Source: a virus. Taken from it: a stretch of DNA of 64,000 bases. Shown in pieces: positions 1 to 64,000 of the stretch. Both the position numbers and the translations under genes were made by a program. The DNA is taken from positions 1 through 64,000 of the IMG/VR virus record IMGVR_UViG_3300031962_000002, one strand, 5' to 3'. Position 1 is the first letter of the stretch. The number at the start of each line of letters is the position of its first letter. Under the pieces are notes generated by a model. That model saw only the letters and a list, made by a program, of their open reading frames with translations, had not been told where the DNA came from and did no database searches.

Positions 1-1
1 G

Positions 2-592
2 GACAAGCTGAGTGCCTACACCCTGAACAATCTGAGTGCCGACACCCTGAACAAGCTGAGTGCCGACACCCTGAACAAGCTGAGTGCCTACACCCTGAAC
101 AATCTGAGTGCCTACACCCTGAACAAGCTGAGTGCCGACACCCTGAACAATCTGAGTGCCGACACCCTGAAAAATCTGAGTGCCTACACCCTGAACAAGC
201 TGAGTGCCTACACCCTGAACAAGCTGAGTGAGGAAAAGAAAAAAGAAATTAAAGAATTTTGGGATTCTGTTCCTAAATTAGAAAAACCATACACTCGTCT
301 CTGGCAAGAAATTCAAACGAGAAAAAGAATTCATAATCAATCTAATTGGGGGCCTGAAAAATGTCCACAAGAAGCAAATGTTTGCGGAACAGCAATGTGT
401 ACTGCTGGTCATTTGGTGAATATGGCTGGTGCAAGGGGATATGAATTAAAACAAGAATTTGGATGGGCACGCGCTGCTTCTATCATTCATCAAAAATCAT
501 GTCCTGATTTGCCTGAACAAAACTATGGTTCAATCCCTCAAGAATGGGCTTTGGCTTATATCGAAGAAATGGCAGAAAGAGAAAAAATTTAA
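2..592 (+). CDS. 5'-truncated repeat protein with cysteine-containing C-terminal domain
   Basis: The reading frame is open from the window edge to the TAA at 590-592, so the true start lies outside. The first ~73 residues are nine near-identical 8-residue units of the form KLSADTLN, in which only D/Y and K/N vary. A charged linker and a ~110-residue domain follow, with the pattern CGTAMCTAGHLVNMAG and then G-x2-L. I recall CGT-x2-C-x-AG domains after repeat solenoids in phage and bacterial hypothetical proteins, but no function is known to me. The gene ends one base before the integrase ATG at 594, so the two are probably co-transcribed. The frame is certain; function is unknown. Confidence 0.7.
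   Translation, partial: DKLSAYTLNNLSADTLNKLSADTLNKLSAYTLNNLSAYTLNKLSADTLNNLSADTLKNLSAYTLNKLSAYTLNKLSEEKKKEIKEFWDSVPKLEKPYTRLWQEIQTRKRIHNQSNWGPEKCPQEANVCGTAMCTAGHLVNMAGARGYELKQEFGWARAASIIHQKSCPDLPEQNYGSIPQEWALAYIEEMAEREKI
5..220 (+). repeat. Nine tandem 24-bp coding repeats
   Basis: Nine contiguous 24-bp units, for example AAGCTGAGTGCC followed by GACACCCTGAAC, with a partial tenth at 221-229. Units differ almost only at GAC/TAC (Asp/Tyr), AAG/AAT (Lys/Asn) and one AAC/AAA. Such DNA-level identity implies recent expansion, contraction or gene conversion. The array continues to the window edge, so total copy number is unknown. Confidence 0.97.
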
Positions 593-593
593 A

Positions 594-1694
594 ATGAAAC
601 CACGAATTTTATATCGCGTCGTAAAAGACATTTTAAAAATCCGCATCAAGATTCACACCCAAGAACCGGGCGTCTACGACACTGGTATCTTCTGCCCAAA
701 AGAAAAGTTCGATTCTGAAAAGCAAATTTGTGGATTGCCTGGAGTTCAAAACTACATGGACTCCACTTCTGAGGCCATCAAGAAAATATTTATCCCGGGC
801 ATGACACCTGAAATGTTATGGGAAGAATTTGTACGTCAGCGCACCGCATCATTGCAGAACCATACCGTTAAAGATGCCTTTGATTATTACATGCGCACCA
901 AAAAGGTGAAGGAATCAACCCTAGAAGATAAACGCACTCTCTTGAGTCAATTGAAAACCAAAGGTTATGCCGACAAACCTATTCGAGACATGAGCGGAGC
1001 CATCATTCGGGAGTTCATCCATAAATTGAAGTTGAGTCCTTCCAGTGAACACCAGGCGTATGTGAGACTCTGCGGAGTGTTGGGTCATTACATAGACGAG
1101 AATTCGCTAAACATTGATCTTCCCAAAGGACTTTTCAAACCATCCCCTCCCAAAGAATCGGAAGAAGATGAGTTTCTAAATTGGACAGAACTGCAAACTT
1201 TAATAGAGGCACCATTGGAAGATCCGGAAGACGCATTCCCACGCGACTTCTTCTGCTTGCTGGCTTTGAGCGGTATGGGGTTAGCAGACGGCATGATCTT
1301 CAAGCCCAAAACTCACATTTCAGAGGATGGGCGATGGCTCAAGTACAAGCGAAAAAAGACAGGTTCAGAATGTATGCTTCCTTTGTTGCCTCACGCAACG
1401 AAGATAATCGCACGCTACAAATGGCCTGTCAAATTCTCACGGCGATGGTTCCAGTACAAATGCGAAAATCTGATCAGCGATTTAGTGGGTCGCAAAATGA
1501 AATCTCATTCTGGAAGAAAAACTTTTGGGGCTATATCGTTGGAGTTGGGCTACTCGATGGAGGCGGTAGCTAAGTTCTTAGGACATTCCAACCCCATGAT
1601 CACTGCGAAATTGTATGCCCAAGTTTCGCAAGCAAAGATCGAAAGAGAAATGAAAGATTTGCCTCCAGCGATTAAAGAAATGATGGGAGTATGA
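594..1694 (+). CDS. int: Tyrosine recombinase / phage integrase
   Basis: A 366-residue site-specific recombinase, expected to integrate or excise the phage genome. The catalytic half shows HSGR near residues 304-307 (His and second Arg), LGHSN near 329 and the nucleophile Tyr341 in LYAQ. The first catalytic Arg is not visible: its box reads LSGMGLADG near residue 225. This matches Bacteroidota IntDOT-type integrases, which are known to lack Arg I. I chose the ATG at 594 over an upstream TTG because it follows the previous stop directly and avoids a long overlap. No attachment site was recognised. The family call is strong; activity is inferred. Confidence 0.88.
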   Translation: MKPRILYRVVKDILKIRIKIHTQEPGVYDTGIFCPKEKFDSEKQICGLPGVQNYMDSTSEAIKKIFIPGMTPEMLWEEFVRQRTASLQNHTVKDAFDYYMRTKKVKESTLEDKRTLLSQLKTKGYADKPIRDMSGAIIREFIHKLKLSPSSEHQAYVRLCGVLGHYIDENSLNIDLPKGLFKPSPPKESEEDEFLNWTELQTLIEAPLEDPEDAFPRDFFCLLALSGMGLADGMIFKPKTHISEDGRWLKYKRKKTGSECMLPLLPHATKIIARYKWPVKFSRRWFQYKCENLISDLVGRKMKSHSGRKTFGAISLELGYSMEAVAKFLGHSNPMITAKLYAQVSQAKIEREMKDLPPAIKEMMGV

Positions 1695-1698
1695 GTCT

Positions 1699-1803
1699 AT
1701 GAAACGATTAGCGGGACCTATGAAAGACTCGCGTAACAATTACGACTTAATAAATGGGGTTGAATACATGCAGGAAGAGGATCGTAAAAAATGCGGATTA
1801 TGA
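1699..1803 (+). CDS. Small hypothetical protein (34 aa)
   Basis: A 34-residue charged peptide encoded between the integrase stop and the next gene. Support is positional: its start lies 4 bases after the integrase stop and its TGA overlaps the ATG at 1800 as ATGA, the coupling used throughout this region. No domain is recognised. It could be a chance frame. Confidence 0.4.
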   Translation: MKRLAGPMKDSRNNYDLINGVEYMQEEDRKKCGL

Positions 1804-2156
1804 CTGACTGGAGAGGGAGTACCATCAAGGCGGGTGATACAATAGTTTTTGTAAACACTAGATCATTCCTGACAAACTTTGGAATAATGATTCCAAACGG
1901 AAATGGTCAATTTGAATTTCATAAATCAAAAGTTCAGCCACCTGATCATTGCTGGGAACCTCGCGAATATCAGACAAAAGAATTTGAAGGTGAACTGTTC
2001 TATACTTCAATGGAAATCCCCACAGACGGAATCACACGCTGGATGGTTTTAGATGATTTCACTATAAAATTTTGGCTCTCACCATCTACAATAATTTGCA
2101 TAAAAGGCAAAAGCGATAGCGAAGAAGAATATTACAAAGAATTTTTTAAAGCATGA
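1800..2156 (+). CDS. Hypothetical protein (118 aa)
   Basis: Unrecognised soluble protein. The N-terminus (WRGSTIKAGDTIVFV) resembles a small beta-barrel beginning, and the C-terminus is acidic. The ATG at 1800 is preferred over the one at 1791 because it overlaps the preceding stop. Its own stop overlaps the next start at 2153 (ATGA), so it belongs to the integrase-recombination operon. No function can be assigned. Confidence 0.65.
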   Translation: MTDWRGSTIKAGDTIVFVNTRSFLTNFGIMIPNGNGQFEFHKSKVQPPDHCWEPREYQTKEFEGELFYTSMEIPTDGITRWMVLDDFTIKFWLSPSTIICIKGKSDSEEEYYKEFFKA

Positions 2157-2389
2157 ATGAAATAGAAATCACATTGCCTAAGTATCTTGAAAATCCGGCA
2201 TTGCCTTGGATGCAATGGATACGCTACAAAGGAGAAGAATGCGTTGGGTTGGTGAATATTGAACGTTCCCTGAAAGCCAAACGGCCAATGATTGATATCC
2301 ACTACTGCATGACGAAAGCCCTTAACAATGTCGTTGAGAAAACAGTGGCTTTCAATCCAAAAAAATTTTCAAAATCCAGACTTAATTAA
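2153..2389 (+). CDS. Hypothetical protein (78 aa)
   Basis: Small basic protein starting at an ATGA overlap with the upstream gene and ending 17 bases before the annealing-protein gene. It begins MNEIEITLPKYLENPALPW and has no recognisable motif. Its place directly before a recombination pair suggests an accessory role, but that is context only. Confidence 0.6.
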   Translation: MNEIEITLPKYLENPALPWMQWIRYKGEECVGLVNIERSLKAKRPMIDIHYCMTKALNNVVEKTVAFNPKKFSKSRLN

Positions 2390-2406
2390 AAAAAACAACA
2401 AACTAT

Positions 2407-3309
2407 ATGAGCAAAGAAGAAGAAGAAGTAACCATTGTAGAGACAACTCCAGACGCAATATTCCAGGCCGATAAAGCCCAGATTGATCAGCAAATTGCAA
2501 CTGCCCATGCCTTCCCTCGCAACATCACCCGGGCAACCAACAATTCAGTAGCTATTGTCACTATGGACAAAGAAACCGCTGAAACTTGCACTTATTCTGT
2601 GCCCCGTGGTGGAAAGGCGATCACAGGACCATCTGTATATCTTGCCAAAATCATTGCCCAGCAATGGGGTAATCTCCGAGTGGAAGCCAAAGTAGTTTCA
2701 ATTGATGCCAAACAAGTAACCTCCCATTCTGTTTGTTGGGATCTCGAGAGCAATTTGGCTATCAAAGTGGAAGTCAAACGTTCAATTGTTGGAAGACAAG
2801 GACGCTTTAACGATGACATGATCACGGTCACTGGCAATGCTGCAAATTCAATTGCTTTGCGTAACGCTGTTTTGGCCGTAGTTCCAAAAGCTGTGGTAGA
2901 TAAAGTCTACCGTGCAGCCAAAGAAACCATCACAGGCGATGTCTCCGATGAAACCAAACTGAAAGCAAAGCGGCGCCAGGTGGTAAATGGCTTGAAGGAC
3001 ACCTACAATGTCAGTGAAGCTGAGGTTTTGTCCGCCATTGGCAAAGCCGCACTTGATCATTTGACCGCTGATGATTTGGTTGTACTTATCGGTATTGGCA
3101 CAGCCATCAAAGACGGAGACACAACCGTAGACTATGCTTTCAAAAAGGCAAAGGATGTTCGCCCAGATATCAACAAGGAAGAGGAAAGGATAGCATTATT
3201 GATAAAAGATGCTACTACTACCGAAGAATTAAAGAAGTATGGCAAAAATTTGCCCACAACTTTGACTGATCTATACAATCAGCGCCTTATTGACCTCAAA
3301 GGAAAATAA
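2407..3309 (+). CDS. Putative single-strand annealing / recombination protein
   Basis: A 300-residue protein. The central region (GKAITGPSVYLAKIIAQQWG near residues 69-88, then CWDLESN) matches a phage protein type I recall as conserved and usually encoded beside exonuclease genes. Residues 185-260 are helical and Lys-rich, and the N-terminus is acidic. The next large gene is a PD-(D/E)XK nuclease, the classic annealing-protein/exonuclease arrangement (RecT/RecE, Red beta/exo), so a role in annealing or phage recombination is inferred from context and weak similarity. The AT-rich spacer lacks a strong Shine-Dalgarno, as is usual for Bacteroidota. It could instead be a DNA-binding replication accessory. 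Confidence 0.6.
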   Translation: MSKEEEEVTIVETTPDAIFQADKAQIDQQIATAHAFPRNITRATNNSVAIVTMDKETAETCTYSVPRGGKAITGPSVYLAKIIAQQWGNLRVEAKVVSIDAKQVTSHSVCWDLESNLAIKVEVKRSIVGRQGRFNDDMITVTGNAANSIALRNAVLAVVPKAVVDKVYRAAKETITGDVSDETKLKAKRRQVVNGLKDTYNVSEAEVLSAIGKAALDHLTADDLVVLIGIGTAIKDGDTTVDYAFKKAKDVRPDINKEEERIALLIKDATTTEELKKYGKNLPTTLTDLYNQRLIDLKGK

Positions 3310-3320
3310 TTGTATATTTG
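3289..3320 (+). promoter_or_regulatory. Candidate Bacteroidota-type promoter
   Basis: ATTG at 3289-3292, a 20-base spacer, then TATATTTG at 3313-3320, which fits the -7 consensus TAnnTTTG exactly. Transcription would begin around 3325-3328, at or just after the ATG at 3323, so it more plausibly serves the nuclease gene at 3493. The spacer equals that of the promoters at 28383 and 29143. Confidence 0.4.
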
Positions 3321-3322
3321 CC

Positions 3323-3496
3323 ATGCAATCCAACATTGAAAACATCAAAGATATACCGCGTCATTTGTGCCTATTGCTGATTCTCAGCGGTTGGATTGCC
3401 GCATTTGGCGCGGTTGTATTTTTTATGAACACTAAACCACTCCAGCAATTGATCGAATACTGTAATAATGTGATCAAACTATATTTAGGATTATGA
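3323..3496 (+). CDS. Small single-pass membrane protein (57 aa)
   Basis: Begins at the ATG at 3323. An upstream non-ATG start would overlap the preceding gene. One hydrophobic segment (LCLLLILSGWIAAFGAVVFF, residues ~16-35) predicts a single inner-membrane helix with a short hydrophilic tail. Its stop overlaps the nuclease start as ATGA at 3493. No family recognised. It lies between the annealing protein and its nuclease, and the reason for a membrane protein there is unclear. Confidence 0.55.
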   Translation: MQSNIENIKDIPRHLCLLLILSGWIAAFGAVVFFMNTKPLQQLIEYCNNVIKLYLGL

Positions 3497-4407
3497 ACAT
3501 CGACGAAATTTTAATACGAGCCAGCGCCACGGGGGATATCATGACTTCATCAAGAGATGGAGAAATAACCGAAACTCAACTAAAAACAGTTGCAGAACTT
3601 CTGGAAAAGCGGAAGACCAAACCGCTCACCGACAACCAGGAAAAGGAATTGGCCCGGTTGATCGACAAACGTGACAACCCTGAACTGTCCGAAACTTGCA
3701 AAAAGCGCCTTATCAAGGTGTACGCGCAGGAGATGTTTGGCCGGACGGAGGAAATAGGCAGCAAATACTTGGAGAAGGGCACCACGGTAGAAGAAAACTC
3801 CATAACCCTGTTTTCCAGAGTCAATAAGAAGTCCTTCAAAAAGAACGAAAAGCGCCTATTTAATCGCTTCCTGACGGGACTCCCTGACCTATACGACGGC
3901 GCCGACGCCATCGAGGACGCTGAAGAGGTGATAGATGTAAAAAGTTCATGGTCTTTAATTACGTATTTAAACGCCACTGTGGACAAGAAGATGAACCACG
4001 ACTACAAATGGCAGGGCAACTCCTATCTGGGCCTATTGGTCAAAGCAAAGCGTTTTAGGCTGGCTTATTGCCTTGTCAACACGCCCGCAAAACTGATCAC
4101 AGACGAGAAATTCAAGATTGCTAGGCAAATGGACCTTATTGACCCCAGCATCAGCCCAGACTATATCGAGAAATGCAAGCAAATTGAGCGGAATCACATC
4201 TTTGATCTGGCTCAGTTTAATACGGACTATCCAGGCTTTGACTTCCAAAGCGATTTGAACGAGTGGAAGTTTGATATCTCGAAGGAGAAAAGGGTTCACC
4301 AGTTGGTTTTTGACCGAAATGAAGCTGAAATTGGTCAATTGTACAAAAGAGTGCCAGAATGCCGAAATTGGATACGTGACACTTTTTTAAAGGATTCTCC
4401 CCAATAA
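3493..4407 (+). CDS. PD-(D/E)XK exonuclease-like protein
   Basis: A 304-residue nuclease-like protein. The signature is LTGLPDLYD (residues ~128-136, metal-binding Asp), VIDVKSSW (~146-153, the D-x-K pair) and WQGNSYLG (~173-180, the Gln motif), in the order and spacing of RecB/YqaJ/lambda-exonuclease nucleases. The N-terminal ~95 residues are charged and helical, and the C-terminus is unassigned. Predicted role: resecting double-stranded DNA ends to feed the annealing protein at 2407, for recombination, concatemer formation or repair. Its start overlaps the stop of the small membrane protein. Motif evidence is good; polarity and partner are inferred. Confidence 0.8.
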   Translation: MNIDEILIRASATGDIMTSSRDGEITETQLKTVAELLEKRKTKPLTDNQEKELARLIDKRDNPELSETCKKRLIKVYAQEMFGRTEEIGSKYLEKGTTVEENSITLFSRVNKKSFKKNEKRLFNRFLTGLPDLYDGADAIEDAEEVIDVKSSWSLITYLNATVDKKMNHDYKWQGNSYLGLLVKAKRFRLAYCLVNTPAKLITDEKFKIARQMDLIDPSISPDYIEKCKQIERNHIFDLAQFNTDYPGFDFQSDLNEWKFDISKEKRVHQLVFDRNEAEIGQLYKRVPECRNWIRDTFLKDSPQ

Positions 4408-4423
4408 GTACTAATAGAGCAAA

Positions 4424-5545
4424 ATGAAACCCCATGTGGATAGTGCCTCAAAATTTAAGACAAACATTTCTTTCTGCACGGGGTCACGAGGACTTGAACG
4501 TGGAATTGAAAGAACTGGCACAAAACTCCGAACACTCGCTCATGTGGAGATCGAAGCCTTTATCTGCGAAAATCTGGTTCAACAAATGGAGCAAGGTGTA
4601 TTGGATGAAGCACCTATCTGGACGAATCTTAAAACCTTCAACGGAAAGCCTTTTCGCGGAATGGTGGACATCCTCACAGGAGGTTATCCTTGCCAACCGT
4701 TTTCAGTTGCCGGACAACGAAAAGGAACAGAAGACCCACGACATCTCTGGCCATACATTAAAGACCTCATCAGAACAATTAGACCTGTTTGCTGCTTCTT
4801 CGAGAACGTCCCAGGACATATCACACTTGGCTATAGAGAGGTCAGATCAGATTTGGAACAACTTGGTTACACGGTTGAAGAAGGAATATTCAGTGCGGAA
4901 GAAGTTGGTGCTCCTCACCAGAGAAAAAGATTGTTCATTATTGCTGTGGACAACTCATACTGCCAACGATTCAAACAGGACAACAAAATACAAACAAGGA
5001 GGAACTCCATTGAGTATGCAAGTTCGTCAATGGGCAACACCGAAATCAAATGCCGCAAACAGTCCGGGGTTTCATGGACAAGGTGGACAAGATTTACAAA
5101 CTCAAGTAGTGAACTGGTCTACACCGGATACATCGGACGATGGGCATCCGAAAAACGGATTGACCCCAACAAACAGAAGGAAAGGGGCCGAAGAACTTTT
5201 ACCAAGGAATATATTGGCCATCTCCAACATTGCGGAAGCGAACAAGATTCCGAACAAAGCGAATTACGGTCAAATTGCATTATCGAACCATCCAGCTATC
5301 GTTGGCAAACCATTACGACCAAAGGCATTGAAGGACAGGAAGGGAATAGATGGCCAGCCAGACCAGGTCAGGAACAATTCGAATGGGAAGAACCTCATGT
5401 TGAATCCCGCATGGGTCTTTCAATTGATGGGTACAACTTTAGAGAAGACCTTCTTCGCATGGCGGGAAATTCCGTTGTCGAACAAACGGCAGAGAAAGCA
5501 TGGATAACACTTTGGAATAAATTTGACCTCACCCTAAACGTATAG
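4424..5545 (+). CDS. DNA C5-cytosine methyltransferase
   Basis: A 373-residue methyltransferase transferring a methyl group from AdoMet to C5 of cytosine. Motif I-like FCTGSRGLE lies near residue 17, motif IV GGYPCQPFS with the catalytic Cys near 86-94, motif VI ENVPG near 127, motif VIII HQRKRLF near 165 and motif X AGNSV near 347. The variable region ~190-330 should be the target-recognition domain; the site cannot be read from sequence. No cognate restriction endonuclease is adjacent, so an orphan phage enzyme masking DNA from host restriction is most likely. It sits 16 bases after the nuclease gene. Confidence 0.93.
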   Translation: MKPHVDSASKFKTNISFCTGSRGLERGIERTGTKLRTLAHVEIEAFICENLVQQMEQGVLDEAPIWTNLKTFNGKPFRGMVDILTGGYPCQPFSVAGQRKGTEDPRHLWPYIKDLIRTIRPVCCFFENVPGHITLGYREVRSDLEQLGYTVEEGIFSAEEVGAPHQRKRLFIIAVDNSYCQRFKQDNKIQTRRNSIEYASSSMGNTEIKCRKQSGVSWTRWTRFTNSSSELVYTGYIGRWASEKRIDPNKQKERGRRTFTKEYIGHLQHCGSEQDSEQSELRSNCIIEPSSYRWQTITTKGIEGQEGNRWPARPGQEQFEWEEPHVESRMGLSIDGYNFREDLLRMAGNSVVEQTAEKAWITLWNKFDLTLNV

Positions 5546-5552
5546 AGCACCT

Positions 5553-5729
5553 ATGACACAAGAATGGATAAAAACAAGCGAACGAAAACCAGAAGATTAT
5601 CAATATGTTTTAATTTGGGATTCCAGAGACAAATTTATGTCAGTTGGATATTTTGTCCCATCTCAATCAAAAATACCATCCTATAATACTCACTGGATGC
5701 CCTTACCCTCACCCCCAAAACAATCTTGA
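5553..5729 (+). CDS. DUF551-like protein (58 aa)
   Basis: Starts 7 bases after the methyltransferase stop. It opens with MTQEWIKTSERKP, has a central YVLIWDS strand and ends with THWMPLPSPP. That is the DUF551 pattern (W-I-x3-RLP start, VLV strand, final THWMPLP) found in many phage genomes. The function of the family is not known to me. The full-length match to the domain makes the gene credible despite its size. Confidence 0.72.
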   Translation: MTQEWIKTSERKPEDYQYVLIWDSRDKFMSVGYFVPSQSKIPSYNTHWMPLPSPPKQS

Positions 5730-5733
5730 TCTT

Positions 5734-5919
5734 ATGAGCAAACATATCGAACAACCAAAATGTAAATCATGCGGTAAACTATTAATTGGTAAAAATGCCA
5801 TTGAGGTTGGTTACTGCGTTCCATGCTATCACGCGATGATGGCCGATGACGAAGATGATGAGCCTATAATTGTTCCTGAATGGATAAAAGACCACAATGA
5901 AGATCCTCGTAACCACTAA
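5734..5919 (+). CDS. Small zinc-ribbon protein (61 aa)
   Basis: Two Cys pairs, CKSCGK near residues 10-15 and CVPCYH near 28-33, form a plausible four-Cys zinc site. An acidic stretch (ADDEDDE) and a short tail follow. The ATG at 5734 is chosen because an upstream start would overlap the DUF551 gene. Phage zinc ribbons are often DNA- or protein-binding adaptors; no specific role can be stated. Confidence 0.62.
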   Translation: MSKHIEQPKCKSCGKLLIGKNAIEVGYCVPCYHAMMADDEDDEPIIVPEWIKDHNEDPRNH

Positions 5920-5932
5920 CCCACTATAAGAG

Positions 5933-6145
5933 ATGAAAACCCAAACAGGCTTCCAGATTAATGTTCAAATCAATTGCGAAACAGAACAGGAAATTTTGAC
6001 ACATCTTTCAGTCATTCGGTCTAACATTAAAAAATACCTAAATCGGCCTGACAATGCTGGGGAAATTTCAGTATTGCCCGTTAATTTTGAGGATAACAAT
6101 TGCTATGGCACTCATGAAGTAAATATAATCGCGGATTACAATTAA
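5933..6145 (+). CDS. Hypothetical protein (70 aa)
   Basis: Small protein with a strand-helix-strand look: QINVQINCETEQEILTHLSV, a Lys/Asn-rich helix, then HEVNIIADYN. It has no recognised family. It lies 13 bases after the zinc-ribbon gene in the same run of small plus-strand genes, which suits early phage accessory functions. Confidence 0.55.
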   Translation: MKTQTGFQINVQINCETEQEILTHLSVIRSNIKKYLNRPDNAGEISVLPVNFEDNNCYGTHEVNIIADYN

Positions 6146-6157
6146 CCAGCCCAAGCC

Positions 6158-6838
6158 ATGACTCCCTTCATCCCCAAATATGCAATGTTTCAGCCCGGAA
6201 AAATTCTGGTGACTATAGAGCCGATGCCTATTAGACTCAGAGTATCATTATCCTGCAATGAGAACTGCAATGGAGAATGCGGTGAAGTTTGCCCTATAAT
6301 CCAGGCCAATAAAATTAAATTAAAAGATTATGATGAAAAATATAGGGACTGGCTCGCCTCCTTCACCATCGAAGTAGACCAAGAGCAAGACAAGGAATTT
6401 ATTTTCAATAAACTTTGCAAAGAATATTCATTATTGTCCGGCTCTACAGAGTTCGGCAAGCCCTACGCTATTGAAGGAGTTGAGGGGGAGATTATAGACA
6501 GACCAAAACAAATTTTTAATAGTCCAAATTCAAGATTAATGAATAATAAAATTGCCCGCTTAAAGAAGCCCACGGAGCAGGAGGAACAAAAGGAGAAATC
6601 TATTCTCGAAGGTTGGGAAAAAGAATGGGAGGAAGTAAACCACCAAATTAAAGAAGGTGTTAACCCGCATGCTTTTAGACTTGGCTGGCTCTACGGCAAG
6701 AAGTCTGCCCCAAGCGTGAAGGGGGAGACAGACCAAAATCAACTTTGGATAGAGGCAATCAGATTATACAATTTAAAAGAGCACACCCAAGACGGAAGAG
6801 ATTTAATAATGAAGAATTTCACAATTAATCGAAAATAA
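6158..6838 (+). CDS. Hypothetical protein with Cys-rich N-terminus (226 aa)
   Basis: Residues ~33-46 contain four Cys (CNENCNGECGEVC), a possible metal site. The middle is charged, and residues ~150-180 contain a HAFRLGWLYGKK helix. The last ~35 residues (DQNQLWIEA to NFTINRK) recur in the next gene's C-terminus (DQSQLWVEM to NFHITRK), so the two share a terminal module. Function unknown. Confidence 0.6.
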   Translation: MTPFIPKYAMFQPGKILVTIEPMPIRLRVSLSCNENCNGECGEVCPIIQANKIKLKDYDEKYRDWLASFTIEVDQEQDKEFIFNKLCKEYSLLSGSTEFGKPYAIEGVEGEIIDRPKQIFNSPNSRLMNNKIARLKKPTEQEEQKEKSILEGWEKEWEEVNHQIKEGVNPHAFRLGWLYGKKSAPSVKGETDQNQLWIEAIRLYNLKEHTQDGRDLIMKNFTINRK

Positions 6839-6840
6839 AA

Positions 6841-7122
6841 ATGACACCAAGAGAATTTTTGAGCGCATCTGGAAAAGAAATAAATTTTGATAATGAGTCT
6901 GATGATTGCGATTTGACTTGGAGTCAAATTGAAAGACTTTTATCTAATTATGCCGAAGTTAACCACCTCGAATCTTCTGCCGTGAAGGAGGAAGTTGTAG
7001 ACAGTAAAGAGCAGGAAGATCAAAGTCAATTATGGGTTGAAATGCTTTTAATGTATGAAGAGTGCAATAACAAACTCTCGACAATAGAAGAAAATTTTCA
7101 CATTACGCGCAAAACAAAATAA
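6841..7122 (+). CDS. Hypothetical protein (93 aa) sharing modules with neighbours
   Basis: Starts 2 bases after the preceding stop. The N-terminus MTPREFL resembles MTPEEFI of the gene at 7732, and the C-terminal ~33 residues resemble the end of the gene at 6158. It looks like a mosaic of small exchangeable modules. No catalytic motif is visible; an adaptor or host-interaction role is possible but unsupported. Confidence 0.58.
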   Translation: MTPREFLSASGKEINFDNESDDCDLTWSQIERLLSNYAEVNHLESSAVKEEVVDSKEQEDQSQLWVEMLLMYEECNNKLSTIEENFHITRKTK

Positions 7123-7124
7123 TC

Positions 7125-7367
7125 ATGGCACGAAGAACAAAATTTAAACTTCAAGACGGTGAATCTATAGCGCAGCCTGGGAATGCTGAATTGCATATTA
7201 CTGGGACAGGGCCGCGCGCATATTTATGGATTGGGGGCAAAGGTTGTTATGCAACTCTTTCAGGAATGAAAACGCTTGAATCTTTAGCAGCTTCAATTTA
7301 TAGGGCATTGGGACATGAGCCTGCATGGATGCATCGAGGTGATAAGAAATGGAAAAAATCTAAATAA
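7125..7367 (+). CDS. Hypothetical protein (80 aa)
   Basis: Compact, likely beta-rich protein (HITGTGPRAYLWIGG, GCYATLSGMKTLESL) with a strongly basic tail (KKWKKSK), so nucleic-acid binding is possible. It starts 2 bases after the previous gene. No family recognised. Confidence 0.55.
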   Translation: MARRTKFKLQDGESIAQPGNAELHITGTGPRAYLWIGGKGCYATLSGMKTLESLAASIYRALGHEPAWMHRGDKKWKKSK

Positions 7368-7378
7368 TCTAAATAATC

Positions 7379-7639
7379 ATGGCTTTAACACTTCAACAGG
7401 CTAAGGATGAAATTGCTAAAAAATGGGGATTGCCGGATTTTAAAAGTCTTATGAGACAAGGACGACCTTCTGATAATTTAGATTCCTTCTTTAATGCAGT
7501 ATCCGAACTATATTGCCAATCTCAAAAGGCAGAAGCATGGGAAGAGGGATTCCAAAAAGGCTATGATTGGCGAAATATTCAAGCAGCCGGAAGAACAGTC
7601 GGTGACAAATCAAAATCATCTAATCCTTATAAACCATGA
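7379..7639 (+). CDS. Hypothetical protein (86 aa)
   Basis: Mostly helical small protein (QQAKDEIAKKWGLPDFKSLM, then AEAWEEGFQKGYDWRN) of a type common in phages of Bacteroidota. It ends in SNPYKP and a TGA at 7637-7639. The frame stays open after this TGA for 31 codons encoding a membrane-like peptide (next entry). Function unknown. Confidence 0.55.
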   Translation: MALTLQQAKDEIAKKWGLPDFKSLMRQGRPSDNLDSFFNAVSELYCQSQKAEAWEEGFQKGYDWRNIQAAGRTVGDKSKSSNPYKP

Positions 7640-7735
7640 AACTGGCAATTTTTAATTGGTTGTTTCCTTGTATGGGGACAATTTGCTGCTTCTATTGTAA
7701 TATTTATTACGTATATCAAAAAACATAAGCCATGA
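7636..7735 (+). other. Start-less membrane-peptide frame or 30-aa ORF
   Basis: Two readings compete. An ATG at 7636 (ATGA overlap) opens a 30-codon frame ending at 7728. In-frame with the preceding gene, just past its TGA, 31 codons encode one hydrophobic helix (FLIGCFLVWGQFAASIVIFI) and a basic tail (KKHKP), ending at a TGA that overlaps the ATG at 7732. The second looks like real protein but has no start codon, so readthrough, an unusual start or decay is implied. Neither is proven. Confidence 0.35.
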
Positions 7736-8052
7736 CACCAGAAGAATTCATTCTCCAAGGAGCACCCAGAAATATCTTTAGCAAAGATTCAGGAATAAAT
7801 AAGATTCTAGTTGAACGTACAGAACAGATCGAGAAACATCATCGGACTACCACTGATGATGTACTCTATAACAGTAAAGGACAATTGAGATATGCGGCAA
7901 TCGAATTGATCAAAGTGGATCCATCCAAAATACCTCCAATTGGGTGGAATGGTGAAATATGGTATAAAATGATATCAAAGCCATTGAAAGAACGCCTCAT
8001 CATTGCAGGAGCTCTCACGGCGGCGGAAATTGATAGACTCCAATCTATTTAA
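7732..8052 (+). CDS. Hypothetical protein (106 aa)
   Basis: Last gene of the plus-strand module, followed by the terminator at 8060. The N-terminus MTPEEFI resembles the gene at 6841. The middle (YAAIELIKVDPSKIPPIGW) and the end (LKERLIIAGALTAAEIDRLQ) are helical and resemble small Bacteroidota phage proteins without known role. Starts at an ATGA overlap. Confidence 0.58.
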   Translation: MTPEEFILQGAPRNIFSKDSGINKILVERTEQIEKHHRTTTDDVLYNSKGQLRYAAIELIKVDPSKIPPIGWNGEIWYKMISKPLKERLIIAGALTAAEIDRLQSI

Positions 8053-8059
8053 AATAAAA

Positions 8060-8086
8060 AAAGGGGCTTTGCCTTCAAACCCCTTT
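8060..8086. terminator. Bidirectional intrinsic terminator between convergent modules
   Basis: AAAGGGG(C)TTTG, loop CCTT, CAAACCCCTTT: an 11-bp stem with one bulged C, A-rich on the left, lying between the plus-strand end at 8052 and the minus-strand end at 8155. A good fit for stopping transcription from both sides. Confidence 0.85.
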
Positions 8087-8154
8087 CCCACCCAAAAAAC
8101 TAAAAATTCCGTTAAAGTTGTTGGCTTTAAATGATGAACGTTAAGGCAAATATC

Positions 8155-8688
8155 TTATGCTGACGGTGCGTCAGCTAAAGTGGTTTTGATGAATTGATAT
8201 TCTTCCTCCCCAAATGCAATAGCCTGAGCAAATGTCGGGGCAACTCCATTGGAAGTAAAGGCCCTCACTTCCATCAAAAGATGTGCGAAGATGGTTGAGA
8301 ATATTTCCGATTTATTTGGCTTTACCTTAAGAATGGCGAGGACGTTTGTAAGCCATGTTTTAAGTGCTTCCTCATTATTGAAGTCTGTTGGTAATTCAAC
8401 CGCTGCCAAGTAGGCCATAGCCTTCACCAAAGCCAGTTTGACAACTCCAAGTATTTCTGTTGGAATCTGCGATTTGAAAAGCACATCGAGGACATCAGCT
8501 ACAACGGTAGCCGATTGTGATTCAATGGCGGTTTTTACCTTGCTGACAATACCAACGATAATAGTGATGTCATTCACCATGAATTTTTGAAGTGCATCTT
8601 CTACTTTGTGAATCACAACAAGAATGACATTCCAAATCTTTTGTTCTTCGGCCTTGAGGGTTGCGAGGTCTTTTGTGATTGCGCTCAT
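8155..8688 (-). CDS. Hypothetical helical protein (177 aa), end of lysis cassette
   Basis: All-helical protein with amphipathic segments (IWNVILVVIHKVEDALQKFM, IIVGIVSKVKTAIES, EILGVVKLALVKAMAYLAAV). Starts at an ATGA overlap with the holin-like gene and is the last gene of the cluster. I recall similar proteins as conserved in Bacteroidota phages near lysis genes, without function. A membrane-associated role is possible; the segments are weaker than true membrane helices. Confidence 0.6.
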   Translation of the reverse strand: MSAITKDLATLKAEEQKIWNVILVVIHKVEDALQKFMVNDITIIVGIVSKVKTAIESQSATVVADVLDVLFKSQIPTEILGVVKLALVKAMAYLAAVELPTDFNNEEALKTWLTNVLAILKVKPNKSEIFSTIFAHLLMEVRAFTSNGVAPTFAQAIAFGEEEYQFIKTTLADAPSA

Positions 8689-8927
8689 TTTGCTTGAGTG
8701 TTTTGATTAGCTACCTGATCAGGACTTTTGGTTGATCCATCTGGATTTTTGCCAGTCAGATATGCGATAACGCCCCCGGAAATAGTGGCAACACTGCCAG
8801 CGATTCCCAATACTACGGATGGTAATACGATCCCGTATTGAGAGGCTCCCAATACTGCGCCAGATAGTAAAAGACACGCACCGGCGATTGATGTCAATGT
8901 GTCTTTGATGTTCGAAGTTGGTTTCAT
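8685..8927 (-). CDS. Holin-like small membrane protein (80 aa)
   Basis: Two hydrophobic helices (IAGACLLLSGAVLGA and VVLGIAGSVATISGGVIAYL) joined by a short turn, with a polar tail ending SPDQVANQNTQAK. The size, two-helix topology and position four genes from the amidase suggest a class II-type holin forming lesions in the inner membrane. Other small membrane proteins nearby compete for this role. Confidence 0.55.
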   Translation of the reverse strand: MKPTSNIKDTLTSIAGACLLLSGAVLGASQYGIVLPSVVLGIAGSVATISGGVIAYLTGKNPDGSTKSPDQVANQNTQAK

Positions 8928-8932
8928 AAAAT

Positions 8933-9121
8933 TTAAAGTTTAGAAGGTAAAAATACTGCAATTATCGGAAATCCTACTAGGAATAATCCAGCGTAGGCAA
9001 TCAAATGATTCTCGTTCATTAATCCCGTTGAGATGACCCCAACTCCAGCCGTTCCACAATAAGCAATCAAATGATTAATCTTTGGTTCGGTTGGCTTATT
9101 TATGTTGTTCAGCACTGACAT
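8933..9121 (-). CDS. Small membrane protein (62 aa)
   Basis: Two likely helices around LIAYCGTAGVGVISTGL and LIAYAGLFLVGFPIIAVFL. The element NHLIAY occurs twice (residues ~16 and ~38), suggesting internal duplication of a helix-turn unit. Starts at a TAATG overlap with the upstream gene. Could be a holin or antiholin partner; the role is inferred only from topology and position. Confidence 0.52.
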   Translation of the reverse strand: MSVLNNINKPTEPKINHLIAYCGTAGVGVISTGLMNENHLIAYAGLFLVGFPIIAVFLPSKL

Positions 9122-9507
9122 TAATACTTTAAATTTCCGTCTTTATCATAGTTGAAATAGTACGCAAGAGTGAATCCAAGGAAGAGAATCAGTTTAAACC
9201 AAAACACTGGGCCGCTATAAGGAATGAGATATTCAGAAATAAGATCAACTTTGCTTATTGTGCCAAGATAGGCAATAGGTTCATGCCTGAAAATGTTCAG
9301 CAAAGTATCGAACGCAAACCAATAGGTGAATAAGGCACACAAAACCGTGAACCATTTTGGTCTCTTATCTATCATTGCGAATAATGCGGCGAGTGCACAC
9401 GTTATTATCGCGTTCAGCGGATGAGAAGGATAAATTTGATGCTCAATTAGTTGCCAGTTGATGATCACCATAAGCAATGTAAAAGAAAACCAGATTAATA
9501 AATTCAT
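9121..9507 (-). CDS. Polytopic membrane protein (128 aa)
   Basis: Three to four predicted helices (LLIWFSFTLLMVIINW, LNAIITCALAALFAMI, WFTVLCALFTYWFAF, FWFKLILFLGFTLAYYF) and a short charged tail. The start overlaps the amidase stop as ATGA, so expression is coupled to the lysin. Function unknown; a lysis or membrane-remodelling role is inferred. Confidence 0.58.
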   Translation of the reverse strand: MNLLIWFSFTLLMVIINWQLIEHQIYPSHPLNAIITCALAALFAMIDKRPKWFTVLCALFTYWFAFDTLLNIFRHEPIAYLGTISKVDLISEYLIPYSGPVFWFKLILFLGFTLAYYFNYDKDGNLKY

Positions 9508-10094
9508 AGTGTTTGGAGTGCGTTCTTAACTAAAGGTATAAAATTATTCTCACATGATTCTACAGAATTGCCACCAAAGAATTTAACACCAGGGCAACTC
9601 TTTACCTGTCCTGTGCCATTTGTACGCTGACTTGTCACAATGTCCCACCAATGATGGTATTGAATGCCATCAGTATTAATTGTGATATCGAATTTTTTAC
9701 AAAGAATTGCATTTAGTTTTACCACAGTGTCTTTTTGCTCTTGCGTCATGTCATCATTGTCGAAATCGCCAAGATGCTCAATACATAAACCGAAATGGTT
9801 GGCCCCTGATATTCCGGCCGGAGGAACTTCGAAAGGTCTACAGACTGCCAACGTGCCATCTGGATAAGTTGAAAGGTTTTGTGCTATCTGTGAGAATCCT
9901 TCCTGTGTCATTTGATATTCTTCCATAGACTGAAGCCAATGAAATGGATCTGGCAACTGGCGAAACTCTGCATAGTTAGGGCGCCAAGTATGATGATTTT
10001 GAATGAGTTTTATAGGACGTTGAACGGTAAGACCTGCTAGCCAAGTAGCAAACTCCTGAAATTCAAATAATAAAAATTTTCCTTGCTGTTTCAT
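9504..10094 (-). CDS. N-acetylmuramoyl-L-alanine amidase (endolysin)
   Basis: A 196-residue amidase_2-type protein predicted to cut the amide bond between muramic acid and the peptide stem of peptidoglycan. NHHTW at residues 33-37 supplies the first zinc-ligand region. HFGLCIEHLGDFD (~104-116) and the SCPGVKFFG element near 168 match the later family motifs. No signal peptide is visible, so it should reach the wall through a holin; several small membrane proteins are encoded on both sides. Starts at an ATGA overlap with the receiver-domain gene. Family assignment is good; the exact second and third ligands were not verified. Confidence 0.82.
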   Translation of the reverse strand: MKQQGKFLLFEFQEFATWLAGLTVQRPIKLIQNHHTWRPNYAEFRQLPDPFHWLQSMEEYQMTQEGFSQIAQNLSTYPDGTLAVCRPFEVPPAGISGANHFGLCIEHLGDFDNDDMTQEQKDTVVKLNAILCKKFDITINTDGIQYHHWWDIVTSQRTNGTGQVKSCPGVKFFGGNSVESCENNFIPLVKNALQTL

Positions 10095-10459
10095 TGTCCT
10101 ATGTTTAGATAATGTAGAGCCTCCTCACCAATTTCATTTATTTCATTTTTGACCAAACATCGATCAGCCCCCAATTCTAATGCAAGTTCAATATTTGACC
10201 TTGGAATGTAACTGGAACTATACAAAAAAAATGGAGTATCTTTTATGTTAGGATCGCTCTTAGCCTCACCCGCAAAATGATAACCGTCCATTCCAGGCAT
10301 ATTGGCATCCGACATTATCAGATCCACTCTACATTTTTTCAATAAGACCAAAGCCTCATAACCATCACGGGCGCTGAAAACCTCTACCGCATTACTTTGC
10401 AAATACTTCTTTAGAAGTTTTCTGCGATCGTCATCATCCTCAACAATGAGTATTTTCAT
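10091..10459 (-). CDS. Phage-encoded CheY-like response-regulator receiver
   Basis: A 122-residue stand-alone receiver domain. All key residues are present: acidic pair Asp9/Asp10 in VEDDDD, phospho-acceptor Asp51 in IMSDANMPGMDG, Ser81-82 at the switch Thr/Ser position (FFLYSSS) and Lys104 (CLVKNE). There is no output domain. The ATG at 10459 starts exactly at the canonical beta-1 (MKILIVEDD), which rules out a longer start. The gene sits between a coiled-coil membrane protein and the endolysin with an ATGA overlap, so it is co-expressed with lysis genes. It could intercept or mimic host phosphorelay signalling, or time lysis; both are inference. Confidence 0.85.
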   Translation of the reverse strand: MKILIVEDDDDRRKLLKKYLQSNAVEVFSARDGYEALVLLKKCRVDLIMSDANMPGMDGYHFAGEAKSDPNIKDTPFFLYSSSYIPRSNIELALELGADRCLVKNEINEIGEEALHYLNIGQ

Positions 10460-10460
10460 T

Positions 10461-10769
10461 TTAATTGAGTGCGTTAATCCACTGATAAATTTTCCAACAT
10501 GCACCGCCAATAGTGCTAAGCCCGGCAATGATATAACTGATTTTTTTCCAATTAATTGATTTATTTCTAACAGGTTGATTCTGTAATGTTTCCAATAGTA
10601 TTTCCAATTTGGATTGTATCTCTTCAACACTCTCGCGTAACTCACTGATATTTCGAATTAAACCTTTGATTTCATTTTTTGAATCTCCGTAAACCCCACG
10701 TTCAAGCGTCTCAGTCTTTTTCTCAAGTCTACTTAACCTATCTATAACATCTTGCAGTATCCTTGCCAT
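10461..10769 (-). CDS. Coiled-coil membrane-anchored protein (102 aa)
   Basis: Residues 1-65 form a heptad-rich coiled coil (VIDRLSRLEKKTETLERG, ISELRESVEEIQSKLEILL). A C-terminal membrane helix (ISYIIAGLSTIGGACWKIY) follows. This layout is known from XhlA-type phage lysis proteins and some holin partners. It lies one base from the receiver gene. Role inferred from topology and context. Confidence 0.6.
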   Translation of the reverse strand: MARILQDVIDRLSRLEKKTETLERGVYGDSKNEIKGLIRNISELRESVEEIQSKLEILLETLQNQPVRNKSINWKKISYIIAGLSTIGGACWKIYQWINALN

Positions 10770-10985
10770 TTAATTGTCGTGATTGAGCGGGAAAGTATTT
10801 GCTTGATGTTCGATGATTTCTTTTTGTAAAATAATGACTTGGTTTTTTACACTCAATTCTTTCTCCTTCTCTTTAAGTTTCAAATCCTTTGCCTTATTCG
10901 AATTATAAGTTTTGGCAAAGAAAATTACAGCACTTGTCAATACTGTAAGGATTAAAAAACTGCCGCCAACTATAAACTCTTCCAT
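10770..10985 (-). CDS. Spanin- or holin-like protein, N-terminal helix plus coiled coil (71 aa)
   Basis: Starting at the ATG at 10985 (TAATG overlap), the protein has one N-terminal membrane helix (GGSFLILTVLTSAVIFF) followed by a Lys/Glu-rich coiled coil. That layout matches inner-membrane spanins (Rz-like), though the protein is short. No separate outer-membrane lipoprotein partner was recognised in the cassette. Role is inferred. Confidence 0.58.
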   Translation of the reverse strand: MEEFIVGGSFLILTVLTSAVIFFAKTYNSNKAKDLKLKEKEKELSVKNQVIILQKEIIEHQANTFPLNHDN

Positions 10986-11353
10986 TATCCATAGATGTAA
11001 GCCCTCAGCAAAATTAAACTTATGCAACCAAATATTAAAGTGTCGTAACTCACGGCATACCAACCTATACTAAATCGCGCCTGGTTGCATTCCAGCATGA
11101 AATCGAAAAGTTTACCAGTTATGACCAATGCAATCCATTTCAATTCTTTTGGCCTTTCTGTCTCTTGAGTCCACAATGTCCATATGTAAGCAATTGGGAC
11201 TATATTAATGCAGATGTTCCAAAAGTAAATAGGCCAGATCATTTTCAAACTGGAGAAAGGGAACATGGAATATTCTTTAAATCCTACTCCTTGGACTTTG
11301 CTAAACGCAGCCCAAACAATAGAGGCAAGAAATATGATCCACAGTCTTTTCAC
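10985..11353 (-). CDS. Polytopic membrane protein (122 aa), GTG start
   Basis: I place the start at the GTG at 11353 because it overlaps the previous stop (GTGA) and avoids a 73-base overlap needed for the upstream ATG. Helices: LWIIFLASIVWAAF, IYFWNICINIVPIAYIW, and the C-terminal FGCISLILLRAYIY. Family unknown. It belongs to the chain of coupled membrane proteins around the endolysin. Confidence 0.55.
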   Translation of the reverse strand: MKRLWIIFLASIVWAAFSKVQGVGFKEYSMFPFSSLKMIWPIYFWNICINIVPIAYIWTLWTQETERPKELKWIALVITGKLFDFMLECNQARFSIGWYAVSYDTLIFGCISLILLRAYIYG

Positions 11354-11556
11354 TGCTTTGGATTGCAATTTACATTTACCGTCCCATCTGGATTGGTTGT
11401 GCAAACGCATCCGGTTTGACATGCTAGGGCAATGGGATGAATAACCTGTTCGGCTGGCTCTGTCCCATATTCATGATGCCAATTCTCCCCATCCCAACGA
11501 GCAGGAATAACCTTGCCTTGAAGTTTGATTGCGTAGTGACCTGGTTTGATTTCCAT
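11350..11556 (-). CDS. Hypothetical protein (68 aa) with C-terminal cysteines
   Basis: The N-terminal half is likely a small beta fold (HYAIKLQGKVIPARWDGENW). The C-terminal part carries four Cys (ACQTGCVCTTN and NVNCNP) that could bind metal or form disulfides. It precedes the membrane-protein chain. No family recognised. Confidence 0.55.
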   Translation of the reverse strand: MEIKPGHYAIKLQGKVIPARWDGENWHHEYGTEPAEQVIHPIALACQTGCVCTTNPDGTVNVNCNPKQ

Positions 11557-11567
11557 ATTTAAAAGGT

Positions 11568-11735
11568 TTATGTTTTTGAATCTAAAAATAGACTTCCAAT
11601 CCCAATCAGCAAAAATGACGGGATAAACATGAAAAGTTCAGCATATTTCGAACTCATTACAATTATAGCCGAAGCGATACCAGCAATTATGAGGATAGTG
11701 CCAAAAATATTTGAAATAGATTTTAGTATTCTCAT
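11568..11735 (-). CDS. Small two-helix membrane protein (55 aa)
   Basis: Starts at an ATGA overlap with the upstream gene. Two hydrophobic helices, IFGTILIIAGIASAIIVM and LFMFIPSFLLIGIGSLFL, are joined by a short loop. Size and topology fit a holin candidate, one of several here. No sequence family recognised. Confidence 0.5.
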   Translation of the reverse strand: MRILKSISNIFGTILIIAGIASAIIVMSSKYAELFMFIPSFLLIGIGSLFLDSKT

Positions 11736-11887
11736 ATGAATTCAATCTTTTGAATAGTGACTTGTTCCGAATAATGTTTTGCCATAAACATTTCCTTAGC
11801 AAGCGAAACTGTAGGTGCAATAACTTTTTCAGTAAATGGCACCAAGCTTAAAACTCCCTTCCTGCAATATGTAATTTTGAACTGCAT
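11732..11887 (-). CDS. Hypothetical protein (51 aa)
   Basis: Starts 1 base after the esterase-like gene and ends at an ATGA overlap with the small membrane protein. Sequence begins MQFKITYCRKGVLSLVPF and has no recognisable domain; the ending SEQVTIQKIEFI suggests a beta strand. Tight spacing on both sides supports a real gene. Confidence 0.5.
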   Translation of the reverse strand: MQFKITYCRKGVLSLVPFTEKVIAPTVSLAKEMFMAKHYSEQVTIQKIEFI

Positions 11888-11888
11888 T

Positions 11889-13424
11889 TTAAAATTGCCT
11901 CGCCAAGTCTATTCCTATCTGAATATAACTCGCATTGCTGAAGTGAATCCCATCTCCTTGAAAACTGTATGAGTTTGTGCTGAATAAGTTTGCATTGGCC
12001 AATGCTGCCGCCGCATTTGTCTGCGCTGTCTGAACAGTGCTCAGATAAGTCTCACTAGCCTGTCCATTTGGTAATCTTGTTATCCAAACTGGTGCCGATA
12101 CGCCTTTAACATCGGTTCCTAATTCAGGTCTAAGTGTATTATAGAAGGTCGTAATATTTGCCTGATATGCACTAGCGGCAGCGGAAATTGTTGCGTCTTG
12201 CTCTCCTTGTGTTCCAACAATGGCGACCATGACAGGCCGTTGGCTGGCCGTCTGAAAGGCTATTAGAGCAGCCGTCCAATTATTCATTAAGGTGCTGTAA
12301 AGTCTCAGCCCTGAATTTGGAACAACCGTATTATCTGTAGGAAGCCAGAATAATGCCCCGCCGCCATTATTGTAAAGAGCTGTTCCTCCTACAGCATATT
12401 TGTGAAGATAAACGGTCCCACCAACGCGAGTAATGTATGCATTGCCTATACTAGCTTCATAGCCAAAATCAGTGGAAGCCAATGAGCCATCCCCAAGCAT
12501 ATTATTATTTGCCGACTCATCCAAAGTTTGCCATGATGTTCCAAGTGGTTGAGTATAATCAGCAAGATTCGTCCAAACTTTCACTCCTGTTTGAGCAGTA
12601 TTGTAAGGACTTGTTAGATAAGATTTCGGATTTCCACGCCCTGAAGCATTTGATTGACCCCAAATAAAAACAACATTTACGCCAGTATAACTAGACCATA
12701 AAGGAATCGACATGCTATATCTGCTATTCAGATAAGCATTCAATTCATCCATATCGCTTAGACTAAGTGGACGAGTCCAAACTAGAGTTTCATACCAATC
12801 ACAATTTAAACCGCGATATTGCGTGCCAATGGAAGTGGCAAGTGCTGCTGATTGCACGACACTTGGAAGTGTATATGTTGCCTGTATAACACCATTAATG
12901 AATGTGCGACGTGATCCCCATCCAAGTTCAGCGCCATAAGCCGCGATCGTTCCGGCTTCTGAAGTTGTATTTGGCGAAGAATTGGTATTGTAAATTACAT
13001 TACTATTACTTGCTTCGTAACCATTCCAAAGTGTATTTGTGCCGCTAGCACCTTGATGACCAAAAAAGCCACATAAAGCATTATTTGCGCGAACGCCAAT
13101 AGTGACTGTAAATATTGGCCAGTTAGTTGTAGAGAACGCAGAATTTAGATAGGCAGAACTGTTCCCAGTAACTTTTGCTTGACTATTCACCCCTGTTCCA
13201 GTCGTAAGAGTGCCAGCCTGTTGGATCATCGGATTATTATTCCCGCTTTTATCAGTGAATGAATATGATCCAGATGAACCAGTTATCGCATCAGCACGCC
13301 ACCATCCGGCAATATCATGAAAAATTGAATATGGTCTGGGGACTGTCTGAGGTGCTGAAAGATATCCTTGCGACTCACATGAGAAAAATGAAAATAGTGC
13401 AAAAAGTAAAAATAGTTTTTTCAT
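11889..13424 (-). CDS. Secreted SGNH / sialate-O-acetylesterase-like protein with LamG-like domain
   Basis: A 511-residue protein with a lipoprotein-type signal peptide (MKKLFLLFALFSFFSCESQ, lipobox Cys16). Residues ~30-240 look like a concanavalin/LamG fold (GWWRAD, DKSGN, then WTRPLS). The C-terminal enzyme has SGNH-hydrolase blocks: GQSN near 256 (Ser nucleophile), GTQGEQDA near 402 and DGIHFS near 492 (catalytic Asp/His), the pattern of the SASA/sialate O-acetylesterase family. Predicted action: removal of O-acetyl or similar esters from cell-surface glycan, bound via the LamG-like domain. Last of three fibre-like genes, all with export signals. The lipobox implies outer-membrane display rather than plain virion assembly, which is unusual. 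Confidence 0.72.
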   Translation of the reverse strand: MKKLFLLFALFSFFSCESQGYLSAPQTVPRPYSIFHDIAGWWRADAITGSSGSYSFTDKSGNNNPMIQQAGTLTTGTGVNSQAKVTGNSSAYLNSAFSTTNWPIFTVTIGVRANNALCGFFGHQGASGTNTLWNGYEASNSNVIYNTNSSPNTTSEAGTIAAYGAELGWGSRRTFINGVIQATYTLPSVVQSAALATSIGTQYRGLNCDWYETLVWTRPLSLSDMDELNAYLNSRYSMSIPLWSSYTGVNVVFIWGQSNASGRGNPKSYLTSPYNTAQTGVKVWTNLADYTQPLGTSWQTLDESANNNMLGDGSLASTDFGYEASIGNAYITRVGGTVYLHKYAVGGTALYNNGGGALFWLPTDNTVVPNSGLRLYSTLMNNWTAALIAFQTASQRPVMVAIVGTQGEQDATISAAASAYQANITTFYNTLRPELGTDVKGVSAPVWITRLPNGQASETYLSTVQTAQTNAAAALANANLFSTNSYSFQGDGIHFSNASYIQIGIDLARQF

Positions 13425-13427
13425 AAT

Positions 13428-15848
13428 TTACCTAATTCTACGTGCTCTAATTGAACCAACGAACTGAGGATTGCCTACTGTAAATGTTGCTTGTGCATTT
13501 AAATAATAAGTAGTGTTACCACTCAAACTAATTCTATAAGGTCCAATTACATCCGTGAATTTTGAGGTCCCTAAAAGGGCTGCTTGTGGAACATAGGATA
13601 TATTTTGACCTTCGGTTGATCCCGAGGCGCTAGCGGTTGTTGTACTTACTACAAATATTGCATTTGAGGATGCGGTTATAGTCGCTGAATTCGAACTATA
13701 AGTAAAAAAGGCAGAAATATCCCAATCGCCTGCGGTTAAAGCAATTGAAGTAATGTTTTGATATGTCGCACTTGTAGTGAAATTTGTGTAGGTACTTTGA
13801 ATTGCATTAATTTCTTCCCCAATGTTTCCCGCAGATGCTGCGTCATTGGTTGCTGTCCCAGCAATTTTATTAGATGTGCCGGTTACGGTTATTGAACCTC
13901 CTATTTTTGCTGCTCCATTTGTACCAAGTGCCCACAAATTGGTAGTAGTTCCGCTCCCATTAGTTGGGACTTCCCAATAACCATTATAAGAATCAGTAAT
14001 CGTATTCCCTGAGCCAGCATTAACAGTAGGGGATTTAAAATAGTGATAGCGTTGAAGAGCAAGTGTTGAAGATCCTGCTGCCCATGTTTGTGTACTGCCA
14101 GTCCAAACCGTTTCTGGAAACTCTGTTCCTGCGGTCATTGCAGTATGCGCACCTGGGTCAACTCGCATTGTTGGTATCCATGAAGCTGAAAGAGCGCTTT
14201 GTACATTATAAAAATGTGCATTATCAGAAGTGCTTCCTAAAAGAAAATCACGATTTGTATTATTATAAAAACGTGCAGCTTCACCGTTTGATACATAGAA
14301 ACTTTCCCAATATCCTGTGTTTGTAAAAAATTTAAATTCACCAGTACTAGGATTAGCCGATATAGCGAAATTTCCTGATCCACCGGCAAATCCCAATTTT
14401 GGCGTTCCTGAGTTTGGTCCGATAACTGCAATTTTATTGGTAGCATCCCAAGTAAAATCAGTGGGAGCCGCCACGGTTGTTGCACTTGTGGCATAAACAA
14501 TCCCATTTGTATTTAGCCCAGAAAGTCCTCCGCTTGGTGCCGCACTTGTCCATGTAGTTCCATTGGATGTCAAAACATTTCCATTTGCGCCGACTGCAAC
14601 ACGTGTAGGAGTCGCATATCCACTTGCCCCAACTGCGCCGCCAACAAGTATATCGCCCTGATTTGTCAATGGATAAATGGGATAGTATTTTGAATCCCAA
14701 GAAGCAGTTCCAGTTCCGCTTGTCAAGATACATTTTACAATTAAAAAGTCCCCCGCATTCAATGCGATAATGGTATTTGCTCCTGAACTCTGAACTGTCA
14801 CAACTCCGCTGGATGTGCAATTGTTATAAATTCTAAATTGCTGACCTAAAACAAGCGTAGACGTTACTGGGAGTGTAACAGTTTGATTGGAAGTAGTTCC
14901 AGTGAAATACTGATCTTCTGTACTTGAAACCGTAAGAGTTGTTGTTGCTCCCGCCGTTGCAGTTGTGGTATATCCAAGCAATGCATTATTAGCAGACAAA
15001 TTTTTATTAGCATCCCATCCTGCAAATGCGCTAGCTGTTGGTGCAGATGTTACCGAAGTAACATTGGTCCCTCCATTAGCCACGGGAAGCACTCCAGTCA
15101 CTCCTGTAGTCAAAGGCAATCCGGTGGCATTCGTTAAGGTTAAATTCGTAGGAGCAATCCCAAAATTCAAAGACGCGGATGAAGCATTCCCTATCGTAAT
15201 ATTCCCTGAATTGGAACTTGTTCCGATGTTTATATCACCCGTACTTCCTTGGTTAAGGTTTAAAGTAGTAGTAGAACTTACCGAAAGAGAACCTGAAGAA
15301 GGGAATATAGAAGCATTCGCAGCCGTAACTAAATTTCCAACCGAGTTAATCGTAAATACCTTCGTGTTCGAACCATTGTTTACATTCCAGTATAGATCAA
15401 GAGTTCCTGTAGGATTAGTCAATCCTTGAACCGGAGTAGCGTACCATAAAAATTTGGTTGATTGACTTGCCGCCGTAGATTGCGTTTTCCATCCTTGTCC
15501 CTCAAAAACAAGTGATGGTGAAATCTGTTGGGCTCCCGCTGCGGCTGCTGTGGCATTTTGTAACCATAATCCTGCCCCGTTAGTTTGCGTTGTTGCAAGA
15601 GATGGAAAATTCAATTGAAAGGTATTCGAAGAACTGCCGGTTATTGACGTAGCCCCAGTAAGTAATGTTGACACAAAAAGACTACCTGATGCCTTTTTAT
15701 TAACGCCTCCCTGTAGGATTGGGACATAGACGGTTCCACTCAAATCAGTGGCAGAAGTCATGGCGCTAATTTTCACATCCTGGGAAAATCCTCCGAATGA
15801 TAAGACTGTGAAAAATAAGAAAAGTAATTTTTTCATAATTTTTGTCAT
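13428..15848 (-). CDS. Large secreted fibre-like repeat protein (806 aa)
   Basis: Very Ser/Thr/Gly/Asn-rich and beta-structured throughout, typical of phage tail fibres (short elements such as GATSITGSSSNTFQL, GVLPVANGGTN, LTSNGTTW). It begins with a clear signal peptide (MKKLLFLFFTVLSFGGFSQD, cut near SQ-D). I choose the ATG at 15848 for its ATGA overlap; the ATG at 15836 is an alternative. The VANGGTN element is known in many phage fibre proteins. The C-terminal ~130 residues look like a beta-sandwich (STYTNFTTSATYQNITS, then FVGSIRARRIR). It is either a fibre with an unexplained export signal or a surface adhesin derived from one. Confidence 0.65.
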   Translation of the reverse strand: MTKIMKKLLFLFFTVLSFGGFSQDVKISAMTSATDLSGTVYVPILQGGVNKKASGSLFVSTLLTGATSITGSSSNTFQLNFPSLATTQTNGAGLWLQNATAAAAGAQQISPSLVFEGQGWKTQSTAASQSTKFLWYATPVQGLTNPTGTLDLYWNVNNGSNTKVFTINSVGNLVTAANASIFPSSGSLSVSSTTTLNLNQGSTGDINIGTSSNSGNITIGNASSASLNFGIAPTNLTLTNATGLPLTTGVTGVLPVANGGTNVTSVTSAPTASAFAGWDANKNLSANNALLGYTTTATAGATTTLTVSSTEDQYFTGTTSNQTVTLPVTSTLVLGQQFRIYNNCTSSGVVTVQSSGANTIIALNAGDFLIVKCILTSGTGTASWDSKYYPIYPLTNQGDILVGGAVGASGYATPTRVAVGANGNVLTSNGTTWTSAAPSGGLSGLNTNGIVYATSATTVAAPTDFTWDATNKIAVIGPNSGTPKLGFAGGSGNFAISANPSTGEFKFFTNTGYWESFYVSNGEAARFYNNTNRDFLLGSTSDNAHFYNVQSALSASWIPTMRVDPGAHTAMTAGTEFPETVWTGSTQTWAAGSSTLALQRYHYFKSPTVNAGSGNTITDSYNGYWEVPTNGSGTTTNLWALGTNGAAKIGGSITVTGTSNKIAGTATNDAASAGNIGEEINAIQSTYTNFTTSATYQNITSIALTAGDWDISAFFTYSSNSATITASSNAIFVVSTTTASASGSTEGQNISYVPQAALLGTSKFTDVIGPYRISLSGNTTYYLNAQATFTVGNPQFVGSIRARRIR

Positions 15849-17008
15849 TGAATGCAATGGTATTTCCAAGTGTAAGTAGTCGTGGCTGAAAGGGTGCCCT
15901 TGAAAGAAAAAGTTGTTGTAGTCTCTGAATTATTAACATATCCTCCATTGGCTCCTAAAGCTATTGCAGCGGCGTTATCTGGAATTAAAACCACCGACGG
16001 CGCAGAAGCATACGCAGCATTAAACGTAATTGTAGCGATAATTGAGGCCGCTGTGGGGCTACTGCCAGTCAACACAGAGATCAACCCTCCTGTATCCGAC
16101 CCACGCGTTATGTTTACTGTTGGGCTTGTCCCAGCTCCCACGCCTGCTGCAATGGCTGGTGGTCCGCCTTGTCCGACCAAATGTGATAGTGTCAAAGTAA
16201 AAACACCATTTCCAGTTAAAGAGGATGTAGATGTAGTGAATTGGAGGTTTATTAATTGAGAACTCGTTAAAGTTGATCCAAGTGTCAAAGCACCTATACT
16301 GCCAGAGAAACCTCCATATAAACTCATTCCAGTGGTTCCACTTGCTGGTTGAATGGTTGGATTACCACCACCAACTTGTGCGAATGTAAAATTTCCACTC
16401 TTGCTTGCAAATGCCAAATCAATGAGACTTGCGCTACCAGCCGTAGCGATCGTTCTGGTGCCACCAGAAATAGATGAACTTCCTAAATTCAAATCTCCGG
16501 CTGCATCTCCGAAAAGCCCTGAAGAAACGACATTTGTGCCGTTTGACATTGCTAATTCATTATTCAAGGCGGAATTACTGATTCCTGGTGGAAGCGCCCA
16601 TGAACCATCTGCTCTTAAAAAGTTTGTTGTTCCACCACCTGAAGAAGGGACAATTCCACTTCCGGTACTTGAAAAAGGATGTGTATCGGCAATTTGATAA
16701 TAAGTCCCATTGTAACTTACAATCCTTGTATCGCCTGCTTTTAGATCCCCACTTGCAAGTGCTACTGCACCTGAAAATTGAAGTGCTTTTGCTCCGAGAC
16801 TATTTCTGTTAAGGGTAGCTGCTCCAGTATTCCCGTTGGTAAATCTTACAAGGAACCTTTCATTTGTGGTATACACTGCTGGCAATGGCTCTGGAATCGT
16901 ATAGGTATTAGTTCCAGAAGCCACTAAGGTTTTTAAACCACCATCGACGCTCTGCCCACAGGCAGCTAGTGGAAATAAAATCAGAATTAATAATTTTCTT
17001 AGAACCAT
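15845..17008 (-). CDS. Fibre-like lipoprotein (387 aa)
   Basis: N-terminal lipoprotein signal peptide LLILILFPLAACGQS with lipobox Cys. Then a fibre-like, Ser/Gly/Thr-rich region (NFLRADGSWALPPG is an element known from phage tail fibres) and a C-terminal beta domain ending TTTYTWKYHCIQ. The ATG at 17008 lies inside the upstream gene's last codons (10-base overlap), and the next gene starts at an ATGA overlap. Combining fibre repeats with a lipobox suggests outer-membrane anchoring. Possibly an adhesin, receptor mask or receptor-binding protein; not resolved. Confidence 0.62.
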   Translation of the reverse strand: MVLRKLLILILFPLAACGQSVDGGLKTLVASGTNTYTIPEPLPAVYTTNERFLVRFTNGNTGAATLNRNSLGAKALQFSGAVALASGDLKAGDTRIVSYNGTYYQIADTHPFSSTGSGIVPSSGGGTTNFLRADGSWALPPGISNSALNNELAMSNGTNVVSSGLFGDAAGDLNLGSSSISGGTRTIATAGSASLIDLAFASKSGNFTFAQVGGGNPTIQPASGTTGMSLYGGFSGSIGALTLGSTLTSSQLINLQFTTSTSSLTGNGVFTLTLSHLVGQGGPPAIAAGVGAGTSPTVNITRGSDTGGLISVLTGSSPTAASIIATITFNAAYASAPSVVLIPDNAAAIALGANGGYVNNSETTTTFSFKGTLSATTTYTWKYHCIQ

Positions 17009-17631
17009 ATTTTCCAATTTGCTAATGTTTGTCCCGGATTGTCAATTTTTGCCATTATCGTGGCCCCAGCGGATAATCCTTCCCCTCCTGGTGAACCACC
17101 AACAGAGATATTCCACATATTCCCTGCCTTCACTATACCTGCGGACCCACTCCCTGTGGATGGGAAATTGTTAGAACTTGCATCGTAGTCTCCAAGATAA
17201 TCAACCGTCCCTGCCGGAAGCGAAACAGTTAATCGCCCTGCCGATAGTGCAGCGATAATTCCTTCAAAATCTACCTGTGAGGCAACTCCCAAAAGGGCAC
17301 CTTGATTGTAGAAGATGATGTTATTTCCAGCAAGAACTATTTGAACGTTGAGGGCCTGCCCTACTATTGGACTGACTCCGGGGAATGAATACTGTCCTGA
17401 AAGTTGCCGCAAAGCATATAGAAGGCTATCTGACAATGCCATCGTCATGTCGGCCTGATGAACATACGCCGTCAACAAATAGAGAATTTGTTTTGCTGTT
17501 TTTAACTGTTTTTTAGACTCTATTCCGTTGACGATGTTATTCGAGGCTTGGGCGCCAAGTTGTATCATGCGGTTTGTGGCCGCAAGGATTATAGCGTTTG
17601 CTTGTGTGCTTATTTGGCTTGGTACACCCAT
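16999..17631 (-). CDS. Putative virion/tail-fibre-associated protein (210 aa)
   Basis: The helical N-terminal half (IILAATNRMIQLGAQASNNI, then AKQILYLLTAYVHQADMTMA) resembles an assembly or attachment domain. The C-terminal half has a Gly/Ser-rich fibre-like section (YLGDYDASSNNFPSTGSGS). No signal peptide. It lies between the carbohydrate-binding-like protein and the fibre-like lipoprotein and could be an adaptor for fibres. Family unknown. Confidence 0.52.
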   Translation of the reverse strand: MGVPSQISTQANAIILAATNRMIQLGAQASNNIVNGIESKKQLKTAKQILYLLTAYVHQADMTMALSDSLLYALRQLSGQYSFPGVSPIVGQALNVQIVLAGNNIIFYNQGALLGVASQVDFEGIIAALSAGRLTVSLPAGTVDYLGDYDASSNNFPSTGSGSAGIVKAGNMWNISVGGSPGGEGLSAGATIMAKIDNPGQTLANWKIWF

Positions 17632-17634
17632 TTT

Positions 17635-18327
17635 TTAAAATTGTGCGCCATCGGCAAAATTCCAAACTGCTCCCAATGTCGTTAATCCCTCTGCATTTGA
17701 TTCAGCGTCCAAATTGTCACCTAATTGATCGGCTGACTGAATACACTGAATAAGTGTGTAAATATTGTCAAGGCGTTCTTTTTGCGAATCGTCCTCTGGA
17801 ATACCTAGAAGTCCTTTTTGGGTATAGCCTGCCATTTGATTTGACCAATACGTCGCGGCATTATAAGCCGTACTCCGACCAAGTATCGTGGTGATAATTG
17901 AAGAATTTCCAATGATTGTTGTAAAATCAATTACCGCTGCCCAAGTTCCGTCAGCGCCTGGCGTAGAACTGGTCGTGGTATTCGCTTGGTAGACTGTTCC
18001 GGCATATTCTACTACATTCCCACTCACATAACTTCCTGAACTCCAAATTGGTATGTTCAGTTTTGAGGCTTCATACCATCCGTCAATCGTTCTTTCGTAA
18101 GTGAATGTTGTCGCGGTTAAAGGATTGTAAGAATCAAGTACAAGTACTGTGTCGGCTGAATTGACATTTTTCTTTTTGAGTACTACATAATGGGCGTATG
18201 TGTTGAAGGCTGGATTTGGTGCGCCATACCCTCCTGGATTAGTAGAAGCATTGTAATTACCTGTGGTATCAGTAACAATCACTTGTGTACTACTGAATGT
18301 TACTGTAATTACCACTGATAATGCCAT
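17635..18327 (-). CDS. Virion protein with chitin-binding (CBM5/12)-like module
   Basis: A 230-residue protein. Residues ~93-130 (W-x2-GSYVSGNVVEYAGTVYQA, ending DGTWAAV) follow the CBM5/12 pattern of aromatic residues and a conserved Y-x-G-x-V-V-x-Y-x-G-x2-Y core, known to bind chitin or related polysaccharide. The N-terminal ~85 residues are beta-rich and the C-terminus is helical. No signal peptide. Probably a particle component that touches surface glycan; particle location is inferred from neighbouring capsid and fibre genes. Terminators at 18362 and 19356 separate it from the capsid gene. Confidence 0.6.
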   Translation of the reverse strand: MALSVVITVTFSSTQVIVTDTTGNYNASTNPGGYGAPNPAFNTYAHYVVLKKKNVNSADTVLVLDSYNPLTATTFTYERTIDGWYEASKLNIPIWSSGSYVSGNVVEYAGTVYQANTTTSSTPGADGTWAAVIDFTTIIGNSSIITTILGRSTAYNAATYWSNQMAGYTQKGLLGIPEDDSQKERLDNIYTLIQCIQSADQLGDNLDAESNAEGLTTLGAVWNFADGAQF

Positions 18328-18361
18328 TGCTTTTTTATTTTAAATAAAATTATTAAAACTG

Positions 18362-18395
18362 AAAAGGGTGAGCCACCTTAACGATGGCTACACCC
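18362..18395 (-). terminator. Intrinsic terminator after the 18437-19333 gene
   Basis: Read on the minus strand: GGGTG, AGCCA paired with TGGCT, CACCC around a ~10-base loop, followed by TTTTCAGTTTT. The 10-bp stem with one or two mispairs and the trailing T run sit 42 bases past the gene end. Confidence 0.7.
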
Positions 18396-18436
18396 GATTC
18401 TCGCTTCCCCCACCTTCCTAAAGCGGTCCTTAAATT

Positions 18437-19333
18437 TCATTTGGTCACGTTTAACGCCTGCCGTAGCATCTTGGCGAATAACTGGTAGTTCTTTTTCCCT
18501 TCTTCGCTCATCAAATAAGTGATCAAGGATTCAACTTTATCGATGTCTGCTTCAGGCTTATGAAGTTCTACCATGTCGGTATCGGTATCTAACCAATAAG
18601 CGCCGCCATCGAATGTTAAAACAGCATAAACCTGGGCATCGTAAATCTGAACCCTCAATTGTGTTTTCTGGTCAGGATGGGCACCCATTACCTGTTTAGG
18701 GAAAGTATGTGCCAACTGAATAAGTTCGTATTTTACCTCATCTGGCTTATTTGTAAAGCCTTCTAGGAATGATTTCACATGAAGTTTGGCATCTGGGCTG
18801 GTGTTCATTTTGGCTGCTACCTCTTTGAGGTATTGCCATGAACTTTCGCGTATCATTTTCTCTGCTTGATACCTCATATCAGCCAATTGCATGAAAGAAG
18901 TGACTCTCTTCGTGCCAACCAACTCGAACTTGGGGGCAAATTTTGCTCCCATCTGCTTACGGTAGAAATTGGATTCATTGTCCTTGTTCCGCATCGCGAA
19001 CTGATAAATCGCTGGATCTGACGTCCGCAATTCTCCTTTTTTGAATTCGAGGGCCTGATATACCGGTCGGGCTTGTGATCCGCCACCCATGGAAGTATAG
19101 CCCTTTATGAAAGTCGCTATTTTCTTAGACTTTGGACCGCCTACTTCGTAGGGATCGGTTATTTGTTGTACACCTGAAAGTTGTACGAATTCAGGACATG
19201 ACGGAAAATCTCTGCTCCCGTCCTTAACAAAGGCGTTTTTGAGCCGAAATACGGCTACATCGTTCTCTTTTAATTTCGGAATGGAATTAAGCAACTTCGG
19301 GCTTAACTCTTTGACATCGTCTAGAATTTGCAT
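18437..19333 (-). CDS. Hypothetical virion-associated protein (298 aa)
   Basis: Soluble mixed alpha/beta protein. The C-terminus is helical (KVESLITYLMSEEGKKNYQL), preceded by beta strands (VQIYDAQVYAVLTFDGGAYW). It is flanked by terminators on both sides and lies right after the capsid-like gene, suggesting a separately controlled head protein. The leader TTTAACCCCCAACTCAAAATG resembles that of the gene at 56353. No family recognised. Confidence 0.55.
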   Translation of the reverse strand: MQILDDVKELSPKLLNSIPKLKENDVAVFRLKNAFVKDGSRDFPSCPEFVQLSGVQQITDPYEVGGPKSKKIATFIKGYTSMGGGSQARPVYQALEFKKGELRTSDPAIYQFAMRNKDNESNFYRKQMGAKFAPKFELVGTKRVTSFMQLADMRYQAEKMIRESSWQYLKEVAAKMNTSPDAKLHVKSFLEGFTNKPDEVKYELIQLAHTFPKQVMGAHPDQKTQLRVQIYDAQVYAVLTFDGGAYWLDTDTDMVELHKPEADIDKVESLITYLMSEEGKKNYQLFAKMLRQALNVTK

Positions 19334-19355
19334 TTTGAGTTGGGGGTTAAATTAT

Positions 19356-19391
19356 TAAAAAAAGGAAGGGGAGGTTAAAATTTCCCCTTCC
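19356..19391 (-). terminator. Strong intrinsic terminator after the capsid gene
   Basis: Minus-strand GGAAGGGG, 12-base AT-rich loop, CCCCTTCC, then TTTTTTT. A perfect 8-bp GC-rich stem and T run 7 bases after the capsid gene stop. It separates capsid expression from the next gene. Confidence 0.9.
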
Positions 19392-19397
19392 TGTAAA

Positions 19398-20837
19398 TCA
19401 TGCTGCTTTTGTCAGAATCAGGAACTTGTTACGGCACCGGATTTCCAACCCTTTGTACGACATCGCATTTATCCTCCAGAATGCGGCATCGCTCGTCGCT
19501 CCACCAGGGGCCAACGCACCGTCGCTCCATACCCTGTGGTCACCTTTGTTCTCATGAGCTGCGCCACCACAGTCGGCATATACCAACTGGAGGTAAGGCT
19601 CACGATCATTGTAACCATCACCTGGTTCAGGATTCATGGTCGTTCCCATGGGAATGAAGACAGCCATATCTTTGTACGGCATGTTTCCAGCACCCAGTGA
19701 ATCAGAATGCGCCAAGCAATCCCATGTCTGCATGTGTAAATTGTAAGGCTCGATGTTGATCGACTTGAAATTCAAACTAACTGCCTGTTCTTTGCCCTTG
19801 TCAAAGGCATCGAAAGAGATGTTTTTGTCAGAATTCAAATTGAAATCAATAAGCCAGTTTTTCCAGCCAAGGTTTAAGTTCAAACCCTGACCTACGATGT
19901 AGTCATGCTCCCCGTAGGACCGGTTCAGAATCAAAATCGCATCATCCACGGTGGTCATGTCAGGAGTACCAAAATACTCAAGCGTGTTACCATTTGCGTT
20001 GATTTGAGGAATCAAACCAGTTGCCATTTGGATGTTCTTCGAGTTCGCATTGGTAAGCGCATTAGAGGCTGGGTTGACCAATAAAGCCAAGTCTTCCTGA
20101 TATGCAAACCGATCCATCATTTCATCAATCCCAAGGGGGTGCAAGAACGGAATACCGTTCCACTCGAATTCTGTTTCGTTACCCTGCGCAAAGTCGCTGG
20201 CAAGGTAAGATTCCCTGAAAGCCTGGATGTAGTTCGTCACCTTGTCGGTGTTCGGAGTACGGCTTTCCGTAGCGGACGATTGTTCTTGTTGCGCATTGGA
20301 GTAGAACACCATCGAAGAACCAACCACTGCGGCTGCAATGATATTATAATTCGTGGAGTCTACCGGATAAACCGTCACCGTGTGGGCGCTGTCAACTGTC
20401 CTGTTCACAGAATACACATATCCGGCTGTTTGGTTCTCGAAAAGAACCGTCTGACCAACTACAGGGAATGATTGCTTTCCACCATTCAGGTGATCGCCAG
20501 GGGCCAGCGTGATCGTGGCATTCGTGCCATTATCAACAACCGTGGTCACCGTAGCGGATGCCGACATCCACTGTCCATTCTCATGGTAGTAGTACTGGAA
20601 GCGCTTCGCTTTCCGCTTTCCCATATACCCTTTAACTACTCTCATCCACTGAAGCGCCGCTGCTTTGGGCACCCGCTGAATGAGTTTCTTGTAATAATCG
20701 CGTTGGTAGATATCGTAACTAGATACTAGACCATACGCGAGAATCTGTCCGTAATTTTCACCGCTGTTTCCATAGGTCGCTGATGGACCGCCTGAACCAT
20801 TGATGCCCGGAACTGCACTTGCGTTCGTATTTGCCAT
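19398..20837 (-). CDS. Probable major capsid protein
   Basis: A 479-residue protein with the size, flexible Gly/Ser-rich N-terminus (MANTNASAVPGINGSGGPS) and mixed alpha/beta content of a HK97-fold major capsid protein of Bacteroidota podovirus-like phages. Support is contextual: a scaffold-like gene precedes it, a strong terminator follows it, and leader and terminator make a tightly controlled unit. No diagnostic short motif exists for this fold, so structure prediction would be needed. An alternative is another abundant head protein, but no better capsid candidate is seen in the window. Confidence 0.68.
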   Translation of the reverse strand: MANTNASAVPGINGSGGPSATYGNSGENYGQILAYGLVSSYDIYQRDYYKKLIQRVPKAAALQWMRVVKGYMGKRKAKRFQYYYHENGQWMSASATVTTVVDNGTNATITLAPGDHLNGGKQSFPVVGQTVLFENQTAGYVYSVNRTVDSAHTVTVYPVDSTNYNIIAAAVVGSSMVFYSNAQQEQSSATESRTPNTDKVTNYIQAFRESYLASDFAQGNETEFEWNGIPFLHPLGIDEMMDRFAYQEDLALLVNPASNALTNANSKNIQMATGLIPQINANGNTLEYFGTPDMTTVDDAILILNRSYGEHDYIVGQGLNLNLGWKNWLIDFNLNSDKNISFDAFDKGKEQAVSLNFKSINIEPYNLHMQTWDCLAHSDSLGAGNMPYKDMAVFIPMGTTMNPEPGDGYNDREPYLQLVYADCGGAAHENKGDHRVWSDGALAPGGATSDAAFWRINAMSYKGLEIRCRNKFLILTKAA

Positions 20838-20901
20838 TTTTGTTTCTTTTTTAAAGGTTTAAATTCATCCGCTTTAGGATAGATTTAGTCTTTAAAAAAA
20901 C

Positions 20902-22107
20902 TCAAACTTCAATTCCCTTTGCCTGTGCCCATGCTTCCGCTGGTGAGTTTGCCTTTTTCTTGGCAACCACTGGCGGTTGAGGTACTTGGGACGGGTTTTT
21001 GGGGTCAGACGCATTTCTGGCTTCATTAACTTTGGCCAGTTGACCTAATTTTAAGCCATGCGCGTATGCCATTTGAGCTTTCTTTTGGTGGTTCCGCATC
21101 TCATGAAATTCCCGGACGAAGGACGGATAATCAAATCCTTTCTCCGTCTGGAACTCAGCCATGAAATTATTCCACCATTGTTGGGGGTTTAAGGCATCCT
21201 GTTTCAAGGTTTCGAGTTCTTGTGGGTTCTCGATGACCATGTTCAAGAAGTCGCTTTCCTGGGGGGTTTCAGTGAACGCGAGCCTTATTCCTCCAAAGTT
21301 GTCTACCGCACTTTGAATGTTTCTCTCCACTTCTTCAGAGATTTGTCGTGCCTGTTGTTGCGGCTGCTCTTCGGCAGCCTTAAACGACTTAGAAACCTCT
21401 GAAATTAACTTTGTGGCATCCTTCACTTCGTTAGCAAGGGCTCGTTCTTTGACAAGATTCCCCTCTAAGTCGGCATACTTTTGTTCGTATTCGGCTTGGA
21501 AATATTCATGGGCTTTGTCTGGTGTCAAATCCGAGTTTTTCGGATCAACCAGATAAGCCTCAAAAAGTACTTCCTTTGGGGATTTCCCTTCTGGATTAAA
21601 GGATACCGCACGGAGAGTGCGCATGGCAGTTTGGGCCGCTTCCGGTCCTGAGAGATCAGCCAAAAGTTCGTGAACCATCCTTGTTCGTTCATCTTTGTAT
21701 TTTGGCTTAAATCCTTGTTCTGCCTGTTCCAACAGTTCATTATAGTGGTTAAGAACGCCTACCAAATCTTCTTCCGATTTGATACCGCCATCTGTCAATT
21801 TGCTTAGATGGCCGTAAAAAACAGGATCTTCGATTGTGGCCTCTTGCGGGGCCGTAGCAGGCGTTTGGTCACCAGCTTTTGGTTCTGCTGGAGGTGTCGC
21901 AGTATTATCGTCTTTCGGCAAAGTTGCCGTTGGTGTCGGTTGTGGTTTTTCGCCCTCTTTTTGTAAAGGAGTGGTTTGTACTGGCGGCGCTGGTGGTTCT
22001 GCTGGGGGAGTGACTGGGGGCGTTGGTTGCAGTGGTTCTGCTCCGGGAGGGGCTGCATTCATATTTTGGAATGCTTCCTGAAGGGTACTGCCTGATAATT
22101 TTTCCAT
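20902..22107 (-). CDS. Scaffold-like protein (401 aa)
   Basis: The first ~90 residues are a Pro/Ala/Thr-rich disordered tail. Residues ~100-340 are acidic and helical (EDPVFYGHLSKLTDGGIKSE, then Gln/Glu-rich helices), and the C-terminus is basic. The composition and position just upstream of the capsid-like gene match phage scaffolding proteins, which guide head assembly and leave before packaging. No protease domain is visible. Upstream lies the divergent region 22108-22244. Confidence 0.6.
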   Translation of the reverse strand: MEKLSGSTLQEAFQNMNAAPPGAEPLQPTPPVTPPAEPPAPPVQTTPLQKEGEKPQPTPTATLPKDDNTATPPAEPKAGDQTPATAPQEATIEDPVFYGHLSKLTDGGIKSEEDLVGVLNHYNELLEQAEQGFKPKYKDERTRMVHELLADLSGPEAAQTAMRTLRAVSFNPEGKSPKEVLFEAYLVDPKNSDLTPDKAHEYFQAEYEQKYADLEGNLVKERALANEVKDATKLISEVSKSFKAAEEQPQQQARQISEEVERNIQSAVDNFGGIRLAFTETPQESDFLNMVIENPQELETLKQDALNPQQWWNNFMAEFQTEKGFDYPSFVREFHEMRNHQKKAQMAYAHGLKLGQLAKVNEARNASDPKNPSQVPQPPVVAKKKANSPAEAWAQAKGIEV

Positions 22108-22200
22108 GTGGGGGTATGGTTTTTTCTATCCGTTTTTCTATTTAGCATAATGTACGGATATGCGAATGAACTATTTTTTTGATTAATTTGCAAATAGATT

Positions 22201-22219
22201 GCACTTGAAGGACAAGTGC
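22201..22219. promoter_or_regulatory. Inverted repeat in the divergent regulatory region
   Basis: GCACTTG, AAGGA, CAAGTGC: a perfect 7-bp inverted repeat 26 bases before the plus-strand gene at 22245, inside the 137-base divergent space. It could be an operator or a short 5' hairpin. No exact TAnnTTTG promoter was found on either strand here; that absence may reflect a different (late) promoter class. Confidence 0.45.
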
Positions 22220-22244
22220 TGCCATTAACTAAACAGAAAAAACT

Positions 22245-22547
22245 ATGGCACAATCAGTAAAGCCTCCCTTCGTGGGAGCAATCGTTATCTACCATGTCTC
22301 AGATAGCGAGAAGGTTCAAAACAACGGTTCCAATGAAATGCCAGCGATCATCACGCGGGTATGGTCCAAAACTCCACCATTCACGGTGAATTTGAAGGGA
22401 CTGCCGGATGGTACGGGTACTTTTTGGAGAACTTCTGTCATCCACCAAAATCCTTATCCCGGCACAGTCGTAGCCCAGATAAGCGGATGGCGCTGGCCAG
22501 ATGAAGACTTGCAACGTGGTGAAGCATCCATGGAAGCGAGTGAGTAA
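22245..22547 (+). CDS. Solitary plus-strand hypothetical protein (100 aa)
   Basis: The only plus-strand gene within 46 kb of minus-strand genes. It has its own 5' inverted repeat and its own strong terminator at 22553. The protein is small and beta-rich (GAIVIYHVSDSE, PAIITRVWSKTPPFTVNL, GWRWPDED); similar short phage proteins of unknown role exist. The layout fits a moron-type independently expressed gene, so lysogenic expression or host modification is possible. Function unknown. Confidence 0.6.
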   Translation: MAQSVKPPFVGAIVIYHVSDSEKVQNNGSNEMPAIITRVWSKTPPFTVNLKGLPDGTGTFWRTSVIHQNPYPGTVVAQISGWRWPDEDLQRGEASMEASE

Positions 22548-22552
22548 AAATT

Positions 22553-22573
22553 AGAGGGCTTCGGCCCTCTTTT
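22553..22573. terminator. Bidirectional terminator with UUCG tetraloop
   Basis: AGAGGGC, loop TTCG, GCCCTCT, TTTT: a perfect 7-bp stem with the extra-stable tetraloop on the plus strand, and A-rich on its other side, so it can serve both the plus gene at 22245 and the minus gene ending at 22573. Confidence 0.92.
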
Positions 22574-23103
22574 CATAAAGCCTTACATTTCTCTATCGCC
22601 TCTCGCGCTGACTCTTCGTGGTTTGGTTGATAGCCCATCCGATCGGACATCTGAAATAAGTCTTCGTGCGGCATGATCACCGTGTTCCATGGCTGATTGA
22701 GATGTGTGAAAATCCTGTCGGCCTCCCGGAGCAAGTTCTGATCAACTCCGTATTTATCTATGTACTTGTCGAATACTTTCAGCATTCCTTTGTGGAAATA
22801 ACAGCCCCAGCCGACCAGCGTACAACCCATGTCTTCGTACTTCTTCTGAAATTCCTTGGTCATTGTATTGGTCAATCGGCCATCGTATTTTGAAAAAAGA
22901 ACCTGGTAGTTCACGAAGCAATCATCGTCACACACAAAAATAATGTCATTCTTTGCTTTCGCTGCGCACAAATAGCGATGATAAACAGACGGACACTTGG
23001 TATAAATTAAAATTTCATCGAAAAAATCTTGATCAAGTCTGTCAAGAATTATTTCAGGAAAATTATCTTCGCGAGTTATTAAAATGCAACTTATCTTTTC
23101 CAT
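22573..23103 (-). CDS. Small glycosyltransferase-like protein (176 aa)
   Basis: A short nucleotide-sugar transferase-like fold. A beta strand (ISCILITRE) is followed by a CDDDCFV motif near residue 58, resembling the D-x-D metal/UDP-sugar motif, then a Trp/Cys-rich acceptor region and HEDLFQMS. Half the usual length of GT-A enzymes. It ends the glycan operon. The ATG at 23103 is taken because it follows the homing-gene stop. Probably capsule- or LPS-type sugar transfer; donor and acceptor unknown. Confidence 0.6.
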   Translation of the reverse strand: MEKISCILITREDNFPEIILDRLDQDFFDEILIYTKCPSVYHRYLCAAKAKNDIIFVCDDDCFVNYQVLFSKYDGRLTNTMTKEFQKKYEDMGCTLVGWGCYFHKGMLKVFDKYIDKYGVDQNLLREADRIFTHLNQPWNTVIMPHEDLFQMSDRMGYQPNHEESAREAIEKCKAL

Positions 23104-23104
23104 C

Positions 23105-23725
23105 CTATATTTCATTTAATTTTGCGAATTCACCAAATTGTATTTTAGCTGCTTCATTATATGCCTTAGCAGCTAATTCAGCCGTCCTAAACGCTCCCAA
23201 GTAACTCTTCCCAACTTTTGCTTGATAAGTGTTATTTCTAGTTTTATGTACTCCTTTATAAAAGCTGGTTACCCTCTTTGAAACATTTTGAGTATTTTGA
23301 GCCGTGGTGCATATCCTTAAATTTATTCTCCGGTTGTCAAGTTTAATTCCGCTAATATGATCTGTGTCCATGCCTTTTGGAGTATTCATAATAAGGCGGT
23401 GCATTGTCTCTCTGATGCCATGTCTTGTGCTAGTGGCTGCATATCCAGTTTTTAAAATTAACCATGTATGCTTATTAACTAATTCAAAGTCTTCTTTGTC
23501 AAAAAGTACATTGAATATTCCACGACTATTTTTTATTACAATCTCACAATGTGATTCATGATGGATTATTTCATTTTGTCTCTTCCTTTTGCCTTTTAAT
23601 TTATCTGCGGCCCTTTTTTTTCTACAATCATTGGAGCAAAAATGACCATGACCATTTTCAATGACATGAGGCCACACAAAAAATTCTTTGCCACATTCTC
23701 CGCAAATCCTTAATATTTTAGGCAT
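23105..23725 (-). CDS. Free-standing HNH homing endonuclease with AP2 domain
   Basis: A 206-residue protein. The N-terminal zinc finger is CGECGKEF followed by CSNDCRKK. A central HNH_3-type nuclease (DTDHISGIKLDNRRINLR, residues ~125-142, with the His-Asn-Asn pattern) follows, then a C-terminal AP2-like DNA-binding domain (KGVHKTRNNTYQAKVG, then AFRTAELAAKAYNEAA). This layout is well known for selfish phage endonucleases. It is squeezed between two glycan genes with 4- and 1-base gaps, which suggests invasion of the operon without an obvious intron. Confidence 0.85.
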   Translation of the reverse strand: MPKILRICGECGKEFFVWPHVIENGHGHFCSNDCRKKRAADKLKGKRKRQNEIIHHESHCEIVIKNSRGIFNVLFDKEDFELVNKHTWLILKTGYAATSTRHGIRETMHRLIMNTPKGMDTDHISGIKLDNRRINLRICTTAQNTQNVSKRVTSFYKGVHKTRNNTYQAKVGKSYLGAFRTAELAAKAYNEAAKIQFGEFAKLNEI

Positions 23726-23729
23726 ATCA

Positions 23730-24569
23730 CTATATCAAATTTAAAATTTCCTCTTTGGTGTACCGTTCACTGTGAAAAGAATCTGGCAATTCAGGAGTTA
23801 TTATTTCGTGCATGTTCTCCCCAGGCTGAAGGCCAATTGTCTTAACTGGCACCTTGCCGTACTTTTCCATCATGGCGTTAAGAAGGTCACCCAATCGAAT
23901 TGATTTCATGGCAGTGATGTACGGTGTCGCATCTTTAGCTTTCTCAATGCACTCAAAAATCAAATCAATGGCCTGATCTACTGACCAGAAAAATCTTGTG
24001 GAGTCAATATCGGTTACTATTATTTCTTCGCCTTTCTTCATTTTGTCTCTCCATTTGCACAAAACCGACCCCGAACTATAAAGCACATTTCCGTATCGTA
24101 CAGTCCTATATTTGGTATAGCAATTCATCTCTTGCGCCTCAATCATCATTTTTTCTCCCAATTTCTTTGAAATTCCATAGACCCCAGTTCCTTGAGCTGC
24201 CTTATCGGACGAGATGAATACAAATTTGTCAGGATTAGTTTCCAGTGATTCGTTTATCACATTCATGCAACCTATAACATTTGTGTTTATGCACGATTGA
24301 ACATCCTTCTCAGCAATACCCACATGTTTAAGCGCCGCCATTAAAAAAATTTGGTCAGCAAAATTCATTGCTTTTTTACCCACCGATTGATACCGGATGT
24401 CGCCAATCATTATTTGCACAGATGGAAATTTTTCTTTCAATGCAACCGCCAATGATTCATTTCGTGAAACGGATAGGATATTTGTTTCTCCTTGTGAAAT
24501 CAACCGTTGAATAAGTGCATGACCAAGGAATCCAGAACCTCCAAATAAAACAATTCTACTATTTTTCAT
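23730..24569 (-). CDS. PseB/CapD-like NAD-dependent sugar dehydratase-epimerase
   Basis: A 279-residue extended short-chain dehydrogenase. Nucleotide-binding GGSGFLG at residues 10-16, AALKHV near 78, SSDKA at 120-124 and Y131-x3-K135, matching UDP-GlcNAc 4,6-dehydratase/CapD enzymes whose catalytic set includes Asp-Lys and Tyr. It likely makes a keto-deoxy sugar nucleotide for surface polysaccharide. The single domain lacks the membrane part of large CapD proteins. The start overlaps the upstream gene by 11 bases. A complete pseudaminic or legionaminic pathway is not seen in the window. Confidence 0.82.
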   Translation of the reverse strand: MKNSRIVLFGGSGFLGHALIQRLISQGETNILSVSRNESLAVALKEKFPSVQIMIGDIRYQSVGKKAMNFADQIFLMAALKHVGIAEKDVQSCINTNVIGCMNVINESLETNPDKFVFISSDKAAQGTGVYGISKKLGEKMMIEAQEMNCYTKYRTVRYGNVLYSSGSVLCKWRDKMKKGEEIIVTDIDSTRFFWSVDQAIDLIFECIEKAKDATPYITAMKSIRLGDLLNAMMEKYGKVPVKTIGLQPGENMHEIITPELPDSFHSERYTKEEILNLI

Positions 24570-25122
24570 TGATCAGTGTTTTTACATAAAATCCGTCCTC
24601 TTGATTAAGGCCCGCCAATTTGACTCCTTCCCACCGACTCGACAATGATGAGTTGGTGAAATATGGAATACACGGCATGGAAATCGACTGTGCCCCAGCC
24701 ATCTTCATAATTTTGCTCCCTTCCATTTCAAACCGCCAAGGGGTGTAAGTTTGAAGTAGCAACGAAATCAAATACTCCCGATACCAAATGCTGTATTGTG
24801 TTGTGCACGGGTATTCCTCTTGCTCTTGCTCTGAACACTCACAAAGTTTTGCACACACCAGCGCGCCTCCAATGCCTTCGTCAGCTTCTTTGTAAACTTT
24901 CTCATCAATTGGGCCAGAAATCAGATAATCGTCTAAGGCAAAAATCACCTTGTCATCTGTCAGATATCGTAGAAAGTCGGCGATGTACGCTCCCCAGCCG
25001 TTGATCCCTCCTTTGTAGTTGAGATAGATGGTATCAAACTGTGGCAAATACTTTTTAGTAAGATACTTGCTGGCTGGAACAATTTTCTGTGAACCCGGAT
25101 GACCTATGAGAATTATTTTCAT
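24559..25122 (-). CDS. Glycosyltransferase-like protein (187 aa)
   Basis: Begins with a Rossmann-like strand (MKIILIGHPGSQKIV). Residues ~62-68 (FALDDYLI) resemble the acidic sugar-nucleotide motif. A Cys cluster (CAKLCECSEQEQEEYPC) and a Trp-rich C-terminal half follow. ATGA-coupled to the acetyltransferase upstream and overlapping the dehydratase downstream. Assigned to the glycan operon with moderate confidence; the specificity is unknown. Confidence 0.6.
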   Translation of the reverse strand: MKIILIGHPGSQKIVPASKYLTKKYLPQFDTIYLNYKGGINGWGAYIADFLRYLTDDKVIFALDDYLISGPIDEKVYKEADEGIGGALVCAKLCECSEQEQEEYPCTTQYSIWYREYLISLLLQTYTPWRFEMEGSKIMKMAGAQSISMPCIPYFTNSSLSSRWEGVKLAGLNQEDGFYVKTLINEK

Positions 25123-25514
25123 CTTTGGAGAATGTAGTAATTGTCAACGTGATTGATCGGGGAGAATCCGGCCTTCACAAATGCTCTGAATGAACCGATA
25201 TTGCCATCTACAATTTTCGCAAACATCCCTGGTTGACAAATCCTTGTGATAATCTGCGAGGCAATACCCAATCCCCAAAAATTTCTGTCTAACCAGATAC
25301 TTATTTCATTGCCAAAAATTCTCACTGCCCCAATTCTTCGGCCAGAATCAGTTTCAATGATTTGAAAGAAAATGATATTTTTTTCCAGCCATTTTAAGTG
25401 GTCAATTAGTTTTATTTCATCATGCGATTTGATGGCAAACTGTCTTGTCTCTGGATAGTTTTTTAACTCCAACATAAAGTTGGCGTCATCCATAGTCATT
25501 GGGCGTAGGTTCAT
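25119..25514 (-). CDS. GNAT-family N-acetyltransferase
   Basis: A 131-residue acetyl-CoA transferase-like protein. It starts NLRPMTMDDANFMLEL, the usual GNAT first helix. The acetyl-CoA loop region is LDRNFWGLGIASQII (residues ~75-89, resembling R/Q-x2-G-x-G/A), followed by a conserved C-terminal helix. Similar to PseH-type enzymes that N-acetylate amino-sugar nucleotides. The ATG at 25514 is taken for its ATGA overlap. In this operon, acetylation of an amino sugar made via the dehydratase is a natural inference; the substrate is unproven. Confidence 0.72.
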   Translation of the reverse strand: MNLRPMTMDDANFMLELKNYPETRQFAIKSHDEIKLIDHLKWLEKNIIFFQIIETDSGRRIGAVRIFGNEISIWLDRNFWGLGIASQIITRICQPGMFAKIVDGNIGSFRAFVKAGFSPINHVDNYYILQR

Positions 25515-26170
25515 AGCGGCCATTGTTTTGAGTGTCGAAAATGGAAAAAGCAAATCTCTTCCCAGTTATGGTCGATTGAATTAAAATCAACCTTTTGAAA
25601 TAATTTATTGCCTTCTTTTTTTAGGATTGGTGTTGTTGTCCACGGCATCCCTTGTTGGAAGTCATACTTGTACCTCAGTCCTGATAATTCCAGTATGCGG
25701 GAAAATTGCGTCTCAACCCATCCTGACGATTCTGGATTTCTTAATTCAACTTCCCACAGAGGATAATTTTTGAACAGATTATTGACCTCTGGCGAATTCC
25801 TGTAAAGACTGAAACATCCGCACACATACTCATTGTGGCCTGAATAAACATCCAGTTCGTTGAGTAGTGAGTCTGGCACGAACTTATCAACATCGCCGAA
25901 TACCATGTCAAAATCACAGGTCCCCCACCAGTCATAATCTTTGATCTCATCCTTATAAAGCAACCCGAGTGCGCAACGGTAGTCCCATACCTTCGTACCA
26001 CCAACAACTCCAGGATAATCAATGCCGAGTTTTTGTTTGACACGAAGTTTAAAGTCCGCCAGATCAGTATCAATAATCATGTGATACCCTTTCGGCCACT
26101 CGAATTTGTTCATCCATTCTGGAAATTTTCCGAAGTATGGACAGATAAGTATTTTTTTTAAGCCTGACAT
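25511..26170 (-). CDS. DUF6625-like glycosyltransferase-related protein (219 aa)
   Basis: Resembles the capsule-cluster family I know as DUF6625. Features: LICPYFGKFPEWM at the start, YDWWGTCDFDMVFGD near residues 79-93 with a D-x-D pair, and a C-terminal HFRHSK. The D-x-D and general layout suggest a GT-A-like nucleotide-sugar transferase. Its start overlaps the upstream gene by 13 bases. Donor and acceptor unknown. Confidence 0.68.
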   Translation of the reverse strand: MSGLKKILICPYFGKFPEWMNKFEWPKGYHMIIDTDLADFKLRVKQKLGIDYPGVVGGTKVWDYRCALGLLYKDEIKDYDWWGTCDFDMVFGDVDKFVPDSLLNELDVYSGHNEYVCGCFSLYRNSPEVNNLFKNYPLWEVELRNPESSGWVETQFSRILELSGLRYKYDFQQGMPWTTTPILKKEGNKLFQKVDFNSIDHNWEEICFFHFRHSKQWPL

Positions 26171-26439
26171 TGTTTCCTGTAACTTTCAATTGCTGGTAAA
26201 AAATTTCTTGAATCTGTTATCTGGTTTGCCAATTGATGAGCAATGGCTTCTCCATTAATAATTGGATAATAGCCCCATCTTTTTTCTATTGGCCAAATTT
26301 TTTGAAAAGATGTAGGATAGTATCCAGTTAAAAACCAATTTTTTATTTCAGCAAAATCATTTCTACCTCCATCAACGCCAAAGATCGCCAGATACTTTCT
26401 GAAAAAATCTTCAATTTGTTCTTCTGATAAATAATTCAT
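26158..26439 (-). CDS. Hypothetical protein in glycan operon (93 aa)
   Basis: Small helical protein (MNYLSEEQIEDFFRKYLAIF) with aromatic-rich middle (WFLTGYYPTSFQKIWPIEKR). Starts at an ATGA overlap with the large fused enzyme gene and overlaps the next gene. No family recognised; its tight coupling suggests it helps an adjacent glycan enzyme. Confidence 0.55.
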   Translation of the reverse strand: MNYLSEEQIEDFFRKYLAIFGVDGGRNDFAEIKNWFLTGYYPTSFQKIWPIEKRWGYYPIINGEAIAHQLANQITDSRNFLPAIESYRKQCQA

Positions 26440-27863
26440 AACAACCACTCACTTTTCCCGTTAACAGCCAAAAAATGTGGCAATGTGGATGGCAAAGCCA
26501 ATTGTGATTTATAACACTCCAACATTTTTGCTTTTGTCTCCAGTTCAAAAGTAGTTGGTTTGATCTCGATTCTGCCAGTGGTGTACAATTCTGTTTTAGT
26601 GTAAGTCAAATACTCCATACACTTGTCTCCGAACAATTCACGGCCTACTTTGTTCACCAGATCATGTTGAAGATTGCCACCTTGCAATGCTGGGATGTAA
26701 ACTACTCCCGGTCTGAATGCTTTCAGCCTTTCGCGCAAAATTTCTTCACTCAACTCCGTGTCTTTGATTCCAAGGAACACCACTGGGCAACCTGCGATTG
26801 CCATTGCGTTGATTGTTTCTTGCCTACGTATTTCAGCGTCACATCCAATGTCACCGCGTTCGGGCTGGATATGGCTATCTGTTATTACGCACACTAGAGG
26901 CGTGAGTCTAAGCAATGTAAAGGCTCCGAACAAAGACTCATCGTCATTATGGATTGATAAAAACAAAACATCATTAGGTAACTCCACTTCTGTTCTAGCC
27001 CAGATCAATCCTTGATTGTTGGCCGTTCTCGCCATGCGTTGCCATTGTAACTTGTTCTCTGCTGTGGCGATGATAGCCATAAATTCAATAGCTTCCCGAA
27101 AATTAGAGTTTATTTTTAGGCATTGAAGAACAGCCGCCGCACACTCTTCAATTCTTTCCAATCCCAACCAGCATTGAGCCATGATTAAATAAGCCTCTGC
27201 TATTTCTGCGGGCCAGTTTGAAACAGGAATGTATCGCTTTAATACATCTATCGCCTCCCAGAATTTTCCTTTGTAACTATACTCTCTCCCGAGATAGAAA
27301 AGATTACGAACAGGATTCTTTTCGGCTTTCACGGTGGCCTCAAGCATTCTTAAAGAACGATCAGGGTCAAGGGCATGAGCTGGGCTATAACCGTACTGGA
27401 TTTTGATGTCTCCAATTTCTTCTCCTTCGCCTGGAATGTTGAGATGTTTGTGGATTGCTGACTCCCAATAAATTTCAGGACAATTTCTAAATATCCTTCC
27501 AAAGAAAAATTCATTTTTGTCATGCTCTGAAATCATTTTGACTCGTAATACATCTTTGGCTTGTTCAACAGCCGCCCTAACTTCGGATTCTGTACTCAAC
27601 ATTATTTCATCAGCGTCTAAGGAAATTACGAAATCCTCCTTCGCCCTTGACTTTATCAAATTTTGGTGATACGAAAAATCATCAATCCAGATACTATCAA
27701 GAAAAACATTCGATGTATATTGTTTGCAAATTTCAACAGTACGATCGCTACTCCCTGTATCGAGAATGTAAATATTTTCCACCCATTTTATTGATTCGAG
27801 TGCCCTTGAAATAAGAGCCTCTTCATTTTTGCAGATGATACAGCAAGCGATTGTTTTACTCAT
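26436..27863 (-). CDS. Fusion of family-2 glycosyltransferase, TPR region and PIG-L-type deacetylase
   Basis: A 475-residue multidomain protein. Residues ~1-95 form a GT2 N-terminus (CCIICKNEEALISRAL, DTGSSDRT, then SLDADEI with the D-x-D). Residues ~150-275 are TPR-like helices (NLFYLGREYSYKGKFWEAID). Residues ~290-410 have PIG-L/LmbE motifs: HNDDE near 302, RRQE near 347 and QHD near 402, all zinc-site elements of N-acetylglucosaminyl deacetylases. It may both transfer and de-N-acetylate a sugar. I chose the ATG at 27863 (TGATG overlap). I do not know of this exact fusion as a described phage enzyme. Confidence 0.78.
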   Translation of the reverse strand: MSKTIACCIICKNEEALISRALESIKWVENIYILDTGSSDRTVEICKQYTSNVFLDSIWIDDFSYHQNLIKSRAKEDFVISLDADEIMLSTESEVRAAVEQAKDVLRVKMISEHDKNEFFFGRIFRNCPEIYWESAIHKHLNIPGEGEEIGDIKIQYGYSPAHALDPDRSLRMLEATVKAEKNPVRNLFYLGREYSYKGKFWEAIDVLKRYIPVSNWPAEIAEAYLIMAQCWLGLERIEECAAAVLQCLKINSNFREAIEFMAIIATAENKLQWQRMARTANNQGLIWARTEVELPNDVLFLSIHNDDESLFGAFTLLRLTPLVCVITDSHIQPERGDIGCDAEIRRQETINAMAIAGCPVVFLGIKDTELSEEILRERLKAFRPGVVYIPALQGGNLQHDLVNKVGRELFGDKCMEYLTYTKTELYTTGRIEIKPTTFELETKAKMLECYKSQLALPSTLPHFLAVNGKSEWLL

Positions 27864-28222
27864 CAAATGATTTTTAATTCTTCACCTGTCAAAGAAAAAT
27901 ATAGATTTTGGAGTTGATGAACAAACTGACAAGGAGCCCCAGTGAATGCTGCGTCCCAAATATGTTGAATTTCTTCATCTAATGTTGGCAATTGAATTTG
28001 AAAGCATTCATTGTCTGGTCTTTGCCAAAGTCCATCTTCATCGATTCCTTCAAATCCTAATTTTGCAAGCCATTCTTCGGTGAGTGGAATTGGTTCACAA
28101 AATGAATAATGATAATTATTAATGTGATTATTTTCTATTTTATGAACTGTCTGTTCACCAGGCCTAAATACTTCGTCAGTTGTTTTTATCCAATTCCCTA
28201 TTCGTAATTCGTTTGTTTTCAT
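27863..28222 (-). CDS. Conserved Bacteroidota phage protein (119 aa)
   Basis: Begins MKTNELRIGNWI and carries EPIPLTEEWLAKLGF and HQLQNLYFSLTGEEL. I recall this as a widespread small protein of Bacteroidota phages and prophages, without a known role. The N-terminal part is beta and the C-terminal part helical. It starts at an ATGA overlap with the small gene at 28219 and precedes the fused glycan enzyme, so it is likely in the same transcript. Confidence 0.72.
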   Translation of the reverse strand: MKTNELRIGNWIKTTDEVFRPGEQTVHKIENNHINNYHYSFCEPIPLTEEWLAKLGFEGIDEDGLWQRPDNECFQIQLPTLDEEIQHIWDAAFTGAPCQFVHQLQNLYFSLTGEELKII

Positions 28223-28347
28223 TTTTTAATTTCGGTGTGATCCTTCAAAACTTTCTCCATATATGGTTTCAACTTGCGATCATCTTTGTCAGCAAGTTTT
28301 TGTAATTTTTTGATTACTTCTTCTGAAAGGTTAATGTCTTTTCTCAT
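28219..28347 (-). CDS. Small basic helical protein (42 aa), first gene of glycan operon
   Basis: MRKDINLSEEVIKKLQKLAD, then a second helix: a strand-helix-helix pattern like a ribbon-helix-helix (Arc/CopG-type) DNA-binding domain, the usual size for such regulators. Stop overlaps the next start as ATGA. It follows the promoter at 28383. It could autoregulate the operon, by analogy with known regulators of this fold; no binding site was confirmed. Confidence 0.6.
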   Translation of the reverse strand: MRKDINLSEEVIKKLQKLADKDDRKLKPYMEKVLKDHTEIKK

Positions 28348-28382
28348 ATTTAAAAAGAAAAAAAAGAGGACGCGACAAACTT

Positions 28383-28414
28383 CAAAGTTACATTTTCGGC
28401 CTCTTTTTTATAAA
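28383..28414 (-). promoter_or_regulatory. Bacteroidota-type promoter of the glycan operon
   Basis: Minus strand: TTTA (28411-28414), 20-base spacer, TAACTTTG (28383-28390), an exact match to TAnnTTTG. The start of transcription is expected near 28376-28378, ~30 bases before the ATG at 28347. A long inverted repeat (AAAAAAGAGG at 28360-28369 with CCTCTTTTTT at 28400-28409) flanks the -7 box and could be an operator. The palindrome TACGCA/TGCGTA (28415-28430) lies just upstream. Confidence 0.7.
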
Positions 28415-28460
28415 TACGCATTTCTGCGTACATCATGCGGTAAATGTACACAATTATTTC

Positions 28461-28504
28461 AAATAAAAAAGGAGGCGACCTGTACAGTCTTTAACCTCCC
28501 TTTT
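28461..28504 (-). terminator. Intrinsic terminator after the 28528 virion gene
   Basis: Minus-strand AAAAGGGAGG, ~19-base loop containing the CTGTACAG palindrome, CCTCC then TTTTTTATTTG. The stem is 5 GC-rich pairs extended by 4 A-T pairs across a bulge. It isolates the virion gene unit from the glycan operon. Confidence 0.75.
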
Positions 28505-28527
28505 CAGTTTTAAACTTTGAATTTCGC

Positions 28528-29082
28528 TTACGTAGCCGTCTGCCATCCTGCTGTCGTCCCAGCTGTGGTCGGGATAACCGGTGCCGCAAAGTGCTTGCGC
28601 TTTCCTGCCAGGATCGTAAGGGCTGCGGTGGATCCATCAATCGGTGAGGTTGTACCCCTGCCAGTGATCGTAATCGAGCCGGTAGTGGTGTTGAATACAA
28701 CCAGAACTTTGCGATAGAATGGATCAGGGAGGACAACGCCTCCGCCATTTCCGGCGTTCACTTCGTGGATGTACTTGGTGGCATCCAAGGCCTGCGTGCC
28801 ACTGGTCGCGGTGACAGCTTCATACTTGCTCTGAAAATAAATGCTCGATGTCGCTCCTTGTGAGAGTGCTTGGATCGCCTGAAAGTCAGAGAAACTTTCA
28901 TAGGTTCTCACTCTTTTTGGGCGTTTGTTCAGTTTGATGACTAGATCATCAAGCGGAACGTCGCCAGGTTCGAGTCCTTCAATGTCGATGGATTGGAGAA
29001 AGAACACTTTTGGCCTTGTCCTGAGAGGCCCGGGGCCGATTCCTTTAGCCGTCACTTGGAGGGCTATGTCACTGTTTGCCAT
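28528..29082 (-). CDS. Virion protein in its own promoter-terminator unit (184 aa)
   Basis: Beta-rich protein; the C-terminal part (VLVVFNTTTGSITITGRG) looks like a beta-sandwich of the kind seen in head decoration or minor capsid proteins. It directly follows the portal gene on the minus strand and is bounded by the promoter at 29143 and the terminator at 28461, which suggests separate, perhaps high, expression. Function is not recognised; decoration protein is a guess from position and fold. Confidence 0.55.
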   Translation of the reverse strand: MANSDIALQVTAKGIGPGPLRTRPKVFFLQSIDIEGLEPGDVPLDDLVIKLNKRPKRVRTYESFSDFQAIQALSQGATSSIYFQSKYEAVTATSGTQALDATKYIHEVNAGNGGGVVLPDPFYRKVLVVFNTTTGSITITGRGTTSPIDGSTAALTILAGKRKHFAAPVIPTTAGTTAGWQTAT

Positions 29083-29142
29083 TTTTGATAATTGTTTTGG
29101 TTTCGCAAACCTCCCAATGGGGGACTGGTTATTCGCTCATAA

Positions 29143-29174
29143 CAAATGTAAAGTGGTATTGTTGGATTTGCAAA
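29143..29174 (-). promoter_or_regulatory. Consensus Bacteroidota promoter upstream of virion gene
   Basis: Minus strand: TTTG (29171-29174), exactly 20 bases, TACATTTG (29143-29150), a perfect match to both boxes. Expected start near 29137. The 55-base leader to the ATG at 29082 contains CCCCCATTGGGAGG, a small hairpin. The strongest promoter match in the window together with that at 61635. Confidence 0.82.
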
Positions 29175-29176
29175 TG

Positions 29177-31603
29177 CTATTTACCGCTAGGTTTTGGTTT
29201 TGCGTTCGCTGCCGCCAACTGAAACCTACCTACGGTTTCGGCTTTCATCAATTCGGTAAACCGTCTCTCTTCCTCTGCCGAAAGTTCTTTGCCTCTTTCC
29301 AACTGGATTTTAACATGCAACAAGAAAGCCTCATTGCTGGCTTTTTTATCTTCCAGCGCCATTTTTCCTTCTATTTCTTGGTTCATTAACCCAGATTTAG
29401 CCTGCATCTCCATTTGCAGCCCTTGTTGGGCGGCTTGTGCCGTGGCCTGTGCCGAAGCGATGTTCTTTTGCTGTTCGCCTTGATATTGGGCCTGCATTTC
29501 TTGCTGTTTGAGGTCTTGTTTCTGCTTCCGATACATTTTAAGCAGTCGGATGGACCTCCAGATATTTGGTTCCATTTGGATTTCAAAGGCTTCCTCTTCA
29601 TAGAGAGTACCATTGGTGATGCCAACTTGGCAGTATTGATTGATCCACTGCCGCATTTCTTGAGTAGGTTGCTTCATCAAATAACACCCCAGTTCGTGAT
29701 AGGTCAAATCCGAAAGAAGTGCTGGAATGGCCATGGCCTGAATCCCGAGCGCTTCCGTGTATTGTGGTGCCAGCCCTGTAGCTGCCATCCCAGTAATATG
29801 CATCACAGTCCGCTGGTGAGTCCCCAGATTGATCGAATCGAATGCGAAGTACAATTGCCTCAAGGCATCGTCAGTCGCTCCTGAAGCCATTGTAGCCACC
29901 GCTTTGCCCATTTCTGAATTGGGAGTACTTGCGTCTGTCAACTCATTTAAGCCGATCTGATCGCGTAGAAGGTTGATATTTTGGATAAGGAAGCTAAAAT
30001 GCTTCTCCATGGCATTTGATATGCCTCCGGCTAAAGGCTGGATTGGTAGATTATTCCGGATGTTTCCCTGGGCATCGCGCGTCCGGATCAATTGGATACC
30101 TGTCTCAAAATAGATTTGAAGGGCTTCCTTCGGGGTGATGGCTTTCCCTCCGGCTCCCTGAAGGCTGATATCCTGAAGGGCTGTGAAGTCGATCGCAAAC
30201 CCAGCGGGCACCGATTTGGCGGCATGGTGCTGGAATTGTAGCCACTGGATTTGGATGTTATCAAGGGTAGGAATAATGCTGTCGATAATGCAGCGCTTCA
30301 TCTTATAGATAGTGTACGGCCCTACTGTTTTGCCAAGATCCGACTCGTTTTTGAGGATATCCTTGCTTTTCCCGTATGAGCAAACAAACTCCGTCCCTCT
30401 CACCCAGAGACATTGATACTGATTATCTAGCGTGTACCGTACTACTTTGCTGTTATTGACCTTATTGAATTTTTCTTCTGTTAGGCCAGGATTTTTCTTT
30501 TGAAGGTCATTCCACCAGGAATATTCCTTTTGACTCACACTGACATTTCCAAACTGATTTTGACCGACTTGATAAGTTTCCCAGTCAGGAGAAAACCACA
30601 CAAAGTCGCCAATCGTTATTTTGGTATTGTCCCATGGATAGCACAAGTTTTCGCTGAAATAAGTCTCGGTGTTAACTGAATCAAAATTTGTTCTCATGGC
30701 CTGTTCTGCCATCTTTTTGTATTCATCTTCGGTGAACTGATCGCCCGCTATCTCTTTGAATTGACCGATGGTCAAATCCCAGTATTCACCGATGTACTTT
30801 ACATCGTCACACAGGCTTTTGCTGGTAGAACTCATCACCATCCTCTCCGGCACACACCGTCTGCGAACAATTTTGTTCCTCACACGGTAAACCTTTGTGA
30901 CTCCTACACCTATCTCAATCAAATCACGGGCGGCTTCTGCAAGTATGTCGGTGTAGTTGTCATTCTCGTTCATTATTTTCAACAAGTCCTGAATGACCAT
31001 GCAATAGTCCTCTTTGTAGAACATATCCATGAACACGTTGATCTCGGCCATGTTCTGTGGCGTGCCCATCACCTCTTCCTGCGCTGGTTGCTCGAACTGA
31101 ATTCCTGTTTTCTGTGTAACGCCTTGCAAAAAACTGGAATTCATAACGTACTCCTGCAACTCCATTTTCTTTTTTCTTCTGGCGTCCTGCGCCCGGACAT
31201 CCACGGCCCGGATACCAATGTCATTGTTTTGCTTCATCAATTTGCCAAGCAAAACATTCACATATTTTGACGCGATGTCCAATATCTCCCAGTTGAGAGC
31301 TCGGTAACTATGTGCCGTTGGATCACGGCGCGCTCGTTTATCATTTATCCCTAAAATGGGTTTGTACTTGTCAATGGGCTGGTTCCCTCTCGCATACGCC
31401 CTTCGTTCGGTGTACTTATTTGCATTGATGCCATTTCGAGTGGTGTTAAATCCAGGAAACAGACCGTTATCGGTTCCATTTATTCCTACTCCGTTGATGG
31501 CTTTTGCCCATTTAATAGCATATTCCTTTGATGCCTTCTGCTCTGGACTTAAAAAGTCAGAGGGGAATCTGGGATTGCGGACGTCCATTTCCATTTCTGC
31601 CAT
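29177..31603 (-). CDS. Portal protein
   Basis: An 808-residue protein consistent with large portal proteins of podovirus-like Bacteroidota phages. Features: a middle region with KTVGPYTIYKMKRCIIDSII and ASTPNSEMGKAVATMASGAT, then a long Gln/Ala/Glu coiled-coil C-terminus (~residues 690-800). The portal forms the ring at one head vertex through which DNA is packaged and ejected. It follows the terminase gene by 12 bases, the usual order. I take the ATG at 31603; an earlier TTG at 31609 is possible. The identification rests on similarity I recall and on synteny. Confidence 0.75.
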   Translation of the reverse strand: MAEMEMDVRNPRFPSDFLSPEQKASKEYAIKWAKAINGVGINGTDNGLFPGFNTTRNGINANKYTERRAYARGNQPIDKYKPILGINDKRARRDPTAHSYRALNWEILDIASKYVNVLLGKLMKQNNDIGIRAVDVRAQDARRKKKMELQEYVMNSSFLQGVTQKTGIQFEQPAQEEVMGTPQNMAEINVFMDMFYKEDYCMVIQDLLKIMNENDNYTDILAEAARDLIEIGVGVTKVYRVRNKIVRRRCVPERMVMSSTSKSLCDDVKYIGEYWDLTIGQFKEIAGDQFTEDEYKKMAEQAMRTNFDSVNTETYFSENLCYPWDNTKITIGDFVWFSPDWETYQVGQNQFGNVSVSQKEYSWWNDLQKKNPGLTEEKFNKVNNSKVVRYTLDNQYQCLWVRGTEFVCSYGKSKDILKNESDLGKTVGPYTIYKMKRCIIDSIIPTLDNIQIQWLQFQHHAAKSVPAGFAIDFTALQDISLQGAGGKAITPKEALQIYFETGIQLIRTRDAQGNIRNNLPIQPLAGGISNAMEKHFSFLIQNINLLRDQIGLNELTDASTPNSEMGKAVATMASGATDDALRQLYFAFDSINLGTHQRTVMHITGMAATGLAPQYTEALGIQAMAIPALLSDLTYHELGCYLMKQPTQEMRQWINQYCQVGITNGTLYEEEAFEIQMEPNIWRSIRLLKMYRKQKQDLKQQEMQAQYQGEQQKNIASAQATAQAAQQGLQMEMQAKSGLMNQEIEGKMALEDKKASNEAFLLHVKIQLERGKELSAEEERRFTELMKAETVGRFQLAAANAKPKPSGK

Positions 31604-31615
31604 AATCAAAGATAT

Positions 31616-34600
31616 TTAATTATCAGTCGTATCTAAAACAAATTGGGAATTAACGCCTGAGTTATCATAAGTCTCGAACCAATCTTCAATCTTATGTTTT
31701 GGCGCATCATCCTCTCTTTCAACTTTCTTTTCAGCGTGCGCCAATGTGAATCCAGAACTTACGGTAGCATCTGATTTTGTTGGGTTTGTTGGGTCAAAAC
31801 CAAGCCAGTCTTCAATCGTATTATCGAAAGGCATTGACCCAATTCTTGTGTTGATAAAGGCAATTATGCGCCTGGTATAGTAGTCAATAACTTCTGGCGT
31901 TGTGGACCATCCTGCATCGTCAGAACTGGTTTGTATCTCCATGTCTGACCCAACAAAGTCTCTCGGATAAGCCAGAAATTTTTCCAGTCCATTGGTTTCA
32001 AAGTAATCGTTCAGGGAAGGAACGTTTCTTTCAGGCATCAATTTACATCCAAGAAAAATGCAAGCCATTGCTGTATCCTCAAATGACGTTTCTGGGTCTT
32101 CTGGACGGTTGATGTATTCAAATATGAAGTTAGATGACTCCCAGTCTTTCTTTTCTTTTCCGTAGTCAACGGACATATCGAATAATCTATATCCATGAAT
32201 GGCTGCTTTTGATGCCCGTGGGTCTTTCGTCTTTGAATACTTTATCGGGTCACTCCCTATCCTGAAAAGGTGATCGTTTTTCGGAAATAGCATCTGTCTG
32301 GAAAATCCTTTGTTGTCGTATCCCCATGCTTTTCCAACATTGTTCAGAATTTTTACATTCTCTGGGTCTTTGATCTTGCTAAATTCATCGGGGAACCAAG
32401 CCCAATTAAATCGGCCTGCGTGATCATCCCGTTGCCACCATACTGGCCCAAATTTCTCTTTCACCCAATATAAATTCCCTTTTACATACGGCAATCGGGG
32501 CATGTTTCTTATTTGCTCTAACCGGTTGGTCAGCAACATGACATTGAAAATAGACTTGCTCTGATCTTTGATGAAAGCTTCTGCCTCATTACGAGGGCTT
32601 TTGCGCATACGGCCTGACAGCTTTTTAAGGTCATGTTTCACCGCGTCAAAGTCATTCTGAATTTTGATGTTAGCGATATTACGGTTCACATTCCCGTACT
32701 TGTCACAAGGAATGCCGTGGTTGACCCCTTTTAAGTCAATATATGGTACTAGCGAAGTGTCAGTATCTAATGCGGAAATAAGGTGAAAGTGAATCTTGGA
32801 TGTGGTGAATCCGTTGCCATCCAAAATTTTCATGTTGCTGTCCTTTCTTAATTTCAAACACTCATCACCGCCTTCATTCATCTCTTCAACCGTAGATGTT
32901 TTTCGTAACAATCCTATCTTGCGATTATTCCGGAACACACATTTCAAATTCACCTCATGGCGAACGTAAACATCGGCAACTGTTTTTGGATTGGTGTTGT
33001 GAGTGACTTGACAATCTCCTAATAAATGTTGCTTATCTCCATCTAAAACGAACCCAACATATTGCGAGAACCCATTTTTTTGAACAGAGAACCCACAGCG
33101 TAATGGATTTCTCCTATTCACATGATGTTTGTTTATTTTTGGAAATTGTTTTCTCTTAACTTTTGTTGGAATGTCTGATAAATCTCCAAACAAGAATAAC
33201 CTATACACTTTGCAGGAATATATTGTACCATCTTTTCTTTTCATGGTCGCATTTTTCTCAGCAATGGAGCAATAAAATCCAAGTTCAGTTGATAATCTAT
33301 GAATGCCCTTGGCTAAAACTTCAAGTTTTTGCGTTATCTCACAATTCTGTCTATTTCCTGAAATTGTTGCATGACCATCTGAGTCGATTAGGCCGGCTAA
33401 TAATTTTAAGCGACTTTCTCTATCATTTATTAAATAGTCCTTCGGGATGTGTTTGTTCTTTTTTAGATTATACAATTTCAGAATTCCGTGGAATGTCTTA
33501 ATCCTAACACTTTGTGTTCTATTGACAGGTTCAACAAGTCTGGAAATTCCTTTATAGGTTGACAACAACCAATTAAGCACTTCCGGATCGGTATTGGTTA
33601 TGTGCATTGCGCATTTATTCCCATCTCCGAGCCAAAGACCTAATAAATAAGGATCTATCCATGTTTTTTTGAATTCATATTCAACTGGAACTTTAAATAA
33701 TAAAAGATGTTTCTTAATTGTTTTATTCAATTTCAAGTAAGAATCAATTGTTATTGTGACGGTATCGTCTTTCTTAAATTTTTTGCCATTTAAATTTAGT
33801 GTTCTATGATTGCCCCATTTCAAAACTAATTTATGACCTGAACTACATGACCATTCATCCCATCCTTTTTTAGGTATTATTTTAAACGACTGGTCAAATC
33901 CTAATTTAATTTGTTGAATGTTTCTTATGGTTGAATCTGGCCCCATTAACTTATCAGAGATAGCAATCTCATCGGCCCTTTTTATGTGACCATTGTGTAA
34001 TAAAACTTTTGTTTCAGGTGCTAAACATTTCCCTATCTCATCCTCAAATAGGTCTGAAAGTGTGTCTGAGTCAAGTACCTTTTCACCTGGGCCCGCAGCA
34101 AAAATTGTACTTAGCAATTCATAGTCTGCACCATATTCTACATTGATACTTTCTTTTCCACCTACTGATCTACGTCTGAATACGAGTTCGCTTTGAGTAT
34201 TTGTACCGTGAGTGAATTCTGGCTTAAAGAATTTTGGAAGAGCATTGAATAATGGTACCATCTTGGCCTGAATCAATACTCCTTTTGCATCGTCTTCAAG
34301 GTGCTTGCTTTGAAGTGCTGCTCGATGATTGTGGTACATCGTTGCGCGATTTGTGATACAGGCCAACTCTTCGTTGGTTTTTCCTGTCGCCCTGGGGCCG
34401 ATGATCATATACCCCATGCTGTGAGGATTTTCTTCACACCATTGCCGTATCCTGAAATTGTCAAGAGAGAAATGATAATAGAATGGGTAACCATTATTTT
34501 CCTTGTGATCAAACTTGCACCATTGCAGATAGAAATAATGATGGTTAGTCAAATAAATACATTCGCCATTGATCATTACGTGAACCCCATACATTCTACG

Positions 34601-34879
34601 ATACCATTCACGCCTACGATAGCGTTCACACATCGCATCCACATAGACGGTTTTCTTTTTCCCCCTCAAAACAAGATCCCGATCTTGTCCTTGCTTAAAC
34701 TCTTCTTCCAGTGATCTTTCGATATACCATTTCGGAACAGATTCACGTTTCCAGTATTGTTCTTCGATCGGTAATCCGTAATTGATAATTTGTGAAGTGT
34801 CCGTAGGTACGGGTGGAATCCAGCATTGAAAGCCCTCGCCGACTGTAATTTTTGTTCCGTTTTTTATAGGATAGAACAT
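31616..34879 (-). CDS. terL: Terminase large subunit interrupted by an in-frame intein
   Basis: The 1087-residue precursor has the DNA-packaging ATPase-nuclease as extein (~743 residues). Walker A is GPRATGKT near residue 162; Walker B is LSDLFEDE near 277-284. The intein (residues ~285-628) is inserted two codons after Walker B, between EIGK and TNPK, in a functional core; splicing must restore the ATPase. The C-terminal nuclease includes SVDYGKEK and MEIQTSSDDAG. Its ATG overlaps the giant-protein stop (TAATG), and it precedes the portal gene. Terminase identity rests on Walker motifs, architecture and position. Confidence 0.85.
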   Translation of the reverse strand: MFYPIKNGTKITVGEGFQCWIPPVPTDTSQIINYGLPIEEQYWKRESVPKWYIERSLEEEFKQGQDRDLVLRGKKKTVYVDAMCERYRRREWYRRMYGVHVMINGECIYLTNHHYFYLQWCKFDHKENNGYPFYYHFSLDNFRIRQWCEENPHSMGYMIIGPRATGKTNEELACITNRATMYHNHRAALQSKHLEDDAKGVLIQAKMVPLFNALPKFFKPEFTHGTNTQSELVFRRRSVGGKESINVEYGADYELLSTIFAAGPGEKVLDSDTLSDLFEDEIGKCLAPETKVLLHNGHIKRADEIAISDKLMGPDSTIRNIQQIKLGFDQSFKIIPKKGWDEWSCSSGHKLVLKWGNHRTLNLNGKKFKKDDTVTITIDSYLKLNKTIKKHLLLFKVPVEYEFKKTWIDPYLLGLWLGDGNKCAMHITNTDPEVLNWLLSTYKGISRLVEPVNRTQSVRIKTFHGILKLYNLKKNKHIPKDYLINDRESRLKLLAGLIDSDGHATISGNRQNCEITQKLEVLAKGIHRLSTELGFYCSIAEKNATMKRKDGTIYSCKVYRLFLFGDLSDIPTKVKRKQFPKINKHHVNRRNPLRCGFSVQKNGFSQYVGFVLDGDKQHLLGDCQVTHNTNPKTVADVYVRHEVNLKCVFRNNRKIGLLRKTSTVEEMNEGGDECLKLRKDSNMKILDGNGFTTSKIHFHLISALDTDTSLVPYIDLKGVNHGIPCDKYGNVNRNIANIKIQNDFDAVKHDLKKLSGRMRKSPRNEAEAFIKDQSKSIFNVMLLTNRLEQIRNMPRLPYVKGNLYWVKEKFGPVWWQRDDHAGRFNWAWFPDEFSKIKDPENVKILNNVGKAWGYDNKGFSRQMLFPKNDHLFRIGSDPIKYSKTKDPRASKAAIHGYRLFDMSVDYGKEKKDWESSNFIFEYINRPEDPETSFEDTAMACIFLGCKLMPERNVPSLNDYFETNGLEKFLAYPRDFVGSDMEIQTSSDDAGWSTTPEVIDYYTRRIIAFINTRIGSMPFDNTIEDWLGFDPTNPTKSDATVSSGFTLAHAEKKVEREDDAPKHKIEDWFETYDNSGVNSQFVLDTTDN
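32996..34027 (-). mobile_element. LAGLIDADG intein in the terminase ATPase
   Basis: A 344-residue protein intron. It begins with Cys (CLAPETKVLLHNG, block A), carries the homing-endonuclease motif LAGLIDSDG near precursor residue 493, and ends VTHN (block G His-Asn) before Thr as the +1 nucleophile. These are the residues needed for self-splicing by the standard Cys1/Asn/Thr+1 route. Only one clear DOD motif was picked out by eye; the partner (LGLWLGDG, ~100 residues before) is a good candidate for the first. Splicing and homing activity look intact but are unproven. Confidence 0.93.
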
Positions 34880-37800
34880 TATTCTACTGGGGTTAGTACT
34901 GGATGTGCTTTGTACTCTTTCGCATTCTTAATAATCCTTTCATAATAATTCATTGCCTCTTTCAAAGTGAATTTATCCTCCGAAGTGATCTGACGCCCGA
35001 AGTGTGTCTGAGGATGATAGTTCTCATCGTTAAGAATGTGGTATAGGTCAATCCACTCGGACACTGGCTCTCCTTTGATCGGCACTTTCTTCACGCCGGC
35101 GAAAGGATTTGAACTTCTCAACTTCTGTTTGATGTTGGCTGGATTGCCTCCTTTTTGAAGGAATTCTCCGAGCCATTTATCAGCATCATCATATTTTCCA
35201 TAACGAAGTGCCAGCATGAATTTGTATTCAGCATCCTTCTGGTCGGCTCTGGTCGGATTTCCTGTCTCGCCCTTGCTCCCGCCAACATCACCGCCTTCGT
35301 AATTGTTAATAATTTTCTTGGCCGCATAATAACTCAATTGTTCGGTGTCAAATTCTCGGAGCAAAGAGTTATGAAATTTACGGCTCAAATAAGATTCACG
35401 TTTTGGTTTGTCACTCAAGGCATAGTTATACTCGTCACCAAGTGTCATCGACTTGAATAGATACTCCCATTTGTCGTTAATCGGAGTAGGATTAGTTATG
35501 TCAGGATAATAGGATTGACCAGAACCCAATTCAAATAGAGCCTTTGGTAACGGATTCACCAACTGCACTCCTTTGTTGAGCATGTTTGTTCCTATGCCTT
35601 TTGCTGTTTTGACAGTTTCTTTCACTGGCTGACCTCCTGTAAAAATCCTCTCCAGATCATCACCGATAGACCACAGCCCAAAGAAATCAATAAAGTCGTA
35701 GAAAGCTCCCTGAATCGGAACAGTAATAATGTGACCATCCCGAACGCCTACGATCAACTGAAGCCCCTTAATTTTAGTAGCCCGTAATCTTTTTTCATCA
35801 TCCTCATCTCCACCATACAATCCAAAAGCAAACTTATTCCATGCTTGGATTGCTGCTGTGAATAATCCCATCATCACATAGGCCCGTGCCATCTTGAAAG
35901 CAACCGAAGGAATACCGCGTGATACTGCCGATTTGATAATATCGCGTTGTGCCTGCGGCGAACTTGCATTTTTAAGCAAATTCAAATGAGTTTTCATGTT
36001 CACTTCAAACCAAGAATAGAAAGGCAATAATACTCGACGCATTTGGTGCGCTCCTTGGCTAAGATTCATGTAGTCTCCAAACACATCACGGGCGAGTTTG
36101 GCATTCTTCTGCCGGACATCTGTAATTTTACGAATTTGATCTGCTGGACTTGCCCAATAGAATGCTTCTCCTTTGGCTGTTTTTTCAACTGCCAGTTTAT
36201 ATGCGGCATATCGCAGAATGTTTTCACGGAATTGTACATAAGGAGAAACAGCCTTCATGTATTTGTCCCATAAATTGCCTGGAGCATCCTTGATTTTAAT
36301 AGCCAGTTTTTTCATGCCTTCTTTTCCGAGAATGTTTTCAATGCTTGGTGAATCACTTTGTAATGCTTCAGCCCACTTCTCTTTGCTGATATCTGCAAGT
36401 TCTGAAATCTGGAACCCAGAATTGATCACATCCCCTCTCATTGCCTCCAAAAGTTGTGGTGTTGTTTCTCCGTACTTCAAGTATCTCCAAAGTTCGCCAG
36501 TGGCTTCTTTGGCATACTTGGCTATTTTTGGTTCAACTTGGATAAGCCGATCAAGATCACTACCGAAGTTATTCAAATTGTATCGAAGCATTCGAGTAGG
36601 AGAAAGAATCATCAATTGCTTCCATGCTGATGTAATCTTTGTAGCCAGTCCTGTCGGCGCACTGACTGTCTCATTTTTTGCCAATTCTTCAAGTTGTTCG
36701 GCAAGTTGAGTCGGTATCATGTACTGCTTACGTTTTGGGCCTACCATTAATCCACTTTTAAGGCCGCTGATCAATTCGTCAACAATTGCCAAGGCATCAC
36801 TCAAGCCAGCATTGTCATTGTCTTCAGCTTGGTCTATGGCCCGATCAATGGTCTTTTGACTCACTGTTTTTCCCCAGAATAACCTATTATCTTCACTCAC
36901 GCGGTAGAAAGTGAATCCTTCTGGCAGATTATCAAATAGATAATTACGTTTCAATGCACGTTTGCCGTCTATATACTGTTTGACCTCTTTGCTGTCTTCT
37001 CCGAATTGCTTTTCAATTGATGCCAATTGAGCATCGAAATGTTTCTTAAATTCAGCGGAAATAGCGTTTAATTGCTTCTCAAAAGGTGCCACAAGGTCTT
37101 TAAGGATACGCTGTTTCTCCATCTCGTACATACCTTCAGAAACCACCTTGAATTCAGTCTCAATGAAATTGGTGCTGTAATCCAATCCTCGCGTTCCTTT
37201 CCTGCGCTTCTGGAAGTCACGCTTTTTATCAGCTATATCTTTTCCGAAGAGAATGCTCTTGTGCTCGTTTTCTGCATGGTATTCCAACACCCGACGATGG
37301 TAGTAACTTTCAATGTCATTTTCATCCAATAGACCAGATTCGATCAGTTGCCTCTTGAATTCTGCCATGAATTCTTCACGCATGTCGAATGCACGTTGAA
37401 TGCGTGGATCGCCCTTCATAAAAATGTCGTACTTCGTCAGTGCCCTATCAACTTGATCGGCATCATTAAATCCGAATGGCAGTTTTCCGTCAGGGCCAAC
37501 CATGTTCAATCCCTTTTTGATGGATTCCTGCATGTCGGCCAATATAATACGCATGGAAAAAATCTTGTACTGTTGCGGAGTCATTCCTTCAACCATTGTT
37601 TTTACGTATTGGTTGGCATTGCCTTTCGCCCATGGATAGAGTGTTTCAAATTCCCGTAGGATATTTGCCTCACGGGGCCATGTCTTGGCATCAAGAAATT
37701 TGAAGTGTTGAGTTGCCCAATTTTTAACGCCTGTGATGGCTTCTCCCCACGTTTTTTCCATGTTCTCGGGAGCGGGCGCTGCGGCCTTATCTATGCGTTC

Positions 37801-40800
37801 ATCTACTTCCTGATCACCAATTTTGACTTCTTCATTCAATTGGCGCTCCAATTCTTCTCTGGTCTTGCCGGATTGCGCGATAATGGCCAATAACGCATTA
37901 TTGCTGGGTGCTTTTTTAACCTTCCCAATTGGCTTAATTGGTAGGCCGGTAGTCATCGCCCCAGAAAATCCCTCGAAGTTCTCTTCGGCGTTTTTTTTTG
38001 AATTTTCGGCAATGATGTCCTCTAATGAATTTTTAGGTTCCTCTGGCAATTTTTCTTCTGATTGCTTTTCAGATTCAGCCTTCAATTCTGCTGATAGTTT
38101 ATTGCGCTTCTCTTCTGTCTCGGCCAATTCTTTGATATCCTCTTCTTTGGCTGCCACTTCTTTAACTCCTTCGGCACTTTTGAGATTTGATAAAGCGTCT
38201 TTGTACTCCTTTTCAGATTGTGAAATGTCAATCCGAATATCGCGAATGGTGGCCTGAACAGCAATCCGCAAGGTAAGAGGATTGATTGCCTGTGTTCGCT
38301 TGATAATGGCGACTGGGGAAATGTTCTTGTTGGTCACAGTGTCGTCGCCAAGATCAACACGCGCATCTTTGTAGCCTTCGTTTTGTCTGGCATAAACATC
38401 TATTCCTCCAATTGTACCAATTTGTCTACGGTATGTGCTGTGCATGGCGTCATTCGCCCGCTCGGACAATGCTTGATAAAACTCTTGGCGTTGTTTTGGA
38501 TTGGCGGTGTCGTATTCTTGTCCATTCACTTCCCCTTTGAATTTGGCAACAACGGTAGTGACCTTTTTAACTTTGCCTTTCTCATCTTTCGATTCCTCTT
38601 CGACTTCCTCAAGTTTTATGTTTTTAACTATTCGATCGGCCAAATCATTAACAATTCTCCGTTCTTCGCGGGTATAGTCCACGAACTTTTTCGCCTCATC
38701 AATTCTGCGGGAGCGCATGATATTTGCCCGCTTCGTAGATTCAACACGGTTTCTCAACTTTTCTGCTTTTGACTTCAACTTCTCCAAGTCAAGTATGCGG
38801 GTGTCTCCACTGATAGCGGCTGCAAATTCACTCATGGTCATACTCTCTCCGTCCTCGAAGTCCATCTCACGCAATCCTTTGGCCCCAGCCCGGAAGGAAT
38901 CAATCCCTGATTGTTTGCGAGATAATAGGTCAAACCGATAGGAGTCTATGGTTTCTTGGGTGCCATAATATTTAATCGCTACTTCCTTGTATGAGTTACC
39001 CCGGCGAATACCACGGCCATTCCTTTGTTCAAGGTCTGACGGCCTCCAACCAACATCTACATGGTGCATGGCGGCAATTTTGCTTTGCACATTGACCCCT
39101 GTACCCATCTTTTGAGTGGACCCGAGCAATACACGTACTTGTCCTTTGTTGACTTTATCAAAAAGTTCTTCTTTCAGTTTTTTGGTAGGAGCATCGTGGA
39201 TGAAAGCAATCTCTTTTTCGGGAATGCCTTTTGATACAAGAAGGTTTTTCAGTGCGTCATAAACATTGAAAGAGTTTACGTTATTTGCTTCCTCGATGAT
39301 AAAATCAGCTTCTGATGGATCAACCTCCAAAATGTCGATCAATTTTTGCTTTATCGCTGACTGTTCAGTCTGTTTCCAGATTGTATCAGTGTTCGGGATT
39401 TCATTCAATACCTCTTCGCCATACATTTCAATCACCTGATCGTGGACGCGATCACCTAACTTGGCATTTTTGTTCTTAGGGGTACCCATATCGGCAAAGA
39501 CCAACTGTGTACCTTTCTTTTCGGCTTCTTCATCATAGATTTTCTTAACCTCATCGGCTACTTTAAATAGTTTCCCGCCATCGGCTTTCTGGTGAGGAAA
39601 TACCAATCTCGGGTCAATGCTGGCTTTGGTACCTAATGTGGTGAGGACAAGTCCTAACGCCTTTTCTGCATCTCCTTGTGGATTGATGCCTATTGATTTT
39701 AGCGGAGCGATGCTGGCCGACTTAGAGGCATCGTAGATGGCCTTGGTTATCATTCTCACTGTCTCTGACTGCGGAATTAGGATAATTTCTGGTTTGCCTC
39801 CTTTTATTTCTGGCTTTTCAAGTTTTAAGTTATGCTCTCCGCGCACATCTGAAATCTCTGAATACAGACTTGCCAATTCTGGCACGTTCACAAACTTAGT
39901 TAATCGAGTTTTGTTCTTGATCACGCCAGCCACATTCTTCTCCATCTGCGAGGTGATCAGCGCGAAGTTCTTTAAGAACTGATCCAGACTCACCATTTGC
40001 AGTTTCTTCAAAAGGCTTGGCCGTAGGTACTGGAAAATATTGTAAACCTCAACCAATGAGTTTGAAATCGGGGTTCCGGATGCAAAGACAATACCCTTGT
40101 CTCCGCCGTGCATGTTTTGGAGATACCTGGTAACCATTTTCAAATTCGACGCTCTCTTTGAACCTTTCGCGGTGCCCATACCGGACACATTGCGCAACTT
40201 GGTCACAAAGTTTAGGTTCTTCATCTGCTGGGATTCATCCACAAAGAGCATATCCACACCCATGGTGCCAAAGTCTGTCCGACTGGCTCCAACACCCTTA
40301 TCTTGCAATTTTTCCAGTCTGGTTTTGAGGTTGGCAACGCGCTCTTCCAATGCCTTGGCTTGTTTCACCGCCCATTTGTCGCTCTTATCTGCGTTCATTT
40401 CCGACATGGCCGACCGCAATTCTTCAATCTCTCCTTCGATATACTGCGATTCAAATTCTGCCGGCAACGGGATTGTCCCAAGATTCTCATGGGTGATTAT
40501 CACAAGATCCCAATCATTATTTGCAATCTGCGCGAACAACCTTTGACGATTTGCAGCGGAGAAGTCTTTATCTGTTGGTGCCAGTATCTTCTTTTCAGGG
40601 TATTGGGCCTTGATTTGATCCATCATGCCGGGCACCACAGATTTCATTGTAGTTATCAGTGGCTTGTTAACCAGCCCTATTTCTTTCATCTTGATGGCCC
40701 CCACGGACATAACCAGCGACTTCCCGGCTCCGACCTGGTGATCAACCATCCCGCCCATTTTCTGCACGATCATCATTATTGCGTCCTTCTGGTGAGGATT

Positions 40801-43800
40801 CAGGTCATAACCTTGCATCCCTGGGAAGGTCAGGTGATCGCCATTGAATTTCTTAATGACAATGCCATTGAAATACTCATTGTATAGTTTTGACAGTTCG
40901 TTACCTGTCTTTTCATCGGCCTCAATAAGCCCGGCAAATTCGTTCTGGAGTCTTTCAGCCTTATCACGAACATCCTGCGTGAGTTTTGGAAGTGGTGTTT
41001 TGGTACCATCTGAATGAGTGACATAAAAGTCGGGCACATTTTTAGTGATAGCGGCTTTCACGACCACATCAACGCCACGGCGATGACCGTCTGGGTCGAA
41101 GGCTTCATAGTCGCCTCCCAGAACGCGGGAATTCACTTCGTAATCATCCGTGGCTTTATTGTACCGAACCGTCACTCGTCCTTCTCCAAATACTGAATCA
41201 AGGAATTGTTGTGTATATTTTAACGGAATCCACGATGCCCCCAACTGGAAAGTGATTTGTTCTTTGGGAATAGGCATCGGAATGATCTTTTTGAGCGCCT
41301 CAACATTGCGTTCATATTTCTGATCAACCTTAACCCATTGTTCGGCCTGCTTTAGCTTCTCAATGACGTTGCCTGATAAATACTCGTTCTTTTCAACGAT
41401 CTCGTCAGGCGTCTCAAAAATCTCATCTTTTATTCTTTTGATTGTTGCCTCTTCTGATTTCTCGCCGAGTACCTTCTGAATGAAAGGCATGTTGAGTTTT
41501 CCATAGTTGTTGATGGAAAACCCTATCGCTTCCTGTGGAACTTCGGTCTTTGTAAATTCATTCAGTTCTCTCTTGATAGGTTTTTCAACAACATCTGAAA
41601 ATGTTCCATCCGATTTTTCAAGGGCTGACACCGCATAAAAATCGGGATCAGAAACCAGTATGCGATTGATCGCTTTGTTGCCTTTTGCAAGTGAGTTGAG
41701 GTTTGATGGTTTGATTATCCTGATAAAATTCTTTAGCGCAATCCGAAGGCGTGAACGCTCTTCTTTTGTGTCCTCATTGAGTTTGTCTTTTGCCAAAACA
41801 TCAAAGTAGATTTTCTTAGTATCAACAAATGCCTTCAAAATAGGCATGTCCTTCTCGGCGGGCATCACGCCTTTGCCAATCTCTTCGATTGAGTATTTGC
41901 CTGTATCCCGGTCGAAGTCGCGCACGAAGTAATATTTCCCTTCATTTTCAACAATGCCACCAGATACCATCCGGCCCAGCGGTGTGATTTGAAGAGTCTG
42001 AAGGGTGTCCTTTTCTTGCGCCTGACGTTCGAGTATGGGTGCCTTTTTGGCCATCTCGGCAAGTTTTTCGCCTACCTTGGTTGGATCAAATTCACCTACC
42101 AAAGTGTATCCTCTTTCAGCATTGTAAAGTCCACCGGCCTTGAATTCTGTGCCAAAGATGTTTTCCGGGTTCTTTTTGAAATACTCATTGTACTGGATAT
42201 CCTGATTGGGCAAAGCGGGGTTGTTGTGCTTTACATTTTGGGTTACAATGTTCGAAATCTGGTCGACGCCGGGAACTGATGGTGTAATCTTCTTCCTCAA
42301 AAGGATGATATCAGTCACCACCTGGGTACCGGCATCGGCATTGAATGCTGAAGAAGAAAGCCTAACGGCGCCTACAAAATCGGTTTCCTTGTTGATTAGG
42401 TCCCTGGTGCCTTGGTTTCCCGGCGTATCGAGGATATTTGATGTGGTCAAAATCGCCACATATCCACCCGGCCGCACCGAATCAATGGCTTTGGCAAAGA
42501 AGTAGGTATGCAGTTTATCTTGGCTCTGTTTCCACAGACCTCCGCGCTTGTCCAATTGAGGATCGTACACATGAGCTGACCCAAAAGGAATATTGGAAAC
42601 GAACAAATCATAGTAATTTGACGGAATTGAGGCGCTTTGCAGCGGGCTATTAATAATTGATGCCTTCGGATATAGGTATTTGCTGATCAAAGAGCTTACG
42701 ACATCCATGTCGACGCCTTTAACCCGGCTATTGCCGGACATCGCCGCTGGCATCCCGCCTATAAACCGACCAGTTCCTACTGAACCTTCAAGGATTTTGC
42801 CCCCTTCAAATCCTCCAGCGCCAAGCCCTTCATAGATTGCCCGAATAACAGGCAAGGAGGTGTAATAGGCATTGCGTGTTGAACTTTTGGCTGTCTCCAA
42901 TGGCTTTGTGCCAGTCTTCTCCCCAATGTCCTCCAAGAGGCTTTTGAGCTTTTGGGCATCATCAAAGAATTCGAGGTTTGATTTCGTCCAGTCTTTGCCG
43001 AGCTTGTTGTCAGAAAGCAGAATCTCGCCCAGCGGGCCTAACCCATTGTATTTGGCGAGTGCTTCCTTTTGTTCATCTGTGGCAAAACTGTCCGGATTGT
43101 CCAAAAGATTATTAATCACCTCCAACGCCGCGATGTTGTCAGTGTATGCCTGCCGCTTGGAGAATGTCTTGTTCTTAGTCCTTTCCCAGTTCTCTGGGTA
43201 GACAAAGTTGTGCTGGATCTCGGAGTCCTTTAATTCAGGCCGTAGGCGTCCCTCATTGCCTCCTGAAGGCTCTCCTGCGGGCTCATTCCCGTTTTCTCGT
43301 ACATCTCCTGGTTGTGATTCACCAGGCTGACTAACGTTTCCATTTGCTTCTTCGCCTCCAGTTCCTTTTCCTTGTTCAGTTCCTCCCTTCTCTTCTCCGG
43401 CATTGCGTTCAGCATTGACGCTACTGGTCCGTGAACCTCCTTCACCAACCACTGTTCCAGTTTTGTTAACATTTTCTTTAGGTGTTAATTTTTCAAGTTC
43501 TCTTTCGTTGACTACCTTTTCGATAGTCTCTTTCGGAATATCTTGGACGTTTTCAAATTTCTCACCAGTCCGCTTCTCCACTGAATTCAACAAGTGAGAA
43601 GGATTTTCAAATCCTTTCTTTTTGGCTATCTCGTCCGCATGAGATTTAGCCTCTTCCTTAGTCAGAAATTCCCCTTCAGGCGTGGCGACATGATAGCCGC
43701 TGCCGGGAATTATGTGCACTGGTTGAGACGAAACAATGTTGCCTTTCAGAACCGCACGGACTCCGTTCTTGTCCTCCCCTACTTTATCCCCTTCCAGGTT

Positions 43801-46410
43801 GGTCCCGAGAACTTTAAAGCCCTTGCCAAAAGACTCTTCTTGTTTGGCTTCTTCGGGTTTAGGATTAGATATTTCACTCCCTTGAGTTGACGTTTGAGTA
43901 TTTTCATTGGTTATTTTATCTTTAAAAAATTGCGCTATATTTTTGTCTGAAATTTCATAGCCTGAATCAGTTTCAGTTAGATAATTAGTTAACTCACTGC
44001 CAGCCTTAAGTCTTATACTAACCGCTCTTTTGTCTTGTATAGGTTTTCCTTCTTTGTCATAAAACTGGACTATTCTGCTGCCATCATCTGTTTTTATTTC
44101 TTGACGAATACCATTTTCAAAATCAGTCTTTGTGGCTGTAGCATTTCCTATTTTTAATTCCTGTTTATTAATTTCTTCTCCAAGATCAGGAACATCAATT
44201 GTGCTTGTTGCTATCCCGTGTTTTTCTGATTCTTTCTTCCACTTTATTTTTTCCTCGGTATTGTCTCCGAGTGGTGCTTGTTGCTTTTCTTCTTCAGTCC
44301 GATTTTCTTGGGTAGTTTCATTCCCTTGGACGCTTGGTTCCACTCGTCCACGTTCACTCCCTGGTTCTCCAACTGCTTCTTGTGCATGTTGAAGTACGCT
44401 GCTTGTGCTTGGCTCTTGTATGGCATTTTGTTCCCCCTCCTTGGTTTTATTTTTTAGTTTGTAAACAAATGCTTTTTCTCCGTTTTCTAAAATGATGGTT
44501 GAACGTTCGTATTTCTCTTCCCAATTATCAAGTTTTTTTAACTGTTCTGGCGTAACCTCCAAAACTTCCCCTCTTAAATTCTTCCCTTCATCATGTTTAA
44601 TGTCAGGGAAAGATTTAATGTCAAATTTTTCATCGTTTGGAGCAATTGCCATTTCTGTCTTCACATGTTCACCTATTGCTTCTTTTCTTGTCTTTGGATC
44701 TTTTAAAGTGCCGTAAACAAATACTTTTTGTTTCCCCGTTTCTGGATTAACTGGAACTACTTCTGATGATGGCTTAGTCTCGAGAATTTTATCTTGCCGT
44801 ACTTTTTCCTCCCGATTGCTGCCGCTACTGCTCCCGGGTTGTTCACTCCCGGTTCGTGGCTCAATTTGTTCTTCAGTTTCTGAAAGCGGCCTCCCCCGCC
44901 CAGTTTCATTGACTTGTGGATTGTTTGTGATTTCATCTTTTTGTGATTTTGATTCGTTTGTTATTTTCTCTTGGTTGTTTTTAAAATTGCCAACGATATG
45001 ACCGCCTCCAATAATACCAATGGAACCATAAAATCCCTGTAATCCTTCCTCTCTCGATCTATTCCAATCAATGTCTTTTTCCCAATCAATGTCATCAACT
45101 TTCTTTCCACTTGCTAAAAGTGCCCCTATTTGTGAATTGGTGCCTTGCATGAACTCTGTTGCATATTCAGTTAATGGTTCTGCTAAAGCCTTAACGCCTT
45201 TTTTCCACATTGCCTCTGGGGCATGTTTCAATAACTCTTCTGTGGCTTTCTTTTTGATTATATTCTTAACACCTACACTAAATGCTTTAGTAGTTGTGAA
45301 TATTGATGATCCTAGATCAAGAACTCCATTTATTAACCCTACAACGTGAGCAACTTCTTTGGCTGGCTTGTCAAGATCCTTTTCAATAACTTCTTTTTCT
45401 GTTATTCCATAATTCTTAGCTATCGCTGAAACAGCCTCATCATAGGCACCTCCTTTTTCCATAAGATAACTTGATGCCCCGAGCGTAGCTACTGAGGTAG
45501 GAATATAACCTAACCCATTACCGATGGCTCCCCCAATATAGGATGCTATTCCAGATGAACCTTGCTTGGTGGCTTCTTCCCAATCTTTTGGTATTGCCTT
45601 CAAACCAGAATAATCACCCAGAAGTTTACTGGATTCCTCCTGAATTTTTTTTGCCTCTTCTAAGTGTGATATTTTTTTATTTATTGCCGCCGCTGTAAAT
45701 GATGGCCCTACTTTAATAATCTTACCCTCTTTTGTAATGACATCCCCACCTTTGCGCCATCCAGGATATTCCTCATCTGCTATTTTTTCAGCATATTTTC
45801 TTCGCGTCTCATCACTGGCAAATTCATTTAACACTGCATATTTTTCAGGATGAGTCCGGATAAGTTCATCTATGAAATCCGTTTTCTGATTGATAGCCTC
45901 ATTTTGTTGAATGTTTGCAGGAACATCATGCTTAAGTACCGAAATAAACTTTCTTCCTAAATCAAATAGTCCTCTGAATAGATTTTCTGTCGCACCTCCT
46001 CCATATTCCTTCAATGCTATATCATGAATGTTCTCTTCTGGAGTAGGCGTTAAAGTTACTTCTGGTGTTGGTGGTTGAGGTTTTGTTGGATCAATCTGCC
46101 CGCTTAATAATTGTTCTTCTGGCGAAGGACTTGGTGGCGTGATTGCCAACTCTGAACCAGTTGATAAAGGCTTTGTAACATCCAATTGACCAGGTAACGA
46201 AAAACTGAAAGTATCGTCTTTTTTTTTTACTTTGGATTCAAAGTCTGAATATTCTCCTAATTCAAATTCTTTACCAACTCCATTGTAAAATGCCTGTCTT
46301 TTAGTTGGATCTTGCAGTTTTTTAGTGAACTCATCTAGGGAACCAATGTCATATTTTTTTGACACGGCTTCATGCAACACCTTTATTTTATCGTCAGTAG
46401 GATCAATCAT
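34879..46410 (-). CDS. Giant polyvalent protein: cyclotransferase-like, N6-adenine methyltransferase-like and SNF2-type helicase domains
   Basis: 3843 residues. Approximate layout: 1-60 repeat-like N-terminus; ~300-480 hydrophobic helices; ~560-655 gamma-glutamylcyclotransferase-like (VFVYGTLKDP); ~1205-1290 methyltransferase (EGSVGTGRF AdoMet loop, SNIPFGS as NPPF-like motif); ~1880-2480 SNF2/DarB-type helicase (QVGAGKS Walker A, FVDESQQ motif II, GTGVNVQSK and QRNGRGIRR C-lobe); then long coiled coils; ~3250-3550 a virion-type domain with a hydrophobic helix (AYVMMGLFTAAIQAW). Known relatives: polyvalent and DarB-type proteins injected with phage DNA to block restriction. Neighbours resemble ejection proteins, so injection is inferred. 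A second, unrelated virion role is possible. Confidence 0.85.
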   Translation of the reverse strand: MIDPTDDKIKVLHEAVSKKYDIGSLDEFTKKLQDPTKRQAFYNGVGKEFELGEYSDFESKVKKKDDTFSFSLPGQLDVTKPLSTGSELAITPPSPSPEEQLLSGQIDPTKPQPPTPEVTLTPTPEENIHDIALKEYGGGATENLFRGLFDLGRKFISVLKHDVPANIQQNEAINQKTDFIDELIRTHPEKYAVLNEFASDETRRKYAEKIADEEYPGWRKGGDVITKEGKIIKVGPSFTAAAINKKISHLEEAKKIQEESSKLLGDYSGLKAIPKDWEEATKQGSSGIASYIGGAIGNGLGYIPTSVATLGASSYLMEKGGAYDEAVSAIAKNYGITEKEVIEKDLDKPAKEVAHVVGLINGVLDLGSSIFTTTKAFSVGVKNIIKKKATEELLKHAPEAMWKKGVKALAEPLTEYATEFMQGTNSQIGALLASGKKVDDIDWEKDIDWNRSREEGLQGFYGSIGIIGGGHIVGNFKNNQEKITNESKSQKDEITNNPQVNETGRGRPLSETEEQIEPRTGSEQPGSSSGSNREEKVRQDKILETKPSSEVVPVNPETGKQKVFVYGTLKDPKTRKEAIGEHVKTEMAIAPNDEKFDIKSFPDIKHDEGKNLRGEVLEVTPEQLKKLDNWEEKYERSTIILENGEKAFVYKLKNKTKEGEQNAIQEPSTSSVLQHAQEAVGEPGSERGRVEPSVQGNETTQENRTEEEKQQAPLGDNTEEKIKWKKESEKHGIATSTIDVPDLGEEINKQELKIGNATATKTDFENGIRQEIKTDDGSRIVQFYDKEGKPIQDKRAVSIRLKAGSELTNYLTETDSGYEISDKNIAQFFKDKITNENTQTSTQGSEISNPKPEEAKQEESFGKGFKVLGTNLEGDKVGEDKNGVRAVLKGNIVSSQPVHIIPGSGYHVATPEGEFLTKEEAKSHADEIAKKKGFENPSHLLNSVEKRTGEKFENVQDIPKETIEKVVNERELEKLTPKENVNKTGTVVGEGGSRTSSVNAERNAGEEKGGTEQGKGTGGEEANGNVSQPGESQPGDVRENGNEPAGEPSGGNEGRLRPELKDSEIQHNFVYPENWERTKNKTFSKRQAYTDNIAALEVINNLLDNPDSFATDEQKEALAKYNGLGPLGEILLSDNKLGKDWTKSNLEFFDDAQKLKSLLEDIGEKTGTKPLETAKSSTRNAYYTSLPVIRAIYEGLGAGGFEGGKILEGSVGTGRFIGGMPAAMSGNSRVKGVDMDVVSSLISKYLYPKASIINSPLQSASIPSNYYDLFVSNIPFGSAHVYDPQLDKRGGLWKQSQDKLHTYFFAKAIDSVRPGGYVAILTTSNILDTPGNQGTRDLINKETDFVGAVRLSSSAFNADAGTQVVTDIILLRKKITPSVPGVDQISNIVTQNVKHNNPALPNQDIQYNEYFKKNPENIFGTEFKAGGLYNAERGYTLVGEFDPTKVGEKLAEMAKKAPILERQAQEKDTLQTLQITPLGRMVSGGIVENEGKYYFVRDFDRDTGKYSIEEIGKGVMPAEKDMPILKAFVDTKKIYFDVLAKDKLNEDTKEERSRLRIALKNFIRIIKPSNLNSLAKGNKAINRILVSDPDFYAVSALEKSDGTFSDVVEKPIKRELNEFTKTEVPQEAIGFSINNYGKLNMPFIQKVLGEKSEEATIKRIKDEIFETPDEIVEKNEYLSGNVIEKLKQAEQWVKVDQKYERNVEALKKIIPMPIPKEQITFQLGASWIPLKYTQQFLDSVFGEGRVTVRYNKATDDYEVNSRVLGGDYEAFDPDGHRRGVDVVVKAAITKNVPDFYVTHSDGTKTPLPKLTQDVRDKAERLQNEFAGLIEADEKTGNELSKLYNEYFNGIVIKKFNGDHLTFPGMQGYDLNPHQKDAIMMIVQKMGGMVDHQVGAGKSLVMSVGAIKMKEIGLVNKPLITTMKSVVPGMMDQIKAQYPEKKILAPTDKDFSAANRQRLFAQIANNDWDLVIITHENLGTIPLPAEFESQYIEGEIEELRSAMSEMNADKSDKWAVKQAKALEERVANLKTRLEKLQDKGVGASRTDFGTMGVDMLFVDESQQMKNLNFVTKLRNVSGMGTAKGSKRASNLKMVTRYLQNMHGGDKGIVFASGTPISNSLVEVYNIFQYLRPSLLKKLQMVSLDQFLKNFALITSQMEKNVAGVIKNKTRLTKFVNVPELASLYSEISDVRGEHNLKLEKPEIKGGKPEIILIPQSETVRMITKAIYDASKSASIAPLKSIGINPQGDAEKALGLVLTTLGTKASIDPRLVFPHQKADGGKLFKVADEVKKIYDEEAEKKGTQLVFADMGTPKNKNAKLGDRVHDQVIEMYGEEVLNEIPNTDTIWKQTEQSAIKQKLIDILEVDPSEADFIIEEANNVNSFNVYDALKNLLVSKGIPEKEIAFIHDAPTKKLKEELFDKVNKGQVRVLLGSTQKMGTGVNVQSKIAAMHHVDVGWRPSDLEQRNGRGIRRGNSYKEVAIKYYGTQETIDSYRFDLLSRKQSGIDSFRAGAKGLREMDFEDGESMTMSEFAAAISGDTRILDLEKLKSKAEKLRNRVESTKRANIMRSRRIDEAKKFVDYTREERRIVNDLADRIVKNIKLEEVEEESKDEKGKVKKVTTVVAKFKGEVNGQEYDTANPKQRQEFYQALSERANDAMHSTYRRQIGTIGGIDVYARQNEGYKDARVDLGDDTVTNKNISPVAIIKRTQAINPLTLRIAVQATIRDIRIDISQSEKEYKDALSNLKSAEGVKEVAAKEEDIKELAETEEKRNKLSAELKAESEKQSEEKLPEEPKNSLEDIIAENSKKNAEENFEGFSGAMTTGLPIKPIGKVKKAPSNNALLAIIAQSGKTREELERQLNEEVKIGDQEVDERIDKAAAPAPENMEKTWGEAITGVKNWATQHFKFLDAKTWPREANILREFETLYPWAKGNANQYVKTMVEGMTPQQYKIFSMRIILADMQESIKKGLNMVGPDGKLPFGFNDADQVDRALTKYDIFMKGDPRIQRAFDMREEFMAEFKRQLIESGLLDENDIESYYHRRVLEYHAENEHKSILFGKDIADKKRDFQKRRKGTRGLDYSTNFIETEFKVVSEGMYEMEKQRILKDLVAPFEKQLNAISAEFKKHFDAQLASIEKQFGEDSKEVKQYIDGKRALKRNYLFDNLPEGFTFYRVSEDNRLFWGKTVSQKTIDRAIDQAEDNDNAGLSDALAIVDELISGLKSGLMVGPKRKQYMIPTQLAEQLEELAKNETVSAPTGLATKITSAWKQLMILSPTRMLRYNLNNFGSDLDRLIQVEPKIAKYAKEATGELWRYLKYGETTPQLLEAMRGDVINSGFQISELADISKEKWAEALQSDSPSIENILGKEGMKKLAIKIKDAPGNLWDKYMKAVSPYVQFRENILRYAAYKLAVEKTAKGEAFYWASPADQIRKITDVRQKNAKLARDVFGDYMNLSQGAHQMRRVLLPFYSWFEVNMKTHLNLLKNASSPQAQRDIIKSAVSRGIPSVAFKMARAYVMMGLFTAAIQAWNKFAFGLYGGDEDDEKRLRATKIKGLQLIVGVRDGHIITVPIQGAFYDFIDFFGLWSIGDDLERIFTGGQPVKETVKTAKGIGTNMLNKGVQLVNPLPKALFELGSGQSYYPDITNPTPINDKWEYLFKSMTLGDEYNYALSDKPKRESYLSRKFHNSLLREFDTEQLSYYAAKKIINNYEGGDVGGSKGETGNPTRADQKDAEYKFMLALRYGKYDDADKWLGEFLQKGGNPANIKQKLRSSNPFAGVKKVPIKGEPVSEWIDLYHILNDENYHPQTHFGRQITSEDKFTLKEAMNYYERIIKNAKEYKAHPVLTPVE

Positions 46411-47792
46411 TAAAATCCGGGTATTTTAATTTTTCCTGTTTTAGGCTTAGTCTTTTCTTCTGCCTTTCTTTTTTCATTTATATAGGTAGGATATTCTTCT
46501 CCAATGGCTGTCTTTTTATTGATCTCATCCATTCTTTGAGATAGAGCAACTTTGGCTTGACGTTTTTCTTCTTCTGTATTTATCGGAAGATAAACTGATG
46601 CTTTACTCTTCGCCCCACCGAAAATGTTGAATGTCTGATTACCCTCTGCATCGGTTTGTGGCATCCCACTCACATAATCAAGTTTGATGAATTTTCCTTT
46701 TGTTCCCTTATCATTCTTGCTAGCGTATTCTGCTCGCACGTCGCTGGCTAACTTGCCGAAATACGAAAGGACATCTTTCCCTGAATCTCCAGAAACAACA
46801 CGATTTAAAAGTTCATCTCTTCCTTCCAAGTCTGCTTTCTGATTTCTGTATCCGTAGCCTCCAAAATGATAATACCTACGGTCAGCCTCATTTTGTTTGA
46901 ATCCTAATTGAGGTCTATTTTTAACTTCCTTCGGATCGTAACCTTCAAGCAATGCAGTCAGGTACTTCTTATTCTGTTCAATTGTGCCATTTGGTACATC
47001 TTTAGCTACGAGTTTAGACAACATAGGATCTTGCATTGCCTGGATGTAAACATCGTCGGTCATGTTGATCTTTGGCATTCCAGTTCTCGGGTCCATAATA
47101 ATTCTACCTTTGTCATCCTGCGCGATTCCAAGTTTTGTTTTTGTGTCTTGAATGTTGTATTGCTGGCCTAGTGGATTAAACATATCAGTGTAGTACTGAT
47201 TCACTTTTTCCGGTAATCCTTTCATAAAATTAAGAGCAACACCTTGTTTGTCGTAATTATTTGGATGGTCAACAATGCTTTGTAATTGATTCATCCCTGC
47301 TCGAATGTCATTATCTGGTTTCAGTTTCCCAGTATTGTCATATAGAACATCGCGGAGTACGCTTCTTGATTCTGGTTTATAAATCCCAGATTTGATATTG
47401 TCTTCGATTATTTTGCTTGCGGCATCATAGTCGTTTTTCCAATTGTCTGTTTCGGCGATGTAGGAATTCACTTCTCCTTGACCTCTTCGGATATCACGTT
47501 CAGCCATCGATATTTTTCGTGGATCATTTTGAGCGGCATCAATAACGGAATACGATTTTTCTCTGTGATTATTGACGTAATCGGATATTCTTTGCTTCAA
47601 AGGATCGAACTTTGCTTCGGGCTTGTACTTATCCATGTAATCATGGAGTGCGTCGCGATCTTTCTTGGCTTGCTCTGCCTTTAACGCTTCGTTTTTTTGA
47701 CGTTGCGCTTGTTGACCGATGTACACTTGAAGAGGATTTATACTCCCTCCAAGTATGGTTGCGTTGCCTAGTTCTTCACTTGCAGAGGCCAT
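46410..47792 (-). CDS. Putative ejection (internal virion) protein (460 aa)
   Basis: Highly charged helical protein (QRQKNEALKAEQAKKDRDA, then KRQAKVALSQRMDEINKK) with a short beta section and a basic C-terminus (KPKTGKIKIPGF). It lies between a small glycine/glutamine-rich protein and the giant polyvalent protein with TAATG coupling, matching the order of T7-like internal virion proteins (small, medium, giant). No sequence family recognised; the role is inferred from order and composition. Confidence 0.55.
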   Translation of the reverse strand: MASASEELGNATILGGSINPLQVYIGQQAQRQKNEALKAEQAKKDRDALHDYMDKYKPEAKFDPLKQRISDYVNNHREKSYSVIDAAQNDPRKISMAERDIRRGQGEVNSYIAETDNWKNDYDAASKIIEDNIKSGIYKPESRSVLRDVLYDNTGKLKPDNDIRAGMNQLQSIVDHPNNYDKQGVALNFMKGLPEKVNQYYTDMFNPLGQQYNIQDTKTKLGIAQDDKGRIIMDPRTGMPKINMTDDVYIQAMQDPMLSKLVAKDVPNGTIEQNKKYLTALLEGYDPKEVKNRPQLGFKQNEADRRYYHFGGYGYRNQKADLEGRDELLNRVVSGDSGKDVLSYFGKLASDVRAEYASKNDKGTKGKFIKLDYVSGMPQTDAEGNQTFNIFGGAKSKASVYLPINTEEEKRQAKVALSQRMDEINKKTAIGEEYPTYINEKRKAEEKTKPKTGKIKIPGF

Positions 47793-47798
47793 TCATTT

Positions 47799-48503
47799 TT
47801 ATTGGTTAGCCCATCCGTTATTTCTCCATCCACCCCATTGTTGCATTCCAAATCCTCTTCTTAATTTTTGATTAAAATAAGGTTGATTAAAATAAGGTTG
47901 ATTGAAATTTGGATTGTATTGTTGAGGATTGCTGTCATCCATTGTTGGGTATTTGGCTTTGATTTGTGCTGTGGCTCCCTTGTTGCCTTTTGCTGACATT
48001 CCAACAAGGGCCGTGCTAGCTAAATTATTTATGCCACTGTAAATGTTTGTATTTCCGGCATTGTTCAATGCCGCTTTGGTTTGGATGTACTGATTTTGGT
48101 TTATACGGTCATTCCCAGCTAATTGAGCGTTTGCATTTGACAATCGACCAAAGGCATTTTCACTGAATTGCTGGCCTTGAGCGGCAATTCGGCTGTTGGC
48201 ATCTTGCGCTTGTTGCGTGGCCCCTGCTGACACAGCAGCTATTTTATTGGCATCTCCACCAAACATACGCTGGGCGCCAGCTATTTGATTGGCTGCAAGT
48301 CTCCGGTTCTGCTCTTCTGCGAAAGCGGCCCCAGGAGCACGTCTGGAATAAGCCTGCTGCATCGCCAAGTCTTTATTCATCAAAAGCTGTGGCGGCACGT
48401 AGTTGCTTTTTTGCAGATTAGATGCTTTATTTTTTTGGTTTATACCGCTTCCTATCTGATAGGCTGCGGATGCGGCTGTTACTCCTGCTGCGATCCACGA
48501 CAT
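47799..48503 (-). CDS. Putative internal virion protein with NQPYF repeats (234 aa)
   Basis: An alanine/glycine/glutamine-rich protein beginning MSWIAAGVTAASAAYQIGSG, like the membrane-insertion helix of small podovirus ejection proteins (T7 gp14-like). The C-terminus carries tandem NQPYF units (repeat at 47868-47912) and a Gln/Gly/Trp tail. First of the likely three-protein ejection set. Function inferred. Confidence 0.58.
   Translation of the reverse strand: MSWIAAGVTAASAAYQIGSGINQKNKASNLQKSNYVPPQLLMNKDLAMQQAYSRRAPGAAFAEEQNRRLAANQIAGAQRMFGGDANKIAAVSAGATQQAQDANSRIAAQGQQFSENAFGRLSNANAQLAGNDRINQNQYIQTKAALNNAGNTNIYSGINNLASTALVGMSAKGNKGATAQIKAKYPTMDDSNPQQYNPNFNQPYFNQPYFNQKLRRGFGMQQWGGWRNNGWANQ
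47868..47912 (-). repeat. Three 15-bp coding repeats (NQPYF)
   Basis: Two identical 15-bp units TTGATTAAAATAAGG (plus strand) and a third diverged unit TTGATTGAAATTTGG, coding three successive NQPYF/NQPNF-type pentapeptides. Likely slippage-generated and variable in copy number between strains. Confidence 0.9.
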
Positions 48504-48519
48504 CTTGATATTGAGTTAT

Positions 48520-49017
48520 TCATTTCAAAAACAGTATTTTACGTATAAAACTAAGGAATTTCCGCTTCTTTCGAAACTTGTCGTATTGGGCGTAATCTTT
48601 GGCTATCACAATATCCTCCAATTTGTCCAAATCTTGGGTGTTATCAGGATTGTAGTGAACGGTGATCCAACACAAGTCAGTTACGGAATAAAGGGCTCTT
48701 TTTGTACCTGGTGGTGAAATCATCGACAGTGGGCCAGTTAATCGTTCGTGGCCGCCTGACTCGGTGTACACATCTACTGTGCCAGACATCAAAAAATTTG
48801 GATGCGAATGTTTGTGTATTTTCCCTGTAATCAACATCCCGGCTGGAATGCGAATTTCTCTAACATAAATACCATCGGCGAAAGTATGCTTTAATGGACA
48901 TATCACGTTATCACCTTGAAATGATCCTTCAATTTCTTTGATTTTGTCTTCGACGTCGAAAATCTTTTCTCTTCTGATCAATTCGGCCTCTTCTTTTTTT
49001 AATGCTACGCTTTTCAT
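48520..49017 (-). CDS. Cupin-domain protein (165 aa)
   Basis: A single cupin barrel. Motif 1 is IHKHSHPNFLMSGTVDVYTE with metal ligands His68, His70, His72 and a Gly-rich turn. The start is coiled and the tail basic (FRKKRKFLSFIRKILFLK). Its start overlaps the large nozzle-like gene stop (ATGA), so it is co-expressed with the tail apparatus. Cupins bind metals and sugars, but no substrate is apparent. It may be a virion-associated sugar-binding or enzymatic module; unproven. Confidence 0.68.
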   Translation of the reverse strand: MKSVALKKEEAELIRREKIFDVEDKIKEIEGSFQGDNVICPLKHTFADGIYVREIRIPAGMLITGKIHKHSHPNFLMSGTVDVYTESGGHERLTGPLSMISPPGTKRALYSVTDLCWITVHYNPDNTQDLDKLEDIVIAKDYAQYDKFRKKRKFLSFIRKILFLK

Positions 49018-52000
49018 GGGTTGGATTGCATTGAAGGCGTGTAATAAACAGTAATCGACTTCATCGGATTACGATCAGTTCCGTTGTAAACTACAGTCAT
49101 AAAGGCGCTCTGTCCTCTCACTCTTCTGGCGGAGTTATATTTTGATTGAATTAAGGCATTTGGACCAGTGAAATTCTGATCCTGCATCCATCGGAAGAAA
49201 GCCGATCTCCATACTCGGTCACTTTCTCTTAGTATAAAGTCCGAGTAATTTATTTGAGTTTGCAGGGTATCACCATTCTTGTGGTACAACTGGATAATCA
49301 CTTCATTTGAACCGCTTGTCACGTAAATATTTTCCACATCTACTTCAACGCCATCCCAGATGTGAATGAGTGTGCGAAGTGGCGAAAACTCCATATCTAG
49401 TTGACGATTATACTGCACTCCAAAGAACTTGTTGTAATTTCCTTCAATGCTTTGAATCCAGCATCCCCCGTTAAGGAAAGCAAATTGATTTTGGTTTAAA
49501 ACTCCAAAAAATTCAGGCAACATGCTACTTTGAAATATCCATGAATTAGATTTCTCATGGAAGTATAGCGTAATGCCTGAAGGTCCAGAAGTGTCAATGA
49601 AACTAATGCAGTAACAGTCGTATTGAGGATCCCAGCCTGCTATTATTCGGCTTGTTGCAAGGGTGGCATGGGTGTTACAAAGAGTGCTTATAAGTCCCTT
49701 AACGCCATAGTCTGAAATTACATAAAGACCATCCTGGGCTCGGCGAACAACAACTCCTTTTCTAATATCCAGGTAATATACCTTCCCTTCTCTTGCTACT
49801 ACACTGGCTGGATGGAGTGATCCGTGCCCTCCTAAATACTTTCTCGCATCTCCAATTACATTATCTGTCTTTGTCAAAAACAAATTCGCGTTTGATGTCT
49901 GCACAAATCCCTGTCCTACATAAACCGCTTCTGTCTCTACTTCTTGAACCGCGACAAGGACTTCGCCTGCTTCCGCTAGTCTGGTTCCGGCGCCATTTTC
50001 AATAGGAAGTGCTTGTTCATCTAAGGCATAGAAAGTATTAAGACCAAGGAAATTGGCATTCAGGATGAACTGTTGCCCAAATCTAAGATATGTGTACTTG
50101 TTGATTTGTCGTGAATCGCTTTTGACCAATGATCGCCCAGCATCGGTTATCCACTGCGGAAATACTTTCTCCCAAACGGACATATCTTCGAGTGGTTGTA
50201 GAAATGATGAGTTTGGTTGAACAATGTAGGCATTAGATGCTGCAAATGGGTCTGTTGCGCTGTACGATCCACCGCCAGTAGGAGGGCAACTATATATTTC
50301 GTGAATGCCTATTTCAATGTCACCATCCAAATCAAAGGTTGTCCCATTGATATTTGTAATTCCGGTTTCAAAAAATGGCGCTTGAGTTGCCTTTATTGGG
50401 GTATATATCTGAAATCTGAAATTTGTAGATAGTGTGGTGCTTAATGGATTTAATTCTGATAGAACTCTGGTAAACACAAATCTGCCATCTTGGGCTAAAA
50501 TTTCCACGTCAATGACATGATAGGTGTTATCTAAATTTAAGTAATCATAAATTTTTATTCTGTCACCGGCATTAAACGTGTATCCTCTTTTCTCCTTTGT
50601 GAGTGCTGATATGTCGATAGCGGTTCCTTCGGCTGCAATAGCTGATAAATCTTTGTTGTATGTGTAAACTCCAGAGCCATCTTGTTTATAAAAATAAATG
50701 TCTTGTGTGAATTGAGACAGAAAAAAGCTACTTGTTAACTCCTTTGTACACACAATGCTCCTTCTAACCGCCCACGTTGGAATGTCAGCCGCTATCGCTG
50801 TTAAATCGACATGTATTTTATACTTATTATTTGATTCTGGAATTGTAATCGTGTTATCACATTTCACCCCTGAATGTCTTCCGGCAAAATCAAAAAACAT
50901 AACACCTACATTGTACCTTCCTCCGCCTTTTGCTACTCGAATAACTTTTGTTACGCTTTCTCCATTGACAAAATTAGGAGTGACATTGGTCAATGAAAGT
51001 GTTACTTGTGTCGTTGTGTTGTGGGTGTAACCTTCCGTGTTGTTGAAAAGAAATGTCCTGTTCTTAAATATTTTTAGAGATTTTGTTTTCAGTGGGATGT
51101 TGTCGTTCCAAACAAATGTGTCGGCATCTGGAACAGTGAATAGATAACTGGTATTGTAGAAAGTATGTGACGATGTGAATGCGCCTGTTTTCTCTATTTT
51201 ATAAACGAAAAATTCATTTGAACCATTAACTCTAACGGCATACTCAATTTGAATTACTGTGGCTGGCGGAGTGACAGGTCTTGTGATCGTCATGTAATTC
51301 GGACCAGTGAGATTAGTTCTAACTACAGTCCCTCCGATGGGAACGTTTAAGAACCATACTTGCGAAAAATTTTTAACCCCTCCTTTTACATACACTGTTG
51401 TTGGCGTTGAACTAATATCTGGTGAATCTGTAGCCTTGGTCCATGCTCCTGTTGCTTTAACCCAAATTCCATTTTCACCAATATTTGTCTGATTTGTTAA
51501 AAGAATCCTGTCTCCAACTGTTGGCGTGACTTCTCCGTCCACAGCATAATTGCCTGTTACAGCTTGATTCACATGTGATGCATAATCTACATCAATCCCA
51601 GTTGGATGTAACCATCCATTGCAAACTAAACTTGCCGAGTTAAATACGCTATAGTCGTAGTCTTCATAGACATACCGGTAGAAAAACTGAAAATAACTTC
51701 CTGAAATAAAGTTTATTGAAGTTGAAGTATCGTATCCAAGTGCCCATGTTAAAGGAGCAAGCGGAGGTGGTTTTATAAACGTCAATTCAACGGCAAGCGG
51801 AGTATATGTTCCCCCTGCAATTGCCTTCAATACGTTTATTTTCTGAATATCGATCCCATTGTTAGTAAATATCAGAATATCCCCGACGATGTCCATGTCC
51901 ACAAAATCAGTCTGTGCCCATGCGAATAATGCCGTCCGCATGACCAATGTGATAGCGCCTGTTGCACCTGAATATTGGTAGATTGAATTGTTTGCTGCTG

Positions 52001-52268
52001 TATTATTCCATCCAGCGAAAAAAAGACGATTAGACTTTTTATCCTGAACACATCCGATGATTTGATTCGTGCCTGACGGAAGTGAATTTGCGACTAACTG
52101 ATTTCCAATGAGACTACAAACAATTGATTCAGCCGCATTCGCGTAAGAGGTAGAATAAGGTTGAATTGGAGAACCGTTGGTGAGTTTACGGTAGTCTCCT
52201 GGCTGCATGGCTCGACAGTCTGCATCCAAGTTCATTTTTTGGAATCGTTGATGCCATGATTGGTTCAT
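49014..52268 (-). CDS. Large virion protein, probable tail nozzle/hub (1084 aa)
   Basis: Beta-rich throughout with repeated propeller-like strands (NRLFFAGWNNTAANNSIYQY, DMDIVGDILIFTNNGIDIQK) and late sections such as GDTLQTQINYSD. The size, position just after the connector genes and ahead of the ejection genes, and composition fit the nozzle of podovirus tails (T7 gp12/P22 gp10-like). No transmembrane or signal segment. Assignment is by synteny and fold impression only; it could be a different large hub protein. Confidence 0.55.
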   Translation of the reverse strand: MNQSWHQRFQKMNLDADCRAMQPGDYRKLTNGSPIQPYSTSYANAAESIVCSLIGNQLVANSLPSGTNQIIGCVQDKKSNRLFFAGWNNTAANNSIYQYSGATGAITLVMRTALFAWAQTDFVDMDIVGDILIFTNNGIDIQKINVLKAIAGGTYTPLAVELTFIKPPPLAPLTWALGYDTSTSINFISGSYFQFFYRYVYEDYDYSVFNSASLVCNGWLHPTGIDVDYASHVNQAVTGNYAVDGEVTPTVGDRILLTNQTNIGENGIWVKATGAWTKATDSPDISSTPTTVYVKGGVKNFSQVWFLNVPIGGTVVRTNLTGPNYMTITRPVTPPATVIQIEYAVRVNGSNEFFVYKIEKTGAFTSSHTFYNTSYLFTVPDADTFVWNDNIPLKTKSLKIFKNRTFLFNNTEGYTHNTTTQVTLSLTNVTPNFVNGESVTKVIRVAKGGGRYNVGVMFFDFAGRHSGVKCDNTITIPESNNKYKIHVDLTAIAADIPTWAVRRSIVCTKELTSSFFLSQFTQDIYFYKQDGSGVYTYNKDLSAIAAEGTAIDISALTKEKRGYTFNAGDRIKIYDYLNLDNTYHVIDVEILAQDGRFVFTRVLSELNPLSTTLSTNFRFQIYTPIKATQAPFFETGITNINGTTFDLDGDIEIGIHEIYSCPPTGGGSYSATDPFAASNAYIVQPNSSFLQPLEDMSVWEKVFPQWITDAGRSLVKSDSRQINKYTYLRFGQQFILNANFLGLNTFYALDEQALPIENGAGTRLAEAGEVLVAVQEVETEAVYVGQGFVQTSNANLFLTKTDNVIGDARKYLGGHGSLHPASVVAREGKVYYLDIRKGVVVRRAQDGLYVISDYGVKGLISTLCNTHATLATSRIIAGWDPQYDCYCISFIDTSGPSGITLYFHEKSNSWIFQSSMLPEFFGVLNQNQFAFLNGGCWIQSIEGNYNKFFGVQYNRQLDMEFSPLRTLIHIWDGVEVDVENIYVTSGSNEVIIQLYHKNGDTLQTQINYSDFILRESDRVWRSAFFRWMQDQNFTGPNALIQSKYNSARRVRGQSAFMTVVYNGTDRNPMKSITVYYTPSMQSNP

Positions 52269-52271
52269 AGC

Positions 52272-53066
52272 TTAAAGGACTGGTGCTAAATGATAGGTGT
52301 CTCTCAGAACTTCCATAACGTCTTCTGCGCGAAGAGGGAATAATCTTCCTTGAACCGCGTAAAATTCCTGCCAGTAGTTCTTTTCTGAAAGTTGTTTTTC
52401 GGCCATGTTTGAACTTCTCGAAAAATAGTGTCTCCATCTATGGATGCCAAGTTCAATCAGTTTGCCGGCATAAACATTCACGCAAATTTGTTCGGTTGGA
52501 TTAATGCCAGTGGAAATGTATTCCATATAAATTGGAGTCGATGAATTTAGGCTTATGTTGAATTGGATTTCTCCACGTTCACGATTTATCTTAAATTCTC
52601 CAACGCCGTTACTTTTTACAGCAAGTCCGAATAATTTACCCGTATCCATGAATCTGCTATCCAGATTGTAAAATAAAAACCGTGTTATATCCGTTGGATC
52701 GGGCAGAGAATTGGAACCTACTTCTGGGGCTGGTGAACCATTTGGAGGAACGTTATTCGGGAGATTCAAAGAAATCCTTCGATCGTTTGTGAAAAGTCGA
52801 ATTTGTTTGTTGAATTCTACGCCGATCATTACATAATCGACAAAATCATCCGGAAGTATTACGGCTTTCCAAGGTGTGAGGGTTAATACAACAGTCTTGA
52901 TTATTGCATCGAGATCAAATTGGAAACTTTTATAAGTGTCTAAAGCCCATTTGCGATAGGACTCATATCTATGCATCGTCTCACCAGTATCCATCAAAGC
53001 ATTTTTGATACACTCATCCAGTGTCACAAAACCTTTCTGCTTGCCGCCTTGTTTTGTCTGGCTCAT
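52272..53066 (-). CDS. Putative head-tail connector / tail tubular A-like protein (264 aa)
   Basis: Helical start (FVTLDECIKNALMDTGETMH), then beta strands with VILPDDFVDYVMIGVEF, and a helical end (RWRHYFSRSSNMAEKQLSEK). The PDDF element and layout resemble T7 gp11-type adaptor proteins. ATGA-coupled to the previous gene. It lies directly before the nozzle-like protein, the expected order. Identity not certain. Confidence 0.55.
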   Translation of the reverse strand: MSQTKQGGKQKGFVTLDECIKNALMDTGETMHRYESYRKWALDTYKSFQFDLDAIIKTVVLTLTPWKAVILPDDFVDYVMIGVEFNKQIRLFTNDRRISLNLPNNVPPNGSPAPEVGSNSLPDPTDITRFLFYNLDSRFMDTGKLFGLAVKSNGVGEFKINRERGEIQFNISLNSSTPIYMEYISTGINPTEQICVNVYAGKLIELGIHRWRHYFSRSSNMAEKQLSEKNYWQEFYAVQGRLFPLRAEDVMEVLRDTYHLAPVL

Positions 53067-53704
53067 ACTTTAACTGGTTGTGATGGTATCGGTTGACCAT
53101 CCAGTATGCGATCTTGAGGCGCCATCGTCTTCAGCATCATTCGCACTTCTTTTATTATCTCGGTTTGATGTTCCGGGAAAATTGGCAAAACGTCATCTGG
53201 TCCAACTGAATCAGGACTTGCTACAACTAAGTCTACAAGAACTTTTCCTAAAATTGGCCCATCATTGTCGAAGTAAACATTAAGTCCTTTGTTCCAGTAG
53301 CTAAATTGGCCTGGATCAAGATCGGCACATGGAAGATCTTTGCTGACTGCCGGACTTAATCTAGGGATACCGTGATTCGTAGGGTCGTCCACAGGCGCAA
53401 CCGCCGCCAGTCCTTTGTTGAAAGGAAGGCTCATGTAGAATTCAGGGAGTGTGATATATTTTTGGGCTTTTTGTCCGTATTTCTGTGTTTGAACTGTCAC
53501 CGTATACGTGACCACCATCAACTGCAATAGACTTCTATCATCGGAGGCTAGTTTCTCATAAATACGTGGCGCAAGCACTGTATTGGAAGCCTGACGGATG
53601 TATTGAATAACATACAGTTCAGACAGATTGGAATCGACGCTTTGAGCTCCCCCGCTTTCGAGTTCGATTATTTCTCTAGCCAATTTTCGAAGTGTGATGC
53701 TCAT
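53063..53704 (-). CDS. Putative connector/adaptor protein (213 aa)
   Basis: N-terminal helix bundle (LRKLAREIIELESGGAQS, IQYIRQASNTVLAP), beta core and a C-terminal helix (PEHQTEIIKEVRMMLKTM). Flanked by ATGA overlaps on both sides. Similar proteins stand in the connector block of Bacteroidota phages. Role inferred from position. Confidence 0.52.
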   Translation of the reverse strand: MSITLRKLAREIIELESGGAQSVDSNLSELYVIQYIRQASNTVLAPRIYEKLASDDRSLLQLMVVTYTVTVQTQKYGQKAQKYITLPEFYMSLPFNKGLAAVAPVDDPTNHGIPRLSPAVSKDLPCADLDPGQFSYWNKGLNVYFDNDGPILGKVLVDLVVASPDSVGPDDVLPIFPEHQTEIIKEVRMMLKTMAPQDRILDGQPIPSQPVKV

Positions 53705-54558
53705 ACTGTGCTGGCTTCAATGGGTATCTGGGGTTGTCCAAATCTTTGTACTTGCATATCCCTAAATGTCAAACCAAGAATTGCGCATGCATCTTTCGCT
53801 AACCGGTCCAAGCATTGTGGAGGCCATCCAACATCAGTACTTAACGCATCATTGTAAACATATTGAGTAGTCGATGTCACGGCTGAAAAAGTTATTGTAG
53901 CGTCTCCAGTTCCAGACGATTTCGTTAAAGTACCGCTGGCAGTTGGGCCAGTTCCTGGACTTGTGCAAATTAAAGTAGTCGCACCCGCTATTGTGTTTAC
54001 AACTGTAAATGTCTGACCGTTGTTTGTGTAGGTAGCCCCCACAGTTGCATTTGCAGAGGTAACAGTAAAAGTATAAGTCAGCGTTGTAACATAAATAGGT
54101 TTGACTGGTCTTATGAAATAATTGAAGACCACTGGTGTAACCTGATCGGACAATTCTAGTTGTTGAGCGGTGCCGTCATTGAATATGTTAGCGATCAAAT
54201 TTGTGGTGCTGTGAACGTCAATCGGATCTCGAAGTCTACGCCTGAATACTCCAGCCTCAAATATCCGTATCTCGTAGTTGACTCCACCTACCAACGCCCA
54301 AAGATCCATTTCATGTAAATAGTCGGAAGGAAGTGGGCCAAGGTTGTTGGTGATTGCAATATTCGCCCTCTTCATGAAAGGGAAAAGTTCGTTCCTGACT
54401 TTTTTTGTTTTAGCAAATTCACTGACAAGTTCGCGAAAGAAACTCATTTGCGCGAAGTCTATCGCTTGCATCACTTGGTCATCGGAATAGTAAGTTGTGA
54501 CTCCTTTGTCAGTGGCAAGGGATATTATGTCGTAAATCTGTTTTGCGAGCTTTGCCAT
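53701..54558 (-). CDS. Putative adaptor with inserted Ig-like domain (285 aa)
   Basis: Residues ~1-150 and ~235-285 read as one adaptor-like fold (YSDDQVMQAIDFAQMSFFRE, then GWPPQCLDRLAKDACAILGL). Residues ~157-228 are a Thr/Ser/Gly-rich beta insert (TVGATYTNNGQTFTV, ASGTLTKSSGTGDATITFS) of a type common as add-on Ig-like domains in phage virion proteins. The insert likely projects from the connector. The start overlaps the preceding gene (TAATG). Confidence 0.55.
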   Translation of the reverse strand: MAKLAKQIYDIISLATDKGVTTYYSDDQVMQAIDFAQMSFFRELVSEFAKTKKVRNELFPFMKRANIAITNNLGPLPSDYLHEMDLWALVGGVNYEIRIFEAGVFRRRLRDPIDVHSTTNLIANIFNDGTAQQLELSDQVTPVVFNYFIRPVKPIYVTTLTYTFTVTSANATVGATYTNNGQTFTVVNTIAGATTLICTSPGTGPTASGTLTKSSGTGDATITFSAVTSTTQYVYNDALSTDVGWPPQCLDRLAKDACAILGLTFRDMQVQRFGQPQIPIEASTV

Positions 54559-55118
54559 TATGCAACGGCATTCTTTCCGAAAGGTCTTAGTGTAGCTGCT
54601 CTGAACAATCTAACATTGCCAGCCGTGGTGATTGCAATGGATTTGATAATTCCTGGAAACACATAAAGTTTACCTTGAAGGAAGTTTTCAAGGGTTTCAT
54701 TGCCCCCTTGTCTGTTTGGGTCCCAATAAGTCAGGGCTACATTTGCTGCCGTCAGGTCTGCCCCCATAGCCATGAATCCATCCCAGGCTCCCAAACCGCC
54801 TGTTATATCCCAGTTGCCTGTTACATCTGTTGGGGCCTGATAGGCTATTTCAAGGATGATTTGGTTTGAAGCAACGACAATATCTTTGATGTGATGTAAC
54901 CCATTCAGCCACGCATCAAGATTGGTAAGGTTAATAGGCATCCCTTTTGTCAATCCTGTGACTGAATTAACCGTAATGGCTGTATAGCCACTCCATTTGC
55001 CACTTATTGATTTCGCATCCGAGACGGCTGATACAGTGCCAGTGGCTTGTGCGATACCTACATCATCGGTTCCTTTGTCTGCCGCTGTGAGTGAGAAAAA
55101 TTTATCTTTTGACCCCAT
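54558..55118 (-). CDS. Hypothetical virion protein (186 aa)
   Basis: Beta-rich protein (GYTAITVNSVTGLTKGMPIN, IILEIAYQAPTDVTGNWDI) with an aromatic middle and a basic tail. First of the coupled connector block. Composition suits a head or tail structural protein; no family recognised. Confidence 0.52.
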   Translation of the reverse strand: MGSKDKFFSLTAADKGTDDVGIAQATGTVSAVSDAKSISGKWSGYTAITVNSVTGLTKGMPINLTNLDAWLNGLHHIKDIVVASNQIILEIAYQAPTDVTGNWDITGGLGAWDGFMAMGADLTAANVALTYWDPNRQGGNETLENFLQGKLYVFPGIIKSIAITTAGNVRLFRAATLRPFGKNAVA

Positions 55119-55135
55119 GTTATTTTATGGTTTTG

Positions 55136-55297
55136 TTAAGGCCCAGTTTCCAATTCAATGTTTCCAGTTCCGGTTTCAAGTTGGATGTGACCAGTCCCTG
55201 ACTCCAACGCAATGTCAGAACCGCTTCCGCCACCTCCACCACCGCCATTGGCGAGACTTGGTGGTTCCCACATTTGAGCAATCAAATCCAGTTCCAT
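55136..55297 (-). CDS. Small glycine-rich virion-type protein (53 aa)
   Basis: MELDLIAQMWEPPSLANGG, a run of glycines, then repeated strands IQLETGTGNIELETGP with the unit LETGTG. Start at the ATG at 55297; stop 18 bases before the next gene. Short collagen/beta-like peptides of this sort occur in phage virion clusters. Function unknown. Confidence 0.5.
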   Translation of the reverse strand: MELDLIAQMWEPPSLANGGGGGGGSGSDIALESGTGHIQLETGTGNIELETGP

Positions 55298-55306
55298 GTT
55301 GTAAAG

Positions 55307-55999
55307 TTAGTTAATCTTAACCTTCGAACCACTCCATTTGATTTTTGTGCGTCCTCCCGAGTTGGGGTGACTGGTGAACGCTTTTGTCTGCTTTTTTGTG
55401 GAAGTCCAAGGGGTATTTTCAAACGACTGCTGGCGGGGGATAGATTGAGACGCGGGTTTAACGGGCTTTTGGACGGAAGTCACTGGCCGAGTGATTGTTT
55501 CTTTTGTAACAGTTGGCTTTCCGGGGATTGGTATCTTAATTTTTGCTTGTTTGTACGTGGTTTCATGCCTTCCTGAATACTCTTCTTTGCCTTTATAGTT
55601 ATAGGAAGTTTGACCTTCTTTCTGCGCATTCATGCGCATTTGAGTTTTTTCAGGCTTTTCGTGCCGTAGTGCGCCGCTTGCCATGGAGGTTTTTTCATCC
55701 ACTGGTTTGTTGCCGTGAAAGGAACCTGGCACAAATGTTTTTTGAGGTACACTGATAGGGCGATCTTCGTAAGTTGTCGGTGTCGATGGGCCTGGTTTTT
55801 CAATAGTCTGCGACTTCATGCCCACATTCACTGTGCTGCCGCGTGACAGATTTTGACCCGGATTGGTTGGATCCGCAATTTTCCCTTTGCTTTTGATTTT
55901 GTAACTACCTCCCTGCGCTATTGAGGCCATGCCTCTTTCGTCTTTCGCCTTACGTGATAACAAGTTTATCTTGGCGAATGGTGGCTTGGTATCTGGCAT
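55307..55999 (-). CDS. Disordered basic protein (230 aa)
   Basis: Lys/Thr/Pro-rich and probably unstructured (GSYKIKSKGKIADPTNPGQN, then KPVKPASQSIPRQ and GRTKIKWSGSKVKIN). High charge suggests nucleic-acid or capsid binding. First gene of the minus-strand virion block, 71 bases from the divergent gene at 56071. No family recognised. Confidence 0.5.
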   Translation of the reverse strand: MPDTKPPFAKINLLSRKAKDERGMASIAQGGSYKIKSKGKIADPTNPGQNLSRGSTVNVGMKSQTIEKPGPSTPTTYEDRPISVPQKTFVPGSFHGNKPVDEKTSMASGALRHEKPEKTQMRMNAQKEGQTSYNYKGKEEYSGRHETTYKQAKIKIPIPGKPTVTKETITRPVTSVQKPVKPASQSIPRQQSFENTPWTSTKKQTKAFTSHPNSGGRTKIKWSGSKVKIN

Positions 56000-56045
56000 A
56001 GTTGTAATTGTTTAGTAAAAATTGCAAATTTGGACAACATTTACA

Positions 56046-56063
56046 AATAACCATTTTAACCCC
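56046..56063 (+). promoter_or_regulatory. Shared 18-bp leader motif, copy 1
   Basis: AATAACCATTTTAACCCC, repeated exactly at 56327-56344. Both copies end 7-8 bases before a start codon (TTG at 56071, ATG at 56353), so a translation or transcript-stability element is plausible; it also fixes the TTG start of the first gene. Confidence 0.55.
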
Positions 56064-56070
56064 AAACAAA

Positions 56071-56331
56071 TTGCAACAATCAGATGTCGATAATGCCGAA
56101 GCGCTAAAAGCCGCTCCGCTTGCATTGAAATTGGTAAAGGAACTTGCTTTAAGGGTTGAGAAACTCGAAAATGCCGTTCTTGGGGAATTGCCAGCCGCAC
56201 CAACTTCGGCCAGCGTGATTCCTGAAGTAAGTGATCTAGTTAAGGAGGAAACTCCGGCTGAAGAACCAGCAACTATCGAGACTCCGGCGCCTGTTGATGC
56301 ACCCGCCGAGCCATCCGTAGAAGGACAATAA
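56071..56331 (+). CDS. Hypothetical Ala/Pro/Glu-rich protein (86 aa), TTG start
   Basis: I place the start at the TTG at 56071, 7 bases after the shared leader motif. The earlier TTG at 56008 is less likely. Residues ~1-45 form a helix (EALKAAPLALKLVKELALRV); the remainder is Pro/Glu/Ala-rich and likely disordered. It opens the plus-strand group leading to the GroES-like gene. Function unknown. Confidence 0.5.
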   Translation: MQQSDVDNAEALKAAPLALKLVKELALRVEKLENAVLGELPAAPTSASVIPEVSDLVKEETPAEEPATIETPAPVDAPAEPSVEGQ

Positions 56332-56344
56332 CCATTTTAACCCC
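56327..56344 (+). promoter_or_regulatory. Shared 18-bp leader motif, copy 2
   Basis: The same AATAACCATTTTAACCCC as at 56046, here overlapping the previous stop codon and ending 8 bases before the GroES-like ATG. A related leader (TTTAACCCCC then CAAAATG) precedes the gene at 19333 on the minus strand. Confidence 0.55.
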
Positions 56345-56352
56345 CCATCAAA

Positions 56353-56667
56353 ATGATTAAAGCGCCTGAGGATAGAATTATCCTCAAACCAATTCCGCCT
56401 GAAACCGTCCTGAAATCTGGCCTTTTTATCCCTTTGGAGGCCCAAAAGGTCATATGGTGGGAAGTTGTCGCTATCGGCCCGCACGTTGCCAACCGGATAA
56501 AGATTGTCGGCGATAAAGTCACTGTCTTCCAAGATCCAGAAATAAAACTTGAACCCGGCATGTTGGTATTGATCGGAGAATCAGTAGGTATCGAGTTTGA
56601 AGATAAGGGAGAAAAATTCAAGGTGATACGGCACTCGTCTGTGGAACTTTACGATGACAAAAAATGA
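56353..56667 (+). CDS. GroES-like (Cpn10) co-chaperonin
   Basis: A 104-residue protein with the Cpn10 outline: DRIILKPIPPETVLKSGLFI at the start, a mobile-loop region, KVIWWEVVAIGPHV, GDKVTVF, and the final strand KFKVIRHSSVELYDD (parallel to the GroES C-terminus). Phage co-chaperonins (T4 gp31-type) redirect host GroEL to fold capsid protein. The gene is in a short plus-strand group apart from the virion genes. No phage GroEL is seen in the window. Confidence 0.75.
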   Translation: MIKAPEDRIILKPIPPETVLKSGLFIPLEAQKVIWWEVVAIGPHVANRIKIVGDKVTVFQDPEIKLEPGMLVLIGESVGIEFEDKGEKFKVIRHSSVELYDDKK

Positions 56668-56816
56668 TCTGTGAACAGTGTAGCGTTGAAATTATCACCT
56701 TAATGGACCAAGTGAATCATGTTTGTCCTCAAAGTAGTTTGTGTCCAAAGGAATTTGTTTTGCCAGATATTGATGAAATTATTTTAAAACTTATTGAATT
56801 GGAGGATACTGAATGA
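56664..56816 (+). CDS. Small cysteine-motif protein (50 aa)
   Basis: CEQC near residues 3-6 and CPQSSLC near 21-27 give four Cys in a zinc-finger-like pattern. The C-terminal half is a helix (DIDEIILKLIELEDTE). Starts at an ATGA overlap with the GroES-like gene and ends with a TGA overlapping the next ATG, so it is translationally coupled on both sides. Function unknown. Confidence 0.6.
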   Translation: MICEQCSVEIITLMDQVNHVCPQSSLCPKEFVLPDIDEIILKLIELEDTE

Positions 56817-57490
56817 CGCGCTATTCCTCCATCCGATTCAAACCGGCTGACCTTTTCCGCCACAAGACCTTCCAGAAGTTAAAGTCACGCCCTGACTGCG
56901 ATAAACTCGTCAACTACATTCTTTTTCTTTATTCAAAGGACAGTGAATTAATCCGCGAATTTGAGAACGACCTACAAGCCCGCAAGAATGAGGCAGCTAA
57001 AGATGCAGGATATGTGAAGGTTGGCGGAAAATGGGATAATGATCTCGAAAAAGTGATGACCATTCGTGATTACAAAGTGCATGATGCCATCATGGAATTT
57101 CTGAAAATGCAAAAGCATGATGTGTTTACGGATATTCAGATAACTGAGCAGGAGTTATTTGAATTTCAGTCTATGCGTTTCGCGCCAGTTCTCAAGAATA
57201 AAGCTAAAAAGAATCCATCGGCTGACGAAGAGAAAGCCATCATTGAATCCACTTTAAAGAAAAGTACTTTGATGAAAGCCTGCGATGAACGCCGGGTTAG
57301 ACTTGTCAGCCTGCGAGCAGAATTCTACGGAGATAACAAAGACGTGCAAGAGGCAGAATTCACCGAGCAAATTACTCCGGAAAAGGCGGAGCGAATTTTG
57401 GCGACACTTCCTGCTCCTTATGAACTTGAAATTTCAACTCCCGTAGTCGATAATCACCAATCTTCCATCCAACCATCCGAAAGAGTCTGA
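56813..57490 (+). CDS. Hypothetical helical protein (225 aa)
   Basis: Mostly alpha-helical and charged. It has phrases typical of conserved Bacteroidota phage proteins (YILFLYSKDSELIREFENDL, then TEQELFEFQSMRFAPV). It follows the small zinc-type gene with an ATGA overlap and its end overlaps the convergent gene at 57434 by 57 bases. No catalytic motif seen; function unknown. Confidence 0.6.
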   Translation: MTRYSSIRFKPADLFRHKTFQKLKSRPDCDKLVNYILFLYSKDSELIREFENDLQARKNEAAKDAGYVKVGGKWDNDLEKVMTIRDYKVHDAIMEFLKMQKHDVFTDIQITEQELFEFQSMRFAPVLKNKAKKNPSADEEKAIIESTLKKSTLMKACDERRVRLVSLRAEFYGDNKDVQEAEFTEQITPEKAERILATLPAPYELEISTPVVDNHQSSIQPSERV

Positions 57491-57820
57491 TTTTTTTTCA
57501 CAAGGAAATTTGCTTTCTGGAAAATCTGGTTCAATTATTAAAAAATCATCAATGTTAATATGTGCGAGTTTGCCGTCTCGGCATTCTTGATCGGTCAATA
57601 CTTTAACTCTTGGCATCACAATTATAAGGCATCCCAACGAACACCACAAAACAGGGCATAGTTTTTTTGTCCACTTAAACATTCTGCTCCAATGCTGCTC
57701 TTGATCGTTAGCAAGAATTCCTTGCAGAAAGTGACGATATGAATAAAATGATGGAAATTTTATGGCGTATTTTTTGGTGATTATTACCCACCTTGTGACA
57801 CCAGTTTTAACTAATCTCAT
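57434..57820 (-). CDS. Minimal kinase-like protein (128 aa)
   Basis: Two features resemble protein-kinase folds: AIKFP near residues 20-24 (like the beta-3 VAIK lysine) and GRLVIIDYG near 118-126 (resembling DFG). The helical N-lobe and catalytic-loop HRD are not recognisable, so it is at best a tiny, degenerate kinase-like domain. Similar small phage proteins with an IDYG ending exist. Start at the ATG at 57820; it overlaps both neighbours slightly. No activity can be inferred. Confidence 0.52.
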   Translation of the reverse strand: MRLVKTGVTRWVIITKKYAIKFPSFYSYRHFLQGILANDQEQHWSRMFKWTKKLCPVLWCSLGCLIIVMPRVKVLTDQECRDGKLAHINIDDFLIIEPDFPESKFPCEKKSDSFGWLDGRLVIIDYGS

Positions 57821-58469
57821 TTTTCCTCCATCGTGGATGGTTGCTTTTGACATACTTCCTCTTCGGAATCTTTGGCGGATCACCATGAAATGGTGCATTG
57901 GGGTCAAAACCTCTTCCCCTCCATTCCGGATACTGCATGACAAGATAGTATGTGATCTTTTTGTAGTTCTCTTCGCCAATCATTGAAAGCCACATTTCAA
58001 GATTATTATTCGCAGCGTGGAGGTTTTCAACGAATGCCTTAATCATCATTTTACCAAGTCCTGTCACCCGGTACAATCTCGCTCTATTTGCACTCAATGG
58101 AATATTTTCTACCAACCCTAATTTTGTCAATTCAGCCTTTCGCGCTGCGAATATCGCGCCACTCACATTCATTCCTTTGATGGCGGGATAGGCAGGGAAA
58201 GCAAATCCTTCTTTTGCTTCCTCACAGCGCTGCATCCAGCAAAGTTCTTGAAATCGAGTGTATTTAAGTTTTCCAGGTAGTTGATCTTTAAACTGACTTT
58301 TGGTTATTACCCAAGCTGGGTACATGAGCCCTACCAGTCTCCATACCTCGTCATTTATTCGGCTGTTGATAGGATAAATGTCGTTCAACTCTCCGTAACT
58401 CTTTCCAGAGAATAAAGGCATTTCTTTGCCGAACTTCCACCGCTTTTTCTTGGGTTTATCTTCGTTCAT
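57807..58469 (-). CDS. Winged-helix protein, MarR-like (220 aa)
   Basis: Residues ~90-145 read as a winged helix (AIFAARKAELTKLGLVEN, then ARLYRVTGLGKMMIKAF), as in MarR-type DNA-binding domains. Extra helices flank it and the C-terminus is basic. Placed after the replicative helicase with TGATG coupling, so it may regulate replication genes or load the helicase. Fold assignment is by eye. Confidence 0.6.
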   Translation of the reverse strand: MNEDKPKKKRWKFGKEMPLFSGKSYGELNDIYPINSRINDEVWRLVGLMYPAWVITKSQFKDQLPGKLKYTRFQELCWMQRCEEAKEGFAFPAYPAIKGMNVSGAIFAARKAELTKLGLVENIPLSANRARLYRVTGLGKMMIKAFVENLHAANNNLEMWLSMIGEENYKKITYYLVMQYPEWRGRGFDPNAPFHGDPPKIPKRKYVKSNHPRWRKNEIS

Positions 58470-59986
58470 CAAAATGGCTGTTCAAATTGGTCTTGATCCT
58501 TTAACTGTTCAGTCGGGTCTTTCATACGAGTCACTCCATTAATCTGCCTTTGTGTGTTCCAAGTATGCTCCGCAGCCCAAGGAACAAATTTTGTAATCTT
58601 CCCTATGAACTTCAGTTTTGCTGTTTCCAAGGCTCCTGCTCTGTGCTTTGCCACAATAACTTCCGCAAGTCCACTGGTAGAATTTCCATCCACATCTTCG
58701 GTGATTTTGTAATACTCTGGACGGTATAGGAACAGAACCAAATCGGCATCGCTCTCCAAACTGCCCGATTCTCGCAAGTCGGAAAGCTGTGGCCGTTTGT
58801 CACCTCCGCGTGTCTCCAACCCCCTGTTCAAAGAAGAAATCAGGATAACACAAATGCCGTTTTCCTTAGCAATTGCCTTACATCCACGCGACACGTTTCC
58901 TATTTCCTGGTCTCGGGATATTGATTGACCGTGGACAGTCCCGCGAACGAGCTGGGCATAGTCAATCAGCAATATCCTGATTTTATGCTTTTGAACCATT
59001 CTTTTAGCCCTAGCCCGTATATCGGTGATGTGTAAAGCTGCTGAATCATCGATATACATTTCGCACTGTCCTACCTTGCCATAACCATCAGCCATCCGCT
59101 CGAATTCGTACTGGGTAAGTGCATCCTTGCCTTGCCTAACCTTGTCAGAGTCAATTTCGGCCTCTGCGCACGCTAGGCGTTCGATGACAGCCACGGACGG
59201 CATTTCAAGGGAGAAAGCCCCAGTCGGTATTCCGAGTTCCTTAGAGGCAAAATAAAGCGATTGAAAGGCCAATGTAGTCTTTGCCATGCCAGGGCGTCCG
59301 CCTAAAACTACCAAATGTCCTGCATGCCATCCAAAAATAATACGATCCAGTGTTTCGTGACCTGTTGATGTGCCAGAAGTCTGCCCGGCCATGCGGTTTT
59401 GAAGTCCTACATAGGCCTCGTAGGCTATTTCTTTCGCTGATTTCTTGTTTTTGGTGTCCGATAGGCTTTCTGTGATGCTTTCAATCCGCTCGTACGCATA
59501 ATCTTTCAATTCAAAGGCGTCTGTGGTATCGTCATAAGCCCTGGCGTGCAGTTCAGAGGCTATCATGATTAATTCCCGCTTCATAGCATGCTGGATGATA
59601 ATCCTCGCATGCCATTCGATATTTGCCGATGAACTTACCTTTGAAGTCAATTCAGCGATATAGTAGGCACCTCCAATCAACTCAATCTTTCCTTTTTTTC
59701 GGAGCCGGGCTATCACGGTGCGCATGTCAATCGCCTCCCCTTCGGTGAATAATTCAAAAATTGCCTCAAAAATCTCTTTATGAGCATCAACATAAAAGTG
59801 ATCTGGCCGGAGTATCCCTCCCACTACTGTCATCGCGTTTGACTCAAGCATCAAACCGCCAAGTATGGCCTGTTCAGTCGGAACATCCTGCGGTGGCATT
59901 TTTCCAATACTTTCGGAAATGTCTCTTGCTAGTGGCCTATTTGGAATCCCCTGACCTAATCGAACTGGCGTTGATCGTTGCTCCAT
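58469..59986 (-). CDS. dnaB: Replicative DNA helicase, DnaB-type
   Basis: A 505-residue helicase. The N-terminal dimerisation domain begins PQDVPTEQAILGGLMLES. The RecA-like C-terminal domain has Walker A GGRPGMAKTT near residue 229, Walker B ILLIDYAQL near 337 and DLRESGSLESDADLVLFLYR near 410-430, all standard DnaB signatures. It unwinds the phage replication fork 5'-3'. Encoded in the same direction as replication-linked genes, coupled by TAATG upstream and TGATG downstream. No DNA polymerase or primase gene was recognised in the window. Confidence 0.93.
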   Translation of the reverse strand: MEQRSTPVRLGQGIPNRPLARDISESIGKMPPQDVPTEQAILGGLMLESNAMTVVGGILRPDHFYVDAHKEIFEAIFELFTEGEAIDMRTVIARLRKKGKIELIGGAYYIAELTSKVSSSANIEWHARIIIQHAMKRELIMIASELHARAYDDTTDAFELKDYAYERIESITESLSDTKNKKSAKEIAYEAYVGLQNRMAGQTSGTSTGHETLDRIIFGWHAGHLVVLGGRPGMAKTTLAFQSLYFASKELGIPTGAFSLEMPSVAVIERLACAEAEIDSDKVRQGKDALTQYEFERMADGYGKVGQCEMYIDDSAALHITDIRARAKRMVQKHKIRILLIDYAQLVRGTVHGQSISRDQEIGNVSRGCKAIAKENGICVILISSLNRGLETRGGDKRPQLSDLRESGSLESDADLVLFLYRPEYYKITEDVDGNSTSGLAEVIVAKHRAGALETAKLKFIGKITKFVPWAAEHTWNTQRQINGVTRMKDPTEQLKDQDQFEQPF

Positions 59987-60264
59987 TATCTAACCATAAA
60001 CTTTGTTTCTAACCATCCTTGAAATTCTCCTGCAAAAAATGACGGACAAACCATTTGGTCACTATGGCTATCAATTGAACATCCGCACATTGCGCACGGT
60101 TCTTGTGTGGAGTGAATTTCTATAAAACATTTTTTTAATTGGTCTTGATCTATCCCTGTTCCATCACAAAATGAGCAAGTTGATGGACAATCCATTCCGT
60201 CAACGTTTATTTCCTTTTCTCCGTGACCATTACAGAATTCGCATTTTAAATCTTCGTATTTCAT
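59986..60264 (-). CDS. DnaJ-like zinc-finger protein (92 aa)
   Basis: Two repeats of the C-x2-C-x-G-x-G pattern (CEFCNGHG and CSFCDGTG) match the zinc centre of DnaJ-type cysteine-rich domains. Extra Cys (CAMCGC) lie in the C-terminal half. Without a J domain it is probably a metal-binding adaptor in replication. Overlaps the helicase start (TAATG) and follows the upstream gene by ATGA. Confidence 0.65.
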   Translation of the reverse strand: MKYEDLKCEFCNGHGEKEINVDGMDCPSTCSFCDGTGIDQDQLKKCFIEIHSTQEPCAMCGCSIDSHSDQMVCPSFFAGEFQGWLETKFMVR

Positions 60265-61094
60265 TTCGGTATCTGGTAAAACATTTTTTCATCTTTTTTT
60301 CCTTTGTTCAATGGACTTGATTCCCATGAGGCCAACCTTTTTGCTAAATCCCAGAATTCTTCCAACTCCCACCGGATGCGTTGTGGTTCTGGTTTGTTTT
60401 CTGGCATCGACCAATGACGGTAGAAAGAGTTCATCACATCGCTTGTGTATTTGCCCCTAAATGGTTCCATTGCTGCGGTCAGGGCTTGTTGCTTCTGTTT
60501 CACGGTCTTTTCGATGTCGGTCAAGTAACAGGCAATTTTGTCGAAATTATTTCGAGCCCAAGTAGCAAGGCGAAGTGATATTTCAAATGTTTTTTCCTTT
60601 TCGAACTTCATTTTTGGTACTTTGGAACGGGATGTTTCAGTCCATTTCGCTACGAAGTTATCCAACATTTTCTTTGTGTATATCAATTCTCCAGCATGGT
60701 AAACTTCTTTTTTGAACGACTCTTTTTTAATTTTTAATTCAGAGTAGATACTTTCATTTTCATTTTCCATATGTGGTGACATATGTTCCTGTTGACTCCT
60801 ATTATTCTTTCTTGAAGAACAATAATCAATACGCTTAGTTTTTTCAAAGTCCAATCTTTCATTAAAAAAAAGACCTTGTTCGTCTTTTTGAAACTTCTTT
60901 TGGAGGGTAGGCCAGCTTGAGCCAAAATCCGATCCAAGACAAGTTTTTATTTCTTCTAATGAAAGGTGACCATTATTAAACTGAGCGTGAAGCAAGTCCA
61001 TGTAGCACCCCTTTATGAATCGGGTCATAAGACTGGTGCCAGAATACCAATCTCCAAAATACCAAAGAAGGGCCGGATCTTTAGCGATAGGCAC
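60261..61094 (-). CDS. DUF1376-like replication protein (277 aa), GTG start
   Basis: The N-terminus (PALLWYFGDWYSGTSLMTRF, then GCYMDLLHAQFNNGHLS) resembles DUF1376 proteins placed near phage replication initiators. The rest is charged and helical. A GTG start at 61094, preceded by AGGGAG, is preferred; this overlaps the upstream gene by 14 bases. Likely contributes to origin binding or helicase loading before the DnaB gene. Origin repeats were not recognised. Confidence 0.62.
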   Translation of the reverse strand: MPIAKDPALLWYFGDWYSGTSLMTRFIKGCYMDLLHAQFNNGHLSLEEIKTCLGSDFGSSWPTLQKKFQKDEQGLFFNERLDFEKTKRIDYCSSRKNNRSQQEHMSPHMENENESIYSELKIKKESFKKEVYHAGELIYTKKMLDNFVAKWTETSRSKVPKMKFEKEKTFEISLRLATWARNNFDKIACYLTDIEKTVKQKQQALTAAMEPFRGKYTSDVMNSFYRHWSMPENKPEPQRIRWELEEFWDLAKRLASWESSPLNKGKKDEKMFYQIPK

Positions 61095-61521
61095 CTCCCT
61101 TCACTATACATTCTTCGTTGAAAATAAAGACACCATGATCAGTTAATTGATGAAATTTTGAATGGCAATTTGGACATATTTTTATAACTTGAGTGCCATT
61201 ATTTTTCTTACGAATGGGATAATGATGATCATGCATCAAAATATTTGATAATCCGCAAAACTGACATCCTACTAAGTAATTTTGATTGAGCAAATCAAAT
61301 GCTTCTTTGTCGGTAATTACCTTTCTCTTAATCAATTTTAATGAAGAAATCTTTTTTAATTTCCTGTATATAGAATCTTTTTTTAAATCAAGTAGAGGAA
61401 GTGCCGTCACTAAGTTATCATAAGAATATAAAATTTTATTTAATCGGAACCATGTTATTATGGCCGCATCATCATAATTAATGAGACCACCAAACTTGTT
61501 TAAATCATCATCAATGGCCAT
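61081..61521 (-). CDS. Winged-helix and HNH-motif protein (146 aa)
   Basis: Residues ~20-70 look like a winged helix (DSIYRKLKKISSLKLIKRKV). Residues ~86-125 form a zinc-HNH pattern: C86-x2-C89, DHH at 98-100, C116-x2-CH at 119-120 and H124. This combines a DNA-binding domain with a small nuclease-type motif. It is the first gene behind the promoter/attenuator at 61523-61665 and leads the replication operon, so a replication or regulatory nuclease is more likely than a selfish element. Enzyme activity unproven. Confidence 0.65.
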   Translation of the reverse strand: MAIDDDLNKFGGLINYDDAAIITWFRLNKILYSYDNLVTALPLLDLKKDSIYRKLKKISSLKLIKRKVITDKEAFDLLNQNYLVGCQFCGLSNILMHDHHYPIRKKNNGTQVIKICPNCHSKFHQLTDHGVFIFNEECIVKGGAYR

Positions 61522-61522
61522 A

Positions 61523-61630
61523 AAAAATAAAGCCTTTGATCGGGTTCAGGTGTGCAGCCATCCCCCTATCAAAGGCGTTTAAAGTTCTTTTTCACCGCTT
61601 CTGCACACAGCGATTGCCGATCCTTTCGGC
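61523..61630 (-). ncRNA. Candidate structured ncRNA or transcriptional attenuator
   Basis: Minus-strand transcript of ~108 bases from the promoter at 61635 to a T run (TTTATTTTTT) before the ATG at 61521. Helix 1: GCCGA/TCGGC. Helix 2: CGCT/AGCG with loop GTGTGCAG. Helix 3: GCCTTTGAT/ATCAAAGGC, a 9-bp terminator stem, whose loop holds CTGCACAC. The loops of helices 2 and 3 are perfectly complementary over 8 bases, predicting a kissing or pseudoknot contact. The terminator would block the replication operon unless refolding occurs. No known RNA family was recognised by eye. Confidence 0.6.
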
Positions 61631-61634
61631 GCAA

Positions 61635-61665
61635 CAAATTTAACAATCAATGACACTTTCACAAA
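61635..61665 (-). promoter_or_regulatory. Consensus Bacteroidota promoter for ncRNA/replication operon
   Basis: Minus strand: TTTG (61662-61665), 19 bases, TAAATTTG (61635-61642): perfect matches to both boxes. Expected start near 61628-61630, directly at the first helix of the RNA. Confidence 0.82.
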
Positions 61666-61681
61666 GATTTCATGATTTTAA

Positions 61682-61906
61682 TCACGTAACTAGGCAAATT
61701 TTTTTAGCCTTTGCATGCAAATCGACATAGTTCGGTATCTGCCTCCGGTACTTAACCAGTAATTTGACCAGCATGGCCCGTCCTTTGACCGTCATTTCAC
61801 GATCATACCAATTGGGCAGGTTTTGTACGAAGCGTTTGTCGAACGTTCCTGGAAGGAAAGAACAGGCTTGTAAGGCTACGGCTATTTGGCGCTCGATGAC
61901 GGTCAT
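61682..61906 (-). CDS. Hypothetical protein (74 aa)
   Basis: Small helical basic protein (MTVIERQIAVALQACSFLPG, GRAMLVKLLVKYRRQIPNYV). Starts at an ATGA overlap with the DUF5131 gene. It resembles short phage proteins with DNA-interaction potential, but has no known family. It precedes the promoter of the replication operon. Confidence 0.55.
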   Translation of the reverse strand: MTVIERQIAVALQACSFLPGTFDKRFVQNLPNWYDREMTVKGRAMLVKLLVKYRRQIPNYVDLHAKAKKICLVT

Positions 61907-62682
61907 GCTGGAACCTGCCTTGAATCAATCAAATACTGTGGAACCGGCTCAATTTTATCAATTTGCTTGAAAAAATAAGGTACGCCAGCCGCCTTGCACT
62001 GCTTTTGCACACTGTCAGCCCATTCCATGTCGAACGGACGCCGATTATGACCGCTTTCACCGCCTTGGATAACCCAATTTATGCCACCGTACCAGACACC
62101 TGGACGCAACACTGGATCTTCAAAATCAATGGGACCAAGTTGCGGCTCTATGCTAAGGAACTTTTTGCCTTTCACTTGTAATAATTGCGGAATCAATGTT
62201 TGTGCTGTTTTCTGATCCACTGGAGATGTACCGTACATCACGTTCGGTTCTGGGTTATCCAACCAACCAGCGGGTACGTACTTTGGAATGTTGCTTGGCC
62301 GTTTGGTCAGGAGCAAAAACAATAGATTAGGATAAATTTCAGCACTGATGCGGGTGAAAAATTCCTGCCGTAAATCATCCGTGTTTTCATAGTGACGGAA
62401 TGGATTTGAAATAGGCATTGGCTTTTCAAAAATGTCCATCATTGATCCCACAAAAACTCGATCAAATCTATCTGCTTTTTTTGCTTCGCGCTGGAACCTA
62501 TCCAAATCCTTCCAGACGGACATGATTGCTCGGCGTGGTTTGTCGTTTCCCCATTCATCGTGTCCCCAACGGTGCGATAATACCCTGGCATAACAGTTGT
62601 CACAGCCGGCATGAACCTCAGTGCATCCCCACCACAGATTTGCCGTGTGATCGGTCCACTCAATTTTGCTATTCTGTGCCAT
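61903..62682 (-). CDS. DUF5131 (phage Gp37/Gp68-like) protein
   Basis: A 259-residue protein beginning NSKIEWTDHTANLWWGC and the cluster C20-x6-C27-x2-C30-YA, then SVWKDLDRF and FVGSMMDIFEK. This is the pattern of DUF5131/phage Gp37-Gp68 proteins. The Cys triad resembles an iron-sulfur or radical-SAM-like cluster site, although the family function is not settled. TGATG-coupled to the coiled-coil gene upstream. No partner enzyme is apparent nearby. Confidence 0.78.
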   Translation of the reverse strand: MAQNSKIEWTDHTANLWWGCTEVHAGCDNCYARVLSHRWGHDEWGNDKPRRAIMSVWKDLDRFQREAKKADRFDRVFVGSMMDIFEKPMPISNPFRHYENTDDLRQEFFTRISAEIYPNLLFLLLTKRPSNIPKYVPAGWLDNPEPNVMYGTSPVDQKTAQTLIPQLLQVKGKKFLSIEPQLGPIDFEDPVLRPGVWYGGINWVIQGGESGHNRRPFDMEWADSVQKQCKAAGVPYFFKQIDKIEPVPQYLIDSRQVPA

Positions 62683-63794
62683 CAGTCGTCAACCTTAATC
62701 CCACTGACTGGAACCGCCTTCCTATTGCTTTTGTATTTATTGCAAGTCTCAAAAGCCTCCTTCAGGTGGGAATGTACTTCGTAGGCCGCATGTTTGCCTT
62801 TCTTGGACTTCATGTGACTCCAGACGGATGACTGCAACAATTGGACTTCGATTTGCTGGGCCAGAAAAGCGAACCGATCGGAGTCTTCGCCGAACTTCAA
62901 CTTCTCGGCGGCCTCTTCCTTCTCCTGCTGTTCGCGTTCGGCTTTCTCTTTGATCTCGCGTTTAATTCTTTCTTCGGTTTCAATGCGGGCTCTTTCTTCT
63001 GCCTCTTTCTTTTCCTGTTCGGCTTTCACGGCGGCAACACGCTCGCGTTCCTGACGGTCGATTTCATCTTGTCGCTTTTTCAATTCAAGTTCCTTGGCCT
63101 CTTGTTCTTTCCGTATCCGGTCATTATCGGCCTTAATCTTGTCCTGTTCAATTTTGAAAAGACGTTCGCGTTCTTCCTGCTCTTTGCGGAGGTTCAAAAG
63201 CCTTTCTTCTTCCTGCTGTTTGAGTTCTGCCTGGCGCCGCTCTTCATCTTTCTGTTTTTGACGTTCGGTGACTTCCAGTCGTTGCTTTTCTGCGTACTTC
63301 TCTTTGGCCTCAGTCAGGATATCTTGAAATTGCTCATCTGTCAAAGCCTTCAATTCGTGGAAGTCAACAGCATAATCAACCTCATTGAGTTGTTCGATCA
63401 TTGCCTGAATGCGGTCAGATTCTTTCTTTTCTTCTTCCAGCCGCAGGCGTTCCTTCTCCGCGTAGTAATCATCCTCGCGTTGCTGAAGGAGTACTTCGGT
63501 GGGATACAGATATTCGATCAGTTCGTTTTCTTTGCTGATCACCGCCTTCTGAAAGCGTACTGCCGATTCTCGGAGGTTCTTTGATTCCTTCTGGATTTCA
63601 ACACGTTTCCCCTTTAGCAATTTACGGGCCGCCTCCACTTCTTTGAGTCGGCTTTTTTCATCCTGCAAAATGACATTGCTGGCCAAGTCTTTGACGGAAT
63701 CAACCAGTGCGATAAGACTTTCTTTGGTGATCTTGTTTTCGAACTTCTGAATTTCAGTGTCGATGAATGATGTTTTGGTTAGTTCGGTTTCCAT
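62682..63794 (-). CDS. Long coiled-coil protein, DUF1351-like (370 aa)
   Basis: Residues ~100-300 are an almost uninterrupted Glu/Lys/Arg heptad region (the run of EERRQAELKQQEEERLL and similar), predicting a long single coiled coil. The N-terminal ~95 residues (TEIQKFENKITKESLIALVD) resemble DUF1351-type phage proteins found near recombination genes. The C-terminus returns to a globular domain. Role unknown; it may scaffold replication or recombination factors. Confidence 0.62.
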   Translation of the reverse strand: METELTKTSFIDTEIQKFENKITKESLIALVDSVKDLASNVILQDEKSRLKEVEAARKLLKGKRVEIQKESKNLRESAVRFQKAVISKENELIEYLYPTEVLLQQREDDYYAEKERLRLEEEKKESDRIQAMIEQLNEVDYAVDFHELKALTDEQFQDILTEAKEKYAEKQRLEVTERQKQKDEERRQAELKQQEEERLLNLRKEQEERERLFKIEQDKIKADNDRIRKEQEAKELELKKRQDEIDRQERERVAAVKAEQEKKEAEERARIETEERIKREIKEKAEREQQEKEEAAEKLKFGEDSDRFAFLAQQIEVQLLQSSVWSHMKSKKGKHAAYEVHSHLKEAFETCNKYKSNRKAVPVSGIKVDD

Positions 63795-63797
63795 AAT

Positions 63798-64000
63798 TTA
63801 AGTTTCTATATGTTGAGGTTCTTTTTTTGCCACCCACTTTGGAAGTTTATCCAACACTTCTGATTCGCCTTCTGTTACGATGTATCCCACAACCCACCAT
63901 TTATAGCCATTGTTGTATTCAGCCATTAATGTGTATCTGAATTTTGGAAAATAATGAAACTCAATTTCATCGAATGAGGTACATTCTTTTTGTACAGAAA
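63798..64000 (-). CDS. Partial hypothetical protein (C-terminal part)
   Basis: The frame is open from the window's right edge to the TAA at 63798-63800. It encodes at least 66 residues, including FPKFRYTLMAEYNNGYKWWV and ending AKKEPQHIET. Start lies outside the window. The sequence is probably a small beta-rich phage protein; no family recognised. It is 3 bases from the coiled-coil gene start and so probably in one operon. Confidence 0.6.
   Translation of the reverse strand, partial: SVQKECTSFDEIEFHYFPKFRYTLMAEYNNGYKWWVVGYIVTEGESEVLDKLPKWVAKKEPQHIET

Follow-up and report, generated by a model that had tools for sequence, protein, structure and literature searches.

The DNA analysed here (the window, 64,000 nucleotides) is part of a 75,540-base virus record in which an integrase is present, and on its minus strand a replication operon begins immediately behind what looks like an intrinsic terminator. 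What might an RNA do that appears to end just before the first codon of such an operon, and do other phages make RNAs of the same kind? A first-pass annotation had described a promoter-driven RNA with complementary loops at this place, and had offered an attenuator, a riboswitch-like switch or an independent small RNA as its possible nature.

The leader of the window and its operon

The features of the leader and of the genes behind it are the following.

61662–61665, minus strand: −33 promoter element TTTG, exact to the Bacteroidota consensus TTTG-N19-TANNTTTG
61635–61642, minus strand: −7 promoter element TAAATTTG, an exact consensus match; the RNA is predicted to start about 4–8 nt downstream of it
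61616–61630, minus strand: extra 5′ hairpin GCCGA..UCGGC from the fold (helix 1 of the first-pass annotation)
61592–61613, minus strand: hairpin H1 from the fold (its helix 2), presenting loop L1
61601–61608, minus strand: kissing loop L1, GUGUGCAG
61577–61591, minus strand: A-rich linker with GAACUUU, where subfamily A has AACUUAUU
61532–61576, minus strand: intrinsic terminator hairpin from the fold, with a 9-bp outer stem
61568–61576 and 61532–61540, minus strand: terminator stem arms GCCUUUGAU and AUCAAAGGC, then UUUAUUUUUU
61550–61557, minus strand: kissing loop L2, CUGCACAC, inside the terminator loop
61523–61531, minus strand: terminator U-run
61081–61521, minus strand: first operon gene, an ORF of 146 aa, HNH-like (Cys/His pattern judged by eye)
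60261–61094, minus strand: rep-like protein, 277 aa, with a MAKDPA-type N-terminus (phrog_19415, unknown function, 7e-17)
59986–60264, minus strand: operon ORF of 92 aa
58469–59986, minus strand: DnaB replicative helicase, 505 aa (Pfam DnaB_C, 2e-77)

The promoter TTTG-N19-TAAATTTG (61665–61635, minus strand) has zero mismatches, just as the first-pass annotation had it. It is one of two perfect TTTG-N19-TANNTTTG matches in the 64 kb window; with one mismatch allowed there are 20 sites against 13 expected, and the pattern alone is not significant. The predicted RNA of about 108 nt has a folding energy of −36.6 kcal/mol (z = −2.7), and none of 200 shuffled sequences folded as well. Its fold consists of three helices and reproduces the arrangement described earlier, including the 9-bp terminator stem with its T run (61532–61576 and 61523–61531). 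The complementarity claimed for the loops of helices 2 and 3 is also exact, the 8 nt of L1 (61601–61608) pairing perfectly with L2 (61550–61557) and mismatches standing at both borders. When both hairpin-loop regions of the window were shuffled, a match of 8 or more arose between them in 0.4% of trials; judged by this chance figure of its own, the loop match is interesting, not decisive.

The earlier annotation recognised no known family and suggested a search of Rfam. That search gave nothing at the gathering threshold for the window leader (at E ≤ 10 there is sub-threshold noise, mostly snoRNA), and among the leaders scanned, related ones included, none matched the covariance model of any Rfam family, c4 (RF01695) among them.

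The U-run ends one base before the AUG (61521) of the 146-aa ORF, with no gap in the series of stem, U-run and AUG. This ORF has no Pfam match and no PHROG match. To the earlier account of a replication operon we can add that the first downstream gene is this small HNH-like ORF, followed by the 277-aa rep-like ORF, which resembles ORFs of L047, L037 and L067, and by DnaB. Elsewhere, window positions 34879–46410 are occupied by one minus-strand ORF of 3843 aa, 56353–56667 by a small GroES/Cpn10-like gene that lies on the plus strand and so faces the other way from the replication operon, and 26436–27866 by an ORF that matches a PHROG β-1,4-glycosyltransferase (6e-38) annotated under moron/host takeover.

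Related leaders in other phages

No homologue of the window RNA was found in phage records, in IMG/VR through single-protein queries, or by blastn in the DnaB-neighbourhood loci, and the collections searched contain nothing closely related to the leader or to the proteins encoded next to it. The search for relatives by layout used 80 replication neighbourhoods taken from IMG/VR by means of a DnaB alignment, and its target was architecture only, namely a hairpin and a following terminator with mutually complementary loops. The layout of the class is a TAnnTTTG box, a hairpin, a linker, a terminator with complementary loop, and an AUG. With scanners tuned on the window, and with shuffle controls that kept two-base blocks and not exact dinucleotide counts, a strict scan gave 6 matches (the window and two in contig L048 among them) against 0 in the shuffles, a looser scan with the TAnnTTTG box gave 22 against 3–5, and a fold-based scan for loop matches of at least 7 nt gave 44 distinct matches against 4. 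Chance matches within coding sequence (for example L016, L021, L034 and L207) are not counted as members. At L187:2560–2690 a leader-like candidate is called on each of the two strands, and the kissing letters, GGAGTAAC, are identical.

In the related leaders, too, H1 lies between promoter and terminator, and a TAnnTTTG-like box lies upstream (the scans demanded such a box). The helix 1 hairpin of the window is absent from the other leaders listed and is not general to the class. Numerous contigs of Bacteroidota phages and six cultivated phages share the class layout, in most cases ahead of replication genes, and orthologues of one rep gene have leaders in place with differing loop letters. 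Patterns for two groups of leaders, A and B, each have at least 120 matches in viral contigs; the group A pattern also has 23 matches in bacterial and archaeal genomes, 0 of which had the leader layout on inspection. On architecture and synteny, the window leader probably belongs to this class as well. It has no sequence homologue, and compensatory change was assessed on groups A and B (below). A keyword search of the open-access literature, in which such a report could have been missed, found no description of a leader of this kind. These RNAs are an apparently undescribed class of phage leader RNA outside Rfam, and most likely they work as RNA-only attenuators.

Position before replication genes

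An ATG lies no more than 45 nt from the start of the U-run in 74 of the 82 scanned candidates, some of which are chance matches in coding sequence, and the distance is mostly 6–20 nt. Among the matches listed, a rep-like or dnaB match is present within 4 kb downstream at 79 of 108 group A loci and 82 of 108 group B loci, and several of the remaining first ORFs resemble, by eye, other replication or HNH proteins. An HNH-like gene (again by eye) occupies the same place behind related leaders as in the window, and relatives such as L156 and L169 repeat the window's arrangement of promoter, leader, HNH-like gene and rep gene. Leaders of the group A and group B types precede varied first genes (rep-like, HNH-like, or an ORF of MAKRFTDTEKW type), as if the leader had moved between loci as a cassette. 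More than one leader can be present in a contig: L048:1401–4211 has three within 3 kb, each with its own loop pair, and one of these leaders directly precedes a helicase-like gene, another a rep-like gene; L014 has two whose loops differ.

In cultivated phages the class layout is seen in Flavobacterium phage 11b (33620–33719, loop CGGGCAGG), in Polaribacter phage P12002L (34477–34388, loop GGTCGTAG), where it precedes a gene annotated as primosomal protein, and in Flavobacterium phage elemoA (loop TGAGAGC), where the genes downstream are a hypothetical one and those for a replication protein and a primase/helicase. Polaribacter phages Danklef_1 and Freya_1 carry a leader with loop GGTGGAA, which in Freya_1 precedes genes annotated as replication genes, and Croceibacter phage P2559S has one with loop GTGCAG and six pairs. 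Scans of Flavobacterium phage 1/32, Nonlabens phage P12024S and Bacteroides phage B124-14 gave no credible leader, nor was there one in the parts examined of Cellulophaga phi39:1 and Bacteroides phage BI-TP1. The feature tables of 11b and P12002L list no integrase; since the window phage has one, the element is not confined to integrase phages.

Conservation of the loop-loop pairing

Group A was picked outside the loops, by its linker AACTTATTGSCY and the terminator end, and all 48 unique leaders (48/48, among the matches listed) have complementary loops of at least 6 nt, with 16 different matched strings. Group B was picked mainly by its linker TTTAGTGGTTAARTRATA. Among the matches listed it comprises 55 unique segments, two of them chance linker matches, and the other 53 leaders were aligned from their sequences alone; because the anchors leave out the loops, loop pairing is not built into this alignment. 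Across these 53 leaders, pairing in the 8-pair kissing helix amounts to 98.0%. Both sides are changed in 101 cells and one side alone in 1 cell; the terminator stem accepts G-U pairs. Covariation in the kissing helix is 0.690 versus 0.180 ± 0.022 in shuffled alignments (reached in 0 of 500), and it is at most 0.127 when the partner is slid by 1–3 columns. Complementarity is thus kept by compensatory changes in related leaders, as the first-pass annotation had expected if the loop contact is real. Two group B leaders (L206:158–245 and L255:580–667) each have one internal mismatched kissing pair, and these are possible natural intermediates between loop alleles.

In L041 (1047–1190) a third copy of the L1 letters, CAGTCACA, follows the terminator and precedes the rep AUG; in read-through transcripts this copy could offer L2 an alternative partner beside the start codon.

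Diversity of the loops

The loops are hypervariable. Among the distinct group B leaders in the matches listed, differences per site are 0.365 in the loops, 0.119–0.130 in the stems and 0.012 in the linker, and simple compensatory drift does not predict a variability in paired loop sites three times that of the stems. L1 differs in 19 of the 25 group B pairs (among the matches listed; the pairs share sequences and are not independent) whose downstream 350 bp are at least 99% identical. For example, L247 and L308 share 99.1% identity downstream and 94.5% upstream, and they carry AGTCCAGC and CTACGAAC, respectively, each with its matched L2. Group A behaves likewise, with loops differing at up to 99.7% identity (L385, L419). 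Part of this diversity could come from drift combined with the exchange of whole leaders, or from the mixing of strains during metagenome assembly.

Several other possibilities were considered and set aside. Loop-specific recognition by the adjacent protein is unlikely, given several cases in which the downstream 350 bp are 99% identical and as many as 5 of the 8 loop positions are changed. For a leader peptide, L139 reads AUG AAC UUA UUG GCU CGA AGC UGA, and its near relatives, by eye, have no AUG. As to a separate target or antisense gene within the phage, neither the 8-mer of the window nor its complement has a further site on either strand of the whole 75.5 kb record, an absence of little weight in that a shuffled 8-mer is expected 1.6 times; the loop 8-mers of 11b and P12002L, with the same reservation, have no other site in 11b and in 48 kb of P12002L. 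As far as these absences go, the only evident partner is the leader itself, that of the same phage or of a kin phage.

Proposed mechanism and alternatives

We think it probable that the leader RNA is a transcription attenuator for the replication operon of the phage. Host RNA polymerase would start at the Bacteroidota-type promoter and make the 5′ hairpin H1 with loop L1 exposed, and would next make the intrinsic terminator, whose loop L2 is complementary to L1. The two loops are predicted to form a kissing helix of 7–8 bp while both stems stay intact. L2 would emerge with the polymerase near the termination point, and pairing could in this way determine what share of the polymerases terminates ahead of the first start codon. 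Neither stem has to open for the contact, which makes it likelier that kissing goes with termination, and a kissed, terminated leader (low expression by default) is the most likely working state; read-through would follow where kissing is prevented or displaced. The leader RNA of the same or a kin genome might compete for L1 or L2, which would tie read-through to leader concentration. With leaders competing for each other's loops, more leader RNA would mean less read-through, and the result would be copy-number feedback and the exclusion of kin phages with the same letters.

An attenuator fits best among the three forms offered by the first-pass annotation because the terminator directly precedes the start codon, and its broader claim of a replication-operon regulator of no known family is well supported. 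Its riboswitch-like option is disfavoured in the sense of a ligand-binding riboswitch, which we regard as very improbable indeed: purine riboswitches have a kissing contact in a 5′ leader with a terminator, and the present leaders share this arrangement, but besides the layout no conserved core is seen (by eye) across the subfamilies, and Rfam gives no match. The independent small RNA may still be compatible with the data in that a terminated leader is itself a small RNA. That it is made chiefly to act through its loops on host or other phage genes, its position in the operon being secondary, seems quite improbable; it would have its own promoter and terminator, but in most cases the AUG follows directly on the U-run, the loop letters are not conserved, and the 8-mer is without another site in the phage genome. 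We also consider it improbable that the hairpins load or modify polymerase for read-through, in processive antitermination of the HK022 put or λ nut kind. A site close to an early promoter, its several copies in some phages (L048, L014) and the AU-rich linker would suit such a role, but the element ends in an intrinsic terminator of its own, and its unconserved loop letters are ill suited to recognition by a conserved factor.

Within attenuation, the loops may act on the same RNA or between RNAs. The kissing is compatible with the terminator and could merely stabilise it without regulation. A function in cis only, with the loop-loop helix stabilising or speeding the terminator and the letters drifting by compensatory change, is possible though short of probable. 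It agrees with a kissing helix bounded at 7–8 bp between intact stems and with short bridging nucleotides that suit a closed kissing complex, but such drift is not expected to yield threefold loop over stem variability or different alleles in nearly identical phages. The hypervariable, internally matched loop pairs suggest that leaders compete for each other's loops, and this allele-like diversity would suggest RNA–RNA recognition in trans, for copy-number feedback or kin immunity. In this stronger form of the attenuator explanation, which we hold tentatively, a terminated leader from one phage genome would use its loops to pair with a leader still being transcribed from another. The outcome would be a dosage-dependent shut-off of replication genes or immunity against kin phages, and the loop letters would set specificity as in plasmid incompatibility or P4 immunity. 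The excess of differences in group B loops over stems and linker, the 19 of 25 near-identical pairs with different L1 and the similar group A pairs (among the matches listed), the differing leaders within one contig (three in L048, two in L014) and the lack of another 8-mer site in the record, in 11b and in 48 kb of P12002L all speak for it. Against it, intramolecular kissing should be favoured, whole-cassette exchange with drift or strain mixing in metagenomes could give part of the pattern, the compared pairs are not independent, and the 8-mer absence is weak evidence with 1.6 sites expected. That the leader is an RNA-only self-recognition locus, its loop letters being alleles under balancing or diversifying selection and its terminated form shutting off replication genes in co-infecting phages that carry the same allele (as superinfection immunity or to control copy number), is a bolder idea that we regard as rather unlikely.

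Attenuation, the reading that we prefer, would make these leaders an apparently undescribed class of regulatory RNA in the phages that infect a major bacterial phylum. They lie ahead of the genes that initiate DNA replication in the phage, and the presence of the class in cultivated phages makes it testable there. If the loop alleles do act in trans, they would be an RNA analogue of immunity and incompatibility specificity, also in phages with no annotated integrase, and their loop pairs would provide a ready set of orthogonal RNA switches for use in Bacteroidota.

Comparison with known systems

The HK022 put RNA and λ nut are promoter-proximal hairpins in early phage transcripts and have several copies per phage. 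Promoter-proximal hairpins are common to these and to the class leader, which has in addition its own terminator and a kissing partner; we know of no leader-internal terminator or kissing partner in put or nut. The c4 antisense RNA of P1-like phages (RF01695) acts through short complementary segments and in that respect is a similar phage RNA, and the leaders scanned give no Rfam match. GOLLD and ROOL are natural large bacterial RNAs that form homo-oligomers, and the paper that describes this mentions kissing loops (PMC12286853); as large oligomer-forming RNAs they are unrelated to the class leader in size and position.

In satellite phage P4, RNA pairing (CI RNA, seqA/seqC) controls whether transcription ends prematurely, before it reaches the replication genes of the phage itself (PMC4825925). 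The likeness lies in complementary partners within a leader before replication genes. The CI RNA is a processed RNA between two targets, whereas the class leader itself carries both partners, in the loops of two hairpins of which the second is an intrinsic terminator, and P4 RNA acts in trans, whereas trans action of the class leader is putative. In plasmid pIP501 the antisense RNAIII directs attenuation in the repR leader, and more copies give more RNA and more attenuation (PMC4981023). Here, too, a rep gene lies behind a leader terminator and the RNAs make loop-loop contacts, but the pIP501 antisense RNA is separate and comes from the opposite strand, whereas the class leader has both partners on one RNA. 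By analogy, P4 CI RNA and pIP501 RNAIII would be the nearest working parallels to the class leader, neither of them with both partners in the loops of one short leader.
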